A stretch of DNA of 64,000 bases from contig NZ_CP116257.1 in NCBI RefSeq assembly GCF_027947595.1, positions 1,612,001-1,676,000 of the forward strand, read 5' to 3'. Below, one piece after another: positions 1-64,000 of this stretch. This DNA comes from Streptomyces lienomycini. Its GTDB lineage: Bacteria; Actinomycetota; Actinomycetes; Streptomycetales; Streptomycetaceae. The notes under the pieces were generated by a model. The model saw only the letters and a program-made list of their open reading frames with translations, ran no database searches and was not told where the DNA came from. Position 1 is the first letter of the stretch. Each line of letters begins with the position of its first letter. The translations under genes were made by a program, and so were the position numbers.

Positions 1-821
1 TCGATATGGCGCAGAGACTCGGCAGGAGACAGCGCCTGAGCCCGCAGGATTCCATATCGAACGGCGAACCCGCGTACAGGTTCTCGATCGGTGATCACTC
101 GTCCGTTGCCCTGGCTCTCCACATACGCGACCTGCTCCCCTCCACGGGGCGTCATCAGCGTGAATGGACCGTCCGCTCCTGCGTGGTCAGCCGTACGCGT
201 TGGCATCACCTGGATCTCGACGTTGGGGTTCTCGCCTGTCAGACGCAGGTGTTCGAGCTGGCCATGGAGCACTTCGATGCTGCCGTACGGGCGTTCCAGC
301 ACAGACTCCTCGATCACGAAGCTGAGCGTTGGAGCGGGAGTGCGCTCGAAGAGCTTCTGCCGAGCCATCCGAGCGGCAGCCATCTGCTCGATCTCGGACT
401 CGTCACGTCGCGGACGCCGCACGGTGAACATCGTCCTGGCGTACTCCTCGGTCTGGAGCAGGCCGGGAACTGCGAGGACGGCATACGCGTGGAACTCAAC
501 GGCCTCCTCCTCGATCCGTGCCGCATCGCGGAAGAAGGCTGGATACCGGGTCAGCGCCACCGGACGCTTCATGGCGAGGAGTACGCCCTCGGCCTCCAGC
601 AGCTGGTCGAGCTTGTCGATGGTGTTGGGCCGGGCGATGCGCCGTCCCTGCTCGATGGCCGCGACCTGCGCCTCGCTGTACCCGAGGAGTTGCCCCAGGG
701 CCGCCTGGGTGTGCCCGGCCCTCTCCCGGAGGATCTTGATCTGCCTGCCGAACGACCGCAGCAACTCGTCGGCCGGGTCTTCACCTCGCCGAGCGACCGC
801 TTGTTCCGGGACCTGAGTCAT
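1..821 (-). CDS. XRE-family regulator with DUF5753 domain (3' end outside window)
   Basis: Read on the minus strand from the ATG at 821, the frame stays open to the window edge, giving at least 273 residues. Residues about 24-75 form a Cro/C1-type helix-turn-helix (FGRQIKILRERAGHTQAALG), and from about residue 95 the sequence follows the DUF5753 ligand-domain pattern (AVPGLLQTEEYARTMF). Such proteins are numerous in Streptomyces and usually regulate a small neighbour. Here a divergent ATPase-like gene starts 125 bp away, the typical pairing. The usual length is about 280 residues, so only a few residues are missing beyond position 1. The specific target is unknown. Confidence 0.88.
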   Translation of the reverse strand, partial: MTQVPEQAVARRGEDPADELLRSFGRQIKILRERAGHTQAALGQLLGYSEAQVAAIEQGRRIARPNTIDKLDQLLEAEGVLLAMKRPVALTRYPAFFRDAARIEEEAVEFHAYAVLAVPGLLQTEEYARTMFTVRRPRRDESEIEQMAAARMARQKLFERTPAPTLSFVIEESVLERPYGSIEVLHGQLEHLRLTGENPNVEIQVMPTRTADHAGADGPFTLMTPRGGEQVAYVESQGNGRVITDREPVRGFAVRYGILRAQALSPAESLRHI

Positions 822-945
822 GGTCTTCCCTCCAGCACCTGTCTCACCACTGACCCCGACAGTGCACCCACCGCAGTCACACAGGCACGCTGTGTATGGA
901 TGTCGTTGCTGGTCAAGCTACGCGCGTCGGCCCACGCTCGTGGCC

Positions 946-1410
946 ATGACGACAGAAACGCACTCGTCCGGGGAGACCGGCCGACTTCCGCTTCCCTTGC
1001 GGGAGTTCCGCATGTCCTTCACGTCGACACCGCGAGGCGCCCGCCTGGCCCGCAGGCTCGCCTCCCACCGCCTTGATGCCTGGGGCCACCCGTACGACTC
1101 CGACCTGAACACCACGGTGACCCTGATCGTGGGCGAGCTCACGGCGAACGCCGTGACGCATGGCCGCGTGCCCGGCCGTGACTTCAGACTCTGCTTGTCG
1201 CTGGACGTGGTCGAGAGGCTGGTACGGGTGGAGGTGACCGACACCAGAGACGAGCGTATGCCTCCGGGACCACCCTCGGCGCTGCCCGAGCCGGACGCCG
1301 AGTCCGGCAGGGGCCTGTGCCTGGTCGCTGCCCTCGCAAGCCGCTGGGCGGTGCTGCCGCGTACGGACGGAGGGCCGGGCAAGACAGTGTGTGCGGAGGT
1401 TGCCGTCTGA
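946..1410 (+). CDS. ATP-binding anti-sigma-factor-like serine kinase (HATPase_c, RsbW/SpoIIAB fold)
   Basis: This is a 154-residue protein starting at ATG 946. The N-box is visible in TLIVGELTANAVTHG (about residues 62-76) and the G-box in ESGRGLCLVAALASRWAV (about 120-137), the signature of single-domain GHKL ATPases related to anti-sigma kinases. These abundant Streptomyces proteins often lie beside an XRE/DUF5753 regulator, as here, and are thought to modulate a partner regulator. The ATG was preferred to the longer frame beginning at 820 because that extension is low in conserved features and overlaps the divergent regulator's start. The partner is not identifiable from sequence. Confidence 0.85.
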   Translation: MTTETHSSGETGRLPLPLREFRMSFTSTPRGARLARRLASHRLDAWGHPYDSDLNTTVTLIVGELTANAVTHGRVPGRDFRLCLSLDVVERLVRVEVTDTRDERMPPGPPSALPEPDAESGRGLCLVAALASRWAVLPRTDGGPGKTVCAEVAV

Positions 1411-1483
1411 GACACCGGACGGCGGAGCCGCAGAGTGTTCAAGGCGGTCCGCCATGAGGCCCAGGGGTCGTAGGATCCTCTGT

Positions 1484-3004
1484 GTGATTACGGGCGAACT
1501 GAAGAGCAAGGTGGGGCGCGTCTGGGATGCGTTCTGGTCCGGCGGCATCTCCAACCCGCTGGAGGTGATGGAGCAGATCACCTACCTGCTCTTCATCAAG
1601 CGGCTGGACGAGATCCAGACCCGCAAGGACCGCAAGGCGACCGCAACGGGCAAGCCCGACCCGGATCCCTTCTTCTCGGACGACCAGCAGGATCTGCGCT
1701 GGCAGAACTTCAAGGTCAAGGACCCCGAAATCATGTACGGGCTAGTTGCGGATGGAGTTTTCCCGTACCTCCGCCGCATGGGCGGGGACGAGTCGACGTA
1801 CTCCCACCACATGAAGGACGCCCGGTTCACGATCCCGGGGCCCAACCTGCTGGCGAAGGTCGTCGACCTGCTCGACGAGATCTCCATGGACAGCAGCGAC
1901 ACCAAGGGCGACATCTACGAGTACCTACTCGCGAAGATCGCCACGGCTGGCCAGAATGGCCAGTTCCGCACGCCGCGCCACATCATCGACCTGATGGTTG
2001 AGATGACTCAGCCGGGACCGCGCGACGAGATCTGCGACCCGGCGTGCGGCACGGCCGGCTTCCTGGTGCAGGCGGCGTCGTACGTACAGCGGGTCCACCG
2101 CGACGCGCTGCTCGGGGTGGAGCAGCGCAAGCACTTCAACGAGTCGATGTTCCACGGCTTCGACTTCGACAACACGATGCTCCGCATCGGCTCGATGAAC
2201 ATGCTTCTGCACGGCATCGAGAACCCGGACATCCGCTACCGCGACTCCCTCGCGGAAAACGCGGCTGGCGAGGCAGAGCGCTACTCTTTGATCCTCGCGA
2301 ACCCACCCTTCGCGGGGAGCCTGGACTATGAGTCCACGGCGGTGGACCTCCAGCGCATCGTCAAGACGAAGAAGACGGAACTGCTGTTCCTGGCACTGTT
2401 CTTGCGTCTCCTAAAGCCCGGTGGTCGGGCCGCCGTCATCGTCCCGGACGGCGTGCTCTTCGGCTCGACGAAGGCCCACAAGGAGCTGCGCCGCATCCTG
2501 GTGGAGGAGCAGCAGCTCCAGGCGGTGGTCAAGCTCCCGAGCGGGGTCTTCAAGCCATACGCCGGTGTCTCAACGGCCATCCTGTTCTTCACGAAGACGG
2601 ACTCGGGCGGTACGGACCACGTCTGGTTCTACGATGTGCAGGCGGACGGCTTGAGCCTGGACGACAAGCGCAACCCGTTGCTTCCGGAGGAGCGCCTGGG
2701 CGTCAGCCCCCGGGGCAACCCGCTGACGCCAGACGAACTCTTGAAGAACAACCTCCCGGACGTCCTGGCCCGTTGGCAGGAACGAGATGGCATGGAGAGG
2801 GACCGGGCGAGGACCGAACAAAGCTTCTGCGTTCCCAAAGCGGACGTCGCAGCGCAGGGCTACGACCTCTCCCTAAACCGTTACAAGGAGATCGTCTATG
2901 AGGAGGTCGTGACGCGAACGCCAGCGGACATCTTGGCGAATCTGGAGCGACTGAACGAGGAGATCGCCAAGGGTACGGCGGAGTTGAAGGGGATGCTGGC
3001 GTGA
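1484..3004 (+). CDS. hsdM: Type I restriction-modification methyltransferase subunit HsdM
   Basis: This 506-residue protein begins at GTG 1484 (ITGELKSKVGRVWDAFW), matching the usual HsdM_N start. The N-terminal helical domain (FIKRLDEIQ) is followed by the N6-adenine methyltransferase domain: SAM-binding motif I DPACGTAGF near residue 185 and catalytic motif IV NPPF near residue 272. Both are intact, so it should methylate adenine in the target chosen by HsdS. It overlaps hsdS by 4 nt (GTGA), implying translational coupling. A longer upstream frame exists but would overlap the preceding gene and adds no recognisable sequence. Confidence 0.95.
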   Translation: MITGELKSKVGRVWDAFWSGGISNPLEVMEQITYLLFIKRLDEIQTRKDRKATATGKPDPDPFFSDDQQDLRWQNFKVKDPEIMYGLVADGVFPYLRRMGGDESTYSHHMKDARFTIPGPNLLAKVVDLLDEISMDSSDTKGDIYEYLLAKIATAGQNGQFRTPRHIIDLMVEMTQPGPRDEICDPACGTAGFLVQAASYVQRVHRDALLGVEQRKHFNESMFHGFDFDNTMLRIGSMNMLLHGIENPDIRYRDSLAENAAGEAERYSLILANPPFAGSLDYESTAVDLQRIVKTKKTELLFLALFLRLLKPGGRAAVIVPDGVLFGSTKAHKELRRILVEEQQLQAVVKLPSGVFKPYAGVSTAILFFTKTDSGGTDHVWFYDVQADGLSLDDKRNPLLPEERLGVSPRGNPLTPDELLKNNLPDVLARWQERDGMERDRARTEQSFCVPKADVAAQGYDLSLNRYKEIVYEEVVTRTPADILANLERLNEEIAKGTAELKGMLA

Positions 3005-4209
3005 GCGCACCCACGGTCCGAATCGGCGACATAAGCGAGCAGATCCGTGGTGTCACCTACGGGAAGGCGGATGCCACCTTGAATAGCAGCCCGGGGTATC
3101 TTCCGATTCTCCGAGCAGGGAACATCGGAGAATCGGGAATCACTTTCGATGATCTTGTCCATGTTCCCGCTGCAAAAGTGGCGGAGCGACAAATGATCCG
3201 CCAAGGCGACGTTCTGATCGCAGCGTCGAGCGGTAGCTTGTCCGCAGTCGGGAAGGCGGCGCAGGCCACCGAAGATTTCGACGGGGCATTCGGGGCTTTT
3301 TGTAAAGTGCTACGCCCGAACGAAAAAGTCGACGCCCGCTATTTCGGGCATTTTTTCCGCACCGCTCCCTATCGGCGGCATGTGGCTAATGCGGCGGCCG
3401 GAGCGAATATTAACAATCTTCGCAATGAGCATCTGGATAGCTTGACCCTGCGGTTGCCGTCCTTCGCAGTGCAAAAGCGCATCGCCGCCATCCTCGATCA
3501 GGTGGATACCCTCCGCGCCAAGTGCCGCGAGGCCATCGCTTTCCTCGGCGATCTGACCCAAGCCATGTTCATTCGTATGTTCCAGTGCGAGGGGTGTCAT
3601 AAGGAGCCGTTGAGTGCGATTGTACGTAAGGGGACGATTGTAACTTACGGAATCGTTCAGGCTGGCGATGAATTCGAGAGAGGTGTGCCTTACATTCGAA
3701 CCGGTGATCTCAAAGACGGTAAAATTGTCACTCATGGATTGCGACATACGGACCCGTCCATCGCAGCGAAGTTTGCAAGGTCGCGAGTTCAAGCAGGCGA
3801 AATCGTGATGAGTATTCGCGCTACTGTGGGGACTACTGCACTGGTGCCGGCCGAACTTGACGGTGCAAACTTGACTCAAGGTACCGCGCGTATTGCGCCT
3901 GGCGATAGGGTGACTGCAGAGTATCTGCTGGCCTACTTGCGGTCCCGTGAGGCGCAGTCCTGGATTCATCGGCAGGTGAAGGGTGCTACTTTCCGTGAAA
4001 TCACTCTCGGGAAGTTGCGTGAACTCGAAGTTCCGCTGCCCCCGTTCGCTCGGCAACTGGAATTTTCGCAGCGGGTGCAAGCAGCGGAGGCGCAGCTTGC
4101 CGTACACCGCACTCACCTCGCCACCCTTGACGAACTCTTCACTTCCCTTCAGCACCGTGCTTTCTCCGGCGCCCTCTGGGATCATGAAGCCTTCGGCGAG
4201 GCCGCGTAA
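3001..4209 (+). CDS. hsdS: Type I restriction-modification specificity subunit HsdS
   Basis: This 402-residue protein has the two-fold HsdS layout: target-recognition domain 1 (about residues 1-150), central conserved helix region LPSFAVQKRIAAILDQVDTL (about 153-172), target-recognition domain 2 (about 196-350), and a distal conserved region LPPFARQLEFSQRVQAAEAQ. It should set the bipartite DNA sequence recognised by the M2S and R2M2S complexes. The gene overlaps hsdM by 4 nt. Base composition is visibly more A/T-rich than both neighbours (for example 3280-3450 and 3600-3800), as expected for recently exchanged TRD segments. The recognition sequence cannot be deduced from the protein. Confidence 0.95.
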   Translation: MSAPTVRIGDISEQIRGVTYGKADATLNSSPGYLPILRAGNIGESGITFDDLVHVPAAKVAERQMIRQGDVLIAASSGSLSAVGKAAQATEDFDGAFGAFCKVLRPNEKVDARYFGHFFRTAPYRRHVANAAAGANINNLRNEHLDSLTLRLPSFAVQKRIAAILDQVDTLRAKCREAIAFLGDLTQAMFIRMFQCEGCHKEPLSAIVRKGTIVTYGIVQAGDEFERGVPYIRTGDLKDGKIVTHGLRHTDPSIAAKFARSRVQAGEIVMSIRATVGTTALVPAELDGANLTQGTARIAPGDRVTAEYLLAYLRSREAQSWIHRQVKGATFREITLGKLRELEVPLPPFARQLEFSQRVQAAEAQLAVHRTHLATLDELFTSLQHRAFSGALWDHEAFGEAA

Positions 4210-4264
4210 GCCGCTCTCGTCGTACCCGGTGCGCAGCACCGACCGCACCACACGCCGCCCGTGC

Positions 4265-4286
4265 GGCCGGGCAGGGGAGCCCGGCC
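4265..4286 (+). other. Hairpin in the hsdS-hsdR gap
   Basis: The inverted repeat GGCCGGGC/GCCCGGCC with a 6-nt loop lies 56 nt after the hsdS stop. There is no T-run, so it may be an mRNA-stability or attenuation element rather than a clear terminator. It could help set a different level for the nuclease than for the methylase. Confidence 0.4.
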
Positions 4287-4400
4287 CACAGGTGGTTCTG
4301 CTGTAGGAGACGGACGAACACGTTGGCCTCGTGCGGGCCGGGACGCCGACCCCGGTCCCGTACGACAGGGCCGCCACAGGGGGAGGGGCACCGCACCGCC

Positions 4401-7400
4401 ATGGGTAGCGACCAGAACAATCAGAGCAGCCAGAACAGCGACGCTCAAGGTCAGGCCGAGCACGGCAAGAGCGCCCGTGATCGCGCCGCCGCCGACAACA
4501 TCGGCCGAACCGCAAGCGGCAACTTCACCTTCCTCCGCGCCGAATGGCCCGCCCTCCATGACGAAGCGACCCGCGCCGAGCGGCTGATCCACCACGACCC
4601 CCGCGCCGCCTGCTTCTACGCCCGCCGTGCCATCGAGATCACGGCCCGCTGGATGTACGACAAGGACACCAGCCTCAGCGAGCCCTACAAAAAAGATCTG
4701 GCGGCGATGCTCCACGAGCCGAGCTTCCGGCAGCTCGTCGGGCCGACGGTCAACGCCAAGATGGACCTCATCCGTCGGCACGGCAACAACGCCGTGCACA
4801 AGGCCGCCCCGGTCCCGAAAGCCGTTGCCGAGGCCAGCGTCAGGGAGCTGTTCCACTCCCTCTACTGGTTCGCACGCACCTACACGCGCCAGGCTTCGGC
4901 TCTGCCGCTCGCCGGGCTGGAGTTCGACACCAGCGCCGTACCGCGTCCCCTTTCCCCGCAGGGCCGCGCCCTAAAGCAGGCCGAGCTCAAGGCCAAGGAG
5001 GCGGAGGACGAGTCACGCTTCAAGCAGCAGGCCGAGGAACTGGCCGCCGAGCGCGCGCAGAACAAGGATCTCGCCCGCCAGCTCGAAGAGCTCAAGGCGC
5101 AGGTCGCCGCCGCCAAGGCCGCCAACCAGGCCGTGCGGGACATGCACGACTACGACGAGAAGGCGACCCGGGACGCCTTCATTGACCTGCTCCTCAAGGA
5201 AGCGGGCTGGGACCTCCTCACCCCGGGCAAGGACACCGAGTATCCGATAGCGGCCGGGATGTCGACCAAGACGGGCAGGGGTTACGTCGACTACGTGCTC
5301 TGGGGCGACGACGGCAAGCCCCTCGCTGTCGTCGAGGCCAAACGCGCCCGGCGGGACGCCCGTGACGGGCAGCAACAGGCGAAGCTGTACGCGGACGCGC
5401 TCCAGGAGCAGTTCAACCGGCGCCCGGTGATCTTCTACACCAACGGCTACGAGACCTACCTCTGGGACGACGCCGCGTGGGGCGAGGAAAATGGCAAGGA
5501 GAAGGGCTACCCACCCCGCAAGGTGCAGGGCTTCCTCACCAAGGAAGAGCTCCATTGGCGCATCCGCCAGCGCGCCGGACGCCTCTCCCTCATCACCACG
5601 GCGGTGAACGAGAAGATCGCGGGCCGCCCCTACCAGCTCCGCGCGATCAAGCGGGTCGGCGCGACCTTCGAGCGGGACCGTATCCGTCAGGCGCTGCTCG
5701 TCATGGCGACCGGCACCGGCAAGACCCGTACCACCGTGGCCCTCGTGGACCAGCTGATGAAGGCCGGCTGGGCGCAGCGGGTGCTCTTCCTCGCCGACCG
5801 GCAGGCGCTGGTCACCCAGGCGATGAAGGCGTTCAAGGAGAACCTGCCGAACACCCCCGTGGCCAGCCTGCTCGACGACAAGGCCGCCTCTGCCCGTGTC
5901 TACCTCTCCACGTACCAGACGATGATGAAGCAGATCGACGTCGTGGACGGCGCGGGCCGACGCCGCTTCGGGCCGGGCCACTTCGACCTGATCGTCATCG
6001 ACGAGGCGCACCGCTCCGTGTACGCGAAGTACGGCGAGCTGTTCCGCTACTTCGACTCGCTCCTGCTCGGCCTGACCGCGACGCCCAAGGACGAGATCGA
6101 CCACAACACCTACAAGCTCTTCGCCATGGAAGACGGCGTGCCGACCGACTCCTACGACCTCCACGAAGCCGCCGCCGAGGGCTACCTCGTGCTCCCCAAG
6201 GCGGTGAAGGTGCCGTTGAAGTTCATGGAGCACGGCATTCGCTACGCCGAACGCTCGCCCGAGGAGAAAGCCGAGTGGGACGCCAAGGAGTGGACCGAGG
6301 ACGGTGACATCCCGGACGCGGTGGGCCGCCACGACATGAACAAGTTCCTCTTCAACGAGGACACCGTGGACAAGATGCTGGAGACGCTGATGACGCGCGG
6401 CCACCGCGTCGAGGGCGGCGACCGGCTCGGCAAGACGATCATCTTCGCCAAGAACAACGACCACGCCCGGTACATCGAGGAGCGCTACAACGCGAACTAC
6501 CCGCAGGGTGCCGGCCACACCGCGCGCGTGATCACGTACAAGGAGACGTACGCCCAGTCCCTCATCGACGACTTCTCCAACCCGAAGAACCCGCCGAACG
6601 CCCCCGACATCGCCATCTCGGTCGACATGCTCGACACCGGGATCGACGTGCCCGAGGTTGTGAACCTGGTCTTCGCCAAGCCGGTCTTCTCCAAGACCAA
6701 GTTCTGGCAGATGATCGGCCGCGGCACCCGCCTGCGCCCGGCCCTCTACGGCCCCGACCCCGGGAACCCAGACCACGCCAAGCAGAACTTCTACGTCTTC
6801 GACTTCTGCGGCAACATCGACTTCTTCAACAGCCAGCTCGACCGGTCGGAGGGACGCAGAGCCGTCACCCTCACCGAGAAGCTCCTCCAGCGCCAGCTCG
6901 ACCTGGTCCGGGTCCTGGACAAGCGGCAGCAGCCCGACCCGGCACGGGACGCCGGTCCCGAAGGGCTCGGCACCGAGGCGGAGATCCGCTGGTCACTGGC
7001 CCACCGGCTGCACCACACCGTCACCGGCATGAACCTGGACAACTTCCTGGTCCGCCCGCACCGCCGGGAGATCGAGGTCTTCAGCGACTTCGGAAGCTGG
7101 CACCGGGTGGACGACGACGCGGACACCGCGATCCGTGACCACCTGCTCGGACTGCCCAGCGAGTTCCGCCCGGACGACGAGGAGACGGGCGAGGAGGCCA
7201 AGCGATTCGACCTGATGGCCTATGGCCTCCAGCTCGCCGCGCTCGAAGGAGGCAAGGACTTCGCCAAGCTGCGCGGGAAGATCCAGGACATCGCCTCCAA
7301 CCTGCTCACCAAGACCAACATCCCGGCGGTCGGCGAGCAGGCCGAGCTGCTGGAAGCGGTGGCCAGCGAAGAGTGGTGGAACGACGTGACCCTCCCGATG

Positions 7401-8024
7401 CTGGAAGACATGCGCCGCCGTATGCGCCGACTGGCGCGGCTCACCGACCCCAAGGTCAAGCGGAACGTCGTGTACACCGACTTCGTCGACGAGTTCGGTG
7501 ACATCAGCGAGGCCGAGATCCAGGGGATGCCCCAGGGCACGGACGAGCAGCGCTTCAAGCAGAAGGCGCGGGCCTATCTCCTCCGCCACGAGGACCAGCC
7601 GGTCGTGCGCAAACTGCGGCTCAACGAGCAGATCACCGAGCTCGATCTCGCGAGCCTGGAGGAGATCTTCCTCGCGGAGGCCGTCGCCTCGCCCGAGGAT
7701 CTCGACGAGGTGCGGTCCTCCGGTGGCCTCGGTCTGTTCGTGCGGGGACTGTGCGGGCTGGACCGGCAGGCCGCACAGAAGGCGTTCGAGGCCTTCTGCG
7801 CGGGCAAGCAGTTCAGCTCCCGCCAGCTCGATTTCCTGACGCTGATCATCGACACGGTGGTCAGGCGCGGAATCCTGAGCTTGGGAGATCTGTACGAGGA
7901 CTCGTTCGCCGATCTCGCCCCCGGCGGTCCGGACGACCTGTTCACAGGCGACGAGCTCGAACGCCTCAAGGTCATCTTCAAGGAACTGGAGCGGACGGCC
8001 CAGCCCACGGCCCTGGCGGCGTGA
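4401..8024 (+). CDS. hsdR: Type I restriction endonuclease subunit HsdR
   Basis: This is a 1207-residue motor and nuclease subunit. From the N-terminus it has a DUF4145-like helical domain (about residues 40-160; DPRAACFYARRAIEIT), a lysine/glutamate-rich coiled coil (about 188-243), a PD-(D/E)xK nuclease core (VDYVLWGDD then VVEAKRAR, about 295-315), and a SF2 helicase with Walker A ATGTGKT near 436-442, DEAH near 534 and motif VI region IGRGTRLRP. The ATG at 4401 follows a purine-rich GGGGGAGGGG stretch. A 191-nt gap separates it from hsdS, so it may have its own promoter. It should translocate and cleave DNA lacking the HsdM/HsdS mark. No broken motif is seen. Confidence 0.95.
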   Translation: MGSDQNNQSSQNSDAQGQAEHGKSARDRAAADNIGRTASGNFTFLRAEWPALHDEATRAERLIHHDPRAACFYARRAIEITARWMYDKDTSLSEPYKKDLAAMLHEPSFRQLVGPTVNAKMDLIRRHGNNAVHKAAPVPKAVAEASVRELFHSLYWFARTYTRQASALPLAGLEFDTSAVPRPLSPQGRALKQAELKAKEAEDESRFKQQAEELAAERAQNKDLARQLEELKAQVAAAKAANQAVRDMHDYDEKATRDAFIDLLLKEAGWDLLTPGKDTEYPIAAGMSTKTGRGYVDYVLWGDDGKPLAVVEAKRARRDARDGQQQAKLYADALQEQFNRRPVIFYTNGYETYLWDDAAWGEENGKEKGYPPRKVQGFLTKEELHWRIRQRAGRLSLITTAVNEKIAGRPYQLRAIKRVGATFERDRIRQALLVMATGTGKTRTTVALVDQLMKAGWAQRVLFLADRQALVTQAMKAFKENLPNTPVASLLDDKAASARVYLSTYQTMMKQIDVVDGAGRRRFGPGHFDLIVIDEAHRSVYAKYGELFRYFDSLLLGLTATPKDEIDHNTYKLFAMEDGVPTDSYDLHEAAAEGYLVLPKAVKVPLKFMEHGIRYAERSPEEKAEWDAKEWTEDGDIPDAVGRHDMNKFLFNEDTVDKMLETLMTRGHRVEGGDRLGKTIIFAKNNDHARYIEERYNANYPQGAGHTARVITYKETYAQSLIDDFSNPKNPPNAPDIAISVDMLDTGIDVPEVVNLVFAKPVFSKTKFWQMIGRGTRLRPALYGPDPGNPDHAKQNFYVFDFCGNIDFFNSQLDRSEGRRAVTLTEKLLQRQLDLVRVLDKRQQPDPARDAGPEGLGTEAEIRWSLAHRLHHTVTGMNLDNFLVRPHRREIEVFSDFGSWHRVDDDADTAIRDHLLGLPSEFRPDDEETGEEAKRFDLMAYGLQLAALEGGKDFAKLRGKIQDIASNLLTKTNIPAVGEQAELLEAVASEEWWNDVTLPMLEDMRRRMRRLARLTDPKVKRNVVYTDFVDEFGDISEAEIQGMPQGTDEQRFKQKARAYLLRHEDQPVVRKLRLNEQITELDLASLEEIFLAEAVASPEDLDEVRSSGGLGLFVRGLCGLDRQAAQKAFEAFCAGKQFSSRQLDFLTLIIDTVVRRGILSLGDLYEDSFADLAPGGPDDLFTGDELERLKVIFKELERTAQPTALAA

Positions 8025-8037
8025 TGCGTGACGTGTG

Positions 8038-10038
8038 CTATCCAACTCCAGCGTCTCTGGTCAGCTGAGCGATCCTCCGAGAGATCGTCTCTGGCGCAGG
8101 GCGTAGCCACCGCGGGGGCGACGCATGGGCGTGCAGGTGGAAACCTGCGCCCAGTGCTGCTCCTCGTGGCCGGTGTCGGCCGGCGCCGCCAGTGCTGATC
8201 GTCGTCACGCCCTGGTGCCGGTGGGCCGCGCGGGGCAGCGCTTTCCGGTCCGTGTGAGCGTGTCCCTCCGGACGCTGGCCCGCCTGGCCCATGGGGCTTG
8301 CGGGGGAGGGTGCCCTGCGTCGCCTGGGCGCGGGGCGTGTTGTCTTGCATCGAGTGGGTCCGGTCTTGGACCGGTCCTTTCGATGAGTCTCTGTGGGGGC
8401 GGGCGCGACCATGGCTTCAGCTTCGAGAGCGTCAACCACGTTGTGGATGACCATGGCACCGGTGGCGCGGTCGGTCACGGTCTTGGCCTGATGAGTCAGG
8501 CCCCGTGCGGCGATGCGCTGCCAGGCTCCGGTATCGCGGTCGCCCTGCCAGCCACAGCCCGTGTTCGGACACAGAGCCCACTTCCAACCAGGTGCGGTGG
8601 GACGGTCGGGTGCCTTGCGGTGCCGTAGCGGTACGAGGCAACGAGGGCAGTGCCGAGAGGTGCCCCGGGCAGGCACCGAGACAACGAGCATGCCCACCTC
8701 TGCGGCCAGGTGCCGAATGCGGTCGACGATCTTCCCACGTACCTGCTGCGAGAGCCGGGTGTTCAGGGTACGGCCCATGCCTCGGGCCTCCATCGAGCGG
8801 AGGTCTTCGACGTAGATCACCGTCGCACCGGCGGTGATCGCTTGGTCAACCGTCCATCGTGCTGCGGACCAGGCAAGTGCGTCATTGAGATTTGAGCGGC
8901 GACGGGAAAGGCGCTGCAGCTCATCAGTCAGCACGGCACACTTGCTAGCCAGGGAATGCTCATCACAGTGCGTGATCAGCCGGTTGTAGTGGTCGACTTT
9001 GGCGCGAATGCGTTCGCTCTCACGGCGCAGGCGATGCTGCCTGGCTATGACTCCGTTGGCGCGAAAGGCTCCTCCAGCCCCGAGCGCGGTGATCTTCCCG
9101 TTGTCGTGCATGTGCACCGGGCCTGCGGTGAGTAGCGTGTTGAGGCCCCAGTCCACGCCAAGGGCGATTGCGTGTCCGGTGCGCTGAACCTTGGGCACAG
9201 CATGCGTGTAGGCGAGATCGGCCCTCAAGGCCTCATGCCGGACGCAGAGCGTGGGCAAGTGTAGTAGTGCGCCGGGAGGAATCGTCGGTGGCAGCCTGAA
9301 CGGGCACGCAACCCAAGCCCAGTCCTGGTAGCAGCGTGGATCCGGACGGGTGGGCAATTGCAGCCTCAGAAGTGCCCGGCCTGGATCGTCCCCGCGAGTG
9401 ACCGTGGCCTGCTGTCCGTCGCAGGCGGACAACAGCAGTATCCGCGCGCTTCGGGGCGTGGCCTCGAGTTCGAGCACGTCGGCAGGCATCCGGCCGTGAC
9501 GGCGCCTGAAGGCGACGATTTGCCGGGTCCGGGCGGTGATGACGCTAGAAGGTAGGTGTGTGCCGCCGGGGACAGCCTCACGGACGGCATCCCACTCCTG
9601 TGGTGTGCGCCTACTCGGTTCGGCGGGCCATGACTCGAGGACTCCAGCGGTCAGGTCAGCCCGCCATTTCACCGCCCGCAGTGTGCGCCCGGCCTGTTCC
9701 TGTGCCATGCGCACGATCCGGTCATTGACACGGAGGCCCTCGGCCGGTGTGACTGACCAGCCCAGGCGGCGCAACGCCATCCATGCGTGCGATGGCAGAG
9801 CCCGCCCCCTGGCGTCCACACCCGAGGCCAGCATATCCACGGCGGTGGCGTGCCAGTGCGTGGCCAAGAGGTCAGCAGCCATGTCGGAGACCAGAGATTC
9901 GACCCAGCCCACCCGCTGCGCCAGCGCAGCCGCTGTGAGGACCTCCCCGGTCTTCTCGACCACTCCGGTCCGCAACAGGACCTGGGCGCACGCGGTACGG
10001 GGTGCCTCGCCCTCGGCGAGTTTCAGCCTCCGACTCAC
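8038..10038 (-). CDS. TnpB-like RuvC/zinc-ribbon protein (IS605 OrfB superfamily), stand-alone
   Basis: A 666-residue protein that starts at GTG 10038 behind a strong GAGGGAGGGG ribosome-binding site. The C-terminal half carries the TnpB/Cas12 nuclease signature: RuvC-I GVDWGLN (Asp296), RuvC-II VIYVEDL (Glu411), a four-cysteine zinc ribbon (Cys464, 467, 490, 495) and RuvC-III GDRDTGAW (Asp500/502). All catalytic acids are present. The first 290 residues would form the wedge/REC part. Residues after about 520 are basic, Pro/Arg-rich and without a fold signature, possibly because this DNA also encodes a guide-type RNA. It is longer than classical TnpB (about 400 residues). No TnpA lies beside it, and it ends 13 nt from hsdR, tail to tail. 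It may be a domesticated RNA-guided nuclease or an immobile transposon remnant. Confidence 0.8.
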   Translation of the reverse strand: MSRRLKLAEGEAPRTACAQVLLRTGVVEKTGEVLTAAALAQRVGWVESLVSDMAADLLATHWHATAVDMLASGVDARGRALPSHAWMALRRLGWSVTPAEGLRVNDRIVRMAQEQAGRTLRAVKWRADLTAGVLESWPAEPSRRTPQEWDAVREAVPGGTHLPSSVITARTRQIVAFRRRHGRMPADVLELEATPRSARILLLSACDGQQATVTRGDDPGRALLRLQLPTRPDPRCYQDWAWVACPFRLPPTIPPGALLHLPTLCVRHEALRADLAYTHAVPKVQRTGHAIALGVDWGLNTLLTAGPVHMHDNGKITALGAGGAFRANGVIARQHRLRRESERIRAKVDHYNRLITHCDEHSLASKCAVLTDELQRLSRRRSNLNDALAWSAARWTVDQAITAGATVIYVEDLRSMEARGMGRTLNTRLSQQVRGKIVDRIRHLAAEVGMLVVSVPARGTSRHCPRCLVPLRHRKAPDRPTAPGWKWALCPNTGCGWQGDRDTGAWQRIAARGLTHQAKTVTDRATGAMVIHNVVDALEAEAMVAPAPTETHRKDRSKTGPTRCKTTRPAPRRRRAPSPASPMGQAGQRPEGHAHTDRKALPRAAHRHQGVTTISTGGAGRHRPRGAALGAGFHLHAHASPPRWLRPAPETISRRIAQLTRDAGVG

Positions 10039-10175
10039 GACCCCTCCCTCACCAACCGTGGCGCGATGCTGTCATCAGATCAACGACGGCCTCACGAGAA
10101 GGTCACACATTCGATCGGTGGATCCCTGTACGGCAGGATGCGGTGCCTGGGTGGCAGATAGGCCAAGGTCGGCGC

Positions 10176-10514
10176 ATGAGTACGGACCTGCGCGTCCTCG
10201 GCGTGCACGACCGCTTCGAGGCCATCCTGTGCGCCGCCGAGCTGGGCGTCTCCAAGCCCGAGGCCGGAGCCTTCCGCGCGGCCTGCGACGCCCTCGGTCT
10301 CGCCCCGTCCGAGGTCGCCTACGTCGGCGACCACCCGGAGATCGACGGGCGCGGCGCCGCCGACGCCGGGCTGCTCTCCGTGTGGATCGACCGCGGCGGC
10401 GTGTACGCGGCCGTCGACCCGCCGGCCGGACCGCGCCGCATCGCCTCCCTCTCCGAACTTCCGGCGCTGCTCGGCGCCGATACCCGTTTTGGAGCCCCGT
10501 CCACCTTCGGGTAA
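10176..10514 (+). pseudogene. HAD-superfamily hydrolase, 3' remnant
   Basis: Only the C-terminal part of a HAD phosphatase is left. The open frame from ATG 10176 encodes 112 residues containing motif III lysine (ELGVSKPEAGAF) and motif IV (VAYVGDHPEIDGRGAADAG), but the DxDxT nucleophile motif I and motif II are absent. In related Streptomyces a full-length HAD gene lies just upstream of this tRNA cluster (recalled synteny). The break near 10176-10190 coincides with the end of the restriction/TnpB island, so the island probably truncated the gene. The ATG may be fortuitous. A functional product is unlikely. Confidence 0.7.
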
Positions 10515-10605
10515 TGTTCTTCCTGCGCCGCCGGAGAGCGGGCCGAAAGGCCGGGAACCGGAGGCGCAACGCTAGAACAAAAACCCTCCGGGGCTTGCGT
10601 TCCAG

Positions 10606-10677
10606 TGGCCTATGGTGTAATTGGCAGCACGACTGATTCTGGTTCAGTTAGTCTAGGTTCGAGTCCTGGTAGGCCAG
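10606..10677 (+). tRNA. tRNA-Gln (CTG), copy 1
   Basis: A 72-nt cloverleaf. Acceptor stem TGGCCTA pairs with TAGGCCA, discriminator G at 10677. The anticodon loop TTCTGGT on an ACTGA/TCAGT stem gives anticodon CTG, reading CAG. The T-arm contains GGTTCGAGTCC. CCA is not encoded. It is identical to copy 2 except for one acceptor-stem pair. Confidence 0.97.
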
Positions 10678-10716
10678 CTCGCAGAGCTTATCTGCGCCGC
10701 GGATCACATCCGCAAG

Positions 10717-10789
10717 GCCCCCGTTGTGTAGCGGCCTAGCACGCCGCCCTCTCAAGGCGGTAGCGCCGGTTCGAATCCGGTCGGGGGTA
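10717..10789 (+). tRNA. tRNA-Glu (CTC), copy 1
   Basis: A 73-nt cloverleaf. Acceptor GCCCCCG pairs with CGGGGGT (terminal G-U), discriminator A. The anticodon stem CCGCC/GGCGG carries loop CTCTCAA, anticodon CTC, reading GAG. CCA is not encoded. Copies 2 and 3 are identical over the mature sequence. Confidence 0.97.
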
Positions 10790-10876
10790 CAGATCCTTCC
10801 CGCGAGGACAGCTCGGGTCGCTCCCACTGTCGTCACGTGGACAACATCCGGCTACCGCCGGGTGGGGATCGCTAGG

Positions 10877-10949
10877 GCCCCCGTTGTGTAGCGGCCTAGC
10901 ACGCCGCCCTCTCAAGGCGGTAGCGCCGGTTCGAATCCGGTCGGGGGTA
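10877..10949 (+). tRNA. tRNA-Glu (CTC), copy 2
   Basis: Identical in mature sequence to the copy at 10717, with the same acceptor GCCCCCG/CGGGGGT and anticodon CTC. The 87-nt spacer from copy 1 is unrelated to the other spacers, so the genes rather than the spacers are conserved. Confidence 0.97.
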
Positions 10950-10969
10950 CGAACTGGTCTAAACCACAT

Positions 10970-11041
10970 TGGTCTATGGTGTAATTGGCAGCACGACTGA
11001 TTCTGGTTCAGTTAGTCTAGGTTCGAGTCCTGGTAGACCAG
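10970..11041 (+). tRNA. tRNA-Gln (CTG), copy 2
   Basis: A 72-nt cloverleaf with acceptor TGGTCTA/TAGACCA and anticodon CTG. Relative to copy 1 it differs only at the fourth acceptor pair (T-A here, C-G there), a compensatory double change. It starts 20 nt after tRNA-Glu copy 2, so the two are probably co-transcribed. Confidence 0.97.
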
Positions 11042-11085
11042 CTCGGATCTGCGGCGATGCAGCATCGAACGCCCGCAAGATCCAC

Positions 11086-11158
11086 GCCCCCGTTGTGTAG
11101 CGGCCTAGCACGCCGCCCTCTCAAGGCGGTAGCGCCGGTTCGAATCCGGTCGGGGGTA
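11086..11158 (+). tRNA. tRNA-Glu (CTC), copy 3
   Basis: Third identical tRNA-Glu, with acceptor GCCCCCG/CGGGGGT and anticodon CTC. It is the last gene of the Gln-Glu-Glu-Gln-Glu array, followed 10 nt later by a strong terminator hairpin. Confidence 0.97.
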
Positions 11159-11168
11159 CGTCAGTCCC

Positions 11169-11200
11169 AAGGGGGCTTCCGCTGAGGCGGGAGCCCCCTT
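11169..11200 (+). terminator. Intrinsic terminator of the tRNA array
   Basis: A long stem, AAGGGGGCT with TCCGC against GCGGG and AGCCCCCTT, closes on a TGAG loop with one mismatch. Placed directly after the last tRNA, it probably ends the array transcript and, read in reverse, the convergent merR gene. Confidence 0.8.
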
Positions 11201-11226
11201 CGGCGTTGGTGTGCTTTCCCCGACGC

Positions 11227-11871
11227 CTACTCGATGCCGTACCGCCGCGCCGACTCCTCCTCCTGCGCCAGCCGATGCAGGGCCCGCAGCACCGGCTGGA
11301 AGAGCACCGCCGCCGCGACCGCCATCTCGACCTGCTCCGCCTCCGAGGCGTGCGTCTCCATGAAGTCCAGGTCCCGCTTGGCCACCTCCATCATCAACTC
11401 GCCGTACGGCGCCATCAGTTCCGCGTCCCACGGATAGTCGAGGCGGCGCAGCGCGGCCACCGCCACCACCAGGGACCGGTGCACCGGAGAGAGCGGCGCC
11501 ATCTCCCGGGAGGTCTCCCAGCCCAGCGACTCCAGCAGCCGGTCCACCTCGGCCCGGGCGGCCGCCACCGCCGGGTCCCGGTCGTCGGGCTCCGCGTCCT
11601 GCGGCAGCGCCCACAGGGCCGCCCCCAGCCGGATGGTGCGGCCCAGCGAGTCGTCGTCGACATGCCCGAGCACCTCCCGGGCCGTCGCCACCGGCACCTT
11701 GCCGACCTGGATCAGCGCCCGTACCAGCCGCAGTCGGCGCAGATGACCGTCGTCGTACTCGGCGGTCGTCGCGTTGACCTGCCGGCCGGGCGGCAACAGG
11801 CCCTCGCGCAGGTAGTACTTGATCGTCGCGGTGGACACCCCGCTGCGCTTGCTCAGGTCGGCCAGTCGCAT
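11227..11871 (-). CDS. MerR-family transcriptional regulator
   Basis: This 214-residue protein starts at ATG 11871 (minus). The N-terminal winged helix RLADLSKRSGVSTATIKYYL is a clear MerR DNA-binding domain, followed by the coiled dimerisation helix. The C-terminal 100 residues are a family-specific sensor domain without cysteine metal ligands, so it is probably not a metal sensor. It is divergent from the DUF4188 gene (81-bp gap), which is its likely target, and an inverted repeat lies between them. The effector is unknown. Confidence 0.88.
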   Translation of the reverse strand: MRLADLSKRSGVSTATIKYYLREGLLPPGRQVNATTAEYDDGHLRRLRLVRALIQVGKVPVATAREVLGHVDDDSLGRTIRLGAALWALPQDAEPDDRDPAVAAARAEVDRLLESLGWETSREMAPLSPVHRSLVVAVAALRRLDYPWDAELMAPYGELMMEVAKRDLDFMETHASEAEQVEMAVAAAVLFQPVLRALHRLAQEEESARRYGIE

Positions 11872-11889
11872 CCCTTGCGCCCTTCTTCG

Positions 11890-11904
11890 GATAGCGACAC
11901 TATC
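11890..11904. promoter_or_regulatory. Inverted repeat, candidate MerR operator
   Basis: GATAG-N5-CTATC lies in the 81-bp divergent gap between the MerR gene and the DUF4188 gene. Its symmetry and position fit an operator controlling one or both promoters. Assignment rests on position only. Confidence 0.45.
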
Positions 11905-11952
11905 TAAGCAGCATCACTTGGACAGTGAAGCTCGCCAACAGGGGGAGGCGTC

Positions 11953-12516
11953 ATGCCGGGCAAGAACGCGACCGCGACCCGCACCACCGCCGCCGCCGAG
12001 GGGGACGTGACCGTCCTGCTCATCGGCATGCGGATCAACCATTTCTGGGCCGTCCACCACTGGCTCCCGGTCCTCCTCGCCATGCCGCGCATGCTCCGCG
12101 AACTGGCGAAGGACCCGGAGCGCGGGCTCCTGAACCACGTCCTGCTGACGGCCTCGCCGCGGACGTACTACGTCGTCCAGTACTGGGAGTCCAAGGAGAA
12201 GCTCTACCGGTACGCGCACGCGTCCGACATGTTCCACCACCGGGCGTGGGCGATCATCAACGGCAAGGAACGCGAGGGCAAGGTGCGCGGGCACGTGGGG
12301 CTGTGGCACGAGGCGTACGTCGTGCCCGAGGGGTCGTACGAGTCGATCTACGCCGACATGCCCGCGTTCGGGCTCGCGGCGGCGCACGGACAGGTGCCCG
12401 TCGAGCGGCGGGGCAGGCGGGCGCGGGACCGCTTCGCGCACCGGACGCGGGAGAGCGCGCCGATGAGGTCGCACAAGAGGCTGGTCACCGGGGGAGAGGG
12501 CCCGGACGGGGCCTGA
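11953..12516 (+). CDS. DUF4188-family protein
   Basis: This 187-residue protein starts at ATG 11953 after an AGGGGGAGG ribosome-binding site. The core (NHFWAVHHWLPVLLAMPRML, then ASPRTYYVVQYWESKEKL and MFHHRAWAIING) matches the DUF4188 family, which has a dimeric alpha/beta-barrel-like fold and is sometimes labelled monooxygenase-family. The conserved His/Trp pattern suggests a small-molecule or haem-binding pocket, but no reaction is established. The Arg-rich tail after about residue 150 looks disordered. It is probably controlled by the divergent MerR regulator. Confidence 0.7.
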   Translation: MPGKNATATRTTAAAEGDVTVLLIGMRINHFWAVHHWLPVLLAMPRMLRELAKDPERGLLNHVLLTASPRTYYVVQYWESKEKLYRYAHASDMFHHRAWAIINGKEREGKVRGHVGLWHEAYVVPEGSYESIYADMPAFGLAAAHGQVPVERRGRRARDRFAHRTRESAPMRSHKRLVTGGEGPDGA

Positions 12517-12526
12517 GAACGGCGCG

Positions 12527-12554
12527 GGGCCCGCCGCGGCGTTGAGGCGGGCCC
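12527..12554. terminator. Hairpin between convergent DUF4188 and ndgR genes
   Basis: The perfect 9-bp repeat GGGCCCGCC/GGCGGGCCC with a 10-nt loop sits in the 64-bp convergent gap, so it can serve both transcripts. Confidence 0.65.
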
Positions 12555-12580
12555 GTTGTCGGTCGTGGTCGGCGGGACGG

Positions 12581-13297
12581 TCAGCCGGTGCGGCGCAGTG
12601 CCTCGGAGAGGCGGCCGGCGGCGTCGATGATCGCCTGTGCGTGCATGCGGCCGGGGTGGCGGGTGAGGCGCTCGATGGGCCCGGAGACGGACACGGCGGC
12701 CACCACGCGGTTGGAGGGGCCGCGCACCGGCGCGGAGACGGACGCGACGCCCGGCTCCCGCTCGCCGATGGACTGGGCCCAGCCGCGGCGCCGCACACCG
12801 GACAGCGCCGTCGCCGTGAACCGGGCGCCCTGCAGACCGCGGTGGAGGCGCTCGGGCTCCTCCCAGGCCATCAGGATCTGCGCCGAGGAACCGGCCTTCA
12901 TGGTGAGCGTGGAGCCGACCGGGACCGTGTCCCTGAGGCCCGACAGACGCTCGGCCGCGGCCACGCAGATGCGCATGTCGCCCTGGCGGCGGTAGAGCTG
13001 CGCGCTCTCGCCCGTGACGTCGCGCAGGTGGGTGAGGACCGGGCCCGCCGTGGCGAGCAGACGGTCCTCGCCGGCCGCCGCGGCCAGTTCGGCCAGGCGC
13101 GGGCCGAGGATGAAGCGCCCCTGCATGTCGCGCGCCACCATACGGTGGTGTTCCAGCGCCACGGCCAGGCGGTGGGCCGTGGGTCGTGCCAGTCCGGTCG
13201 CAGCCACCAGTCCCGCGAGGGTGGCCGGGCCGGACTCCAGAGCGCTCAGGACGAGGGCCGCCTTGTCCAGAACGCCGACGCCGCTACTGTTGTCCAT
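12581..13297 (-). CDS. ndgR: IclR-family regulator NdgR/AreB
   Basis: This 238-residue IclR protein starts at ATG 13297 (MDNSSGVGVLDKAALVLSAL). The N-terminal winged helix (LAGLVAATGLARPTAHRLA) is followed by the IclR effector domain. It is divergent from leuCD, exactly the arrangement of S. coelicolor ndgR (SCO5552, also called areB), which regulates leucine biosynthesis and other amino-acid and antibiotic-related genes. The longer upstream frame to 13423 was rejected because it runs across the leuC promoter region and lacks family similarity. A palindrome lies in the shared intergenic region. Confidence 0.93.
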   Translation of the reverse strand: MDNSSGVGVLDKAALVLSALESGPATLAGLVAATGLARPTAHRLAVALEHHRMVARDMQGRFILGPRLAELAAAAGEDRLLATAGPVLTHLRDVTGESAQLYRRQGDMRICVAAAERLSGLRDTVPVGSTLTMKAGSSAQILMAWEEPERLHRGLQGARFTATALSGVRRRGWAQSIGEREPGVASVSAPVRGPSNRVVAAVSVSGPIERLTRHPGRMHAQAIIDAAGRLSEALRRTG

Positions 13298-13340
13298 GAA
13301 ACGATACTCCCGTCTCACTCTGTGAAACGCAAGTTCAATT

Positions 13341-13350
13341 TTCCATGGAA
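13341..13350. promoter_or_regulatory. Palindrome in the ndgR-leuC control region
   Basis: TTCCATGGAA is a perfect 10-bp palindrome, 44 bp upstream of ndgR and 145 bp upstream of leuC. IclR proteins bind short pseudo-palindromes in such divergent regions and NdgR is known to act on leuCD, so this is the best operator candidate. It is an assignment by position. Confidence 0.45.
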
Positions 13351-13460
13351 CGCGCCACTCTGGACGGCAGGAAGTCACAACGGCCCGTGACGAAGGGGCC
13401 TGGTGGCGGTTGCCCGGAATCACAGGGGTGCGGGCGCCGCTTCCCCAAGATCTCTAGTTG

Positions 13461-13482
13461 GGTCGGCGCTTCGTCGCCGACC
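13461..13482 (+). other. Hairpin in the leuC leader abutting its Shine-Dalgarno
   Basis: GGTCGGCG/CGCCGACC with a 6-nt loop ends one base before the GGAGGG ribosome-binding site of leuC. A stem so close to the SD may tune translation. No leucine-rich leader peptide was found upstream. Confidence 0.45.
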
Positions 13483-13494
13483 GGAGGGAAAGCG

Positions 13495-14925
13495 ATGGGT
13501 AGGACACTCGCGGAGAAGGTCTGGGACGACCATGTCGTCCGGCGCGCCGAGGGCGAGCCCGACCTCCTCTTCATCGATCTGCACCTGCTGCACGAGGTGA
13601 CCAGCCCGCAGGCCTTCGACGGCCTCCGCATGAGCGGCCGCCCGGTGCGCCGACTCGACCTGACCATCGCCACCGAGGACCACAACACCCCGACGCTCGA
13701 CATCGACAAGCCCATCGCCGACCCGGTCTCCCGGGCCCAGCTGGAGACGCTGCGGGCGAACTGCGCGGAGTTCGGCGTCCGGCTGCACCCGCTGGGCGAC
13801 GTCGAGCAGGGCGTCGTGCACGTCGTCGGCCCGCAGCTGGGTCTGACCCAGCCCGGTACCACCGTGGTCTGCGGCGACTCGCACACCTCCACGCACGGCG
13901 CCTTCGGCGCGCTGGCGTTCGGCATCGGCACCTCCCAGGTCGAGCACGTGTTGGCCACCCAGACGCTGCCCATGACCCGCCCGAAGACCATGGCGATCAC
14001 CGTCAACGGCGAACTGCCCGACGGCGTCACGGCCAAGGACCTGATCCTGGCGATCATCGCGAGGATCGGCACCGGCGGCGGCCAGGGCTACATCCTGGAG
14101 TACCGGGGCGAGGCCATCGAGAAGCTCTCGATGGAGGCCCGCATGACCATCTGCAACATGTCGATCGAGGCCGGTGCCCGCGCGGGCATGATCGCCCCGG
14201 ACGAGACCACCTTCGCCTACCTCCAGGGCCGCCCGCACGCCCCCGAGGGCGCCGACTGGGACGCGGCCGTCGCGTACTGGAAGACGCTGCGCACGGACGA
14301 CGACGCCGAGTTCGACGCCGAGGTGGTCGTCGAGGCCGCCGAGCTGTCCCCGTTCGTCACCTGGGGCACCAACCCGGGCCAGGGCGCACCGCTTTCCGCC
14401 GCCGTCCCCGACCCGGCGTCCTACGAAGACGCCTCGGAGCGCTTCGCCGCCGAGAAGGCCCTGGAGTACATGGGGTTGGAGGCCGGCCAGCCGCTGCGCT
14501 CCATCGCGGTGGACACCGTCTTCGTGGGCTCCTGCACCAACGGCCGCATCGAGGACCTGCGCGCCGCCGCCGACATCGTCCGCAGCCGCAAAGTCGCCGA
14601 CGGCGTACGCATGCTGGTCGTCCCGGGCTCCGCGCGGGTCGGTCTGCAGGCCGTCTCCGAGGGCCTGGACGTGGTCTTCAAGGAGGCCGGCGCCGAATGG
14701 CGGCACGCGGGCTGCTCGATGTGCCTGGGCATGAACCCGGACCAGCTCGCCCCCGGTGAGCGCTCCGCGTCCACCTCCAACCGCAACTTCGAGGGACGCC
14801 AGGGCAAGGGCGGCCGCACCCACCTGGTGTCGCCGCAGGTGGCGGCCGCGACGGCGGTCCTGGGTCACCTGGCCTCCCCGGCCGACCTGTCCGCCGCCGA
14901 CGTCCCCACGCCCGCTGGAGTCTGA
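13495..14925 (+). CDS. leuC: 3-isopropylmalate dehydratase large subunit LeuC
   Basis: This 476-residue aconitase-family subunit starts at ATG 13495 after GGAGGG. It isomerises 2-isopropylmalate to 3-isopropylmalate in leucine synthesis together with LeuD. The three [4Fe-4S] ligands are visible at Cys347 (GSCTNGR), Cys407 and Cys410 (CSMCLGMN), as are substrate-domain motifs [14 protein letters not shown] and [10 protein letters not shown]. The length is normal. leuD follows 5 nt after the stop in the same operon, with likely NdgR control from the upstream region. Confidence 0.98.
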
Positions 14926-14930
14926 GAGTC

Positions 14931-15524
14931 ATGGAAGCGTTCACCAAGCACACCGGCCGGGCCGTCCCGCTGCGCCGCGGCAACGTCGACACCGACCAGA
15001 TCATCCCCGCCCACTGGCTCAAGAAGGTGACGCGGGACGGGTTCGAGGACGGGCTCTTCGAGGCCTGGCGCAAGGACCCCGAGTTCGTGCTCAACCGGCC
15101 CGAGCGCGAGGGCGCCACCGTCCTGGTCGCGGGCCCCGACTTCGGCACCGGCTCCTCTCGCGAGCACGCCGTCTGGGCGCTGCAGAACTACGGCTTCAAG
15201 ACCGTGATCTCCTCCCGCTTCGCCGACATCTTCCGCGGCAACTCGCTGAAGAACGGCCTGCTCACGGTGGTCCTCGACCAGAAGACCGTGGACACGCTGT
15301 GGGAGCTGGTGGAGAAGGACCCCCAGGCCGAGATCACCGTCGACCTGGAGGCCCGCGAGGTCCGCGCCGAGGGCGTCACCGCCGCCTTCGAACTGGACGA
15401 GAACTCCCGCTGGCGACTGCTGAACGGGCTGGACGACATCTCGATCACCCTGCGGAACGAGGCGGACATCGCCGCGTACGAGGCGAAGCGCCCGTCGCAC
15501 AAGCCGCAGACCCTCCAGGTCTGA
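14931..15524 (+). CDS. leuD: 3-isopropylmalate dehydratase small subunit LeuD
   Basis: A 197-residue swivelling domain of isopropylmalate isomerase. Family motifs are [15 protein letters not shown] near the N-terminus and [17 protein letters not shown] (about residues 64-80), which bind substrate and contact the LeuC cluster domain. It starts at ATG 14931, 5 nt after leuC, and is translated as the second gene of the leuCD operon. A strong terminator follows 62 nt downstream. Confidence 0.98.
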
Positions 15525-15586
15525 CTTCCGGATCCCACCGCCCCCCGGGGCTCCACAAGGTCGAGTTTCGGCCACCCGACACCCCC

Positions 15587-15621
15587 GCCGTACCCCCGAT
15601 CAGCCCGATCGGGGGTACGGC
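15587..15621 (+). terminator. Intrinsic terminator of leuCD
   Basis: A 15-bp perfect stem, GCCGTACCCCCGATC/GATCGGGGGTACGGC, with a 5-nt loop, followed by CGTTTT. It closes the leuCD transcript. Confidence 0.9.
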
Positions 15622-15805
15622 CGTTTTCGTGCCCGCCCGAGCCCGCCCGTCACGGAAGTGACGCACAACTCCCCACGTTAGAGGCGTTGTTGCCGGGGTA
15701 CGCACCTCACCAAGGATGTGCTTCCGGCGGTGCGTGGAAGGCCGTTCGAGGCGGCAGTTGCCCCCTGCGCAGGCGACAACTCGCCCCAGATGGCACAATC
15801 TGTGC

Positions 15806-16036
15806 ATGGAACACGACGGCCAACTCGAGCTCTATACGGCGGTCGCGGTCCGGCTCAAGGAAGCGCACACAAGAGTGCGCGCACTGCAAGTCCCGGAGGG
15901 CGTACGGATGGCGCTGACCCGGAAGCTGCTGGTCATTACGGCCGCGGCCAAACACGATCTCGCCGGTGCGGCAAGGCGCCTGGATCGGTTCACCGACGAC
16001 CTCGACGCGGGTCGATTCCCCGAAGAGGAAGGCTGA
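15806..16036 (+). CDS. Small conserved helical protein of unknown function
   Basis: This 76-residue product starts at ATG 15806 and is mostly helical (QLELYTAVAVRLKEAHTR; LDRFTDDLDAG). It has no signal peptide, cysteine pairs or enzyme motif. It lies between leuD and hupS where S. coelicolor has a similar small gene (recalled synteny), supporting that it is real. Codon use fits the host. A CACAAT-like -10 element at about 15795 lies only just upstream of the start, so transcription may give a nearly leaderless mRNA. Function unknown. Confidence 0.65.
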   Translation: MEHDGQLELYTAVAVRLKEAHTRVRALQVPEGVRMALTRKLLVITAAAKHDLAGAARRLDRFTDDLDAGRFPEEEG

Positions 16037-16093
16037 ACCGGCCGGGACAGCCCGAGTCCGTTGCGGCACAAGGGTGATTAGCCCGTTTCGTGT

Positions 16094-16122
16094 TTGATTT
16101 GCGGTATATATCTGCCTAACGT
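16094..16122 (+). promoter_or_regulatory. Candidate vegetative promoter of hupS
   Basis: TTGATT (16094-16099), a 17-nt spacer and TAACGT (16117-16122) lie 52 nt before the hupS start in a locally A/T-rich stretch, fitting a housekeeping sigma-factor promoter. Confidence 0.5.
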
Positions 16123-16173
16123 GCGAAAAAGCTTGAACACATTCGTTCTGGCGATGTCTCCGAAGGGGAAGAC

Positions 16174-16830
16174 GTGAACAAGGCGCAGCTCGTAGAAGCG
16201 ATTGCCGACAAGCTGGGGGGCCGGCAGCAGGCCGCCGACGCTGTCGACGCGGTCCTGGACGCCCTCGTCCGTGCCGTTGTCGCGGGCGACCGGGTCTCGG
16301 TCACCGGCTTCGGTTCCTTCGAGAAGGTCGACCGCCCGGCCCGCTACGCCCGCAACCCGCAGACGGGCGAGCGGGTTCGGGTCAAGAAGACCTCCGTGCC
16401 GCGCTTCCGTGCGGGCCAGGGCTTCAAGGACCTGGTGAGCGGCTCGAAGAAGCTCCCGAAGAACGACATCGCGGTCAAGAAGGCCCCCAAGGGCAGCCTC
16501 TCCGGCCCGCCGCCCACCATCTCCAGGGCCGCGGGCAAGAAGGCCGCCGCCAAGAAGGCCACGGGCGCCGCGAAGAAGGCCACGGGCGCGGCCAAGAAGA
16601 CGTCGGCGGCGGCGAAGAAGACCACCGCCAAGAAGACCACCGGGGCGGCCACGACGACGGCGAAGAAGGCCCCCGCCAAGAAGTCCCCCGCCAAGAGCAC
16701 CACGGCGGCCGCGAAGAAGACCGCGGCCAAGAAGGCCCCCGCGAAGAAGGCGACCGCCAAGAAGGCCCCGGCCAAGAAGTCGACCGCCCGCAAGACCACC
16801 GCCAAGAAGGCCACCGCCCGCAAGAAGTAG
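16174..16830 (+). CDS. hupS: HU-family nucleoid protein with lysine-rich tail (HupS)
   Basis: This 218-residue protein starts at GTG 16174. Residues 1-90 are a complete HU/IHF fold (MNKAQLVEAIADKL; VTGFGSFEKVDRPARYARNP). From about residue 115 to the end it is a repetitive Lys-Ala-Pro tail (AKKAPAKKATAKKAPAKK) resembling histone H1 and mycobacterial HupB. This is the Streptomyces HupS type, which compacts DNA in spores, in contrast to the tail-less HupA. It is monocistronic, with its own promoter upstream and terminator downstream. The tail repeats are low-complexity and may vary in length between strains. Confidence 0.96.
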   Translation: MNKAQLVEAIADKLGGRQQAADAVDAVLDALVRAVVAGDRVSVTGFGSFEKVDRPARYARNPQTGERVRVKKTSVPRFRAGQGFKDLVSGSKKLPKNDIAVKKAPKGSLSGPPPTISRAAGKKAAAKKATGAAKKATGAAKKTSAAAKKTTAKKTTGAATTTAKKAPAKKSPAKSTTAAAKKTAAKKAPAKKATAKKAPAKKSTARKTTAKKATARKK

Positions 16831-16881
16831 GGGCGGCGGCAGGCAGCGCCGGGCGAAACGGGCACAGGGGCACCACGCGCC

Positions 16882-16909
16882 GGGCCGGACTCCTCTCGGA
16901 GTCCGGCCC
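16882..16909 (+). terminator. Intrinsic terminator of hupS
   Basis: A perfect 12-bp stem, GGGCCGGACTCC/GGAGTCCGGCCC, with loop TCTC, 51 nt after the hupS stop. In the opposite direction it can also stop the convergent cofC operon. Confidence 0.85.
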
Positions 16910-16945
16910 GCGGCGTGTCCGGGACCCGGCGAACGGGCCCGCGGA

Positions 16946-17155
16946 TCAGAACGTCTGCAGCGTCACCAGCGTGATCCGGCGCTCTCCGCTCCCGGCCCCG
17001 GGCCCGGTCTCGATCCGCACCCGCTGTCCGGGCCGCAGCAGCCGCAGCCCCCCCGCGTCGAACGCCGCCGCGCCGAAGGACATGGGCGTCCCGTCGTCGA
17101 GCAGCACCTGCCCGCTGCGGCTGTCGGGGTCGTACGTGTACGCGGTCGCCTGCAT
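16946..17155 (-). CDS. Small beta-barrel-like protein downstream of cofC
   Basis: A 69-residue protein starting at ATG 17155, 9 nt after the cofC stop and so in the same operon. The sequence SGQVLLDDGTPMSFGAAAFD followed by LLRPGQRVRIE resembles the short beta-strand pattern of cold-shock/OB-like barrels, but the RNP motifs of true cold-shock proteins are not present. Similar small genes accompany cofC in other actinomycetes (recalled). Its role, if linked to F420 synthesis, is unknown. Confidence 0.6.
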   Translation of the reverse strand: MQATAYTYDPDSRSGQVLLDDGTPMSFGAAAFDAGGLRLLRPGQRVRIETGPGAGSGERRITLVTLQTF

Positions 17156-17164
17156 GCCGGCAGC

Positions 17165-17803
17165 CTACTGCCCGGCGATCAGCAACCGCGCCGTCACCGC
17201 GGCCGTACGGGGCCCCACCCCCAGCGCCAGCGCGGCGCGGAGATCACCCCCGGTGTCGACGTCCTGCCGTACGGAATCCACCGCGCCGAGGCGCAGTTCC
17301 ACCGCGCCGGACGCCCGGTGGCGGGCCCGGGAATCCGAACCGAATGCGGGGGACAATTCACCGCCCGGCGCCGCCGCCAGCAAGGTGGTGCCGATTCCGG
17401 CCGCGTCCGGGAGAAAAGCACGCGGGAATTGCGCCGCCGCGTCCAGCACCCGGGCCAATTCCGCCGGCCGCAGCGCGGGAAGATCGGCGTTGAGCGCGGC
17501 CACCGGACTTTCCGGACGCGCCGCCCGTACCGCGGCCGCGCCGTGCGCCAGCGCGGCGTTCAGACCGCCCCCGGGCTCGTCCGGCACGACACCCGCGCCG
17601 AGCGCCCCCAGTTCCCGCGCGGCCCGCGCGTCGTCCGTGACGACTGCCACATCCGCGACCGCCGGGCAGGCCAGCGCGGCTGCCACGGTGTCCAGTGCGA
17701 ACGCCAGCGCGAGCCCCGGCCGCACCCCGTCGTCCGCGGTGTCCGACAGCCTGCTCTTGGCCCGGGCGAGGGTCTTCACGGGCACGACCAAGGTCCACTG
17801 CAC
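17165..17803 (-). CDS. cofC: 2-phospho-L-lactate/phosphoenolpyruvate guanylyltransferase (CofC/FbiD)
   Basis: This 212-residue nucleotidyltransferase starts at GTG 17803 (QWTLVVPVKTLARAKSRLSD). The N-terminal PxKxxxxAKSRL-type motif binds nucleotide, and VVPDEPGGGLNAALAHG and ALNADLPAL carry the metal and base-binding positions of the CofC fold. It transfers GMP from GTP to phosphoenolpyruvate (actinobacterial FbiD route) or phospholactate to make the side-chain precursor of coenzyme F420. It is the first gene of a two-gene operon reading towards hupS and is divergent from plsC. Confidence 0.9.
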   Translation of the reverse strand: MQWTLVVPVKTLARAKSRLSDTADDGVRPGLALAFALDTVAAALACPAVADVAVVTDDARAARELGALGAGVVPDEPGGGLNAALAHGAAAVRAARPESPVAALNADLPALRPAELARVLDAAAQFPRAFLPDAAGIGTTLLAAAPGGELSPAFGSDSRARHRASGAVELRLGAVDSVRQDVDTGGDLRAALALGVGPRTAAVTARLLIAGQ

Positions 17804-17946
17804 GAGCGTTCCGTCCTTCTCTCGTCGCCGTCATTGTCACCTGCGAGCCCTGGCGGTTCACTCTTCGGGGCGTACGGTGTTCTCGACAGACGGGCGGCCC
17901 GGGGCGACACTTGTCCGGCCCCAGGCCCTGGAGGAAAGGTGTCAGC

Positions 17947-18741
17947 GTGCCCCGCCGCAGAATCGGCTTCTGGTACCGCTTGGCCGCGGTGATCTGCAAA
18001 CCGCCGCTGGTGGTTCTGATCAAGCGGGACTGGCGGGGAATGGAGAACATTCCGGCCGAGGGTGGATTTATCACCGCCGTGAACCACAATTCGCACGTGG
18101 ACCCCTTCGCGTACGCGCACTACCAGTACAACACCGGACGCGTCCCGCGATTCCTGGCGAAGAGCGGCCTTTTCAGGAAGGGCTTCGTCGGCGCCGCGAT
18201 GCGCGGGACCGGGCAGATCCCCGTCTACCGCGAGAGCACGGACGCGCTGAGCGCCTTCCGGGCCGCGATCGACGCCGTGGAGCGTGGCGAGTGCGTCGCC
18301 TTCTACCCCGAGGGCACCCTCACCCGCGACCCGGACGGCTGGCCCATGACCGGCAAGACCGGCGCCGCGCGCGTCGCCCTGCAGACCAAGTGCCCGGTGA
18401 TCCCGGTCGCCCAGTGGGGCTGCAACGAACTGCTGCCGCCGTACGCCAAGAAGCCCGACCTCCTGCCGCGCAAGACCCACCAGGTGCTCGCGGGCCCGCC
18501 CGTCGACCTGTCGCGGTTCTACGACAGGGAGATGACCACGGAGCTGCTGAAGGAGGCCACCGAGGTCATCATGGCCGCCGTCACCCGCCAGCTGGAGCAG
18601 ATCCGCGGCGAGAAGGCACCCGAAACCCCCTACGACCCGCGCCGCGAGCGGATCGAGCAGCGGCGCCGCACCCAGCGGGCGCAGACGCAGCCGGCTCCGC
18701 CGCGCACGCACGGAACGCAGGCAGAAGGGCAGAGCACGTGA
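17947..18741 (+). CDS. plsC: 1-acyl-sn-glycerol-3-phosphate acyltransferase (PlsC type)
   Basis: A 264-residue membrane-associated acyltransferase. It contains the catalytic HxxxxD motif in NHNSHVDPF (about residues 46-54), FYPEGTLT (motif III, about 119-126) and VIPVAQWG (motif IV). It acylates lysophosphatidic acid to phosphatidic acid. GTG 17947 follows a GGAGGAAAGG ribosome-binding site. It overlaps gpsA by 4 nt, so this operon couples glycerol-3-phosphate supply to phospholipid synthesis. The last 45 residues are charged and Gln/Pro-rich and probably disordered. Confidence 0.93.
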   Translation: MPRRRIGFWYRLAAVICKPPLVVLIKRDWRGMENIPAEGGFITAVNHNSHVDPFAYAHYQYNTGRVPRFLAKSGLFRKGFVGAAMRGTGQIPVYRESTDALSAFRAAIDAVERGECVAFYPEGTLTRDPDGWPMTGKTGAARVALQTKCPVIPVAQWGCNELLPPYAKKPDLLPRKTHQVLAGPPVDLSRFYDREMTTELLKEATEVIMAAVTRQLEQIRGEKAPETPYDPRRERIEQRRRTQRAQTQPAPPRTHGTQAEGQST

Positions 18742-19748
18742 GCAAGCCGGTCAGGGCGGCCGTCTTCGGCACCGGATCCTGGGGCACCGCCTTCGGCGCG
18801 GTCCTCGCCGACGCGGGATGCGACGTCACCCTGTGGGGGCGCCGCGCCGCACTCGCCGACGCCGTCAACTCCACCCGCACCAACCCGGACTACCTGCCCG
18901 GAGTGGAACTCCCCGAGAACCTGCGGGCCACCACCGACGCCGCCGAGGCCGCGCGGGACGCCGACTTCACCGTCCTCGCCGTCCCCTCCCAGACGCTGCG
19001 CGCGGGCCTCGCCGACTGGGCGCCGCTGCTGGCCCCCGGCACCGTCCTGGTGTCGCTGATGAAGGGCGTCGAACTCGGCTCCGCGATGCGGATGAGCGAG
19101 GTGATCGAGGACGTCGCCAAGGTCGGTGCCGAGCGCATCGCCGTGGTCACCGGGCCCAACCTGGCCCGCGAGATCGCCGCCCGGATGCCGGCCGCCGCCG
19201 TGGTCGCCTCCCCCGACGAGGAGGTCGCCCGGCGCCTGCAGACCGCCTGCCACACGCCGTACTTCCGTCCGTACACCAACACCGACGTCGTCGGCTGCGA
19301 GCTGGGCGGCGCCGTGAAGAACGTGATCGGGCTGGCCGTCGGCATCGCGGACGGCATGGGACTCGGCGACAACGCCAAGGGCTCCCTCATCACCCGCGGC
19401 CTCGCCGAGACCACCCGCCTCGGAGTCGCCCTCGGCGCCGACCCGCTGACCTTCTCCGGCCTCGCCGGCCTCGGCGACCTGGTGGCGACCTGCTCCTCGC
19501 CGCTCTCCCGCAACCACACCTTCGGCACCAACCTCGGCAAGGGCATGACCCTCGAGGAGACCATCGCGGTCACCAAGCAGACCGCCGAGGGCGTCAAGTC
19601 CTGCGAGTCGGTGCTGGATCTGGCCCGCAGGCACCAGGTCGACATGCCGATCACCGAGACGGTCGTCGCCATCGTGCACGAGGGCAAGTCCCCGGTGGTC
19701 GCCGTCAAGGAGCTGATGTCGCGCAGCGCGAAGCCCGAACGACGCTGA
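18738..19748 (+). CDS. gpsA: NAD(P)H-dependent glycerol-3-phosphate dehydrogenase
   Basis: This 336-residue enzyme starts at GTG 18738 inside the plsC stop (GTGA overlap). The N-terminal Rossmann motif is FGTGSWGTAF. The catalytic-domain signature with the key lysines is in GGAVKNVIGLAVGIADG and DNAKGSLITRGL. It reduces dihydroxyacetone phosphate to glycerol-3-phosphate, the backbone for phospholipids made by the preceding acyltransferase. Length and motifs are normal. A very long open frame extends upstream through plsC, but conserved sequence begins only here. Confidence 0.97.
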   Translation: MSKPVRAAVFGTGSWGTAFGAVLADAGCDVTLWGRRAALADAVNSTRTNPDYLPGVELPENLRATTDAAEAARDADFTVLAVPSQTLRAGLADWAPLLAPGTVLVSLMKGVELGSAMRMSEVIEDVAKVGAERIAVVTGPNLAREIAARMPAAAVVASPDEEVARRLQTACHTPYFRPYTNTDVVGCELGGAVKNVIGLAVGIADGMGLGDNAKGSLITRGLAETTRLGVALGADPLTFSGLAGLGDLVATCSSPLSRNHTFGTNLGKGMTLEETIAVTKQTAEGVKSCESVLDLARRHQVDMPITETVVAIVHEGKSPVVAVKELMSRSAKPERR

Positions 19749-19863
19749 GCGACACCGCACCCGTACCGGACCGGAACCGGTCCCGAACCCCGTCCGCCAC
19801 CCGCGCCACGCGGCCCCGCCGACGCTGTCTCGAGGCACCGCGGGCGGGTACCCTCAACGCGAT

Positions 19864-21033
19864 ATGAGCACCGAGAACCTCCCCCCAAGCCTTGAGCAGA
19901 GCCCTCAGCGGCCGCCTCGCAAACCGCGTGTGGCCGTCGTGTTCGGCGGGCGCAGCTCCGAACACGGGATCTCCGTGGTCACCGCCGGCGCCGTCCTCGC
20001 GGCCATCGACCGGACGCGGTACGACGTCCTGCCGATCGGCATCACCAGGGACGGCCGCTGGGCGCTCACCGCCGACGAACCGGAACGCATGGCGATCACC
20101 GAACGCCGTACGCCCGACGTCGAGGAACTGGCCGAATCGACCGAGGGCGGCGTGCTGCTCCCCGTCGACCCCGCCAACCGCGAGGTCGTCTACAGCGAAC
20201 CCGGCTCGGTGCCCAAGGCGCTCGGCGAGGTCGACGTCGTCTTCCCCGTGCTGCACGGCCCGTACGGCGAGGACGGCACCCTCCAGGGGCTGCTGGAGCT
20301 GTCCGGGGTGCCCTACGTCGGCGCGGGCGTGCTCGCCTCCGCCGTCGGCCAGGACAAGGAGTACATGAAGGCGGTCTTCACCTCCTACGGGCTCAAGGTC
20401 GGCCCGTACGCGGTGATCCGGCCCCGCGAGTGGGAGCAGGACCGTTCCGGCGCCCGCAGGAAGATCGTCGACTTCGCCGGCGAGCACGGCTGGCCGCTGT
20501 TCGTGAAGCCCGCGCGCGCGGGATCCTCCATCGGCATCACCAAGGTCGACGACCTCTCCGGCCTCGACGAGGCGATCGAGGAGGCCCGGCGCCACGACCC
20601 CAAGATCCTGGTCGAGGCGGCGCTGCGCGGCCGGGAGATCGAGTGCGGGGTGCTGGAGTTCGAGGACGGCCCCCGGGCCTCCGTCCCCGCCGAGATCCCG
20701 CCGCCCTCGGAGCACGCGTACTACGACTTCGAGGCCAAGTACCTCGACTCCACCCCCGGTGTCGTGCCGGCCCCGCTCACGGCCGAGGAGACCGCCGAGG
20801 TGCAGCGGCTGGCGGTCGCGGCGTTCGACGCGGCCTCCTGCGAGGGGCTGGTCCGCGCGGACTTCTTCCTCACCGAGGACGACGAGTTCGTCATCAACGA
20901 GATCAACACCATGCCCGGCTTCACTCCGATCTCCATGTACCCGCAGATGTGGCAGAAGAGCGGCGTGAGCTACCCGGAACTGGTCGACCGGCTGGTGCAG
21001 GCGGCGCTGCGGCGGTCCACGGGACTGCGCTGA
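19864..21033 (+). CDS. ddlA: D-alanine-D-alanine ligase
   Basis: A 389-residue ATP-grasp ligase starting at ATG 19864. N-terminal substrate domain AVVFGGRSSEHGISVVTAG, central ATP-binding loop PARAGSSIGITKV, and C-terminal metal-binding EINTMPGFTPISMYP are all present. It makes the D-Ala-D-Ala dipeptide for peptidoglycan. The N-terminal 20 residues are a Pro/Gln-rich extension. It follows gpsA by 115 nt and is closed by a strong terminator. No residue change pointing to the D-Ala-D-Lac type was recognised. Confidence 0.96.
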   Translation: MSTENLPPSLEQSPQRPPRKPRVAVVFGGRSSEHGISVVTAGAVLAAIDRTRYDVLPIGITRDGRWALTADEPERMAITERRTPDVEELAESTEGGVLLPVDPANREVVYSEPGSVPKALGEVDVVFPVLHGPYGEDGTLQGLLELSGVPYVGAGVLASAVGQDKEYMKAVFTSYGLKVGPYAVIRPREWEQDRSGARRKIVDFAGEHGWPLFVKPARAGSSIGITKVDDLSGLDEAIEEARRHDPKILVEAALRGREIECGVLEFEDGPRASVPAEIPPPSEHAYYDFEAKYLDSTPGVVPAPLTAEETAEVQRLAVAAFDAASCEGLVRADFFLTEDDEFVINEINTMPGFTPISMYPQMWQKSGVSYPELVDRLVQAALRRSTGLR

Positions 21034-21053
21034 CACCCGTCCCGTGCACGGCC

Positions 21054-21085
21054 GAGAAGGCGATCCCCTGAGGGATCGCCTTCTC
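21054..21085 (+). terminator. Intrinsic terminator of ddlA
   Basis: A perfect 14-bp stem, GAGAAGGCGATCCC/GGGATCGCCTTCTC, with loop CTGA, 20 nt after the ddlA stop. Confidence 0.9.
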
Positions 21086-21271
21086 GCAGTATGATCAGCG
21101 GGTTTCCCGGCCCGTCGCCCGCGGGCGGCAGCGCCTTGTCCGGGTTCCGCCACAGCTTGACGACCGCCCGCCCGGCCCCGGAACCGCCGCCGACCCGCTG
21201 TCGTCTGCCGAGGAACAGCCCATGGTGACGATCAACGGTGCGGCAGCGAGCGGACGGAGAGGGGGCGAGGG

Positions 21272-21505
21272 CTAGAGATGGACGACCGGACAGGTCAGAG
21301 TGCGGGTGATGCCGTCCACTTGCTGGACTTTGGCGACCACCATGCGTCCCAGTTCGTCGACGGTGTCGGACTGGGCGCGGACGATGACGTCATAGGGTCC
21401 TGTCACGTCCTCGGCCTGGATCACTCCAGGGAGCTTGCTGATCGTCTCGGCGACGGTCGACGCCTTGCCGACCTCCGTCTGGATCAGGATGTACGCCTGT
21501 ACCAC
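21272..21505 (-). CDS. Stand-alone Lrp/AsnC ligand-binding (RAM) domain protein
   Basis: A 77-residue protein starting at GTG 21505 behind GGAGG. The whole sequence is one RAM domain (VQAYILIQTEVGKASTVAET; GPYDVIVRAQSDTVDELGRM) with no helix-turn-helix. Such stand-alone domains oligomerise and bind amino acids in other bacteria and may modulate full-length Lrp-type regulators. It is divergent from thiL. A longer reading from 21628 would overlap the thiL leader and is not supported by family similarity. Confidence 0.88.
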   Translation of the reverse strand: MVQAYILIQTEVGKASTVAETISKLPGVIQAEDVTGPYDVIVRAQSDTVDELGRMVVAKVQQVDGITRTLTCPVVHL

Positions 21506-21732
21506 GGAACCTCCAGAGCGGCCACGAGGATCATGTGGGGAAAAGGAACGCCACGGTATCGCGTGGCCGCTCTCCGCGGGGAGACCCGCGGGCCGCGCGC
21601 CTCGGGCGCCGCGGTGCCGGAAGGGCACGGGCCGACGGCGACACCGACCGTGGCTACGGTCATTTCGACCGTAGCGAGCAGACAGACGACGCGCGACCGG
21701 GCACGGACAGGGACAGAAGGGGAGCCAAGGCG

Positions 21733-22701
21733 ATGAAGGGCACTGTTGGTGAGCTGGGGGAGTTCGGGCTCATCAGGGAGCTCACCTCCCGTCTCACCAC
21801 CACCCCCGCGGTCCGGGTCGGACCCGGCGACGACGCCGCGGTCGTGGCCGCGCCCGACCGCAGGGTCGTGGCCAGCACCGACATCCTCGTGGAGGGGCGG
21901 CACTTCCGCCGTGACTGGTCCACCGCGTACGACGTGGGCCGCAAGGCGGCGGCGCAGAACCTGGCCGACATCGCCGCCATGGGCGCGGTGCCGACCGCGC
22001 TGCTCCTCGGCCTGGTCGTGCCCGCCGAACTGCCGGTGACCTGGCCGACCGAGCTGATGGACGGGCTGCGCGACGAGTGCCAGGTCGCGGGCGCCTCCGT
22101 GGTCGGCGGAGACGTGGTGGGCGGCGACACCATCACCGTGTCCATCACGGCCCTGGGCGACCTGCGCAACCAGGAGCCCGTCACCCGGGCCGGCGCCCAA
22201 CCCGGCGACCTCGTCGCGGTGACCGGCTGGCTGGGCTGGTCCGCGGCCGGGTTCGCCGTCCTCTCCCGGGGTTTCCGCTCGCCGCGCGCCTTCGTCGAGG
22301 CCCACCGCCGCCCCGAGCCGCCGTACCACGCCGGTCCGGCCGCCGCGAGCCTGGGCGCCACCGCCATGTGCGACGTGAGCGACGGGCTGATCGCCGACCT
22401 GGGGCACATCGCCGAGGCCAGCAAGGTCAGGATCGACGTGCGCTCCGGCCAGATCGACATCCCTTCCCAGATGAACGACATCGGGCAGGCCGTCGGTGTC
22501 GACCCCATGCAGTGGGTGCTCACCGGCGGCGAGGATCACGCGATCGTGGCGACCTTCCCGCCGGACGTGAAACTTCCCGCCCGCTGGAAGGTCATCGGCG
22601 AGGTCCTCAACCCCTCCGCGCTGCCCCAGGTGACCGTGGACGGGGCGCCGTGGACCAGCAAGGGCGGCTGGGACCACTTCGGCGGGGACGTGGAATCGTG
22701 A
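21733..22701 (+). CDS. thiL: Thiamine-monophosphate kinase
   Basis: This 322-residue AIR-synthase-family kinase starts at ATG 21733. The conserved N-terminal GPGDDAAVV, the metal-binding [11 protein letters not shown] and [10 protein letters not shown], the GGDVVGGD loop and the C-terminal [12 protein letters not shown] are all present. It phosphorylates thiamine monophosphate to the active diphosphate. It overlaps thiD by 4 nt, so the two thiamine genes are translationally coupled. Neither a THI-box riboswitch nor a clear promoter was recognised in the 227-nt upstream gap. Confidence 0.96.
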
Positions 22702-23540
22702 CCCCGCCGCCCGTGACCCCGCCCACCGTCCCTCCCGTCGTCCCGCCCCTGGTGCTCACCGTGGCGGGCTCCGACTCCGGCGGCGGCGCCGGAATCCAGG
22801 CCGACCTGAAGACGATGCTCGCCCTCGGCACCCACGGCATGAGCGTCCTCACCGCGGTCACCGCGCAGAACTCCCGCGGCGTGCAGGGCGCCTGGGAACT
22901 GCCCGTGGACGCGGTGCGGGCCCAGTACCGCAGCGTCGTGGACGACATCGGCGTCCAGGCGGTCAAGACCGGCATGCTGTCCTCCGCGGAACTGGTCGAG
23001 ACGGTCGCCGAGTTGCTCGCCGGCACCGACGCGCCCGCCGTCGTCGACCCGGTCGGCGTCTCCAAGCACGGGGACGCGCTCCTCGCCGCCTCCGCCCTGG
23101 ACTCGGTGCGCGGCAGCCTGCTCCCGGTCGCCACCGTCGCCACGCCGAACCTCGACGAGGTCGCACAACTCACCGGCGTACGCGTCGAGTCCGACACCGA
23201 TCTGCGCCGGGCCGCGGCGGCCGTCCTGGAGTACGGGCCGCGCTGGGTGCTGATCAAGGGCGGTCACCTGGCCGGCGACGCCGTCGACCTGCTCACCGAC
23301 GGCTCCGAGGAGCACTGGCTGCGCGCTCCCCGCCTCGACAACCGCCACACCCACGGCACGGGCTGCACCCTGGCCTCGGCCGTGGCCTGCGGACTGGCGA
23401 AGGGGCAGTCGGTGCCGGAGGCGGTGGCGGCGGCCAAGACGTACGTCACCGGGGCGATCGCGTCCGGGTTCCCGCTCGGCGCCGGCATCGGCCCGGTGGA
23501 CCACGGCTGGGCCCTCGGGCGGGGCCCCCGCACCACCTGA
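22698..23540 (+). CDS. thiD: Hydroxymethylpyrimidine/phosphomethylpyrimidine kinase
   Basis: A 280-residue ribokinase-fold enzyme starting at GTG 22698, overlapping the thiL stop. After a Pro/Val-rich N-terminus of about 18 residues come [19 protein letters not shown], the substrate loop, and the catalytic [12 protein letters not shown] near residue 220. It phosphorylates HMP and HMP-P in thiamine synthesis. The end faces rpmB, and the shared gap holds a terminator. Confidence 0.95.
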
Positions 23541-23579
23541 GCGGGCGGTCAGGTGCGGCCGGGTGCGGCCGGGTACGGC

Positions 23580-23610
23580 AAAAAGCCGGTCCACCCGAGG
23601 TGGACCGGCT
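23580..23610 (-). terminator. Intrinsic terminator of rpmB
   Basis: Read on the minus strand, a perfect 12-bp stem, AGCCGGTCCACC/GGTGGACCGGCT, with a 3-nt loop is followed by TTTTT. It is a textbook terminator for rpmB and may also slow thiD transcripts coming from the other side. Confidence 0.92.
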
Positions 23611-23654
23611 CCCTACGGCGGACCGGCAGTGGCCGCGCGCTCAGCTGAGACGCG

Positions 23655-23840
23655 TCAGCGCGAGACCTTGCCGGCCTTGATGCACGAGGTGCAAGCGTTC
23701 ACGCGCTTCGGCGTCCCGCCGACCACGGTACGTACACGCTGGATGTTCGGGTTCCAGCGACGGGACGTACGGCGGTGCGAGTGCGAGATGTTGTTGCCGA
23801 AGCCCGGCCCCTTGCCACAGACGTCGCAGTTGGCAGCCAC
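23655..23840 (-). CDS. rpmB: 50S ribosomal protein L28 (zinc-binding form)
   Basis: A 61-residue protein starting at ATG 23840. Both cysteine pairs are present ([13 protein letters not shown] near the N-terminus and [10 protein letters not shown] near the end), so it is the C+ zinc-ribbon form. The core [15 protein letters not shown] is typical of L28. Streptomyces commonly carry a second, cysteine-less, Zur-regulated L28 elsewhere. It is transcribed divergently from the DAK gene with its own terminator downstream. Confidence 0.97.
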
Positions 23841-24105
23841 GGGTCACTCCAAAGACTTCAGATGCACTTACGGTTGATCCCGGCATGCCGGGATCAAGCT
23901 CTCGGACTCGCGAACGAGCCGGGATCTGAGTGGCGGTGCCAGGGGGAGAGCCCGATCGGGATCGGGCAACCGGAGCAGCATACAACGGCTGCTCCCGCAC
24001 AACGAAACTACCACGGCAGCTCAGGGGCCGGTCGCGGCCCTCTTCCGGCGGGCCCCCTCCCAAGGTCTACGCTGCCAGCCACGTCCGCAGCTCAGGGAGG
24101 CGCAG

Positions 24106-25833
24106 GTGGCGCAGGTACCGCAGAGGTTCTTCGACGCTCTGGCGGTGCGTACCTGGTGCGGTCTGTCGCTGCGCGCGCTGGGACGGGCGCGCGAGGAGAT
24201 CGACGCGATCAACGTGTATCCCGTCGCCGACGGGGACACCGGCACGAACCTCTACCTGACGGTCGAGTCGGCCGCGGCCGCCGTGGAAGCCGTGTTCGCG
24301 GCCCACGAGACGGGCGCGGCCGGGAGCGACGGCCCCTCGCTGACGGACGCCGTGGGCGCGATGGCACACGGAGCCCTGATCGGCGCCCGCGGCAACTCCG
24401 GGACGATCCTGGCGCAACTGCTGCGCGGTCTGGCCCAGGTGCTCACCGAGCGGGGTGAGACCGCTCACACTGACGGCCCCGGCCTCCGGCTCGCCCTGCG
24501 GCACGCGGCCGCCTCCGCCCGCGAGGCCGTGGCCCACCCGGTCGAGGGCACCGTCCTCACCGTCGCCTCGGCCGCCGCCGACGCCGCCGACGGGGTGCGG
24601 GGCGACTGCGCCCAGGTGGCCCGCGCGGCCTACGAGGGCGCCCTCGCGGCGCTCGCCGCCACCCCGGGGCAGCTGCCCGTCCTGGAGCGCGCCGGAGTGG
24701 TCGACGCGGGCGGCCGCGGCCTGGTGGCCGTCCTCGCGGCCCTGGTGGAGACGTTCACGGGGCGGGCGCCGGAGCCGGTCGCCGTGCCGCACGCGCGCCC
24801 GGACGGCGGCGGTGCGGACCTCGCGGGCGAGCGCACGGCCGGCGAGCGCACGGCCGGGGAGCGCGCGGCGGGGGAGTGCGTCCCGGGGGAGGGCACGGGC
24901 GTCGCGCACGGCCCTGCCTTCGAGGTGATCTACCTCCTGGAGGCGGAGGACACGGCCGTGGCCCGGCTGCGGAGGCGGCTCGACGCCCTCGGGGACTCGC
25001 TCGTCGTGGTCGGCGGCGACGGCCTGTGGAACGTCCACGTGCACGTCGACGACGCGGGCGCCGCCGTGGAGGCGGGCGTCGAGGCCGGGCGGCCGCACCG
25101 GATCCGCATCACCCACTTCGGACAGGGCGACGTGCACACCACCGGGGCCGAACGCCCGCCCCGGGAGCGGACCCGGCGCGCGGTGGTGGCCGTCGTACCG
25201 GGGGAGGGGCTGGCCGCGCTGTACGGCGAGGCCGGCGCGACCACACTGCTCGCGCGCCCCGGGGAGCCGCCCGCCAGCGGTGAACTGGTCCAGGCCGTGC
25301 GGCGGGCCCACGCGCGCGAGGTGGTGCTGCTGCCCAACGACGCCGAGCTGCGCCACACCGCCGCCGCGGCGGCCGAGCAGGCCCGCGCCGAGGGCGTCCG
25401 GGTCGCCCTCATCCCGACCCGCTCCGCGGTCCAGGGCATCGCCGCCCTCGCCGTGCACGAGTCCGAGCGGCGCTTCGACGAGGACGTGGTCGCCATGACC
25501 TCGGCGGCGGGAGCCACCCGCCACGCCGAGGTCACCGTCGCCGAACGCCGGTCCTGGACCACGGCGGGCATCTGCCAGGCCGGTGACGTGCTCGGCCTCA
25601 TCGACGGCGACGTGGCGGTGATCGGCGCGGACGTCTCGGAGGTCGCCGCGACCGTCCTGGACCGCATGCTGTCGGCGGGCGGCGAACTGGTCACCCTCGT
25701 CGTCGGCGACGGGGCGCCCCCGAGCGTCGCCGACCGCCTGGAGGCCCGCGTCCGGGAGGCGTACCTCGCCGTCGACACGGTCGTCCACCGGGGCGGCCGG
25801 CAGGGCGCGCTGCTGCTGGTCGGCGTGGAGTAG
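24106..25833 (+). CDS. DAK/FakA-like kinase with DegV-type C-terminal region
   Basis: This 575-residue protein starts at GTG 24106 after GGGAGG. The N-terminal DhaL-type kinase domain has NVYPVADGDTGTNLYLT (metal/ATP loop), HGALIGARGNSGTILAQ and VVDAGGRGLVAVL. The C-terminal half resembles FakA middle and C domains. FakA phosphorylates FakB-bound fatty acids in other Gram-positives. In Streptomyces the substrate is not established. Residues about 240-262 consist of a GERTA-type tandem repeat linker. It is upstream of recG in a conserved order (DAK-recG-rsmD-coaD). Confidence 0.85.
   Translation: MAQVPQRFFDALAVRTWCGLSLRALGRAREEIDAINVYPVADGDTGTNLYLTVESAAAAVEAVFAAHETGAAGSDGPSLTDAVGAMAHGALIGARGNSGTILAQLLRGLAQVLTERGETAHTDGPGLRLALRHAAASAREAVAHPVEGTVLTVASAAADAADGVRGDCAQVARAAYEGALAALAATPGQLPVLERAGVVDAGGRGLVAVLAALVETFTGRAPEPVAVPHARPDGGGADLAGERTAGERTAGERAAGECVPGEGTGVAHGPAFEVIYLLEAEDTAVARLRRRLDALGDSLVVVGGDGLWNVHVHVDDAGAAVEAGVEAGRPHRIRITHFGQGDVHTTGAERPPRERTRRAVVAVVPGEGLAALYGEAGATTLLARPGEPPASGELVQAVRRAHAREVVLLPNDAELRHTAAAAAEQARAEGVRVALIPTRSAVQGIAALAVHESERRFDEDVVAMTSAAGATRHAEVTVAERRSWTTAGICQAGDVLGLIDGDVAVIGADVSEVAATVLDRMLSAGGELVTLVVGDGAPPSVADRLEARVREAYLAVDTVVHRGGRQGALLLVGVE
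24826..24885 (+). repeat. 15-nt tandem repeat coding a GERTA linker in the DAK gene
   Basis: Two identical 15-nt units (24826-24840, 24841-24855) followed by two diverged units give GERTA-GERTA-GERAA-GECVP. The reading frame is kept and the repeat falls between predicted domains. Confidence 0.85.
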
Positions 25834-25907
25834 CCGAGGACCGGTCCGACGGTCCGCCGGGGCGGTACGGCGCTCCGCCCGGGCCGTTGTCAGTGGCGTG
25901 GTGTGCA

Positions 25908-28145
25908 ATGGATCTCGTGCCCGCACTGCGAGAACCCCTGAAGAAGGTGCTCGGCCCCGCCACCGCGAAGGTGATGGCCGAGCACCTCGGCCTGCACACC
26001 GTCGGCGACCTCCTCCACCACTACCCCCGCAGATACGAGGAGCGCGGCCAGCTCACCCACCTCGCCGACCTGCCCATGGACGAGCACGTCACGGTGGTGG
26101 CCCAGGTCGCCGACGCCCGCCTGCACTCCTTCGCCTCGTCGAAGGCCCCGCGCGGCAAGGGCCAGCGCCTGGAGGTGACCATCACGGACGGCAGCGGCCG
26201 CCTCCAACTGGTCTTCTTCGGCAACGGGGTCCACAAACCCCACAAGGAACTCCTGCCGGGCACCCGCGCGATGTTCGCCGGCAAGGTCTCCGTCTTCAAC
26301 CGCCGACTGCAACTGGCCCACCCGGCGTACGAGTTGCTGCGCGGCGGTGACGACGAGGACGACGCGGCCGAGAGCGTCGAGTCGTGGGCGGGCGCCCTCA
26401 TCCCCCTCTACCCGGCCACCGCCAAACTGGAGTCCTGGAAGATCGGCAAGGCGATCCAGACGGTGCTGCCCAGCGCCCAGGAGGCCGTCGACCCGCTCCC
26501 CGACTCCCTGCGCGACGGCAGGGGCCTGGTCTCCCTGCCCGAGGCCCTCCTCAAGATCCACCGCCCGCACACCAAGGCCGACGTCGAGGACGCCCGCGCC
26601 CGCCTGAAGTGGGACGAGGCCTTCGTCCTCCAGGTCGCCCTCGCGCGCCGCAGGCACGCCGAGACCCAACTCCCCGCCGTCCCGAGGAAGCCCGGCGCCG
26701 ACGGGCTGCTCACCGCCTTCGACGACCGGCTCCCCTTCACCCTCACCGACGGCCAGCAGAACGTCTCCCGCGAGATCTTCGACGACCTCGCCACCGACCA
26801 CCCGATGCACCGGCTGCTCCAGGGCGAGGTGGGCAGCGGCAAGACCCTGGTCGCCCTGCGCGCCATGCTCGCCGTCGTCGACTCCGGCGGGCAGGCCGTG
26901 ATGCTGGCGCCCACCGAGGTGCTCGCCCAGCAGCACCACCGCTCCGTCGTCGAGATGATGGGCGAGCTGGCCGAGGGGGGAATGCTGGGCGGCGCCGAGC
27001 ACGCCACCAAGGTGGTGCTGCTCACCGGGTCGATGGGCGCGGCAGCCCGCCGGCACGCCCTGCTCGACCTGGCCACCGGCGAGGCGGGCATCGTCATCGG
27101 CACCCACGCCCTGATCGAGGACAAGGTGCAGTTCCACGACCTCGGTCTGGTCGTCGTCGACGAACAGCACCGCTTCGGCGTCGAGCAGCGCGACGCCCTG
27201 CGCGGCAAGGGGAAGCAGCCCCCGCACCTGCTCGTGATGACCGCGACGCCCATCCCGCGCACCGTCGCGATGACCGTCTTCGGCGACCTGGAGACCTCGG
27301 TCCTCGACCAGCTCCCGGCCGGCCGGTCCCCGATCGCCAGCCACGTCGTCCCCGCCGCCGACAAGCCCCACTTCCTCGCCCGCGCCTGGGAACGCGTCCG
27401 CGAGGAGGTCTCCAACGGCCACCAGGCGTACGTCGTCTGCCCGCGCATCGGCGACGAGGACGACGCCCCGAAGAAGGGCGCCAAGCAGCCCGGACAGTCC
27501 GAGCAGCCGCCCGGGGGCGACGCCGAGAAGCGCCCCCCGCTGGCCGTCCTCGACGTCGCCGACGGCCTGGCCAAGGGCCCGCTCCAGGGACTCGGGGTGG
27601 AGATCCTGCACGGCCGGATGCAGCCCGACGACAAGGACGCGGTCATGCGCCGCTTCGCCGCCGGGGAGACCGACGTCCTGGTCGCCACCACCGTCATCGA
27701 GGTCGGCGTCAACGTCCCCAACGCCACCGCGATGGTGATCATGGACGCCGACCGCTTCGGCGTCTCCCAGCTCCACCAGCTGCGCGGCCGCGTGGGCCGC
27801 GGTTCCGCCCCCGGCCTGTGCCTGCTGGTCAGCGAGATGCCCGAGGCGAGCGCGGCCCGGCAGCGGCTGAACGCCGTCGCGAGCACCCGCGACGGCTTCG
27901 AGCTCTCCCGCATCGACCTCGAACAGCGCCGCGAGGGCGACGTCCTCGGACAGGCCCAGTCCGGCGCCCGCACCTCCCTGCGCGTGCTCGCCGTCATCGA
28001 GGACGAGGAGATCATCGCCGAGGCCAGACAGGAGGCGGCCGCGGTCGTCGCCGCCGACCCGGAGCTGACCGGCCTGCCGGGGCTGCGCACGGCCCTGGAG
28101 GCACTGCTGGACGACGAGCGGGAGCAGTACCTGGAGAAGGGTTGA
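25908..28145 (+). CDS. recG: ATP-dependent DNA helicase RecG
   Basis: This 745-residue protein starts at ATG 25908 (MDLVPALREPLKKVLG). It has an N-terminal wedge/OB domain (residues about 20-150), Walker A GEVGSGKTL near 305-313, a DEQH box (VVVDEQHRFG) near 417, and the C-terminal helicase and TRG regions (QLRGRVGRG). It reverses stalled forks and processes Holliday junctions. An acidic/Lys-rich insertion around residues 520-545 (KKGAKQPGQSEQPPGGD) is common in Streptomyces RecG. rsmD follows after 55 nt. Confidence 0.97.
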   Translation: MDLVPALREPLKKVLGPATAKVMAEHLGLHTVGDLLHHYPRRYEERGQLTHLADLPMDEHVTVVAQVADARLHSFASSKAPRGKGQRLEVTITDGSGRLQLVFFGNGVHKPHKELLPGTRAMFAGKVSVFNRRLQLAHPAYELLRGGDDEDDAAESVESWAGALIPLYPATAKLESWKIGKAIQTVLPSAQEAVDPLPDSLRDGRGLVSLPEALLKIHRPHTKADVEDARARLKWDEAFVLQVALARRRHAETQLPAVPRKPGADGLLTAFDDRLPFTLTDGQQNVSREIFDDLATDHPMHRLLQGEVGSGKTLVALRAMLAVVDSGGQAVMLAPTEVLAQQHHRSVVEMMGELAEGGMLGGAEHATKVVLLTGSMGAAARRHALLDLATGEAGIVIGTHALIEDKVQFHDLGLVVVDEQHRFGVEQRDALRGKGKQPPHLLVMTATPIPRTVAMTVFGDLETSVLDQLPAGRSPIASHVVPAADKPHFLARAWERVREEVSNGHQAYVVCPRIGDEDDAPKKGAKQPGQSEQPPGGDAEKRPPLAVLDVADGLAKGPLQGLGVEILHGRMQPDDKDAVMRRFAAGETDVLVATTVIEVGVNVPNATAMVIMDADRFGVSQLHQLRGRVGRGSAPGLCLLVSEMPEASAARQRLNAVASTRDGFELSRIDLEQRREGDVLGQAQSGARTSLRVLAVIEDEEIIAEARQEAAAVVAADPELTGLPGLRTALEALLDDEREQYLEKG

Positions 28146-28200
28146 GAGACTGGCAACGGACACCGTCCGCCCACCCGAGCACAGCGACAAGGACCCAGAC

Positions 28201-28788
28201 ATGACCCGCGTGATCGCCGGCAAGGCCGGCGGACGTCGCCTGGCCGTCCCGCCGGGGACCGGAACCCGCCCCACCTCCGACCGCGCGCGCGAGGGCCTGT
28301 TCTCCACCTGGCAGTCCCTGCTCGGCGGCCCGCTGGACGGCGAGCGGGTCCTCGACCTGTACGCCGGGTCCGGCGCCGTCGGCCTGGAGGCGCTCTCCCG
28401 CGGCGCCGGGCACGTGCTGCTCGTCGAGGCCGACGCCCGCGCCGCCCGCACGGTCCGGGAGAACGCCAAGGCCGTCGGCCTGCCCGGCGCCGAGGTCAGG
28501 GCGGGCAAAGCGGAGCAGATCATCCGCACCCCGGCACCCGCGGAGCCGTACGACGTCGTCTTCCTGGACCCCCCGTACGCCGTCTCCGACGACGATCTTC
28601 GCGAGATCCTGCTCACACTCCGTACGGAGGGCTGGCTCGCCGGGGAAGCGCTCGTCACCGTGGAGCGCAGCACCAGGGGCGGCGACTTCCGCTGGCCGCA
28701 CGACTTCGAAGCGATCCGGACCCGCCGCTACGGCGAGGGAACGTTTTGGTACGGTCGCGCCGCCTCTACGTGCGAAGACGCACGATGA
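28201..28788 (+). CDS. rsmD: 16S rRNA (guanine966-N2)-methyltransferase RsmD
   Basis: This 195-residue SAM-dependent methyltransferase starts at ATG 28201. Motif I VLDLYAGSGAVGLEALSRG and the catalytic DPPY (VVFLDPPYAV) are intact. It methylates G966 of 16S rRNA, near the P-site. It is followed by coaD 26 nt later, a pairing widespread in bacteria. The C-terminal ten residues lie outside the family core. Confidence 0.95.
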   Translation: MTRVIAGKAGGRRLAVPPGTGTRPTSDRAREGLFSTWQSLLGGPLDGERVLDLYAGSGAVGLEALSRGAGHVLLVEADARAARTVRENAKAVGLPGAEVRAGKAEQIIRTPAPAEPYDVVFLDPPYAVSDDDLREILLTLRTEGWLAGEALVTVERSTRGGDFRWPHDFEAIRTRRYGEGTFWYGRAASTCEDAR

Positions 28789-28814
28789 CCGGACCGGAGA
28801 GCGAGGGAACTCAA

Positions 28815-29294
28815 GTGCGCCGCGCCGTCTGTCCCGGGTCGTTCGACCCGATCACCAACGGACATCTCGACATCATCGCCCGTGCCTCCAGCCTCTACGA
28901 CGAGGTCTACGTCGCGGTGATGATCAACCAGGCCAAGAAGGGCCTCTTCGAGATCGAGGAGCGGATCGACCTCATCCGCCAGGTCACCGCCGAGTACGGG
29001 AACGTCCGCGTGGAGTCCTTCCACGGCCTGCTGGTCGACTTCTGCAAGCAGCGCGAGATCCCCGCCATCGTCAAGGGCCTGCGCGCGGTCAGCGACTTCG
29101 ACTACGAACTGCAGATGGCCCAGATGAACAACGGCCTCTCCGGCGTCGAGACCCTCTTCATCCCCACCAACCCGACGTACAGCTTCCTGTCGTCCTCCCT
29201 GGTCAAGGAGGTCGCGACCTGGGGCGGCGACGTGGCCCACCTGGTACCTCCGCTGGTCCTCGACGTCCTCTCCGAGCGCCTGAGGAAGCCCTGA
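28815..29294 (+). CDS. coaD: Phosphopantetheine adenylyltransferase
   Basis: The 159-residue enzyme starts at GTG 28815 (RRAVCPGSFDPITNGHLDII), the usual N-terminus of CoaD. ATG 28785 is an in-frame alternative that would overlap the rsmD end. The nucleotidyltransferase TNGH motif and the C-terminal TYSFLSSSLVKEVA are present. It transfers AMP to 4'-phosphopantetheine, the fourth step of CoA synthesis. Spacing from rsmD is 26 nt and a GAGGGA ribosome-binding site precedes the start. Confidence 0.96.
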   Translation: MRRAVCPGSFDPITNGHLDIIARASSLYDEVYVAVMINQAKKGLFEIEERIDLIRQVTAEYGNVRVESFHGLLVDFCKQREIPAIVKGLRAVSDFDYELQMAQMNNGLSGVETLFIPTNPTYSFLSSSLVKEVATWGGDVAHLVPPLVLDVLSERLRKP

Positions 29295-29415
29295 CCGCCC
29301 CGTCGCGCAGCCCGCGGAGACGGACAACGCGTCACCCGGTGTCCCCGGGACACGCCAGGGTCGTACAGTCGTCCCGTCCGTCTCCAACACAGCTGTAGAG
29401 AGTGGCGAGCACACG

Positions 29416-30543
29416 GTGGACGTGCAGAACAAGCTCGACGAGATCACCGCGACGGTCTCCGGCGCCCGCGCCATGCCCATGTCGGCCTCGTGCGTGGTCA
29501 ACCGCGCCGAACTGCTCTCGATGCTGGAAGAGCTGCGCGCGCAACTGCCCGGCTCCCTCGCCCAGGCGCAGGAGCTGATCGGCGACCGCGAGCAGATGGT
29601 CGCGCAGGCCCGCCAGGAGGCCGACCGGATCATCGAGGGCGCGCACGCCGAGCGCGGCTCCCTGATCGCCGACACCGAGGTCGCCCGCCGCTCCCAGGCC
29701 GAGGCCGACCGGATCCTCGCCGAGGCCCGCCAGGAGGCCGAGGAGGTCCGTGCCGAGGCCGACGACTACGTCGACTCCAAGCTCGCCAACTTCGAGGTCG
29801 TCCTCACCAAGACCCTCGGCTCCGTCGGCCGGGGCCGCGAGAAGCTCCTCGGTACCGGACCCGGCCTCGACGAGAACGGCTACGAGGACGAGGACGCCCC
29901 CGAGCGCAGCCACGACCCCGAGACGCTGCGCCGCGACGCCGACACCTACGTCGACACCAAGCTCGGCGCCTTCGAGGCGGTGCTGGCCAAGACCCTGGAC
30001 GCGGTCGGCCGGGGCCGCCAGAAGCTGCACGGCCGGATCGCCACCGACGACCTCGGCGCCCTCGCGGACGACCTGACCACCGTCCAGCACTCCAGCGACG
30101 CCGACTACCTCGCCGGCCTCGCGGGCCTCTCCGACGCCCCGGCCGAGCAGACCCCACAGCCCGCGCAGCCCCCGTACGGCGAGCAGCAGCCCGTGGCGGC
30201 CCAGCTGCCGGCGCAGGCCGTTCCGGAGATGCCGGCGCAGGAACCGGCGTACGGCTACGCACCCCAGCAGCCCGACCCGTACGCCGCCTACCAGCAGACC
30301 TACGACGCCGGTCAGGACCCGTACGGCTACCAGCAGCAGGGCGCCGACCCGTACGCCTACCAGTACGACGGCGGGCAGCAGGCCTACGACGGACAGCAGG
30401 GCTACGCCCAGCCCCCGCAGCCGCAGCAGCCCCCGCACGCCCCGCAGGCCCAGCCGCAGGCGCTCGACGAGACCAGCCTCTTCGACACCAGCATGATCAG
30501 CGCCGAGCAGTTGCGGGCGTACGAGCAGGGCCGCGGACTCTAG
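29416..30543 (+). CDS. Coiled-coil SepIVA-like protein (often named ATP synthase F0 subunit b-like)
   Basis: A 375-residue protein starting at GTG 29416. Residues 1-120 form a DivIVA/F0-b-like coiled coil (AQARQEADRIIEGAHAERGS). Two copies of a 27-residue element follow (YVDSKLANFEVVLTKTLGSV and YVDTKLGAFEAVLAKTLDAV). The C-terminal third is a Pro/Gln/Tyr-rich disordered tail. Position between coaD and DUF177-rpmF-rnc matches mycobacterial SepIVA, a cell-division factor. The ATP synthase name is misleading because no membrane anchor is present. Role in Streptomyces division or polar growth is inferred. Confidence 0.75.
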   Translation: MDVQNKLDEITATVSGARAMPMSASCVVNRAELLSMLEELRAQLPGSLAQAQELIGDREQMVAQARQEADRIIEGAHAERGSLIADTEVARRSQAEADRILAEARQEAEEVRAEADDYVDSKLANFEVVLTKTLGSVGRGREKLLGTGPGLDENGYEDEDAPERSHDPETLRRDADTYVDTKLGAFEAVLAKTLDAVGRGRQKLHGRIATDDLGALADDLTTVQHSSDADYLAGLAGLSDAPAEQTPQPAQPPYGEQQPVAAQLPAQAVPEMPAQEPAYGYAPQQPDPYAAYQQTYDAGQDPYGYQQQGADPYAYQYDGGQQAYDGQQGYAQPPQPQQPPHAPQAQPQALDETSLFDTSMISAEQLRAYEQGRGL

Positions 30544-30686
30544 GGGCGGGGGTCCGCCAGGCCCGGATTGGGCCGAGAGCGAATGGTCCAGTATCCTGGC
30601 TCTTCGGTCGCGTGTACGTCCGCGATCGCCGCTGCCCGGGAACACCGAAGGGCGGCACCCCCCACCCACGAAGACCGAAAGCAGGA

Positions 30687-31340
30687 ATGGTTCTGAACGC
30701 GCGCCTCGACCACCGCGACCCCCTCGTGTTCGACACACACGAGCTGGGACGGCGGCCCGGTGCGCTCCAGCGCCTGACCCGCACGGTCGACGCTCCCAGG
30801 GACCTCGGTCTCCAGGGAGTCATCGGAGTGCCGGAAGGCGCCCCGGTGGAGCTCGATCTCCGGCTCGAGTCGGTCATGGAAGGGGTGCTCGTCACAGGCA
30901 CCGCCCGTGCCAGGGCCCAGGGGGAGTGCGTAAGGTGTCTGGAGCCGGTCGAGCAGCAGCTCGAAGCGGACTTCCAGGAGCTGTTCTCGTACCCTGACGC
31001 CGACGACCGTGGCCGCCCCGTGGCGGAACCGGGCGACGACGCCGAGGACGACGAGGACAGGTTCTTCGTCGAGGACGGACTGATCGGCCTCGAACCCGTG
31101 CTGCGCGACGCGGTGGTGCTCGCACTGCCGATGCAGCCGGTGTGCCAGGAAGACTGCCAGGGTCTGTGCTCCGAGTGCGGAGTGCGCCTGTCGGACGACC
31201 CGGACCACCACCACGACGCCGTCGACATTCGTTGGGCGGCATTGCAGGGACTCGCCGGTTCACTCGGAGACGGCGAGAAGGACGAGATGAGCGGCGACGG
31301 GTCGGATTCCGCGGACGCCGCCGAGAAGCAGGAGAAGTAG
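30687..31340 (+). CDS. YceD/DUF177 family protein
   Basis: This 217-residue protein starts at ATG 30687 after a GCAGGA purine stretch. It has the DUF177 core [20 protein letters not shown], the conserved cysteines CVRCLEP and the C-terminal [16 protein letters not shown] motif, a likely metal site. The family is linked to rpmF in most bacteria and to 23S rRNA accumulation in plants and E. coli (YceD). It ends 2 nt before rpmF, so the two are co-translated. The last 25 residues are acidic and disordered. Confidence 0.9.
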
Positions 31341-31342
31341 CC

Positions 31343-31516
31343 GTGGCTGTTCCGAAGCGGAAGATGTCGCGCAGCAACACGCGCCACCGCCGGTCGCAGT
31401 GGAAGGCTGCGGTCCCCACCCTGGTTGCGTGCGAGCGCTGCCACGAGCCCAAGCTGCAGCACATCGCGTGCCCCGCTTGCGGCACGTACAACAAGCGTCA
31501 GGTCCTCGAGGTCTGA
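31343..31516 (+). CDS. rpmF: 50S ribosomal protein L32
   Basis: A 57-residue protein starting at GTG 31343 ([20 protein letters not shown]). The zinc ribbon CERC...CPAC is complete (C+ form). The order DUF177-rpmF-rnc-mutM is a conserved translation and repair operon. Confidence 0.97.
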
Positions 31517-31535
31517 GCGGCTGGTGAGAGGCACT

Positions 31536-32354
31536 GTGTCAGTCCCCAAGAAGGCGGAAGACGCCAAGGCGGACCCACCCGCCAAGAAGAAGGCGGACAC
31601 CCAGGCCTCGTCCCACACGCTTCTGGAAGGGCGGCTCGGCTATCAGCTCGAGTCCGCCCTTCTGGTGCGTGCACTGACCCACCGTTCCTACGCGTACGAG
31701 AACGGCGGTCTGCCGACGAACGAGCGGCTGGAGTTCCTCGGTGACTCCGTCCTCGGCCTCGTCGTCACGGACACGCTGTACCGCACCCACCCCGACCTGC
31801 CCGAAGGCCAGCTGGCCAAGTTGCGGGCCGCGGTGGTCAACTCGCGTGCGCTGGCTCAGGTGGGCCGTGGGCTCGAACTGGGCTCCTTCATCCGGCTCGG
31901 CCGCGGTGAAGAGGGAACGGGCGGCCGGGACAAGGCGTCCATCCTCGCCGACACCCTCGAAGCGGTGATCGGCGCGGTCTATCTCGACCAGGGCCTCGAC
32001 GCGGCCTCCGAACTGGTGCACCGCCTGTTCGACCCGCTGATCGAGAAGTCCTCGAACCTCGGTGCCGGCCTGGACTGGAAGACCAGCCTCCAGGAACTCA
32101 CCGCGACCGAAGGGCTCGGCGTCCCCGAGTATCTGGTCACGGAGACCGGCCCGGACCACGAGAAGACCTTCACTGCTGCCGCCCGCGTCGGAGGCGTCTC
32201 GTACGGCACCGGCACCGGCCGCAGCAAGAAGGAGGCGGAGCAGCAGGCCGCGGAATCCGCGTGGCGGTCCATCCGGGCCGCGGCGGACGAGCGCGCCGAG
32301 GCGACGGCGAACGCCGTCGACGTGCACACCGACGAGGCGTCCACCTCCGCCTGA
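31536..32354 (+). CDS. rnc: Ribonuclease III (AbsB in Streptomyces)
   Basis: A 272-residue enzyme with the RNase III signature [14 protein letters not shown] and catalytic acids of both sub-motifs (second site in [14 protein letters not shown]), then a C-terminal dsRNA-binding domain ([14 protein letters not shown] ... [16 protein letters not shown]). GTG 31536 has an AGAGG site 5 nt upstream. GTG 31524 is an alternative 4 residues longer. In S. coelicolor this gene (absB) is a global regulator of antibiotic production through RNA processing. It is co-transcribed with rpmF and followed by a terminator. Confidence 0.96.
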
Positions 32355-32372
32355 CCCGCCCACGCACGGTCC

Positions 32373-32404
32373 GAACGCCCGCCCCGCCGCCGGGGCGGGC
32401 GTTC
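32373..32404 (+). terminator. Hairpin between rnc and mutM
   Basis: A 13-bp perfect stem, GAACGCCCGCCCC/GGGGCGGGCGTTC, with a 6-nt loop ends 23 nt before the mutM start. It could reduce read-through from rnc into mutM. Confidence 0.8.
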
Positions 32405-32427
32405 GGTTCGTCACCCGAGGGGATGCC

Positions 32428-33288
32428 ATGCCCGAGTTGCCCGAGGTAGAGGTCGTACGGCGTGGCCTGGAGCGCTGGGTCGCCCACCGGACCGTCGCCG
32501 ACGCCGAGGTACTGCACCCGCGTGCGGTGCGCCGTCACGTCGCAGGCCCCGACGACTTCGCCCACCGCCTGAAGGACCACCGCATCGGCACCCCCCAGCG
32601 CCGCGGCAAGTACCTGTGGCTGCCCCTGGAGGACACCGACCAGGCGGTCCTCGCCCACCTCGGCATGAGCGGCCAGCTCCTGGTCCAGCCGCACGAGACG
32701 CCCGCCGAGAAGCACCTGCGCATCCGCGTCCGCTTCGCCGACACCCTCGGCACCGAACTCCGCTTCGTCGACCAGCGCACCTTCGGCGGCCTCTCCCTGC
32801 ACGACACGTCCGCCGACGGACTGCCCGACGTCATCGCGCACATCGCCCGCGACCCGCTGGACCCCCTCTTCGACGACGCGGCGTTCCACCTCGCCCTGCG
32901 CCGCAAGCGCACCACGATCAAACGGGCCCTGCTCGACCAGTCCCTGATCAGCGGCGTCGGCAACATCTACGCCGACGAGGCCCTGTGGCGTGCCCGCCTG
33001 CACTACGAACGCCCCACGGCGACCCTCACCCGCCCCCGCACCACCGAACTCCTCGGCCATGTCCGGGACGTGATGAACGCCGCCCTCGCCGTGGGCGGCA
33101 CCAGCTTCGACAGCCTGTACGTCAACGTCAACGGCGAGTCCGGCTACTTCGACCGCTCACTCGACGCGTACGGCCGCGAGGGGCTGCCCTGCCGCCGCTG
33201 CGCCACACCGATGCGCCGCCGGCCGTGGATGAACCGCTCCAGCTACTTCTGCCCGAAGTGCCAGCGCCCGCCGAGGGTCACGCCGTAG
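32428..33288 (+). CDS. mutM: Formamidopyrimidine-DNA glycosylase
   Basis: A 286-residue bifunctional glycosylase/AP lyase. The N-terminal catalytic PELPEVE (Pro2, Glu3) is exposed after removal of Met. The helix-two-turn-helix contains [13 protein letters not shown], and the C-terminal zinc finger is CRRCATPM...YFCPKCQ. It removes oxidised purines such as 8-oxoguanine. It is convergent with the HxlR gene, 1 nt apart at the stops. Confidence 0.97.
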
Positions 33289-33289
33289 A

Positions 33290-33694
33290 TCACGCCGTGG
33301 GCATCCGCTGCGCGTCATACCGCTCGCGCGCCGCCAGCACCTCGTCCATCCGCCCCTGGACGCACTCGATGAGCGCGAGCAGCCGCCCGGCCACCTCACG
33401 GCCGAGCGACGTGAGCTCGTAGTCCACGCGGGGCGGGTTGGTGGGCTGCGCCTCGCGGTGCACCAGCCCGTCGCGCTCCAGCGCGTGCAGGGTCTGGGCC
33501 AGCATCTTCTCGCTCACGCCGTCCACACGGCGCCGCAACTCGTTGAACCGGAACGACTCCTCGTACAACGCGCCGAGCGTCAGCGTGCCCCAGCGCCCCG
33601 TGGCATGCTCCAGGGTGCCGCGCGAGGGACAGGCCCGGGAGAACACGTCGTACGGCAGATCCTGCTCCGCCGTGCGCTCCTGCTTGGTCGACAT
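33290..33694 (-). CDS. HxlR-family transcriptional regulator
   Basis: A 134-residue winged-helix protein starting at ATG 33694 (MSTKQERTAEQDLPYDVF). The HxlR pattern is clear: ACPSRGTLEHATGRWGTLTL with the N-terminal cysteine (a possible redox sensor), then RFNELRRRVDGVSEKMLAQT. No divergent partner lies beside it (the CAP protein gene reads the same direction), so its target is unknown. Confidence 0.88.
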   Translation of the reverse strand: MSTKQERTAEQDLPYDVFSRACPSRGTLEHATGRWGTLTLGALYEESFRFNELRRRVDGVSEKMLAQTLHALERDGLVHREAQPTNPPRVDYELTSLGREVAGRLLALIECVQGRMDEVLAARERYDAQRMPTA

Positions 33695-33834
33695 GCGCCC
33701 AGCGTACGTGAGCACAGCGCTGCGCCGCAGGCCGCGCTGAACGGTGGGTGCCTCCGACGAAGGGGACGAAGTGGCCCCGCACCCCACGCGCCCCGCCCCG
33801 CCCCGCAGCGGCTCTTCGCCGGCCGTCGATCCCC

Positions 33835-35046
33835 TCAGTAGCCGAAGTCCTGCGTCCACCAGGGGCCGCCGGAGCCGAAGTGGACGCCGACTCCCAGGGT
33901 CTTGAAGTCGCAGTTCAGGATGTTGGCCCGGTGGTCGGGGCTGTTCATCCAGGCGTCCATGACGGCCTGGGCGTCGGCCTGGCCGCGGGCTATGTTCTCG
34001 CCTCCGAGGCCGGATATGCCCGCTGCCTCCGCCCGGTCCCAGGGGGTCTTGCCGCCGGGGTCGGTGTGGTCGAAGAAGCCCTGGGTGGCCATGGACCGGC
34101 TGAAGTCCTCGGCCAGCTCGCGCAGGGCGCTGTTCGCGGCCACCGGGCTGCAGCCCGACCTGGCCCGTTCGTCGTTGACCAGTTTGAGCACCTGCGCCTG
34201 GGCGACGGCCTCGTCCGAGACGGCGGCGGGCGCGCTGGGCCTCGCGGGCTCCTCGGCGGCCGGACGCGAGGGCGTGGTCTGCGGCCTCGTACGCGGAGGC
34301 GTCGTCGGCTTCCCGGCCTTCGACGGTGTCCCGGCCGGTGCGGCGGGCTTCGACGCCGGTGCCGAGGGGGACGGGGAGACCGGGGACGGCGCGGCGGACG
34401 GGGAGTCCCCGGCGGAGGAGCTGCCCGAGGGGGAGTCCCCGGCCGGGGCCCGCGAGGAGGAGCGGTCGGTGCCGCGGCTCGTGGCGGCACCGTCACCGGG
34501 GCCCGGGTCGGCGCTGCCGGAGGTGCCGCCCTGCTGGGACGGGCTGTTCGTCGGGGAGTCCTGGGCCTGCACCCGGTCGCCCCCGCCGCTGCCCCCGCCG
34601 ATCCGGTAGTTGTCGAGGCCCGGCACCGCGCCCGTGGCCATCGCCACCGTGCCGATGGCGACCGCGGCGGACACCCCGAGCAGACCGGTGCGGACCGGGG
34701 TGGCGGCCTTCTTCCGGCGGCGGCGCCCTCCGCCGGGCTGCGGGCCGCCGGCGGGGGTGTAGCCGCCGCTGGGGAAGGCGACCGTGCGGCCGGCCTGCGG
34801 ACCGTCGCTGCCGTCGCCGTCCGGGGCGTCCGGGTCGTCCGCGAAGAGGTAGGCGTCGCTCCTGGCCCGGACCTCGGCATAGGCCTCGGGGTTCAGATAG
34901 GGCGCGATGCCCATCGTGGCGGGTGTCTCGCCCGGGTCCGGCGCCGGCCGGCCGGGGGCCCGGCCCGTCGTGGCGTCCGGATGGCGGTCCTGCGCGGCGC
35001 GGCCCGTGGCGGCGCGGCCGGCGGCGGAGCGTCGGTGGCGTCCCAT
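33835..35046 (-). CDS. Membrane-anchored CAP/SCP-domain secreted protein
   Basis: A 403-residue protein starting at ATG 35046. The charged N-terminal cytoplasmic part (about 115 residues) is followed by one membrane segment (TGLLGVSAAVAIGTVAMATG). Next comes a long Ser/Pro/Ala/Gly-rich extracellular linker, then a C-terminal CAP domain (about residues 280-403): LKLVNDERARSGCSPV, GFFDHTDP, GENIARG, VMDAWMNSPDHRANIL. Two cysteines in the CAP domain can form a disulfide. Function of bacterial CAP proteins is mostly unknown; surface or cell-wall roles are suspected. Confidence 0.88.
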   Translation of the reverse strand: MGRHRRSAAGRAATGRAAQDRHPDATTGRAPGRPAPDPGETPATMGIAPYLNPEAYAEVRARSDAYLFADDPDAPDGDGSDGPQAGRTVAFPSGGYTPAGGPQPGGGRRRRKKAATPVRTGLLGVSAAVAIGTVAMATGAVPGLDNYRIGGGSGGGDRVQAQDSPTNSPSQQGGTSGSADPGPGDGAATSRGTDRSSSRAPAGDSPSGSSSAGDSPSAAPSPVSPSPSAPASKPAAPAGTPSKAGKPTTPPRTRPQTTPSRPAAEEPARPSAPAAVSDEAVAQAQVLKLVNDERARSGCSPVAANSALRELAEDFSRSMATQGFFDHTDPGGKTPWDRAEAAGISGLGGENIARGQADAQAVMDAWMNSPDHRANILNCDFKTLGVGVHFGSGGPWWTQDFGY

Positions 35047-35229
35047 GTCCTGGCCTTCCTCGTCCTCGTCCTCGCGCCGGGCGTGCCCTCGCGGTCGACT
35101 GTGCTCACGATCAACACGGAACTCACACCATCGAGTGAGTTTCACGTGGTATTCGCTGGATCGGGACGGTACCGCATGGTGCCAGGGGGTGAAGTGTCCC
35201 GCGAGACATTGACTGGTTAGGTTGCAGTC

Positions 35230-35511
35230 ATGAGCGAGGATGTACGGCTGGTCGCGTGGGTGCGCGGTCAGGTCCAGGGCGTGGGTTTCCGCTGGTTCAC
35301 GCGGGCCAGGGCGCTGGAACTCGGCGGGATGAGTGGTTTTGCTCTCAATCTGGGCGACGGCCGCGTCCAGGTCGTCGCGGAGGGCCCGCGCGAGCGCTGC
35401 GAGGGGCTGCTCGACTGGCTGCGGGGTGACGACACGCCCGGGCGGGTGGACGGTGTCACCGAGATCTGGGACACACCCCGCGGCGGCTACGACGGCTTCG
35501 CCATCCGCTGA
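35230..35511 (+). CDS. acyP: Acylphosphatase
   Basis: A 93-residue enzyme starting at ATG 35230. The signature [15 protein letters not shown] supplies the catalytic arginine and [13 protein letters not shown] the asparagine. It hydrolyses acyl phosphates such as acetyl- or carbamoyl-phosphate. It lies between the CAP gene and smc region in the recalled Streptomyces order. Confidence 0.96.
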
Positions 35512-35889
35512 ACCCCGGCCGCCCGAGGAGTCGCGGACGGGGGGCGAGGGCCCTCTCGCGGGGGTGGCGGAGGGAAAACGGGCAGGTGGTTGCCAAGGGC
35601 GGCCGCTCGTGGCAGGCTCCGCACGCAGAATGATCGCCACGCCCCGAGGGTCCCGCAGGAGTCGCAGCGTCTGCCGTTCACCGGCCGCATGCCACCGGGC
35701 GCCCGCCGATACGGGGCGTGATCGTGTTGACCGTCAAACTTTTTGGTGAGACGCTGAAAGCCCCGCGCACCTTAGCTGTTTGGCATGGTTGAACGGCAGT
35801 AAAAACTCCAAAGTGCCAAGCACCGCGGGTGCGATTCCCTCACGACCCAACCGCTTCGGTCGGTCACTCATTGTGGAGGACCATCCATC
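35512..35889. other. Intergenic region upstream of the small coiled-coil gene
   Basis: This 378-nt stretch has no gene. Its right half (35720-35870) is clearly more A/T-rich than the surroundings, with a TTGACC hexamer at 35727 and a TTGGCA/TGCCAA inverted repeat (35780-35785, 35814-35819). It probably holds the promoter and a leader for the small gene at 35890. No RNA family was recognised. Confidence 0.5.
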
Positions 35890-36102
35890 ATGGCAAAGGC
35901 GCTTCTCGGTTACGTCGGCGGCTCCGACCCTCGACTCCTCGCCGAGATGCGACGGCTCCAGCAGCGCGTCCAGGACCTGGAATCCGAACTCGGACGAATC
36001 CAGGCGGAGAACGACGCGCTGGCGGCTGCCGCTTCTCACGACAGGATCATGGAGAGCATGGAGAGCGTTGACGCACACCAGGCGGAGCCTGCGCTCACCT
36101 GA
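35890..36102 (+). CDS. Small coiled-coil protein of unknown function
   Basis: A 70-residue protein starting at ATG 35890 after GTGGAGGACC. Residues 12-50 form a heptad-rich helix (LLAEMRRLQQRVQDLESELG) and the rest is polar. There are no cysteines and no membrane segment. It has its own A/T-rich leader upstream and a very strong terminator downstream, indicating an independent transcription unit that is probably well expressed. It lies just upstream of smc. I do not recognise a functional family. Confidence 0.75.
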   Translation: MAKALLGYVGGSDPRLLAEMRRLQQRVQDLESELGRIQAENDALAAAASHDRIMESMESVDAHQAEPALT

Positions 36103-36175
36103 TCACTGCATCGCTCCACTACGCCACGGCAGTGGTCGGGCCCGCTCGTACCACCGCTCCGGTGTCAGAGTCTGC

Positions 36176-36197
36176 AAGGGACGCTTCGGCGTCCCTT
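36176..36197 (+). terminator. Intrinsic terminator with TTCG tetraloop
   Basis: AAGGGACGC/GCGTCCCTT (9 bp) closed by TTCG, followed by CTTCTTTCTTTC. It ends the small coiled-coil gene transcript before smc. Confidence 0.9.
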
Positions 36198-36369
36198 CTT
36201 TCTTTCCCGCCCCGCCCCCGCCCCCGGTCCCGGTGCCTCTGCCTGTCCCTGCCCCGCGCAACCTTTCACCCTCTTCAACGTCTGATGTGCCCTGCACGTT
36301 CACCGGTGAAACCGCGGCGGTTCACCGGTTCATGGAGTGAGACACGCCCGAAAGGTAGAGTCCGACGGC

Positions 36370-39300
36370 GTGCACCTGAAGGCCCTGACCCTGCGCGGGT
36401 TCAAGTCGTTCGCCTCCGCGACCACGCTCCGGTTCGAGCCCGGCATCACCTGTGTCGTCGGACCCAACGGTTCGGGCAAGTCCAACGTCGTCGACGCGCT
36501 CAGCTGGGTCATGGGCGAACAGGGCGCCAAGTCGCTGCGCGGCGGCAAGATGGAGGACGTCATCTTCGCCGGCACCACCGGCCGCCCGCCGCTCGGCCGG
36601 GCCGAGGTGTCGCTGACCGTCGACAACTCCGACGGGGCCCTGCCCATCGAGTACGCCGAGGTCACCATCACGCGGATCATGTTCCGCAACGGCGGCAGCG
36701 AGTACCAGATCAACGGCGACACCTGCCGCCTCCTGGACATCCAGGAACTCCTCTCCGACTCCGGCATCGGCCGCGAGATGCACGTCATCGTCGGCCAGGG
36801 CCAGCTCGACTCCGTGCTGCACGCCGACCCGATGGGACGCCGCGCCTTCATCGAAGAGGCCGCCGGCGTCCTCAAGCACCGCAAGCGCAAGGAGAAGGCG
36901 CTCAGGAAACTGGACGCGATGCAGGCCAACCTCGCGCGTGTCCAGGACCTCACCGACGAACTGCGGCGCCAGCTCAAGCCCCTGGGCCGGCAGGCGGCGG
37001 TCGCCAGGAGGGCCGCCGTCATCCAGGCCGACCTCCGGGACGCCCGGCTGCGGCTGCTCGCCGACGACCTCGTACGGATGCGCGAGGCGCTGAGTGCCGA
37101 GATCGCCGACGAGGCCGCGCTCAAGGAACGCAAGGAGACCGCCGAACGGGAGCTGGGCAAGGCCCTGCGCCGCGAGGCGGACCTGGAGGACGAGGTACGG
37201 CGGCTCACCCCGCGCCTCCAGCGCGCCCAGCAGACCTGGTACGAGCTGTCCCAGCTCGCCGAACGGGTGCGCGGCACCGTCTCACTGGCCGACGCCCGCG
37301 TGAAGAGCGCCACCTCGACGCCGCCCGAGGAGCGCCGCGGCCGCGACCCGGAGGAACTGGAGCGCGAGGCCGCGCGCGTCCGCGAACAGGAGGCGGAGCT
37401 GGAGTCGGCCCTGGAGGCGGCCGAACACGCCCTGGAGGACACGGTCGCCCACCGCGCGGACCTCGAACGCGAACTGGCCCAGGAGGAACGCCGCCTCAAG
37501 GACGCCGCACGCGCCATCGCCGACCGCCGCGAGGGTCTGGTCCGGCTGGGCGGCCAGGTGGGTGCCGCCCGGTCCCGCGCCGCCTCCGCCCAGGCCGAGA
37601 TCGAGCGGCTGACCGAAGCCCGCGACGAGTCGCGGGAGCGGGCCGCCGCCGCCCAGGAGGAGTACGAGACCCTCCAGGCCCAGGTCGACGGACTCGACGC
37701 CGACGACCAGGAACTCGCCGAGCGGCACGAGGCGGCCAAGCGGCACCTGGCCGAGGCCGAGGACGCGCTCGGCGCCGCCCGCGAGGCCGCCACCGAGGCG
37801 GAGCGCCGCCGCGCCGCCACCCGCGCCCGGCACGAGGCGCTCGCGCTCGGCCTGCGCCGCAAGGACGGCACCGGCGCGGTGCTCGCCGCCCGGGACCGTC
37901 TCACCGGCCTGCTCGGCCCGGCCGCCGAGCTGCTCACCGTCACGCCCGGCCATGAGGCCGCCCTCGCCGCCGCCTTCGGCGCGGCCGCCGACGCCCTCGC
38001 GGTCACCTCCCCGGCGGCCGCCGCCGACGCCATCCGCCTGCTGCGCAAGCAGGACGCCGGCCGGGCCGCCCTGCTCCTCGCCGGCGCCCCCGACGCCGTA
38101 CCGGACGAGGCGCGCGTCCACGGACCGCCGTACGCCGCCGACCTCGTCCGCGGTCCGTCCGACCTGATGCCCGCCGTACGGCGGCTGCTGCGCGGGATCG
38201 TCGTCGTCGCCACTTTGGAGGACGCCGAGGACCTCGTCCACGCCCGGCCCGGCCTGACCGCGGTGACGGCCGACGGGGACCTGCTCGGCGCGCACTTCGC
38301 GCAGGGCGGGTCGGCCGGGGCGCCCAGCCTCCTGGAGGTGCGGGCGTCCGTCGACCAGGCCGCCGCCGAGCTGGAGGAGCTGGGCGGGCGGTGCGAGGAC
38401 CTGGCCGCGGCGCAGGAAGCGGCCGTCGGGCGTCGGCGGAAGTGCGCGGCGCTCGTCGAGGAGCTGGGGGAGCGGCGCCGGGCCGCCGACCGGGAGAAGT
38501 CGTCCGTCGCCCAGCAGCTGGGCCGGCTCGCGGGCCAGGCACGGGGCGCGGCCGGAGAGGCGGAACGGTCCGCTGCCGCGGCGGCCCGGGCGCAGGAGGC
38601 GCTGGACAAGGCGCTCATGGAGGTCGAGGAGCTGGCGGAGCGGCTCGCCGTCGCCGAGGAGAGTGCCCCCTTCGGGGAAGGAGGGGAGGAGGAGCCCGAC
38701 ACCGCCGCCCGCGACCGGCTCGCCGCCGACGGGGCCAACGCCCGCCAGACCGAGATGGAGGCCCGCCTCCAGGTCCGCACCCACGAGGAGCGGGCCAAGT
38801 CGCTGGCCGGACGGGCCGACTCCCTGGACCGGGCCGCCCGCGCCGAACGCGAGGCACGCGCGCGTGCCGAGCAGCGGCGGGCCCGGCTGCGGTACGAGGC
38901 GGCCGTCGCCGAGGCGGTCGCCGCCGGCGCCCGGCAGCTCCTCGCCCACGTCGAGGTCTCCCTGACCCGCGCCGACGCGGAACGCACCCTCGCCGAGGCG
39001 GCCAAGGCCCGGCGCGAACGGGAACTGACCGCCGCGCGCACCGCCGGACGCGACCTCAAGGCGGAGCTGGACAAGTTGACGGATTCAGTTCACCGGGGAG
39101 AGGTACTCGGCGCCGAGAAGCGGCTGCGCATCGAGCAGCTGGAGACCAAGGCGCTGGAGGAACTCGGTGTGGAACCGGCGGGGCTCGCGGCCGAGTACGG
39201 CCCCCATCAACCGGTGCCGCCCTCGCCCCCCGCCGACGGCGAGGAGCTACCGGACCCTGCGTCCAACAGCGGCTCCGCCGCGGGTGGGCACCCGCGCAAC

Positions 39301-39963
39301 CTTCCGAGGCCCTTCGTCCGCTCCGAGCAGGAGAAGCGGCTGAGGTCCGCCGAACGCGCCTACCAGCAGCTCGGCAAGGTCAACCCGCTGGCGCTGGAGG
39401 AGTTCGCGGCGCTGGAGGAACGGCACCAGTTCCTCAGCGAGCAGCTGGAGGACCTGAAGAAGACCCGCGCCGACCTGCTCCAGGTCGTCAAGGAGGTCGA
39501 CGAGCGCGTCGAGCAGGTCTTCACCGAGGCGTTCCGGGACACCGCCCGCGAGTTCGAGGGCGTCTTCGGCCGGCTCTTCCCGGGCGGTGAGGGGCGGCTG
39601 ATCCTGACCGACCCCGACAACATGCTCACCACGGGCGTGGACGTCGAGGCCCGGCCGCCGGGCAAGAAGGTCAAGCGGCTCTCGCTGCTCTCCGGCGGGG
39701 AGCGTTCGCTGACCGCGGTGGCGATGCTGGTGTCGATCTTCAAGGCCCGCCCGAGCCCGTTCTACGTGATGGACGAGGTCGAGGCGGCGCTCGACGACAC
39801 CAACCTGCAGCGGCTGATCCGGATCATGCAGGAGCTGCAGGAGGCCTCGCAGCTGATCGTGATCACGCACCAGAAGCGCACGATGGAGGTCGCCGACGCA
39901 CTCTACGGAGTGTCCATGCAGGGTGACGGTGTGTCGAAGGTCATCAGTCAGCGGTTGCGCTAG
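36370..39963 (+). CDS. smc: Chromosome segregation ATPase SMC
   Basis: This 1197-residue protein starts at GTG 36370 (HLKALTLRGFKSFASAT). Walker A GPNGSGKSN lies near residues 31-39, followed by long coiled coils, a hinge domain (about residues 500-650, including LLGPAAELLTVTPGHEAAL), returning coiled coil, then the C-terminal head with signature LSGGERSLTAVAML near 1108 and Walker B FYVMDEVEAALDD near 1132. It condenses and segregates chromosomes, especially during sporulation. A Pro-rich insertion precedes the C-terminal head (about 945-980). Confidence 0.98.
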   Translation: MHLKALTLRGFKSFASATTLRFEPGITCVVGPNGSGKSNVVDALSWVMGEQGAKSLRGGKMEDVIFAGTTGRPPLGRAEVSLTVDNSDGALPIEYAEVTITRIMFRNGGSEYQINGDTCRLLDIQELLSDSGIGREMHVIVGQGQLDSVLHADPMGRRAFIEEAAGVLKHRKRKEKALRKLDAMQANLARVQDLTDELRRQLKPLGRQAAVARRAAVIQADLRDARLRLLADDLVRMREALSAEIADEAALKERKETAERELGKALRREADLEDEVRRLTPRLQRAQQTWYELSQLAERVRGTVSLADARVKSATSTPPEERRGRDPEELEREAARVREQEAELESALEAAEHALEDTVAHRADLERELAQEERRLKDAARAIADRREGLVRLGGQVGAARSRAASAQAEIERLTEARDESRERAAAAQEEYETLQAQVDGLDADDQELAERHEAAKRHLAEAEDALGAAREAATEAERRRAATRARHEALALGLRRKDGTGAVLAARDRLTGLLGPAAELLTVTPGHEAALAAAFGAAADALAVTSPAAAADAIRLLRKQDAGRAALLLAGAPDAVPDEARVHGPPYAADLVRGPSDLMPAVRRLLRGIVVVATLEDAEDLVHARPGLTAVTADGDLLGAHFAQGGSAGAPSLLEVRASVDQAAAELEELGGRCEDLAAAQEAAVGRRRKCAALVEELGERRRAADREKSSVAQQLGRLAGQARGAAGEAERSAAAAARAQEALDKALMEVEELAERLAVAEESAPFGEGGEEEPDTAARDRLAADGANARQTEMEARLQVRTHEERAKSLAGRADSLDRAARAEREARARAEQRRARLRYEAAVAEAVAAGARQLLAHVEVSLTRADAERTLAEAAKARRERELTAARTAGRDLKAELDKLTDSVHRGEVLGAEKRLRIEQLETKALEELGVEPAGLAAEYGPHQPVPPSPPADGEELPDPASNSGSAAGGHPRNLPRPFVRSEQEKRLRSAERAYQQLGKVNPLALEEFAALEERHQFLSEQLEDLKKTRADLLQVVKEVDERVEQVFTEAFRDTAREFEGVFGRLFPGGEGRLILTDPDNMLTTGVDVEARPPGKKVKRLSLLSGGERSLTAVAMLVSIFKARPSPFYVMDEVEAALDDTNLQRLIRIMQELQEASQLIVITHQKRTMEVADALYGVSMQGDGVSKVISQRLR

Positions 39964-40058
39964 ATCCTGAAGGCACACAACACGATTGCTTCAACTCTTG
40001 AACGCGTTTCGTGGTCGAGCGCGGGTCGGGCTGGGTAGAACTCAGAGCTACCGCGCTA

Positions 40059-40086
40059 TTGACTTCGGAACTTGAAGGCATAGTCT
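40059..40086 (+). promoter_or_regulatory. Candidate glcP promoter
   Basis: TTGACT (40059-40064), a 16-nt spacer and TAGTCT (40081-40086) lie about 93 nt before the glcP start in an A/T-rich pocket, consistent with a housekeeping promoter. Confidence 0.5.
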
Positions 40087-40178
40087 CTGCAACGTTGCTT
40101 TTACCTTCAGGTCCCTTCCGTTGGCACCTCGAAGGGCGAACCACCCCGGCAGCGTTGCCGGTAGCCGGAGGAGTACAC

Positions 40179-41597
40179 GTGGCCAGCACATCGCAGGCGC
40201 CCAACCCAGGAGCCGGGACGGCTCACCCCGATCATCTCGGGCACGTCATCTTCATCGCGGCGGCGGCCGCGATGGGCGGTTTCCTGTTCGGCTACGACAG
40301 TTCCGTGATCAACGGCGCCGTCGAGGCCATCCGGGACCGCTACGACGTCGGCTCCGCGGTGCTGGCCCAGGTCATCGCCATCGCCCTGATCGGCTGCGCC
40401 ATCGGCGCCGCCACCGCCGGCCGCATCGCCGACCGCATCGGCCGCATCCGCTGCATGCAGATCGCGGCGGTCCTCTTCACCATCAGCGCCATCGGCTCCG
40501 CACTGCCCTTCGCACTGTGGGACCTCGCCATGTGGCGCATCATCGGCGGCTTCGCCATCGGCATGGCCTCCGTGATCGGCCCCGCCTACATCGCCGAGGT
40601 CTCCCCGCCCGCCTACCGCGGCCGGCTCGGCTCCTTCCAGCAGGCCGCGATCGTCGTCGGCATCGCCGTGTCGCAGCTGGTCAACTGGGGTCTGCTGAAC
40701 GCCGCGGGCGGCGACCAGCGCGGCAAGCTGATGGGCCTGGAGGCCTGGCAGGTCATGCTCGGCGTCATGGTGGTCCCGGCCGTCCTCTACGGCCTGCTGT
40801 CCTTCGCCATCCCGGAGTCCCCCCGCTTCCTGATCTCCGTCGGCAAGCACGAACGCGCCAAGAAGGTCCTCGAGGAGGTCGAGGGCAGGGACACCGACTT
40901 CGACGCCCGCGTCGCCGAGATCGAGCACGCGATGCACCGGGAGGAGAAGTCCTCCTTCAAGGACCTCCTCGGCGGCAGCTTCTTCTTCAAGCCGATCGTC
41001 TGGATCGGTATCGGCCTGTCCGTCTTCCAGCAGTTCGTCGGCATCAACGTCGCGTTCTACTACTCCTCGACGCTGTGGCAGTCGGTCGGCGTCGACCCGA
41101 CGCAGTCGTTCTTCTACTCGTTCACGACGTCGATCATCAACATCGTCGGCACCGTGATCGCGATGATCTTCGTGGACCGCATCGGCCGCAAGCCGCTCGC
41201 CCTGATCGGCTCGGTCGGCATGGTGATCGGCCTCGCGCTGGAGGCCTGGGCCTTCTCCTTCGACCTGGTCGACGGCAAGCTCCCGGCCACCCAGGGCTGG
41301 GTCGCCCTGATCGCCGCCCACGTCTTCGTCCTCTTCTTCGCCCTCTCCTGGGGCGTGGTCGTCTGGGTCTTCCTCGGCGAGATGTTCCCCAACCGGATCC
41401 GCGCCGCCGCCCTGGGCGTGGCCGCCTCCGCGCAGTGGATCGCCAACTGGGCCATCACCGCGAGCTTCCCGTCGCTGGCCGACTGGAACCTCTCCGTCAC
41501 CTACGTGATCTACACGGTCTTCGCCGCGCTCTCCATCCCGTTCGTCCTGAAATTCGTCAAGGAGACGAAGGGCAAGGCACTGGAGGAGATGGGCTGA
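40179..41597 (+). CDS. glcP: Glucose permease (MFS sugar porter GlcP)
   Basis: This 472-residue transporter starts at GTG 40179 after GGAGGAG. It has the twelve-helix sugar-porter layout with signatures GGFLFGYDSSVINGAV, RIADRIGRIRCMQ, PESPRFLISVGK, QQFVGINVAFYYS and VDRIGRKPLALIG. Length and position after smc match S. coelicolor glcP1 (SCO5578), the main glucose uptake system and therefore relevant to carbon repression. It is monocistronic, with its own promoter and a 17-bp terminator stem. Confidence 0.95.
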   Translation: MASTSQAPNPGAGTAHPDHLGHVIFIAAAAAMGGFLFGYDSSVINGAVEAIRDRYDVGSAVLAQVIAIALIGCAIGAATAGRIADRIGRIRCMQIAAVLFTISAIGSALPFALWDLAMWRIIGGFAIGMASVIGPAYIAEVSPPAYRGRLGSFQQAAIVVGIAVSQLVNWGLLNAAGGDQRGKLMGLEAWQVMLGVMVVPAVLYGLLSFAIPESPRFLISVGKHERAKKVLEEVEGRDTDFDARVAEIEHAMHREEKSSFKDLLGGSFFFKPIVWIGIGLSVFQQFVGINVAFYYSSTLWQSVGVDPTQSFFYSFTTSIINIVGTVIAMIFVDRIGRKPLALIGSVGMVIGLALEAWAFSFDLVDGKLPATQGWVALIAAHVFVLFFALSWGVVVWVFLGEMFPNRIRAAALGVAASAQWIANWAITASFPSLADWNLSVTYVIYTVFAALSIPFVLKFVKETKGKALEEMG

Positions 41598-41689
41598 CGC
41601 CCTCCCCGGGAGGAGCCCCCGAACCCGGAGCCCCCGAACCCGGGGGGAGGAGCCAAGTCCCCGCCGCCCCTTCCCCCGCGACACCCGCC

Positions 41690-41728
41690 GCCGCCCCCGT
41701 CCGGGCCCACCGCCCGGACGGGGGCGGC
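41690..41728 (+). terminator. Intrinsic terminator of glcP
   Basis: A perfect 17-bp stem, GCCGCCCCCGTCCGGGC/GCCCGGACGGGGGCGGC, with a 5-nt loop, 92 nt after the glcP stop. A short duplication of CCCGAACCCGG precedes it. Confidence 0.9.
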
Positions 41729-41804
41729 GCCGTCGTACGACACTCGCCCGCACACCTCGGAGTGGCTCGCGCGGCCGCACGCCCCTCTCATGGCATCCTG
41801 CTGC

Positions 41805-41822
41805 GCGAATCGATCAATTCGC
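41805..41822. promoter_or_regulatory. Inverted repeat upstream of the ole-type cluster
   Basis: GCGAAT-N6-ATTCGC lies 97 nt before the putative start of the first cluster gene, in an A/T-rich pocket with a repeated ATCGATC. It may be an operator, but no regulator gene lies in the cluster. Confidence 0.4.
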
Positions 41823-41918
41823 ATCGATCCCTCAGCCCCGATCAGTCCGAGAGTCTTCGGCTAGGCCGTCGTACGCCCTGCCGCCCGGTCGGCCGCCGCA
41901 TGCGCCCCGGGAGGACAC

Positions 41919-42917
41919 ATTTCCAGCTTCAGTCGGATTACCAGCGCAGCCGTTCATCATCCCGGGCAGCGTCAGTCGGTCGCGGAGGTCGAGGAGGCGG
42001 TGCGCGCCACCAACCCTCACCTGCTCATCGTCGACGGAGTACTGGAACGCCTCTACGGACTCCGGGAACGGCGCGTGGCCCCACCCGGCACCCTGCCCTC
42101 CGACCTCGCGGCCGCGGCGGGCGAGTCGGCGCTCGCACAGGCCGGTGTCTCGCCCGCGGACGTCGGTCTCCTGATCTTCGCCGGTGTCAGCGAGGACCTG
42201 GAGGAACCCGCCACCGCTCATGTCGTCGCCCACAAACTCGGCGTGCGGGCGCCCGTCTTCGACGTGAAGAACGCCTGCAACGGCGTGCTCAACGCCCTGC
42301 AGATCGCCGACGCGCTGATCAGGACCGGCACGCACACCACCGTGCTGATCACCACCGGCGAACTGCCCAGCCGGCTGATGCGGCTGCCGGCGGCCGACCG
42401 GTCCGAACTCGCCTACGCCATGCCCGCCTACACCGGCGGCGACATGGGCGCGGCCCTGCTCGTCCAGGCCTCGGCGGACCCCGGTCTGCTCGCCACCCGG
42501 TTCGCCGCCGACCCGGCCGGGTGGGACGCCGCGACCATGGTCAACCCCTACTTCGGCAGCGATGACCGGCCGAGGTGCCCGCGCATCGACTCCGAGTCCC
42601 TGGTGCGCTCGTGCCTGGGCTTCGCGCAGGACGGCGTGCGGGAGATGGAGGACCTGGGCTTCAAGATCGGGGACGCCGACCTCGTCTGCGTCCACCAGGC
42701 GTCGGTGCCCTTCACCCGCACGCTCTGCGCGGCCCTGGGCGCCGAACCGGACCACGTCGTCCCGGTCTTCCCCCGGTACGGCAACGTCGGCACCGGCTGC
42801 CTGCCCCTGCAACTGGTCGAGGCGCGGGACGCCGGGCGACTGAACCGCGGCGACCTGGTCGCCCTGTTCGGTCTCGCCAGCGGCACCAGCTGCGGCCTCG
42901 CCCTGTGCCAGTGGTGA
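41919..42917 (+). CDS. Ketoacyl synthase III/OleA-like condensing enzyme
   Basis: The thiolase-fold synthase has catalytic Cys in KNACNGVLNAL, His in CVHQASVPFT and Asn in YGNVGTGCLP. The first canonical in-frame start, GTG 42000, would remove the first beta strand. The frame upstream to a stop at 41862 contains SRITSAAVHHPGQRQSV, which looks like the family N-terminus, and an ATT at 41919 sits 4-5 nt after GGGAGGA. I therefore place the start at ATT 41919 (332 residues, the usual length), with GTG 42000 as alternative. It could join two acyl chains (OleA role) or prime with malonyl units (FabH role). It overlaps the ligase gene by 4 nt. Confidence 0.75.
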   Translation: MSSFSRITSAAVHHPGQRQSVAEVEEAVRATNPHLLIVDGVLERLYGLRERRVAPPGTLPSDLAAAAGESALAQAGVSPADVGLLIFAGVSEDLEEPATAHVVAHKLGVRAPVFDVKNACNGVLNALQIADALIRTGTHTTVLITTGELPSRLMRLPAADRSELAYAMPAYTGGDMGAALLVQASADPGLLATRFAADPAGWDAATMVNPYFGSDDRPRCPRIDSESLVRSCLGFAQDGVREMEDLGFKIGDADLVCVHQASVPFTRTLCAALGAEPDHVVPVFPRYGNVGTGCLPLQLVEARDAGRLNRGDLVALFGLASGTSCGLALCQW

Positions 42918-44596
42918 GCGACGCCTGGATCTGCTCGGTCCTGCAGTCCTACGAAGGCGACCACGCCCCGGCCCACCGCTACGTGGACGGCGACGGACAC
43001 ACCCGGGAACTCTCGCGGGCCCGGCTCCTGGACGAGGTACGCGACCGCGCCCGGCGGCTGACCGCGTGCGGGGCGGGCCCCGGCAGCCGGGTGGCGCTGT
43101 CGGCCGAGAACCCCGGGCGGTTCGTCCCCGCCTTCCTCGGCGCCGTCTGGGCCGGCATGATCCCCGTCCCGCTCCCGCCGCCACCGGTCCTCGGACGGCG
43201 CGACGCGTGGACCGAAGGGCTCGCCGCGTCGCTCCCCGTGGCCCGGCCGGACCTCGTCGTCGCCGAGGCGACGACGCTCGCCCAGCTGCCCCCGACCGCG
43301 GCCCGCCATCTCTCCTACGACTCCCTGGAGGCAGCCTCCGCACCGGCGGACCCGCCCGCACCCGCGGCCTACCGGCCCGACCGGACCGCCTACCTCCAGT
43401 TCAGCAGCGGCAGCACGGGACGGCCCAGGGCGGTCGTGGCCACCGCCGGCTCGGTGACCGCCAACAGCCTCGCCATCATGCGGCACGGACTGGCCGCCGA
43501 CCCCGCCCGCGACCACGGCGTGAGCTGGCTGCCGCTCCACCACGACATGGGCCTGGTCGGGTTCGTCCTCGCCCCGCTGGCCGTCGGCGTACCCGTGACG
43601 CTCCTCGCCACCCGACTGTTCGTCCGCGACCCCGGCATCTGGATGCGCACCCTGTCCGACGTGGGAGGCACGATCACCGGCGCCCCCAACTTCGCCTACG
43701 CGCTGGCCACCCGGCGCACGGACGACGACCGCCTGGCCCGCCTCGACCTGTCCGCGGCACACACCCTGCTCTGCGGCGGCGAACCGGTCAGTCCCCGCAC
43801 CCTGCGGCGCTTCGCCGACGCCCACCACGTGGCCGGACTCGACCCGGCGGCGCTGCGCCCGTGCTACGGACTGGCCGAGTCGACGCTCGCGGTGTCCATC
43901 GCCCCCCGGGGCACGGCATCGCGCCCCGACCGGGTCTCCTGGGCCCGCCTGCGCGACCACGACCGGGCCGCCCCCTGCGGCGACGACGAGGAAGCCGTGG
44001 AGGTCGCGGGCTGCGGTCCGCCCTTCCCCGGCCACGAGGCACGCGTCGTCGACGGCGCCGGACTGCCCTGCGCCGAGCGGCAGGTGGGCGAGATCTGGGT
44101 CCGCGGCCCCTCCGTGTGCGCCGGGTACGCGGACGAGGCGCGCGAGCGGCCCGCCCCGGTCGCCGACGACGGCTGGCTGCGCACCGGGGACCGCGGCTAC
44201 CTCGCCGACGGAGCCCTCCACCCGGCGGGCCGGCTGAAGGACGTCCTCGTCGTCCAGGGACGCAACATCGACCCGCAGCGCGTCGAGTGGGCCGCCGAGG
44301 CGGCGGAAGGCGTGCGCACCGGAGGAGCCGTCGCCTTCACCCGGCCGGGGACCGACACCGAGGAGGTGGTCGTGGTCGCCGAATGCCGCCCCCACCAGTC
44401 GGAGCGGATCGGCGGCGCCGTACGCGAGATCGTCTCGCAGCGCCTCGGGCTGAGCGTCGGCGACGTCGTGGCCGTCGTCCCGGGCACGCTCGCGAAGACG
44501 ACGTCGGGCAAACCCCGGCGCCAGGAGATGCGCCGCCGCTACCTCCTCGGAGACCTCCCACCCGTCACCACCGACCCGCGAAGGAACAGCTCATGA
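42914..44596 (+). CDS. Fatty acyl-AMP ligase-like enzyme (FAAL type)
   Basis: A 560-residue ANL-superfamily enzyme starting at GTG 42914, overlapping the upstream stop. The AMP-binding core has FSSGSTGRPRAVVATAG (P-loop), WLPLHHDMGLVG (FAAL-typical), CYGLAESTLAVS and DGWLRTGDRGYL. The HHDMGLVG and GLAESTLAV forms are characteristic of FAALs, which activate free fatty acids as adenylates and load them on an ACP rather than CoA. The next gene is an ACP, the expected acceptor. The C-terminal lysine region is KTTSGKPRRQEM. Confidence 0.85.
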   Translation: MSDAWICSVLQSYEGDHAPAHRYVDGDGHTRELSRARLLDEVRDRARRLTACGAGPGSRVALSAENPGRFVPAFLGAVWAGMIPVPLPPPPVLGRRDAWTEGLAASLPVARPDLVVAEATTLAQLPPTAARHLSYDSLEAASAPADPPAPAAYRPDRTAYLQFSSGSTGRPRAVVATAGSVTANSLAIMRHGLAADPARDHGVSWLPLHHDMGLVGFVLAPLAVGVPVTLLATRLFVRDPGIWMRTLSDVGGTITGAPNFAYALATRRTDDDRLARLDLSAAHTLLCGGEPVSPRTLRRFADAHHVAGLDPAALRPCYGLAESTLAVSIAPRGTASRPDRVSWARLRDHDRAAPCGDDEEAVEVAGCGPPFPGHEARVVDGAGLPCAERQVGEIWVRGPSVCAGYADEARERPAPVADDGWLRTGDRGYLADGALHPAGRLKDVLVVQGRNIDPQRVEWAAEAAEGVRTGGAVAFTRPGTDTEEVVVVAECRPHQSERIGGAVREIVSQRLGLSVGDVVAVVPGTLAKTTSGKPRRQEMRRRYLLGDLPPVTTDPRRNSS

Positions 44597-44883
44597 CACC
44601 GTCCGACATCCCGCAGGTCCTGCACCGGGCCTACCAGCAGGTCACGCAGCGCGACCCCGGGACCCTGGACCGGGACGCCGACATCCGCGCGCTGGGCGTC
44701 GACTCCGTGCAGCTCCTCGAAATGATCGTGATCGCCGAGACCGAGCTGGGCCTGCGCGTCCCGGACGCGGCCCTGGGCAGCGTGGAGACGATCGGGGACC
44801 TGTACGACATGCTCGGCCAGGCACTGCCGCAGACGCAGACGCAGGGACAGGCGCTTCCGCAGACCCCGACGGCCGTGCGATGA
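44593..44883 (+). CDS. Acyl carrier protein (first ACP of the cluster)
   Basis: A 96-residue carrier protein starting at ATG 44593 (overlap with the ligase stop). The phosphopantetheine serine is in LGVDSVQLLEMIV. Its tail is Gln/Pro/Thr-rich. Sitting directly after the FAAL and before the desaturase, it is the likely carrier of the activated chain for both. Confidence 0.9.
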   Translation: MTPSDIPQVLHRAYQQVTQRDPGTLDRDADIRALGVDSVQLLEMIVIAETELGLRVPDAALGSVETIGDLYDMLGQALPQTQTQGQALPQTPTAVR

Positions 44884-45674
44884 CCTCGATCGCACTGCGC
44901 GAGGCGTTCCACCGCGAGTTCATGACCTTCTTCGAGCGGGCCGAACGGACCCGCCGCTGGAGCGTCTTCGACGACGTCCCCTGGGACCGGCTGCCCGAGG
45001 TGCCGGAGGACCCCGGACTGGCCCTCGCCGCCGAGACGTTCTGCGGCATCGAGATGTTCCTGCCCGACTACCTCCAGGCCCACCTGTCGCTGCTGGTCGG
45101 CGACTACGGGCAGGCCTGGTTCTCCGCGAACTGGGGCTACGAGGAGGCCAAGCACGCCCTCGCCCTGCGCGAGTACCTGCTGCGCAGCGGCCGGCGCACC
45201 GAGGCGCAGCTGCGGGAGTTCGGGGACGCCGTACTGGCACGCCGCTGGGAGCCGCCGTACCGGACGCCCCGGCAGATGGTCGTGTACTCCGCCCTCCAGG
45301 AACTGACGACCTTCGTCAGCTACCGCAAGCAGCGCGAACTCGCCCAGCGGCTGGACGACCCGGTCCTCGCCGAGGTCTACCGGCTGATCGGCCGGGACGA
45401 GATGGCGCACTGCCGCTTCTACCAGCGGATCCTGACCCTGCACCTCGACGAGGACCGGGACGGCACGCTGAAGGACCTCGCCCACGTGGTGCGCACCTTC
45501 CGCATGCCCGCCCACGAGCTGCTGCCCGACCGCGCGGACCGCGAGAGCGTCCGCACCACCGGCTTCGGCAACGGCGCCTTCATCACGGAGGTCGTCCTGC
45601 CCTCGCTCGGCGCGCTCGGCCTCACCCGGCACGACCTGTACTCCGCCGCGGCCACCGTGCCCGCGGCCCGCTGA
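44880..45674 (+). CDS. Di-iron acyl-ACP desaturase-like oxygenase (FA_desaturase_2/ferritin-like)
   Basis: A 264-residue all-helical protein overlapping the ACP gene by 4 nt. The four-helix di-iron ligand set is visible: Glu in ETFCGIE, EExxH in YEEAKHAL, Glu in LQELTTFVSY and ExxH in RDEMAHCRFY. This fits soluble acyl-ACP desaturases or related di-iron oxygenases acting on ACP-bound chains. It is shorter than the second desaturase of the cluster and clearly diverged from it, so the two may act at different positions or do different reactions. Confidence 0.8.
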   Translation: MTSIALREAFHREFMTFFERAERTRRWSVFDDVPWDRLPEVPEDPGLALAAETFCGIEMFLPDYLQAHLSLLVGDYGQAWFSANWGYEEAKHALALREYLLRSGRRTEAQLREFGDAVLARRWEPPYRTPRQMVVYSALQELTTFVSYRKQRELAQRLDDPVLAEVYRLIGRDEMAHCRFYQRILTLHLDEDRDGTLKDLAHVVRTFRMPAHELLPDRADRESVRTTGFGNGAFITEVVLPSLGALGLTRHDLYSAAATVPAAR

Positions 45675-45687
45675 GGCGGGGTTCCGG

Positions 45688-45719
45688 GCGGCTCCCGCGG
45701 ACCGTGCCGCGGGAGCCGC
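45688..45719. terminator. Bidirectional terminator between the two desaturase genes
   Basis: A 13-bp perfect stem, GCGGCTCCCGCGG/CCGCGGGAGCCGC, with a 6-nt loop in the 58-bp convergent gap. Confidence 0.85.
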
Positions 45720-45732
45720 TCCGACCGGCCCC

Positions 45733-46659
45733 CTAGAGCGCGGAGTTCACATGGCCGGCGAACCTGCGCGCCTGCGCTTCCGACCCCCGCAGCAGCACCG
45801 CGAGCCGGTCCCGGGCCTCCTCGCCGTCGGCGCCGAGACCGGTCCGGTCGAACACCCGCAGGTGGCGCACGACCGGTGCCAGCACCTCCGTGTGGTGGGT
45901 CACCGGGGAGTAGATGCCCGACCGCGCCATCGACATCGACAGACGCGGGAAGTCGGGCGCGGCGTGCGCCGGGGACCGGAACGTCGCCACCACGGTCGCC
46001 AGCGCCCGTACGGTCCGCTCCGGCCGCAGTTCCATGGCCGCTTCGAGGATCCGGCGGTAGAACAGCATGTGCCGGTTCTCGTCCTGGGCGATCCGCCGCA
46101 GCAGCGCCGCGCACACCGGCTCGCCGCAGATCCGCCTGATGTTCCGGTACGAGATCCGGGTCGCCAGTTCCTGCAGGGTGACGTACACCAGCCCGGCCAG
46201 CACGTCGCCGCGGTAGTCGCTGTCGTACCCGGTCTGCATGTGCCGTCGGCGCGCGTCCTCCATGGCCACCGGATCGGCGGCCCGCGTGACGACCAGGTAG
46301 TCCCGGACGGCCGTCCCGTGGCGGTCCTCCTCCACCGTCCACCGGTTGACCCAGGTGCCCCACGCGCCGTCCCTGCTGAACAGCTCGGCGATCACCCGGT
46401 GGTAGCTGGGCAGGTTGTCCTCGCTCAGGAGGTTGTGCAGCAGCGCGTCCCGCACCGCGGAGTCCATGGCGCCCTGCTCCGGCGACCAGGGCTCCCCTTC
46501 CAGGGGTCCGTCGTAGTCGCGCCCGAGCGCCCACGGAACGAACCGGTGCGGATACCAGTCGTCCGCGGTTTCGAAATGGGTGTCCAGGGCGCGTGCCACC
46601 ACCGGCTCCAACTCGGTGAGCAGCCCGATGTCTTCGCGCTCCACCTCTGGCGCGTGCAT
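45733..46659 (-). CDS. Acyl-ACP desaturase (DesA type)
   Basis: A 308-residue soluble di-iron desaturase starting at ATG 46659. The plant-type signature is nearly perfect: first Glu around SEDNLPSYH, EEDRHG in NRWTVEEDRHGTAV, Glu in LQELATRISY and DENRH in AQDENRHMLFY. It introduces double bonds into ACP-bound fatty acids with O2 and ferredoxin. It is the only cluster gene on the minus strand, divergent from oleB across 263 bp of control region. Whether it serves the cluster or general lipid desaturation is not clear from sequence. Confidence 0.9.
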   Translation of the reverse strand: MHAPEVEREDIGLLTELEPVVARALDTHFETADDWYPHRFVPWALGRDYDGPLEGEPWSPEQGAMDSAVRDALLHNLLSEDNLPSYHRVIAELFSRDGAWGTWVNRWTVEEDRHGTAVRDYLVVTRAADPVAMEDARRRHMQTGYDSDYRGDVLAGLVYVTLQELATRISYRNIRRICGEPVCAALLRRIAQDENRHMLFYRRILEAAMELRPERTVRALATVVATFRSPAHAAPDFPRLSMSMARSGIYSPVTHHTEVLAPVVRHLRVFDRTGLGADGEEARDRLAVLLRGSEAQARRFAGHVNSAL

Positions 46660-46922
46660 AACAGCCTCCCGACGATGCCGAAGTGCGGCGAGACCGTCCA
46701 CGCTCCGGCGGATTCCAACCGGTCACCGGCCATGCTCGCCCACCGCGCGGGCGCACCCCGCACAGCGCGCCGGGCCGCCGACGAGAGCCGGTAAGTGTGA
46801 TGAATTCCGGTGAGCGACAAGGGGGTTCGCGCTCGGGGCACGCCTGATCCAGCCGGGTGAAGTTTCCGCGCCGACGAGAATTCCGCGCCGTCCGGCCGTC
46901 GGAGCCGACCTACCGTGGCGCC

Positions 46923-47846
46923 ATGCCTCCCCCCACGCCGCCGGCCGACCTGCTGCCCGGCTACCCGGCGGCCGACCGGTGGCGGCGCGTCCCGCAAACC
47001 GGCCAGCACTACGTCGACGCCGGATCGGGCCCGCCCGTCCTGCTGCTGCACGGGAACCCGTCGTGGAGCTACCAGTGGCGGCACCTGATCGCCGCGCTCT
47101 CCCCGGACTTCCGCTGCGTCGCCCCCGACCTCGCCGGGCTGGGGCTGTCACCGCGACCGCGCGTACCGGCCGCCGCCGTCGACCGGCATCTGCTGCAACT
47201 CGACCACCTCGACGCGCTGTTCGATCACCTCACCGCAGGCCGGGACACGCCCCGCGACGCCTGGACGCTGGTGCTGCACGACTGGGGCGGTCCGCTCGGC
47301 CTCGCCTGGGCGCGGCGCAGGGCACTGCGCCCCGCCCGCGTCGTCGTGCTCAACTCCCTCTGCTTCCCCTGGCCTTCCGGCTACCGGCTGCCCTTCTACC
47401 TGCGCTGGATCCGGGACCACCGCGGCGTCGCCGCCCTGGCCCACGCCACCAACTTCTTCCCCCGGGCCGCCGTACGCGGCGGAGTCGTGGCTCCGCTGCG
47501 CCGGGCCGAACGGCGGGCGTACCTGCTGCCGCTCGCCCGCGGCGGCGACCGGCGCGCGGTCGTGGACTTCGTACGCGGCATCCCGCGCGACGAACGGGAG
47601 GAGGCCTGGCGGCTCCTCGAACCGGGCGACGACGACGGGACCGACCTGGCCACCCTGCCGCTGTTCGTCGGCTGGGGCATGCGCGACCCCGTGTTCACGC
47701 CGCTCGTCCTCAAGGAGTGGGAACGCCGGTTCCCGCACGCGCGGGTCCACCGCTATCCCGACGCCGGCCACTACGTCATGGAGGACGCGGCACACCGGCT
47801 CGGGCGGGACATCCGCGACTTCCTCTCCTCCTCGGAACGGGGCTGA
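46923..47846 (+). CDS. oleB: OleB-like alpha/beta hydrolase (beta-lactone decarboxylase type)
   Basis: A 307-residue haloalkane-dehalogenase-family hydrolase starting at ATG 46923. Oxyanion motif LLHGNPSWSYQWRHL, nucleophile Asp in VLHDWGGPLG (HDWGG instead of GxSxG), and the catalytic His in PDAGHYVMED are present. OleB enzymes decarboxylate cis-beta-lactones to olefins. In many actinobacteria OleB is fused to OleC, but here they are separate genes 2 nt apart. The lid domain around residues 140-200 would set chain preference. Confidence 0.85.
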   Translation: MPPPTPPADLLPGYPAADRWRRVPQTGQHYVDAGSGPPVLLLHGNPSWSYQWRHLIAALSPDFRCVAPDLAGLGLSPRPRVPAAAVDRHLLQLDHLDALFDHLTAGRDTPRDAWTLVLHDWGGPLGLAWARRRALRPARVVVLNSLCFPWPSGYRLPFYLRWIRDHRGVAALAHATNFFPRAAVRGGVVAPLRRAERRAYLLPLARGGDRRAVVDFVRGIPRDEREEAWRLLEPGDDDGTDLATLPLFVGWGMRDPVFTPLVLKEWERRFPHARVHRYPDAGHYVMEDAAHRLGRDIRDFLSSSERG

Positions 47847-47848
47847 CC

Positions 47849-49417
47849 ATGGCCGACCTCCACGCCCGGCTGGAGCGGCTCGCCGCGGAACGGCCGCACG
47901 ACACCGCCCTCGTCCACGGCCGCCGCGACGGTTCGGGCCGGGCCGTCACCTTCGCCCGGCTCGTCGCGGGATGCCGGGAGGCGGCCCGGGCCTTCGAACG
48001 GGCCGGGGTACGCCGCGGCCACAAGGCCGTGACCATGACCGGCGACCCGTACCACCTGTTCACCACCGTCCACGGCCTGCTCGCCGTCGGAGCGGTCCCG
48101 GTCCTGGTCGACCCCGGCCTGCCCCGGGCCGCCCTGCGGCAGTGCCTGGACGAGGTCGCCCCCGAGGTCTTCGTCGGGCAACCGCTCGCGCACCTGGGGC
48201 GTACGGCACTGGGCTGGGCCCGCGGTCACGTAAGGACGGCCGTCGTCACCGGGGCGTCCGTGCCGGGCCTGCGGCGGCGACTGCCCGTGCCCCGCGCCCG
48301 GCAGGGCCGGACGCCCTCCCCTCCGCCCGCGCCCGACGACCTCGCGCTGATCGCCTTCACCTCCGGATCGACCGGGATTCCCAAGGGGGCCGAGTACCAC
48401 CACAGCACCCTGGTCGGGCAGGCCGAGACGCTGGCCCGCCTGGTCGGCACCGACGGCACGCTGTTCGCCGGGTTCCTTCCCGTCGTCCTGCTCGGGCCGC
48501 TGCTCGGGCACACGACCGTCGCCCCCGCGGTCAGCCACCGCGCCCCGGCCCGCACACCGCCCGCACGCCTGGTCCGCCCGCTCCTGGAGCACCGGACGGA
48601 CGTGGTGGTCGGCTCGCCCGCCGTCCTCGGGCTGCTCGCCGAGCACTGCGCGCGCAGGCGGCTCACCCTCGACTCCGTCGACCGCGTGATCTCCTTCGGC
48701 GCCCCGCTGCGCGCGGGCCTCGCCGACGCGCTGCACGCGGTGCTGCGGCCGGACGCCCAGGTGCTCAGCGCGTACGGGGCCACCGAGTGCCTGCCGGTGA
48801 GTGCCGTCAGCACCACCGAGGCCCGCTCCCCGGGCACCGGCACCTGCGTGGGCCGGCCCCTCGACGGCGTCGTGGCCAGGATCCTCGACGCCGGTCCCGA
48901 CGGTGTCGGCGAGATCGCCGTCACGGGCGGCAACGTCAGCCCGGCCTACCACGCCCGGCCCGAGGCCACCGCGGCCGCCAAGACCGTCACCGACCAGGGC
49001 GTCCAGCACCGGACCGGCGACATGGGGACCATCGACGAGGCGGGCCGCATCTGGTTCCACGGCCGCCGCAGCCACCGCGTCCTCGGTACCGACCACGTCC
49101 TGACCACCGAGGACGTCGAGGCCGCCGCCGACACCGTGCCCGGCGTACGGCGCAGCGCCCTCGTCGGCGTCGGCGAGCCGGGCCGGCAGCGGGCCGTGCT
49201 GTGCGTGGAGCTGACCGCACGGGCACCCGGGCGGGGGGCTGGACGGGGGGCGGTGGTCGCGGCGGTGCGTGAGCTGCTCGACCGGCGTCCCGAAGGGCGG
49301 CACGTCACCGCCGTCCTCGTCCACCCGGGATTCCCGACGGACATCCGGCACAACTCCAAGATCAACCGTGAGCGGCTGGCCGACTGGGCCGCCCGGCGCC
49401 CGCGGAGGCCGCGGTGA
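47849..49417 (+). CDS. oleC: OleC-like beta-lactone synthetase (ANL superfamily)
   Basis: A 522-residue adenylating enzyme starting at ATG 47849, 2 nt after oleB. AMP-binding FTSGSTGIPKGAEYHHS, SAYGATECLPVSAVS and HRTGDMGTIDEAGRIWF are present. The C-terminal DIRHNSKINRERLADWA matches the OleC-specific motif, distinguishing it from ordinary acyl-CoA ligases. OleC closes beta-hydroxy acids to beta-lactones using ATP. Coupled by a GTGA overlap to oleD. Confidence 0.88.
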   Translation: MADLHARLERLAAERPHDTALVHGRRDGSGRAVTFARLVAGCREAARAFERAGVRRGHKAVTMTGDPYHLFTTVHGLLAVGAVPVLVDPGLPRAALRQCLDEVAPEVFVGQPLAHLGRTALGWARGHVRTAVVTGASVPGLRRRLPVPRARQGRTPSPPPAPDDLALIAFTSGSTGIPKGAEYHHSTLVGQAETLARLVGTDGTLFAGFLPVVLLGPLLGHTTVAPAVSHRAPARTPPARLVRPLLEHRTDVVVGSPAVLGLLAEHCARRRLTLDSVDRVISFGAPLRAGLADALHAVLRPDAQVLSAYGATECLPVSAVSTTEARSPGTGTCVGRPLDGVVARILDAGPDGVGEIAVTGGNVSPAYHARPEATAAAKTVTDQGVQHRTGDMGTIDEAGRIWFHGRRSHRVLGTDHVLTTEDVEAAADTVPGVRRSALVGVGEPGRQRAVLCVELTARAPGRGAGRGAVVAAVRELLDRRPEGRHVTAVLVHPGFPTDIRHNSKINRERLADWAARRPRRPR

Positions 49418-50562
49418 GCGCGTCCGCCCCCGCCCGGGTCCTCGTCACCGGCGGCAGCGGCTTCCTCGGCGCCGAGATCTGCCGGCAACTCACCGCCCGG
49501 GGCACCGAGACGGTCTCCCTCAGCCGCCGCCCGAGCGCCGCACTGACGCGGCTCGGCGTACGCCAGGTCCACGGCGACCTCACCGACCCGGCCGCCGTCG
49601 ACCGGGCCCTCGCCGGCTGCGACGCCGTCGTCCACAACGCCGCCCTCGCGGGATCCGGCGGTCCGGCGGGCCCCTACCGGCGCACCAACGTCGACGGCAC
49701 CCGCACGGTGCTCGACCGGTGCCGCCGGCACGGTGTGCGCACCCTCGTCCACACCTCGACCGCCAGCGTCGTCTTCCGGCCCGGGGGAGTGGTGAACGCC
49801 GACGAGTGGCTGCCCCACCCGCGCCGGTACCTGGCCGCCTACCCGCACACCAAGGCCGTCGCCGAGACCCTCGTCCTGGGCGCCCACGCCCCCGGCCTCG
49901 CCACCCTCGCCCTGCGCCCGCACATCATCTGGGGGCCGGGTGATCCGCACTTCCTGCCCGCCCTCACGCGCGCCGTCCGCGGGGGCCGCCTCGTCATGCC
50001 GGGCGACGGCTCCAACCTCGTCGACACCACCCACGTCCGCACCGCCGCCCACGCCCACCTGCTCGCCCTCGACCACCTCCACCAGGGGCGGCCCGTCGGC
50101 GGCCGGGCCTACTTCGTCGCCCAGGGCGAGCCGCTGCCGCTGAGGGACCTCGTCCTCGCGCTGCTCGCCGCCGCCGGTGTCCGCGCCGTCTGGCGGCCCG
50201 TACCCGCCGCCCTCGCCCACGCCGCCGCGATCGTGCGCGAGACCGCCGCCCGGCTGCCGGGCACCACCGGTACGCACGGCCTCAGCCGCTTCCTGGTCGC
50301 CGAACTGGTGCACCCGCACTGGTTCGACCTGACCTCGGCCCGCACCGGTCTCGGGTTCACGCCGCCGCTCGGCGTCGCCGAGGGCATCCGGGAGGCGTTC
50401 GAGGCGGCCGGCCGCCCCACGGCGGGCGCGGACCTCCTCGCCCGGTTCCTGCCCGGGCCGACGCCGCCGTCCACAGCGGCCGACCCGGCCGGGACGAAGC
50501 GCCCGCCCCCGCCCGCTCACCCCGCCTCACCCGGCACCGAGAAGGGAACCGCCCGCCCATGA
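49414..50562 (+). CDS. oleD: OleD-like NAD(P)-dependent beta-keto acid reductase (SDR/3-beta-HSD family)
   Basis: A 382-residue extended SDR starting at GTG 49414. The cofactor motif is VLVTGGSGFLGAEI, the catalytic Ser is in HTSTASVVF and the YxxxK pair in AAYPHTKAVAET. OleD reduces the 2-alkyl-3-ketoacid from OleA to the beta-hydroxy acid used by OleC. The C-terminal 50 residues are Pro-rich and disordered. It overlaps the next ACP gene by 4 nt. Confidence 0.86.
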   Translation: MSASAPARVLVTGGSGFLGAEICRQLTARGTETVSLSRRPSAALTRLGVRQVHGDLTDPAAVDRALAGCDAVVHNAALAGSGGPAGPYRRTNVDGTRTVLDRCRRHGVRTLVHTSTASVVFRPGGVVNADEWLPHPRRYLAAYPHTKAVAETLVLGAHAPGLATLALRPHIIWGPGDPHFLPALTRAVRGGRLVMPGDGSNLVDTTHVRTAAHAHLLALDHLHQGRPVGGRAYFVAQGEPLPLRDLVLALLAAAGVRAVWRPVPAALAHAAAIVRETAARLPGTTGTHGLSRFLVAELVHPHWFDLTSARTGLGFTPPLGVAEGIREAFEAAGRPTAGADLLARFLPGPTPPSTAADPAGTKRPPPPAHPASPGTEKGTARP

Positions 50563-50810
50563 CCGACACCTACGACGTGATCCGCTCCGTACTGACCACG
50601 ACGTTCCGGATCCCCGACGACGAGATCAGCCCCGAGCGCACACTCGAACAGCTCGAACTGGACTCCCTCGCCCTCGCCGAGTTCGCGCTCATCCTCCAGG
50701 AACGCCTTGAGGTGCGGATCGACGAGGAGCACGCCACCCGGGCCACCACCCTCGCGCAGGTCACCGAGCACCTCGACACCCTGCGCAACCAGTCGGTGGC
50801 CACGCAGTGA
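50559..50810 (+). CDS. Acyl carrier protein (second ACP of the cluster)
   Basis: An 83-residue carrier protein starting at ATG 50559. The phosphopantetheine attachment Ser is in LELDSLALAEF. Its sequence differs strongly from the first ACP of the cluster, so the two probably serve different enzymes: this one is coupled by overlap to the downstream KASII. Confidence 0.9.
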   Translation: MTDTYDVIRSVLTTTFRIPDDEISPERTLEQLELDSLALAEFALILQERLEVRIDEEHATRATTLAQVTEHLDTLRNQSVATQ

Positions 50811-52036
50811 CACCCCGGAGCCCCGTCGCGATCACCGGGCTCGGCCTGATCACACCGGGCGGAGAGGGAGCGCGGGCGACCTGGGACGCGGTGTGCGCCG
50901 GAACCGGCACCGCGGCCCCGGACCCCGCACTCACCGGCCTGCCCGTGGACTTCTCCTGCCGCGTCCCCCTGGCCGAGGAGGAACTGGACCGACGGGTCGG
51001 ACGCCGGGCGTGGCGCATGGGACGCTCGGCGAAGCTCGCCGTCCTCGCCGCCCGGGAAGCCGTCCGCGACGCCGGTCACCGCACCGCCGACTGGGACGGC
51101 GCCCGCGTCGCCACGATCCTCGGCTGCGGCATGGGCTGCGTGGACAGATGGGAGGAGCAGGGCCGACGCCTGGAGGAGCGCGGCCCCGACTTCGTCTCGC
51201 CGCTCGCCATCCCCCTGGTCCTGCCGAACCTCGGCGCCGGTGAGGTCTCCATCGACCTCGGGGCCCGCGGCATCAGCCTCGCCCCGGCCACCGCCTGCGC
51301 CTCCGGGGCGACCGCCCTCGCGCTGGCCCGCGACCTGCTGGCCGCCGACCTGTGCGACGTGGCCGTGGCCGGCGGCGTCGAGGCCGGTGTCAGCCGCCTG
51401 TCCGCCACCGGCTTCTGGCGCATGGGGGCCCTCTCCGAACGCCGCACCGCGCCGGCCGGGGCGTCCCGGCCGTTCGCCGCCGACCGGGACGGCTTCGTCG
51501 TCGCGGAGGGGGCCGGTGTCCTGGTCCTCGAACGCGCCGCCGACGCCGCCGCCCGCGGCAAGCCGCCCCGCGCCCTGCTCGCGGGCTGCGGCAGCACCTC
51601 CGACGCCCACCACCCCACCGCGCCCTCCCCCGACGGGCGCGGAGCGGAGGCCGCACTGCGCATCGCGCTCACCGAGGCCGCGCTCGATCCCGGGGACGTC
51701 GACCACGTCAACGCCCACGGCACGTCCACGCCGCTCAACGACGCCGCCGAGGCCGACCTGATCAGCCGGGCCCTGCCGCACCGGCCCAGTGTCACCGCGG
51801 CCAAGGGCGTCCTGGGGCACGGCCTCGGCGCCGCCGGGGCGATCGAGGCCGCGCTCACCGTGCTGACCCTCCAGCACCGGCGCGTCCCGCCGATCGCCAA
51901 CCTGGAGGCACCGGCACCCGGGTTCGACCTCGACTGCGTCGTGAAGGAACCGCGCCGCCAGGAGGTCCGCGCCGCGGTCAGCCACTCCTTCGGCTTCGGC
52001 GGGCACAACGTCGTCCTGGCGCTGACCCGCCCGTAG
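50807..52036 (+). CDS. Beta-ketoacyl-ACP synthase II-like enzyme
   Basis: A 409-residue FabF-type synthase starting at GTG 50807. The Cys-His-His triad is complete: TACASGATALALA, VNAHGTSTPLND and KGVLGHGLGAAG. It condenses malonyl-ACP with an acyl chain. As the last gene of the cluster, coupled to its own ACP, it may extend or build a chain for the ole-type enzymes. No ketoreductase or dehydratase partner is encoded in the cluster, so reduction would rely on the host fatty acid synthase or OleD. Confidence 0.92.
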   Translation: MTPRSPVAITGLGLITPGGEGARATWDAVCAGTGTAAPDPALTGLPVDFSCRVPLAEEELDRRVGRRAWRMGRSAKLAVLAAREAVRDAGHRTADWDGARVATILGCGMGCVDRWEEQGRRLEERGPDFVSPLAIPLVLPNLGAGEVSIDLGARGISLAPATACASGATALALARDLLAADLCDVAVAGGVEAGVSRLSATGFWRMGALSERRTAPAGASRPFAADRDGFVVAEGAGVLVLERAADAAARGKPPRALLAGCGSTSDAHHPTAPSPDGRGAEAALRIALTEAALDPGDVDHVNAHGTSTPLNDAAEADLISRALPHRPSVTAAKGVLGHGLGAAGAIEAALTVLTLQHRRVPPIANLEAPAPGFDLDCVVKEPRRQEVRAAVSHSFGFGGHNVVLALTRP

Positions 52037-52063
52037 CCCACCGGGCGGGACGCCTCCGGGACC

Positions 52064-53515
52064 TCAGACGGTCACGGCCCCGGGCCGCTCGGCCGGCTCG
52101 GCGGACGTCGCCGGGACGACCACCGGGGGCTTCGGCAGGACGACGTACAGCAGTCCGGAGATCACCACCGTGGCCACCCAGCCCAGCCCGTACTCGCCGA
52201 CGACGTTGTTTCCGGCGAGCGGGCCGGTGAACCAGTCGGACGTGGTGAACATCAGGCCGCCGGCCAGACCCACCGCCCAGGCGGCCACGGCCGCGGGGGA
52301 GAAGCCGCCCCGGTACCAGTAGGCGCTGGTGCGGCCGGTGTCGGCCAGGGCCTCGCCGTCGTACTCCCGGCGGCGCAGCATGTCCGCGCCGAACACGCCG
52401 ACCCACGCGGAGAAGGCGACCGCGAGCAGCGACAGGAAGGCGATGAAGGAGCCCATGAAGCTGGTCGCCACCAGCATCAGCACACCGCCGAAGACCAGCG
52501 AGATCACGGCGTTGACCGAGACCGCCCAGTGCCGCGGGACCCTGAAGCCCAGGGTCTGCGCGGTGAAGCCGGCCGAGTACATCGACATCGAGTTGATCAG
52601 CAGCATGCCGATCAGCGCGATCAGCAGGTACGGCACCGCGATCCAGGTCGGCAGGATCTCGCCGAGGAAGGAGACCGGGTCGGCGGCCGAGGCCAGGTCC
52701 GGAGTGGAGACCGCCATGATCATGCCCATCAGGACCATGGGCAGGACGACGATGCCCGCGCCGCCGACCGTGACCCCCACGATCCCCTTCGAGGAGGCGG
52801 TGCGCGGCAGGTACCGGGTGAAGTCCGGCGCGGACGGGATCCAGCTGACGCCACCGGCCGCGATCAGGCCCACGCCCGTGATCATCGCGGCCACCGAACC
52901 GGCGGACCGGTCGAACACCGCGGACCAGTCGGTGTCGACGACCAGGTAGCCGAGGACCAGCACCGAGAAGGCGCCGAAGAGGTACGCCGCGTACTTGTTG
53001 CACTTCTGCACGGCGTTGATGCCCAGCCCCGAGATCGCGAACGTCGCCACGACGAAGGCGAGCAGCGTCACCATGTCCAGGACGCCGTTGGCCCGGATGC
53101 CGAAGACGATGTCCAGCACGGAGAGCAGGGCGTACGCGCCGGTCACCGCGTTGATCGTCTCCCAGCCCCAGCGGGCGACCCAGATCAGCGACCCCGGCAG
53201 CAGATTCCCCCGCTGGCCGAACACGGCGCGGGAGAGCGCCATGCCCGGCGCCCCGCCGCGCTTGCCCGCGATGCCTATCAGCCCCACCAGGCCGTACGAC
53301 ACGATCGGCGCCGCGGCCGCGACGACCAGCGCCTGCCAGAAGTTGAGGTGGTACGCCACGACGAGGCTCGCGCCCATCGTGAGCAGCAGCACGCTGATGT
53401 TGGCGCCGACCCAGGTCGGGAACAGCTCGCGGGTCCGGGCGGTGCGCTCGCGGTCCGGCACCTGCTCGATGCCACGGGTTTCCAGGGCGCCTTCGTTCTC
53501 GGCGATCTCGCTCAT
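52064..53515 (-). CDS. NCS1-family nucleobase/cytosine-type permease
   Basis: A 483-residue membrane protein starting at ATG 53515 with about twelve hydrophobic segments. NCS1 features include the N-terminal TRELFPTWVGANISVLLLTMG, the helix WGWETINAVTGAYALL and SWIPSAPDFTRYLP. It probably imports cytosine, purines or related compounds. It faces the lipid cluster convergently (27-bp gap) and is divergent from ftsY, so it is probably not part of the cluster. The substrate cannot be assigned. Confidence 0.9.
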   Translation of the reverse strand: MSEIAENEGALETRGIEQVPDRERTARTRELFPTWVGANISVLLLTMGASLVVAYHLNFWQALVVAAAAPIVSYGLVGLIGIAGKRGGAPGMALSRAVFGQRGNLLPGSLIWVARWGWETINAVTGAYALLSVLDIVFGIRANGVLDMVTLLAFVVATFAISGLGINAVQKCNKYAAYLFGAFSVLVLGYLVVDTDWSAVFDRSAGSVAAMITGVGLIAAGGVSWIPSAPDFTRYLPRTASSKGIVGVTVGGAGIVVLPMVLMGMIMAVSTPDLASAADPVSFLGEILPTWIAVPYLLIALIGMLLINSMSMYSAGFTAQTLGFRVPRHWAVSVNAVISLVFGGVLMLVATSFMGSFIAFLSLLAVAFSAWVGVFGADMLRRREYDGEALADTGRTSAYWYRGGFSPAAVAAWAVGLAGGLMFTTSDWFTGPLAGNNVVGEYGLGWVATVVISGLLYVVLPKPPVVVPATSAEPAERPGAVTV

Positions 53516-53699
53516 GTGGGGGGTCCGTGCCTCGATCGTGGGGAAGAGGGGGCGGTCGGGACTCTACGCGCGTTGACGCATCCTCTTCCATCGTACTTTG
53601 ATCCGACTCGTTCCCTCCAGGGTCCTTTGTCCCTTGGAGGAAACGACAGGGGCCGGTAGCTGGGGGCCGTGCCGGGGGTCACGCATACTGGGACGCGTT

Positions 53700-54908
53700 A
53701 TGGAAATCGTCATCCTTGCTGTAGTCATCGCCGTGGTCGTGATCGGCGCGCTCGGCGGGCTGGTCGTGGGGTCCCGCCGCAAGAAGCAGCTGCCTCCGCC
53801 GCCGCCCGCCACGCCCGACATCACCGCTCCTCCGGCCGAGCCGCACGTCGGTGAAGAGGCCGAGACGCCGCGCGACGAACCGCGCCGGACGATAGAGGAG
53901 GTCGACCTCCCGGACGGCGGCACCGCCACCGTCGAGGAGCCGCCCGTCGTCGAAGAGCTCGAGATCCCGCAGATCGAGGTTCCCGAGCCCACCGCCGGCC
54001 GTCTGGTCCGGCTCCGTGCCCGCCTCTCCCGCTCGCAGAACGCCCTCGGCAAGGGCCTGCTGACGCTGCTGTCCCGGGAGCACCTCGACGAGGACACCTG
54101 GGAGGAGATCGAGGACACGCTGCTCACCGCCGACGTCGGCGTGCAGCCCACCCAGGAGCTGGTCGAGCGGCTCCGCGAGCGCGTGAAGGTGCTCGGCACC
54201 CGCACGCCCGAGGAACTGCGCACCCTGCTGCGCGAGGAGCTGATCACCCTGGTCGGCCCCGACATGGACCGCGAGGTCAAGACCGAGCCCGCCACCGGCA
54301 AGCCCGGCATCGTGATGGTCGTCGGGGTCAACGGCACCGGCAAGACCACCACCACCGGCAAGCTCGCCCGTGTCCTGGTCGCCGACGGCCGCAGCGTCGT
54401 GCTCGGCGCCGCCGACACCTTCCGCGCCGCCGCCGCCGACCAGCTGCAGACCTGGGGCGAGCGGGTCGGCGCCCACACCGTGCGGGGGCCGGAGGCGGGC
54501 GACCCGGCCTCGGTGGCCTTCGACGCGGTCAAGGAGGGCAAGGAGATGGGCTCGGACGTCGTGCTCATCGACACCGCGGGACGCCTGCACACCAAGACCG
54601 GTCTCATGGACGAGCTGGGCAAGGTCAAGCGCGTCGTGGAGAAGCACGCGCCGCTGGACGAGGTGCTGCTCGTGCTCGACGCCACCACCGGCCAGAACGG
54701 TCTGATCCAGGCCCGGGTCTTCGCCGAGGTCGTGGACATCACCGGCATCGTGCTCACCAAGCTGGACGGCACCGCCAAGGGCGGCATCGTCGTCGCCGTG
54801 CAGCGCGAGCTGGGTGTGCCGGTCAAGCTGATCGGGCTCGGCGAGGGCGCGGACGACCTCGCGCCGTTCGAGCCCGCGGCCTTCGTGGACGCCCTCATCG
54901 GCGAGTGA
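53700..54908 (+). CDS. ftsY: Signal recognition particle receptor FtsY
   Basis: A 402-residue SRP GTPase starting at ATG 53700. An N-terminal membrane segment (ILAVVIAVVVIGALGGLVVG) is typical of actinobacterial FtsY, followed by an acidic A region and the NG domain: GVNGTGKTTTTGKLA, DTAGRLHTKTGLMDE, TKLDGTAKGG. It docks SRP-bound ribosomes at the membrane; its partner Ffh lies 7.7 kb downstream. Confidence 0.98.
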   Translation: MEIVILAVVIAVVVIGALGGLVVGSRRKKQLPPPPPATPDITAPPAEPHVGEEAETPRDEPRRTIEEVDLPDGGTATVEEPPVVEELEIPQIEVPEPTAGRLVRLRARLSRSQNALGKGLLTLLSREHLDEDTWEEIEDTLLTADVGVQPTQELVERLRERVKVLGTRTPEELRTLLREELITLVGPDMDREVKTEPATGKPGIVMVVGVNGTGKTTTTGKLARVLVADGRSVVLGAADTFRAAAADQLQTWGERVGAHTVRGPEAGDPASVAFDAVKEGKEMGSDVVLIDTAGRLHTKTGLMDELGKVKRVVEKHAPLDEVLLVLDATTGQNGLIQARVFAEVVDITGIVLTKLDGTAKGGIVVAVQRELGVPVKLIGLGEGADDLAPFEPAAFVDALIGE

Positions 54909-54943
54909 CGCCACCTTCCGGCGCCCCGCGCGCCCGCGCACGA

Positions 54944-54979
54944 GAAGCGCCCGCCTCCCCGACCGGGGGCGGGCGCTTC
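54944..54979 (+). terminator. Intrinsic terminator of ftsY
   Basis: A 12-bp stem, GAAGCGCCCGCC/GGCGGGCGCTTC, with a 12-nt interior, 35 nt after the ftsY stop. Confidence 0.85.
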
Positions 54980-55017
54980 GCCGTGTGGCGGGTGAGGGAG
55001 GCTCCGGGCCGCCCGTG

Positions 55018-55278
55018 GGGCAGCGCCCGCCGGCGTGCCGGAGGGGGCCTGTGCCTGCGGGGGTGCGCACTCCCGGGGCGGGTGCCCGTGTCGGGCGCTT
55101 GTGGGGGCGGGTGTCCGCGGCTGCCCGGTGTCGGTGTCGGTGTCGGTGTCGGTGCCACGCCCGGGCCTCCTGTCGGGCAGCGCCCGTCGGCGTGCCGGAG
55201 TGGGGCCTGTGCCTGCGGGGTGCGTACTCCCGGGGCGGGTGCCCGTGTCCGGCGCCCGAGGGGGGCGGGTGTCGCGGC
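55018..55278. repeat. Two imperfect ~103-nt direct repeats flanking a GGTGTC microsatellite
   Basis: Copy A (55018-55120) and copy B (55175-55278) have the same order of motifs (GGGCAGCGCCCG, GTGCCGGAG, CTCCCGGGGCGGGTGCCCG), offset by 157 nt. Between them GGTGTC is repeated four times (55127-55150). The stretch fills the 374-nt gap from ftsY to the primase-like gene and has no convincing coding sequence. Confidence 0.85.
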
Positions 55279-55282
55279 GGTG

Positions 55283-55954
55283 CTACGCCCGCGACCGGTG
55301 GGCCACGTACGCCAGTGTCCCCAGGAGCAGCCGGGCGGCAGGCGGCTTCGTGGCGGAGTCGAGGGCCGGGGGACGCAGCCACCGCACCGGGCCCCGGCCG
55401 CCGCGGTCGGAGGGCGGGGCCGTGACGTACGTACCGCGTCCGAGGCCGCGCAGGTCAAGGGCGGACGGGTCGTCCCAGCCCATGCGGTAGAGCAGCCGCG
55501 GCAGCTCGGCGGCGGCACCGGGGGCGACGAAGAAGTGGGCGCGGCCCTGCGGGGTCGCCGCGACCGGACCGAGCGGGAGGCCCATGCGCTCCAGCCGGGC
55601 CAGCGCGCGCAGTCCGGCGGACTCGGCCACCTCGATCACGTCGAAGGTCCGCCCCACCGCCAGCATCACCGCGGCGCCGGGGAACCGGGCCCAGGCCTCG
55701 CTCGCCTCGGCCAGTCTCGCCCCGGCGGGGACCTCGGGCGCGAAGTCCAGCGGATGCGCGCCCGGCGCCGGACAGTCGGACAGGCCGCACGAGCAGGCGC
55801 CCGCGGCGGCCCGGGCACCGGGCACCACGTCCCAGCCCCACAGCCCGGTGAACTCCGCCACGACGGTGCGCTCCGAGGCGCGGCCGCGGCGGCGCGCGCC
55901 GGGCCGGATCTCGCGCATGCCCCGACTGCTGCCGATGCCGATCGTGAAGCCCAT
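55283..55954 (-). CDS. Bifunctional DNA primase/polymerase N-terminal-domain-like protein
   Basis: A 223-residue protein starting at ATG 55954. The pattern (VVPGARAAAGACSCGLSDCPAPGAHPLD, then VMLAVGRTFDVIEVAESAG, and GRAHFFVAPG) resembles the prim-pol N-terminal domain of replication proteins, including a Cys cluster. The expected acidic metal site is degenerate (DVIEV in place of D-hydrophobic-D), so polymerase activity is doubtful. It is a conserved stand-alone Streptomyces gene beside nsdA, with function unknown. Confidence 0.65.
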   Translation of the reverse strand: MGFTIGIGSSRGMREIRPGARRRGRASERTVVAEFTGLWGWDVVPGARAAAGACSCGLSDCPAPGAHPLDFAPEVPAGARLAEASEAWARFPGAAVMLAVGRTFDVIEVAESAGLRALARLERMGLPLGPVAATPQGRAHFFVAPGAAAELPRLLYRMGWDDPSALDLRGLGRGTYVTAPPSDRGGRGPVRWLRPPALDSATKPPAARLLLGTLAYVAHRSRA

Positions 55955-56399
55955 GCCCCCTCCAACGGGTCCGACGCAGCGGCGGTTACGCAGCGGACGT
56001 GAAATGTGACGCTCTGCTTCCACCTCCCCAGTGTGGCGTGCTTCAGACAGCGTCCGGAAGCACTCCGGGTGGTGCGACAGGCCGTGCACGCCCCGGCGTG
56101 CACCGTTGCACCGACTTCCGGTTGGCGTATGTCAAGTGAATCGCGTACTGGCCGCCGCGAGTTCATTCGAAGGGGTGGCGAATGGTGGCGATTCCGTAAT
56201 CGCCATGGCTGGACGAGTGATCACGGGACTACTTTGTGTGCATGGAGCCGTGGGGCACATGCACATATGGGTATGCCGGAGGCAATCCGGCTTTCCGTTC
56301 GAAGGGTGGCAACCGCCGGACGGAAGGCCGTAACCACCGGCATCCTGATAGGGCTTGGCGCACTCGGCGACAGGTGGTCTCAGGGATGGGGGCGTTCCA
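55955..56399. other. Long divergent control region between primase-like gene and nsdA
   Basis: This 445-nt gap contains a perfect hairpin, GTGCACGCC-CC-GGCGTGCAC (56084-56103), and an A/T-richer part around 56110-56270. It probably holds promoters for both genes and a long nsdA leader. No riboswitch class was recognised. Confidence 0.5.
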
Positions 56400-57899
56400 G
56401 TGAGCGGCAACGGCGGAAGCGGTACGAGCGCGGGAAGCGCGTCGCACGCTGACAAGCGCCCGAACGAGCTGCTCACCTCCTGGTTCGCCCGCAGCGGCTG
56501 GTCCAAGGGCGAACTGGCCCGCCAGGTCAACCGCCGGGCCCGCCAGTTGGGCGCCAACCACATCTCCACCGACACCTCACGCGTGCGCCGCTGGCTCGAC
56601 GGGGAGAACCCGCGCGAGCCGATCCCGCGGATCCTGTCCGAGCTGTTCTCCGAGCGCTTCGGCGTCGTCGTCTCCGTCGAGGACCTGGGCCTGCGCTCCA
56701 CCCGCCCCACGCCCTCCGCGACCGGCGTCGACCTCCCCTGGACGGGCCCGCAGACCGTGGCCCTGCTCAGCGAGTTCTCGCGCAGCGACCTCATGCTGGC
56801 GCGGCGCGGCTTCCTCGGGAGCTCGCTGGCCCTCTCCGCGGGCCCGTCCCTCATCGAGCCCATGCAGCGCTGGCTGGTCCCCGCGCCCTCCGCCACCCCG
56901 CCGTCCGAGCGCGAGCCCGCGGCACCCGCCACCCGCGCGCGCGGCCGCCTGTCCAGGCCGGAGCTGGAGCTGCTGGAGTCCACGGCGGTGATGTTCCGCC
57001 GCTGGGACGCCCAGTGCGGCGGCGGCCTGCGCCGCAAGGCCGTCGTCGGACAGCTGCACGAGGTCACCGACCTGCTCCAGGAACCCCAGACCGAGACCAC
57101 CCGCGCCAAGCTCTTCAAGGTCGCCGCGGAACTGGCCGAGCTGGCCGGCTGGATGTCCTACGACGTGGGGCTCCAGCCCACCGCGCAGAAGTACTTCGTG
57201 CTCGCCCTGCACGCCGCCAAGGAGGCCGGGGACCGGCCGCTCGGCTCGTACATCCTCTCCAGCATGAGCCGCCAGATGATCCACCTCGGCCGGCCCGACG
57301 ACGCCCTGGAGCTGGTCCACCTCGCGCAGTACGGCAGCCGGGACTGCGCCGGCCCGCGCACCCAGTCGATGCTGTACGCGATGGAGGCCCGCGCCTACGC
57401 CAACATGGGACAGCCCGGCCGCTGCAAGCGCGCGGTGCGCATGGCCGAGGACACCTTCTCCGAGACCGACGAGTGGGACGAGCCCGACCCCGACTGGATC
57501 CGCTTCTTCTCCGAGGCCGAGCTGTACGGCGAGAACAGCCACTCCTTCCGCGACCTCGCCTACGTGGCAGGCCGCAGCCCCGCCTACGCCTCCCTCGCCG
57601 ACCCCCTGATGCGCCGGGCCGTGGAGCTGTTCGCCAAGGACGACGAACACCAGCGCTCCTACGCGCTCAACCTGATCGGCATGGCCACCGTGCACCTGCT
57701 GCGCCGCGAACCCGAGGAGAGCACCGTCCTGGCCGCCGAAGCCATGGGCATCGCCAAGAAGGTCCGCTCCGAACGCGTCAACACCCGCATCCGCAAGACC
57801 GTCGACACGGCCGTACGCGATTTCGGCGACCTCGGTGAGGTCGTCGACCTCACCGAACTGCTCGCCGTCGAACTGCCGGAGACCGCCGAAGCGGTCTGA
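56400..57899 (+). CDS. nsdA: NsdA-type developmental regulator
   Basis: A 499-residue protein starting at GTG 56400 (SGNGGSGTSAGSASHADKRP). The N-terminal helical domain (NELLTSWFARSGWSKGELAR) looks DNA-binding, and the C-terminal two thirds consist of TPR-like helices (FFSEAELYGENSHSFRD). Length and place between ftsY and amtB match S. coelicolor nsdA, a negative regulator of sporulation and antibiotic production. Its direct target is not evident from sequence. Confidence 0.92.
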   Translation: MSGNGGSGTSAGSASHADKRPNELLTSWFARSGWSKGELARQVNRRARQLGANHISTDTSRVRRWLDGENPREPIPRILSELFSERFGVVVSVEDLGLRSTRPTPSATGVDLPWTGPQTVALLSEFSRSDLMLARRGFLGSSLALSAGPSLIEPMQRWLVPAPSATPPSEREPAAPATRARGRLSRPELELLESTAVMFRRWDAQCGGGLRRKAVVGQLHEVTDLLQEPQTETTRAKLFKVAAELAELAGWMSYDVGLQPTAQKYFVLALHAAKEAGDRPLGSYILSSMSRQMIHLGRPDDALELVHLAQYGSRDCAGPRTQSMLYAMEARAYANMGQPGRCKRAVRMAEDTFSETDEWDEPDPDWIRFFSEAELYGENSHSFRDLAYVAGRSPAYASLADPLMRRAVELFAKDDEHQRSYALNLIGMATVHLLRREPEESTVLAAEAMGIAKKVRSERVNTRIRKTVDTAVRDFGDLGEVVDLTELLAVELPETAEAV

Positions 57900-58078
57900 C
57901 CCCCACCAGCCCCGGCCGCGGCCGGCCCTCCCGAACTGCCCGACTCGGCTCCCCCATGCCAGGTCATTCGGAGGCCGCCGCGGCCGGCTCGCGTCCGGGC
58001 CGGGGCGCCACGCCACGCCGGGGCCCGCCCGGCCGCGCACCCGGCAGTTCACCGACGCGTAACACGCACCACTCCTTC

Positions 58079-58094
58079 GTCACGGCGGCGAAAC
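58079..58094 (+). promoter_or_regulatory. GlnR box upstream of amtB
   Basis: GTCAC-N6-GAAAC matches the Streptomyces GlnR half-operator consensus (gTnAC-n6-GaAAC) exactly, 118 nt before the amtB start. A weaker TTCAC-N6-GTAAC lies upstream (58048-58063). The amtB-glnK-glnD operon is a known GlnR target, so nitrogen control here is very likely. The spacing between the two sites is longer than the standard 22 nt. Confidence 0.65.
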
Positions 58095-58144
58095 AACGAG
58101 GGGCGTCCACGGAAACCGCACTGCGCCAATCTCATGGCGCATAA

Positions 58145-59893
<1,749 letters not shown>

Positions 59894-59915
59894 CGAACAG
59901 AACAGGAGTCGCCGG

Positions 59916-62375
59916 GTGACGCGTACGGATGTGACGGCACAAGCGGATGACTCGGGACCCGGCGGCTACGCGGCGGCCCGGCTGCGCCTCCTCACCGAGG
60001 GGGCGCGGTCCGGGCCGCGGCTGCGCGGGGAGCTCGCGGAACTGACGGACGGCTGGCTGGCAGCCCTCTTCGACGCGGGCGCCGAAGGACACGTGGGGGT
60101 GTCGCTCGTCGCGGTCGGCGGCTACGGGCGCGGCGAGCTGTCCCCGCGCAGCGACCTGGACCTGCTCCTGCTGCACGACGGCGGCGACGACAAGGCGGTC
60201 GCCGCCCTCGCCGACCGCCTCTGGTACCCGGTCTGGGACCTCGGTCTCGACCTCGACCACTCCGTCCGCACCCCGCAGCAGGCCCGGCGGACGGCCGGCG
60301 AGGACCTCAAGGCCCACCTCGGCCTCCTGGACGCCCGCCACCTCGCCGGAGACCGCGCCCTCACCGCCTCCCTGCGCACCGCCGTCCTCGCCGACTGGCG
60401 CAACCAGGCACCCAGACGCCTCCCCGCACTGCGCGAACTCTGCGCCGAGCGGGCCGAACGCCAGGGCGAGCTGCAGTACCTGCTGGAACCCGACCTCAAG
60501 GAGGCCGGGGGAGGACTGCGCGACGCCACCGCACTGCGTGCCGTCGCCGCCTCCTGGCTGGCCGACGCCCCGCGCGAGGGCCTCACCGACGCCCGCCGCC
60601 GACTGCTCGACGTGCGCGACGCCCTCCACCTCGCGACCGGCCGGGCCACCGACCGGCTGGCGCTGCAGGAACAGGACCAGGTGGCGGCCGGACTGGGCCT
60701 GCTGGACGCCGACACGCTGCTGCGGCAGGTGTACGAGGCGGCCCGCGTCATCTCGTACGCGGGGGACGTCACCTGGCGCGAGGTGGGGCGCGTGCTGCGC
60801 TCGCGATCCGTGCGGCCGAGGCTGCGCGCCATGATGAACGGCGGGAAACCGGTCACCGAGCGCTCCCCGCTCGCCGAGGGCGTGGTGGAACAGGACGGAG
60901 AGGCGGTGCTCGCCCGCACCGCGCGCCCCGAACGCGATCCCGTACTCCCGCTGCGTGCCGCGGCCGCCGCCGCACAGGCCGGGCTCCCGCTCTCCCGGCA
61001 CGCCGTACGGCGCCTGGCCGCCACCGCGCGCCCCCTGCCCGAGCCCTGGCCCGCCGAGGCGCGCGAGCAACTGGTGACCCTGCTCGGCTCGGGCCGGCCC
61101 ACGGTGCAGGTCTGGGAGGCGCTGGAGGCGGAGGGCCTGGTCACCCGGCTGCTGCCGGACTGGGAACGGGTCCGCTGCCGCCCGCAGCGCAACGCCGTGC
61201 ACCTGTGGACCGTGGACCGGCACCTGATCGAGACCGCGGTCCGCGCCGCCGGGTTCGCCCGCCGCGTGCACCGCCCCGACCTGCTGCTGGTCGCCGCGCT
61301 GCTGCACGACATCGGCAAGGGCTGGCCGGGCGACCACTCCGTCGCCGGGGAGACCATCGCCCGGGACGTCGCCGCCCGCGTCGGCTTCGACCACGCGGAC
61401 ACGACCGTCCTCGCCACCCTCGTACGCCACCACCTCCTGCTCGTGGAGACCGCCACCCGGCGCGACCTCGACGACCCGGCCACCGTGCGCGCCGTCGCGG
61501 AGGCGGTCGGCACCGAACACACGCTGGAACTGCTGCACGCCCTGACCGAGGCGGACGCGCTGGCCACCGGACCGGCCGCCTGGTCGTCCTGGCGCGGTTC
61601 CCTCGTCGCCGACCTGGTGAAACGGGTCGCCGGAGTACTGGCCGGGGAGCCGCCGCCCGAGGCCGAGTCCGCCGCGCCCACCGCGGAGCACGAACGGCTT
61701 GCGGTCGAGGCCTTCCGCACCGGCGGTCCGGTACTCGCGCTGCGGGCGCAGACCGAGCCGCCCGCCGAATCCGCCACGGCTCCCTCCACGGCCGCCGGTC
61801 CCGAGCCGCTCGGTGTGGAGCTGCTGATCGCCGTACCCGACCAGGCGGGCGTGCTCCCCGCGGTGGCTGGGGTGCTGGCCCTGCACCGGCTGACCGTCCG
61901 CGCCGCCGAGCTGCGGTCCCTGCCGCTGCCGGACGGCGTCGACGGCTCCGTCCTGCTCCTCGACTGGCGGGTCGCCGCCCAGTACGGCTCCCTGCCCCAG
62001 GCCGCCCGGCTCCGTGCCGACCTGGTCAGGGCCCTGGACGGCACCCTGGACATCGCCGGACGCCTCGCCGAACGGGACGCCGCCCATCCCCGGCGCCGGG
62101 GAGTGGAGCCGCCCCCGCCCCGCGTCACCGTCGCCCCGGCCGCCTCCCGGCTGGCCACGGTGATCGAGGTCCGCGCCCAGGACGCGCCGGGACTGCTGTT
62201 CCGCATCGGGCGGGCACTGGAGGCGGCAGGGGTGCGGGTGCGGAGCGCGCACGTGTCGACGCTGGGGGCGAACGCGGTGGACGCGTTCTACGTGACGCGG
62301 GGCGAGGGGGTGCCGTTGCCGGGGGAGGAGGCGGCGTCCGTGGCCCGGGAGCTGGAGGAGTCGCTGCGGGGGTGA
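59916..62375 (+). CDS. glnD: PII adenylyl/uridylyltransferase GlnD
   Basis: An 819-residue enzyme starting at GTG 59916 behind AGGAG. Nucleotidyltransferase motif GGYGRGELSPRSDLDLLLL lies near residues 68-86, the HD-domain LLHDIGKGWPGDHS near 463, and two ACT domains near 633-700 and 747-819. It modifies and demodifies GlnK. S. coelicolor GlnD acts as an adenylyltransferase. It is the last gene of the GlnR-controlled amtB operon. Confidence 0.97.
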   Translation: MTRTDVTAQADDSGPGGYAAARLRLLTEGARSGPRLRGELAELTDGWLAALFDAGAEGHVGVSLVAVGGYGRGELSPRSDLDLLLLHDGGDDKAVAALADRLWYPVWDLGLDLDHSVRTPQQARRTAGEDLKAHLGLLDARHLAGDRALTASLRTAVLADWRNQAPRRLPALRELCAERAERQGELQYLLEPDLKEAGGGLRDATALRAVAASWLADAPREGLTDARRRLLDVRDALHLATGRATDRLALQEQDQVAAGLGLLDADTLLRQVYEAARVISYAGDVTWREVGRVLRSRSVRPRLRAMMNGGKPVTERSPLAEGVVEQDGEAVLARTARPERDPVLPLRAAAAAAQAGLPLSRHAVRRLAATARPLPEPWPAEAREQLVTLLGSGRPTVQVWEALEAEGLVTRLLPDWERVRCRPQRNAVHLWTVDRHLIETAVRAAGFARRVHRPDLLLVAALLHDIGKGWPGDHSVAGETIARDVAARVGFDHADTTVLATLVRHHLLLVETATRRDLDDPATVRAVAEAVGTEHTLELLHALTEADALATGPAAWSSWRGSLVADLVKRVAGVLAGEPPPEAESAAPTAEHERLAVEAFRTGGPVLALRAQTEPPAESATAPSTAAGPEPLGVELLIAVPDQAGVLPAVAGVLALHRLTVRAAELRSLPLPDGVDGSVLLLDWRVAAQYGSLPQAARLRADLVRALDGTLDIAGRLAERDAAHPRRRGVEPPPPRVTVAPAASRLATVIEVRAQDAPGLLFRIGRALEAAGVRVRSAHVSTLGANAVDAFYVTRGEGVPLPGEEAASVARELEESLRG

Positions 62376-62405
62376 CCTTGTGGTCGTGTCATGCGTTTAC
62401 CCGGT

Positions 62406-62494
62406 GTGCTCCCCGCCGACGCGGGGATGGTCCGATCGTGAACGACGAACTCGTCGGGATCCTCGGTTGCTCCCCGCGCACGCGGGGATATCAG
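62406..62494 (+). CRISPR. Two degenerate type I-E-like CRISPR repeats with one spacer, orphan
   Basis: Repeat 1 (62406-62434) and repeat 2 (62467-62494) both show the CTCCCCGC-N4-GCGGGGAT hairpin core typical of actinobacterial type I-E repeats. They start exactly 61 nt apart, the 29 + 32 period of I-E arrays, leaving a 32-33 nt spacer at 62434-62466. Repeat 1 ends in ATGGTCC like the canonical repeat. Repeat 2 diverges at its 3' end, as terminal repeats do. No cas genes or leader are in the window. Confidence 0.7.
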
Positions 62495-62525
62495 TCCCTG
62501 CCCGCTCTCTGCAGCGGGCAGGGAC
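62494..62525 (+). terminator. Strong hairpin between CRISPR remnant and ffh
   Basis: A 13-bp perfect stem, GTCCCTGCCCGCT/AGCGGGCAGGGAC, with a 6-nt loop, followed by GATTT. It probably terminates the nitrogen operon (with any CRISPR read-through) before ffh. Confidence 0.85.
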
Positions 62526-62595
62526 GATTTGCTTGCCGGGCCGGATACCCTGGAGGGCGACCCACACCAACGCCGACGCGAGGACCTACGCCGCC

Positions 62596-64000
62596 GTGTT
62601 CGATACTCTCTCCGACCGCCTGTCAGCCACCTTCAAATCCCTCCGGGGCAAAGGCAGGCTGACCGAGGCGGACATCGACGCCACGGCCCGCGAGATCCGC
62701 ATCGCGCTCCTCGAAGCCGACGTGGCGCTGCCCGTCGTGCGTGCCTTCATCAAGAAGGTCAAGGAGCGCTCCCTCGGCGCCGAGGTCTCCAAGGCGCTCA
62801 ATCCGGCACAGCAGATCGTCAAGGTGGTCAACGAGGAACTGATCACCATCCTCGGCGGAGAAACCCGCCGCCTGCGCTTCGCCAAGCAGCCGCCGACCGT
62901 GATCATGCTGGCCGGTCTGCAGGGTGCCGGTAAGACCACCCTCGCGGGCAAGCTCGGGCACTGGCTCAAGGAGCAGGGCCACTCCCCGCTGCTCGTGGCC
63001 TGTGACCTCCAGCGCCCCAACGCCGTCAACCAGCTGAGCGTCGTCGCCGAGCGCGCCGGTGTCGCGGTCTACGCCCCCGAGCCGGGCAACGGCGTCGGTG
63101 ACCCGGTCAAGGTCGCCAAGGACTCCATCGAGTTCGCCAAGACCAAGGTCCACGACCTGGTCATCGTCGACACCGCCGGCCGCCTGGGCATCGACCAGGA
63201 GCTGATGCGGCAGGCCGCGGACATCCGCGACGCGGTCTCGCCCGACGAGATCCTCTTCGTCGTCGACGCCATGATCGGTCAGGACGCGGTCAACACCGCC
63301 GAGGCCTTCCGCGACGGCGTCGGCTTCGACGGCGTGGTGCTCTCCAAGCTCGACGGCGACGCCCGCGGTGGCGCGGCCCTGTCGATCGCCTCGGTGACCG
63401 GCAAGCCGATCATGTTCGCCTCGAACGGCGAGAAGCTGACGGACTTCGACGCCTTCCACCCGGACCGGATGGCCTCCCGCATCCTCGACATGGGTGACCT
63501 GCTCACCCTGATCGAGCAGGCGGAGAAGACGTTCAGCCAGGAAGAGGCCGAGAAGATGGCCTCCAAGCTGGCGTCCAAGAAGGGCCAGGACTTCACCCTG
63601 GACGACTTCCTGGCCCAGATGGAGCAGGTCAGGAAAATGGGCAGCATTAGTAAGCTGCTCGGCATGCTGCCCGGCATGGGCCAGATGAAGGACCAGATCA
63701 ACAACCTCGACGAGCGCGACGTCGACCGCACGGCCGCCATCATCAAGTCGATGACCCCGGGCGAGCGCCAGGAGCCGACGATCATCAACGGCTCGCGCCG
63801 GGCCCGTATCGCCAAGGGCTCCGGCGTCGACGTCAGCGCGGTCAAGTCCCTCGTCGAGCGGTTCTTCGAGGCCCGCAAGATGATGTCCCGCATGGCCCAG
63901 GGCGGCGGCATGCCCGGTATGCCGGGGATGCCCGGCATGGGTGGCGGTCCCGGGCGGCAGAAGAAGCAGCAGAAGAAGGCCAAGGGCAAGCAGCGCTCCG
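62596..64000 (+). CDS. ffh: Signal recognition particle protein Ffh (3' end outside window)
   Basis: A partial SRP GTPase starting at GTG 62596 (FDTLSDRLSATFKSLRGKGR) with 468 codons in the window. N domain, then G motifs GLQGAGKTTLAGKLG, DTAGRLGIDQELM and SKLDGDARGG, and an M domain from about residue 300 with Met-rich helices (MGSISKLLGMLPGMGQM). A Gly/Met/Pro repeat and Lys-rich tail follow. It binds signal sequences and 4.5S RNA and docks with FtsY. Streptomyces Ffh is about 515 residues, so roughly 50 are missing. Confidence 0.98.
   Translation, partial: MFDTLSDRLSATFKSLRGKGRLTEADIDATAREIRIALLEADVALPVVRAFIKKVKERSLGAEVSKALNPAQQIVKVVNEELITILGGETRRLRFAKQPPTVIMLAGLQGAGKTTLAGKLGHWLKEQGHSPLLVACDLQRPNAVNQLSVVAERAGVAVYAPEPGNGVGDPVKVAKDSIEFAKTKVHDLVIVDTAGRLGIDQELMRQAADIRDAVSPDEILFVVDAMIGQDAVNTAEAFRDGVGFDGVVLSKLDGDARGGAALSIASVTGKPIMFASNGEKLTDFDAFHPDRMASRILDMGDLLTLIEQAEKTFSQEEAEKMASKLASKKGQDFTLDDFLAQMEQVRKMGSISKLLGMLPGMGQMKDQINNLDERDVDRTAAIIKSMTPGERQEPTIINGSRRARIAKGSGVDVSAVKSLVERFFEARKMMSRMAQGGGMPGMPGMPGMGGGPGRQKKQQKKAKGKQRS

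Follow-up and report, generated by a model that had tools for sequence, protein, structure and literature searches.

A ten-gene block on the chromosome of Streptomyces lienomycini (NZ_CP116257.1, assembly GCF_027947595.1) combines homologs of OleA, OleB, OleC and OleD with a fatty acyl-AMP ligase (FAAL), two acyl carrier proteins (ACPs), two acyl-ACP desaturase family proteins and a KASII-type ketosynthase, and we somewhat favor its reading as an OleABCD head-to-head condensation pathway with a dedicated, carrier-bound substrate supply. New here is that oleBCD in Streptomyces recurs with differing chain suppliers. Long-chain olefin and beta-lactone biosynthesis has so far been known from acyl-CoA-fed pathways; if our reading is true, the retargeting of one condensation, lactonization and decarboxylation core to new chains would be explained by plug-in suppliers of carrier-bound substrates. 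Such suppliers would also offer a natural model for the programming of olefin structures and would indicate unexamined hydrocarbons or beta-lactones in Streptomyces.

Organization and recurrence of the locus

The block occupies positions 41919–52036 of the window, that is, the 64,000-nt stretch analyzed here (forward strand, 1,612,001–1,676,000), to which all coordinates refer. Its order is oleA–FAAL–ACP1–desaturase 1–desaturase 2 (opposite strand)–oleB–oleC–oleD–ACP2–KASII, and profile matches and translations located all ten genes where an initial annotation, made from the sequence alone, had placed them. That annotation had also described most junctions as 4-nt overlaps, which agrees with the ATGA or GTGA overlaps at six of the nine junctions in the window, including oleA/FAAL, FAAL/ACP1 and ACP1/desaturase 1. 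No overlap exists between oleB and oleC, which are separated by a 2-nt gap if oleC starts at the ATG at 47849, and overlaps are absent in some relatives, the oleA and FAAL frames of S. filipinensis (L005) being ~66 nt apart. A single operon for all ten genes is ruled out by the second desaturase gene (45733–46701), which lies on the minus strand, and the block therefore comprises at least three transcription units.

Four other Streptomyces genomes (L001–L004) carry all ten genes in this order, with identities of 79–96% to the window and dN/dS of 0.14–0.38 across genes. Strains that carry the block include S. olivaceus NRRL B-3009 and S. ardesiacus NBRC 15402. Because the order repeats in these four genomes and every gene falls within that dN/dS range, the arrangement is not due to chance. 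The window block and those of L001–L004 share one chromosomal site; at another site, S. filipinensis keeps the first eight genes without ACP2 and KASII beside oleD (dN/dS of ACP1 against it, 0.80), and it carries an OleA–ACP2–KASII set at a separate locus. The initial annotation had regarded the union of these genes as unfamiliar, and no match to a characterized cluster was found in the literature searched. The FAAL/ACP/desaturase anatomy holds, but it has to be seen as one of several unions of oleABCD with a chain supplier: oleABCD beside a type I polyketide synthase (PKS) recurs, in some loci followed by ACP2–KASII, and of 34 further Streptomyces OleA loci that were fetched, 20 (that of S. 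ardesiacus among them) had KASII and/or ACP2 within about 10 kb. Three loci (L135, L139 and L143) contained OleA–ACP2–KASII and no oleBCD in the 20 kb fetched, and several further OleA loci were also without oleBCD; such loose partnership counts against the carrier-fed reading.

OleB, OleC and OleD

The beta-lactone decarboxylase homolog OleB (46923–47846, plus strand; alternative GTG start at 46857) is a haloalkane-dehalogenase-like alpha/beta hydrolase whose gene adjoins oleC. Four catalytic residues of the haloalkane-dehalogenase fold are kept in all 29 aligned OleB sequences: the Asp that serves as nucleophile, the His, the acid Asp and the Trp. The beta-lactone synthetase homolog OleC (47849–49417, plus strand) is an AMP-binding protein, and its translation contains the C-terminal string DIRHNSKINRERL that had been taken as diagnostic. 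Among NCBIfam models it scores highest, at 420 bits against a cut-off of 478, with a general one called "fatty acid CoA ligase family protein". Ranks 2–3 go to olefin beta-lactone synthetases with 389 and 287 bits, below cut-offs of 900 and 850, and by their names these two models represent subtypes from Xanthomonas and Shewanella. In the OleC tree, the window protein and 35 OleC rows stood apart from the FAAL and three ligases with an SH-aLRT of 98, a value that carries a long-branch warning and refers to an outgroup of four rows. OleD (49414–50562, plus strand), a 3Beta_HSD/epimerase-type homolog of 2-alkyl-3-oxoalkanoate reductase, had the OleD model as its best NCBIfam match (335 bits; cut-off 580), and the best non-OleD model reached 125 bits.

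The presence of OleB bears on a compatible rather than exclusive variant, in which a bioactive, lipstatin-like beta-lactone is the end product and OleB has a part in hydrolysis, resistance or editing. The accessible text of PMC7064751 regards OleA-C-D clusters that lack OleB as beta-lactone makers, an MMPL transporter occurs in one relative (L008) and, by eye, in L081, and lipstatin-type clusters with NRPS and formyltransferase genes are more distant relatives. We nevertheless consider this variant rather unlikely, given that oleB is present with its catalytic residues in 29/29 sequences and a dN/dS of 0.21–0.37 against L001–L004, and that no NRPS or formyltransferase was found among the ten genes or the neighbors scanned. 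Lipstatin/nocardiolactone-type oleACD clusters resemble the window in having OleA, OleC and OleD homologs in actinomycetes, but they differ in containing NRPS/formyltransferase genes (L080 and L082) or, as far as PMC7064751 was accessible, in being without OleB. The lipstatin-type OleC forms its own branch (L080 and L082 in one tree, L080 in another).

Putative genes for chain supply

The stand-alone FAAL (42914–44596, plus strand; 560 aa) has the Pfam AMP-binding domain, and its best NCBIfam model, fatty acyl-AMP ligase PRK09192, gives 431 bits against a cut-off of 600. Its best PDB relative is 3pbk, a Fatty Acyl-Adenylate Ligase (3.9e-93), followed mostly by FAAL/FadD-type chains, so that its closest relatives are fatty acyl-AMP ligases. 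ACP1 (44593–44883, plus strand; PF00550, 5.5e-11) and ACP2 (50559–50810, plus strand; PF00550, 4.7e-11) are both PP-binding proteins with the DS serine motif, and relatives of ACP2 adjoin KASII in related loci. KASII itself (50807–52036, plus strand; PF00109/PF02801) matched the FabF model at 7.5e-117, below its cut-off, and a relative with 77% identity sits at another S. filipinensis locus. No dedicated KR, DH or ER was found beside KASII/ACP2.

The two di-iron proteins are members of the acyl-ACP desaturase family (FA_desaturase_2, PF03405): diFe1 (44880–45674, plus strand; 264 aa; 5e-22) and diFe2 (45733–46701, minus strand; about 322 aa with an uncertain exact start; 5.5e-57). The full ligand sets previously claimed for them are borne out, in diFe1 by invariant ligands and the AF2 fold and in diFe2 by the profile and an alignment with DesA2 and castor desaturase only. 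The diFe1 ligands E58, E89/H92, E141 and E174/H177 were invariant when the window protein was aligned with 40 of the 120 homologs listed, and the best 20 PDB matches of its AF2 model (pLDDT 87.6) were acyl-ACP desaturases. The best solved relative of diFe2 is M. tuberculosis DesA2 (1za0, 2.7e-42). Plasmid or viral carriage is ruled out or weakened by the absence of diFe1 relatives from the plasmid collection at 1e-20 and from viral contigs.

Different histories of OleA and OleBCD

All p-values given here are post hoc, since the clades were named after the identities had been seen, and L007 and L013 were labelled as PKS-linked from KASII matches and from how the translations of long frames begin, rather than from a domain scan. 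For OleBCD, the window group fell together with nine PKS-linked clusters (100/100), and forcing the window OleBCD together with the ACP2–KASII type L008/L009 was rejected (p-AU 3.6e-6). By contrast, forcing the window OleA together with 15 PKS-linked OleA cost 129 log units (p-AU 4e-54), and the window OleA clustered with those of L086, L147, L148 and L149 (97 SH-aLRT; 93/97 in a second tree), all of which are OleA–ACP2–KASII loci. This larger OleA set replaced a smaller first comparison of L007/L013/L079 against L008/L009 (p-AU 0.015). Because the window OleBCD groups with PKS-linked clusters and the window OleA with OleA–ACP2–KASII loci, the supplier appears to form an exchangeable cassette with the OleA that matches it, and OleBCD to be the shared half; the same discordance led us to reject a joint transfer of all ole genes.

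Forcing the window OleBCD with L147/L148/L149 gave a p-AU of 0.00054, but we do not lean on this unclean test because its constraint also separates L147 from L157, with which it pairs strongly. Nesting of the window OleBCD within the PKS-linked set, as against a sister position, had values of 64/40, and of 94 in OleC alone. The supplier label fits the OleA tree imperfectly, with two changes for the PKS label and five for the ACP2/KASII label, and L135/L139/L143 stand beside the PKS clade. For arrival of the window KASII with OleA versus its staying with OleBCD, the KASII tree gave 80/78. The S. filipinensis KASII clusters with L148, away from that of the window, and the idea that it is simply the window-type pair moved was dropped on this placement, which makes this locus a weaker support for the carrier-fed reading.

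The same trees speak to the possibility that an ordinary acyl-CoA-fed oleABCD olefin pathway is merely interleaved, by chance, with an unrelated lipid pathway comprising the FAAL, ACPs, desaturases and KASII. The OleA proteins studied so far use acyl-CoA, according to the part of PMC7064751 that was available, a 7.9-kb contig (L085) has a FAAL–ACP–diFe1 set but no ole genes, and ACP2/KASII are missing beside oleD in L005. We judge this explanation unlikely: it sits poorly with the differing OleA and OleBCD histories, with the placement of FAAL, ACP1 and desaturase genes, whose starts overlap, in the interval from oleA to oleB, with an order kept in the window and L001–L004 and, for eight genes, at the other site in L005, and with KASII and/or ACP2 near OleA in those 20 of 34 loci.

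Identity and start codon of OleA

The KASIII (41919–42917, plus strand; 332 aa from an ATT start; PF08541/PF08545) had been called OleA-like; the Ole identity stands, and the nearest solved structures and Cys/His/Asn/Glu residues change the call to OleA itself. Its closest PDB sequences are X. campestris entries such as 3fk5, labelled 3-oxoacyl-[ACP] synthase III, which with its sister entries we take to be OleA. The Cys/His/Asn residues and the Glu of the EP motif are conserved in the alignment to the X. campestris chains and 142 sequences. This Glu, presumably Glu117 of X. campestris OleA in both numbering and catalytic role, was present in 140 of the 142 sequences, window included, in a set picked by similarity to the window OleA. 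Trios of KASIII, ACP and KASII are known starter sets (red-type), S. natalensis (L087) holds such a trio with a FabH-like KASIII, and a second KASIII precedes ACP2–KASII–OleA in L150 (by eye), but a FabH/RedP-like starter function, building a fatty chain de novo with ACP2 and KASII, is very unlikely for the window enzyme and is rejected or weakened by the Glu position, which is Cys in the L087 KASIII, by OleA being the sole KASIII tblastn match beside oleBCD in L008, L010 and L079, and by the X. campestris structures as closest PDB sequences.

The ATT codon at 41919 follows GGGAGGA, and the next in-frame candidate is a GTG at 42000 (305 aa). The non-AUG start is probably correct, because L001–L004 carry ATC or ATT and L005 carries ATG at the matching position. 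Constraint is weak over codons 1–27 (pooled dN/dS 0.54), and the ATT/ATC start therefore rests on the ribosome-binding site, the ATG of L005 and the N-terminal consensus of homologs.

Predicted pathway and comparison with known systems

Gene content, families, active-site residues, conserved order, selection and the OleA/OleBCD discordance are the sequence-backed parts of the proposed carrier-fed pathway; the chemistry of every step, a donor role for ACP in place of CoA, the chain on each ACP and the product are predictions. FAAL would load a fatty acid onto ACP1, and the two soluble di-iron desaturases could then desaturate the bound chain once or twice, or oxidize it in a related way. A second chain may be supplied or extended by ACP2 and KASII, which would draw on the reductases of primary fatty acid synthesis. 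OleA would join both chains without decarboxylation, OleD would reduce the beta-keto acid, OleC would close the beta-lactone and OleB would decarboxylate it to an internal olefin. The chain supplier, together with OleA, may have been exchanged against others, for example a type I PKS that brings an OleA of its own. The most likely product would be a head-to-head olefin that carries additional double bonds, or that possibly stays at the beta-lactone stage. More tentatively, the locus could represent an ACP-dependent OleA branch in Streptomyces that cross-condenses two different carrier-bound chains, one from the exchangeable supplier (FAAL/ACP1/two desaturases; elsewhere a type I PKS) and one from ACP2/KASII, into programmed unsymmetrical polyunsaturated olefins or beta-lactones.

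The locus shares four homologous enzymes, the OleA/OleB catalytic residues and the oleB–oleC–oleD adjacency with the OleABCD olefin pathway of Xanthomonas, Shewanella and Micrococcus, which differs in being described with acyl-CoA substrates in the accessible portions of its literature. A further difference is that the window OleA has NACN at the place for which a published survey pattern demands NACL. The classical pathway is not known to include FAAL, dedicated ACPs, soluble desaturases or KASII. JamB-type desaturases are membrane proteins, unlike the soluble PF03405 desaturases of the window, whose chain would pass to OleA. JamABC/polyyne cassettes do resemble the window in combining FAAL, ACP and a desaturase acting on an ACP-bound chain, as outlined in the available part of PMC8406139. 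In cyanobacterial olefin synthase (OLS), a FAAL–ACP likewise feeds an olefin-forming pathway, but the accessible text of PMC11837247 describes a terminal olefin made via a modular PKS with sulfotransferase and thioesterase, and no OleABCD. In Shewanella, a PKS-type Pfa synthase feeds unsaturated chains to OleA of OleABCD; as far as the abstract of PMC6463001 goes, the unsaturation comes from this synthase, in another phylum, and not from FAAL, ACP and di-iron desaturases.

A 2020 survey used the OleA search pattern EPxx[AS]x(14,18)DxxNACL, as given in the accessible part of PMC7158056; it is a survey pattern and no functional criterion. Six of the 142 sequences of our OleA set match it, none of them from Streptomyces, and the window OleA, whose branch reads NACN in place of NACL, fails; the pattern thus misfits an actinomycete branch. 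The same portion of the survey names Micrococcales as the only Gram-positive order with oleABCD genera, and an ACP-dependent branch in Streptomyces would lie outside this order.

A conserved ten-gene variant of the Ole pathway

The cluster is real, conserved and uncommon, a novel form of the Ole route. It lies at 41919-52036 of the window (G000:C1:1612001-1676000, on a 7.86-Mb chromosome) and comprises ten genes in the order oleA, FAAL, ACP1, diFe1, diFe2 (minus strand), oleB, oleC, oleD, ACP2 and KASII. The predominance of overlapping junctions described in the initial annotation holds, with 4-nt ATGA or GTGA overlaps at six of nine in the window; the reversed orientation of diFe2 splits the block into three or more transcription units, namely oleA-FAAL-ACP1-diFe1, diFe2 and oleB-C-D-ACP2-KASII.

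The PDB sequences closest to the KASIII at 41919 were X. campestris entries, which we take to be OleA. Among 142 aligned OleA-like sequences picked by similarity to the window OleA (20 from the OleC-tree loci, those of L086 and L087 from S. filipinensis and S. natalensis, and 120 listed proteins), the catalytic Cys was retained in 142, the His in 141, and the Asn and the EP-motif Glu in 140 each, the Glu being gapped in one sequence and replaced by Cys in another, which is FabH-like. OleB retained its nucleophile Asp, Trp, acid Asp and His in 29/29 sequences. OleC clustered with 35 further OleC sequences and stood apart from the ligases included, which were FAAL and three from Bacillota (SH-aLRT 98), in a tree with few outgroups and a long-branch warning. 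Its NCBIfam ranking placed a general ligase family first and two olefin beta-lactone synthetase models next, all under cut-off, and the OleD model was top by a wide margin for OleD, yet also under cut-off. The best solved relative of FAAL was a fatty acyl-adenylate ligase. Both di-iron proteins belong to PF03405, and M. tuberculosis DesA2 was nearest to diFe2. In line with the full ligand set ascribed to diFe1, all six of its ligand positions were identical across an alignment of 41 proteins, made up of the window protein and 40 of 120 listed homologues; the AF2 model of diFe1 had a pLDDT of 87.6, and its PDB matches at E <=0.001 were acyl-ACP desaturases (20/22) and R2-like oxidases (2/22).

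The apparent OleA start is ATT in the window (41919), L003 (3905) and L004 (4028) and ATC in L001 (3888) and L002 (3606), all behind the same conserved GGGAGGA site, and ATG in S. filipinensis L005 (3896). A conserved non-AUG start seems unusual, if real.

Recurrence and chromosomal site

The OleC query found 77 loci in genome contigs, and the block proved recurrent: all ten genes occur in the same order, at 79-96% identity, in S. olivaceus, S. sp. A108, S. sp. CCM_MD2014 and S. ardesiacus (L001-L004), and the first eight only, at 60-81% identity, in S. filipinensis L005. The dN/dS values were 0.14-0.38 for all ten genes against L001-L004 and 0.24-0.45 against L005, with the exception of ACP1 (0.80). 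The block is rare. In overlapping genome draws, the larger of which scored six candidates per genome, diFe1 relatives occurred in 1/101 (own only), 1/394 (own only) and 3/392 genomes, the last being its own, G574 (likely S. ardesiacus again) and G535, which has FAAL-ACP-diFe1 without an ole gene on a 7.9-kb contig. That ole-free contig (L085, 385-6212) carries FAAL, a CMAS-like methyltransferase, an ACP, a diFe1 relative (62%) and an acyl-CoA oxidase-like protein, and points to a further role for FAAL, ACP and desaturase together. No diFe1 relative was matched in the plasmid collection at 1e-20.

In the window and L001-L004, the block is flanked by a sugar transporter (adjoining smc) and a cytosine/purine permease, and the flanks are colinear wherever sequence covers them. 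The site (41598-52063) was compared with 14 transporter loci from 12 genomes. Four (L093, L094, L095 and L097) showed an ole-free site of smc, transporter and permease, with about 1.1-1.2 kb between the latter two and matches to neither oleA nor KASII. The remaining ten did not show the permease within the 1.5 kb covered, and three of these are without smc and may be paralogues. This core-chromosome pattern fits a putative insertion of the block as a unit. In S. filipinensis, the block has a different chromosomal location.

Probable exchange of OleA and its chain supplier

The OleBCD tree united the window group (window, L001 and L005) with the nine clusters beside type I PKSs (100/100), and with a smaller set, grouping the window with L008/L009 was rejected (p-AU 3.6e-6, post hoc). 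In the OleA tree, 15 Streptomyces PKS-linked OleA formed a separate clade (SH-aLRT 100; complete oleBCD was not seen at five of these loci), and forcing the window group with them cost 129 log units (p-AU 4e-54, post hoc). The window OleA clustered with those of the OleA-ACP2-KASII loci L086, L147, L148 and L149 (SH-aLRT 97; 93/97 in a second tree). The groupings of OleA and OleBCD are discordant, and the two therefore have separate histories, and OleA would have switched along with its chain supplier. The OleA tree required five changes for an ACP2/KASII label and two for a PKS label, which counts against a simple rule. The window KASII grouped with those of PKS-type L132/L136/L138 and of L086/L148/L149 (96/94), within which it fell weakly with the latter (80/78), so it may have come with OleA or stayed with OleBCD. 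In S. filipinensis, oleD is without adjoining ACP2/KASII, and OleA-ACP2-KASII is found at L086 instead. That locus (8537-11245) holds a second OleA, ACP2 and a KASII of the L148 lineage, with oleBCD unmatched.

The 2020 survey of PMC7158056, whose main text is without the word Streptomyces, gave Micrococcales as the sole Gram-positive order containing oleABCD genera. It used the OleA pattern EPxx[AS]x(14,18)DxxNACL, whereas the window OleA reads NACN. Six of the 142 OleA-like sequences had the survey pattern (three Proteobacteria, one Planctomycetota and two Brevibacterium), 127 a relaxed form ending [ND]AC[NS], and nine neither. We infer that the survey overlooked the actinomycete OleA branch owing to its pattern. 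This branch and the exchanged supplier/OleA half are the strongest novelty.

Proposed pathway

FAAL would charge ACP1, and acyl-ACP1 would be the substrate of the desaturases; KASII/ACP2 may prepare a second chain. OleA would condense the chains, followed by OleD reduction, OleC lactone closure and OleB decarboxylation, yielding an olefin that carries additional double bonds. All these chemical steps are predicted from protein families; anatomy, conservation and history are what the analysis itself establishes. In the parts consulted, PMC7064751 describes acyl-CoA substrates for OleA and reads OleB absence as a beta-lactone product, PMC6463001 has OleA fed by a Pfa synthase, and PMC11837247 and PMC8406139 treat FAAL systems with OleC unmentioned. 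Among the titles, opening lines of abstracts and text passages covered, all from open-licence PMC literature, none described an oleABCD cluster of Streptomyces that includes FAAL and desaturases.

Other architectures around OleA

With seven candidates scored per genome, the OleA query matched 33 of 295 Streptomyces genomes at E <=1e-50, its own counted. The other 35 matches lie in 34 loci, examined by tblastn: complete oleA+B+C+D was present in 12, a type I PKS match in 12, ACP2 and/or KASII in 20, a FAAL-like ligase in six, a desaturase relative in two and the ten-gene block in one (S. ardesiacus again), absences being possibly false because at least five loci are truncated at contig ends. 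L132, L136 and L138 share the order PKS/oleA-B-C-D-ACP2-KASII, and a domain scan of two PKSs (L010 and L079) gave KS-AT-DH-MT-ER-KR-ACP for each. L008 has oleB-A-C-D-ACP2-KASII-MMPL (L009 is similar by eye), and Nonomuraea L081 has KASII, oleC-D-B and oleA, to which inspection by eye adds an ACP and a frame resembling MMPL.

Another Streptomyces locus, L157 (3639-12750), is a separate association in which oleB-A-C-D is joined by a relative of acyl-ACP desaturases (50%) and by a distant KASII (43%). L147 has two OleA genes from different branches beside oleB-C-D and ACP2-KASII, its oleB match being in two pieces. L159-L163 pair OleA relatives with a FAAL-like ligase, oleB/oleC being unmatched and P450-like neighbours being seen by eye in L160; they perhaps belong to another pathway. 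S. natalensis L006 (9980-13094), with oleC, oleD, ACP2 and a KASII fragment and with oleA and oleB unmatched, is a probable remnant; elsewhere, L087 of this species holds a FabH-like KASIII-ACP-KASII trio. Plasmid loci L080 (Streptomyces) and L082 (Rhodococcus qingshengii) carry a lipstatin-type KASIII, oleC, oleD, an NRPS and a formyltransferase, accompanied in L082 by an MMPL transporter.
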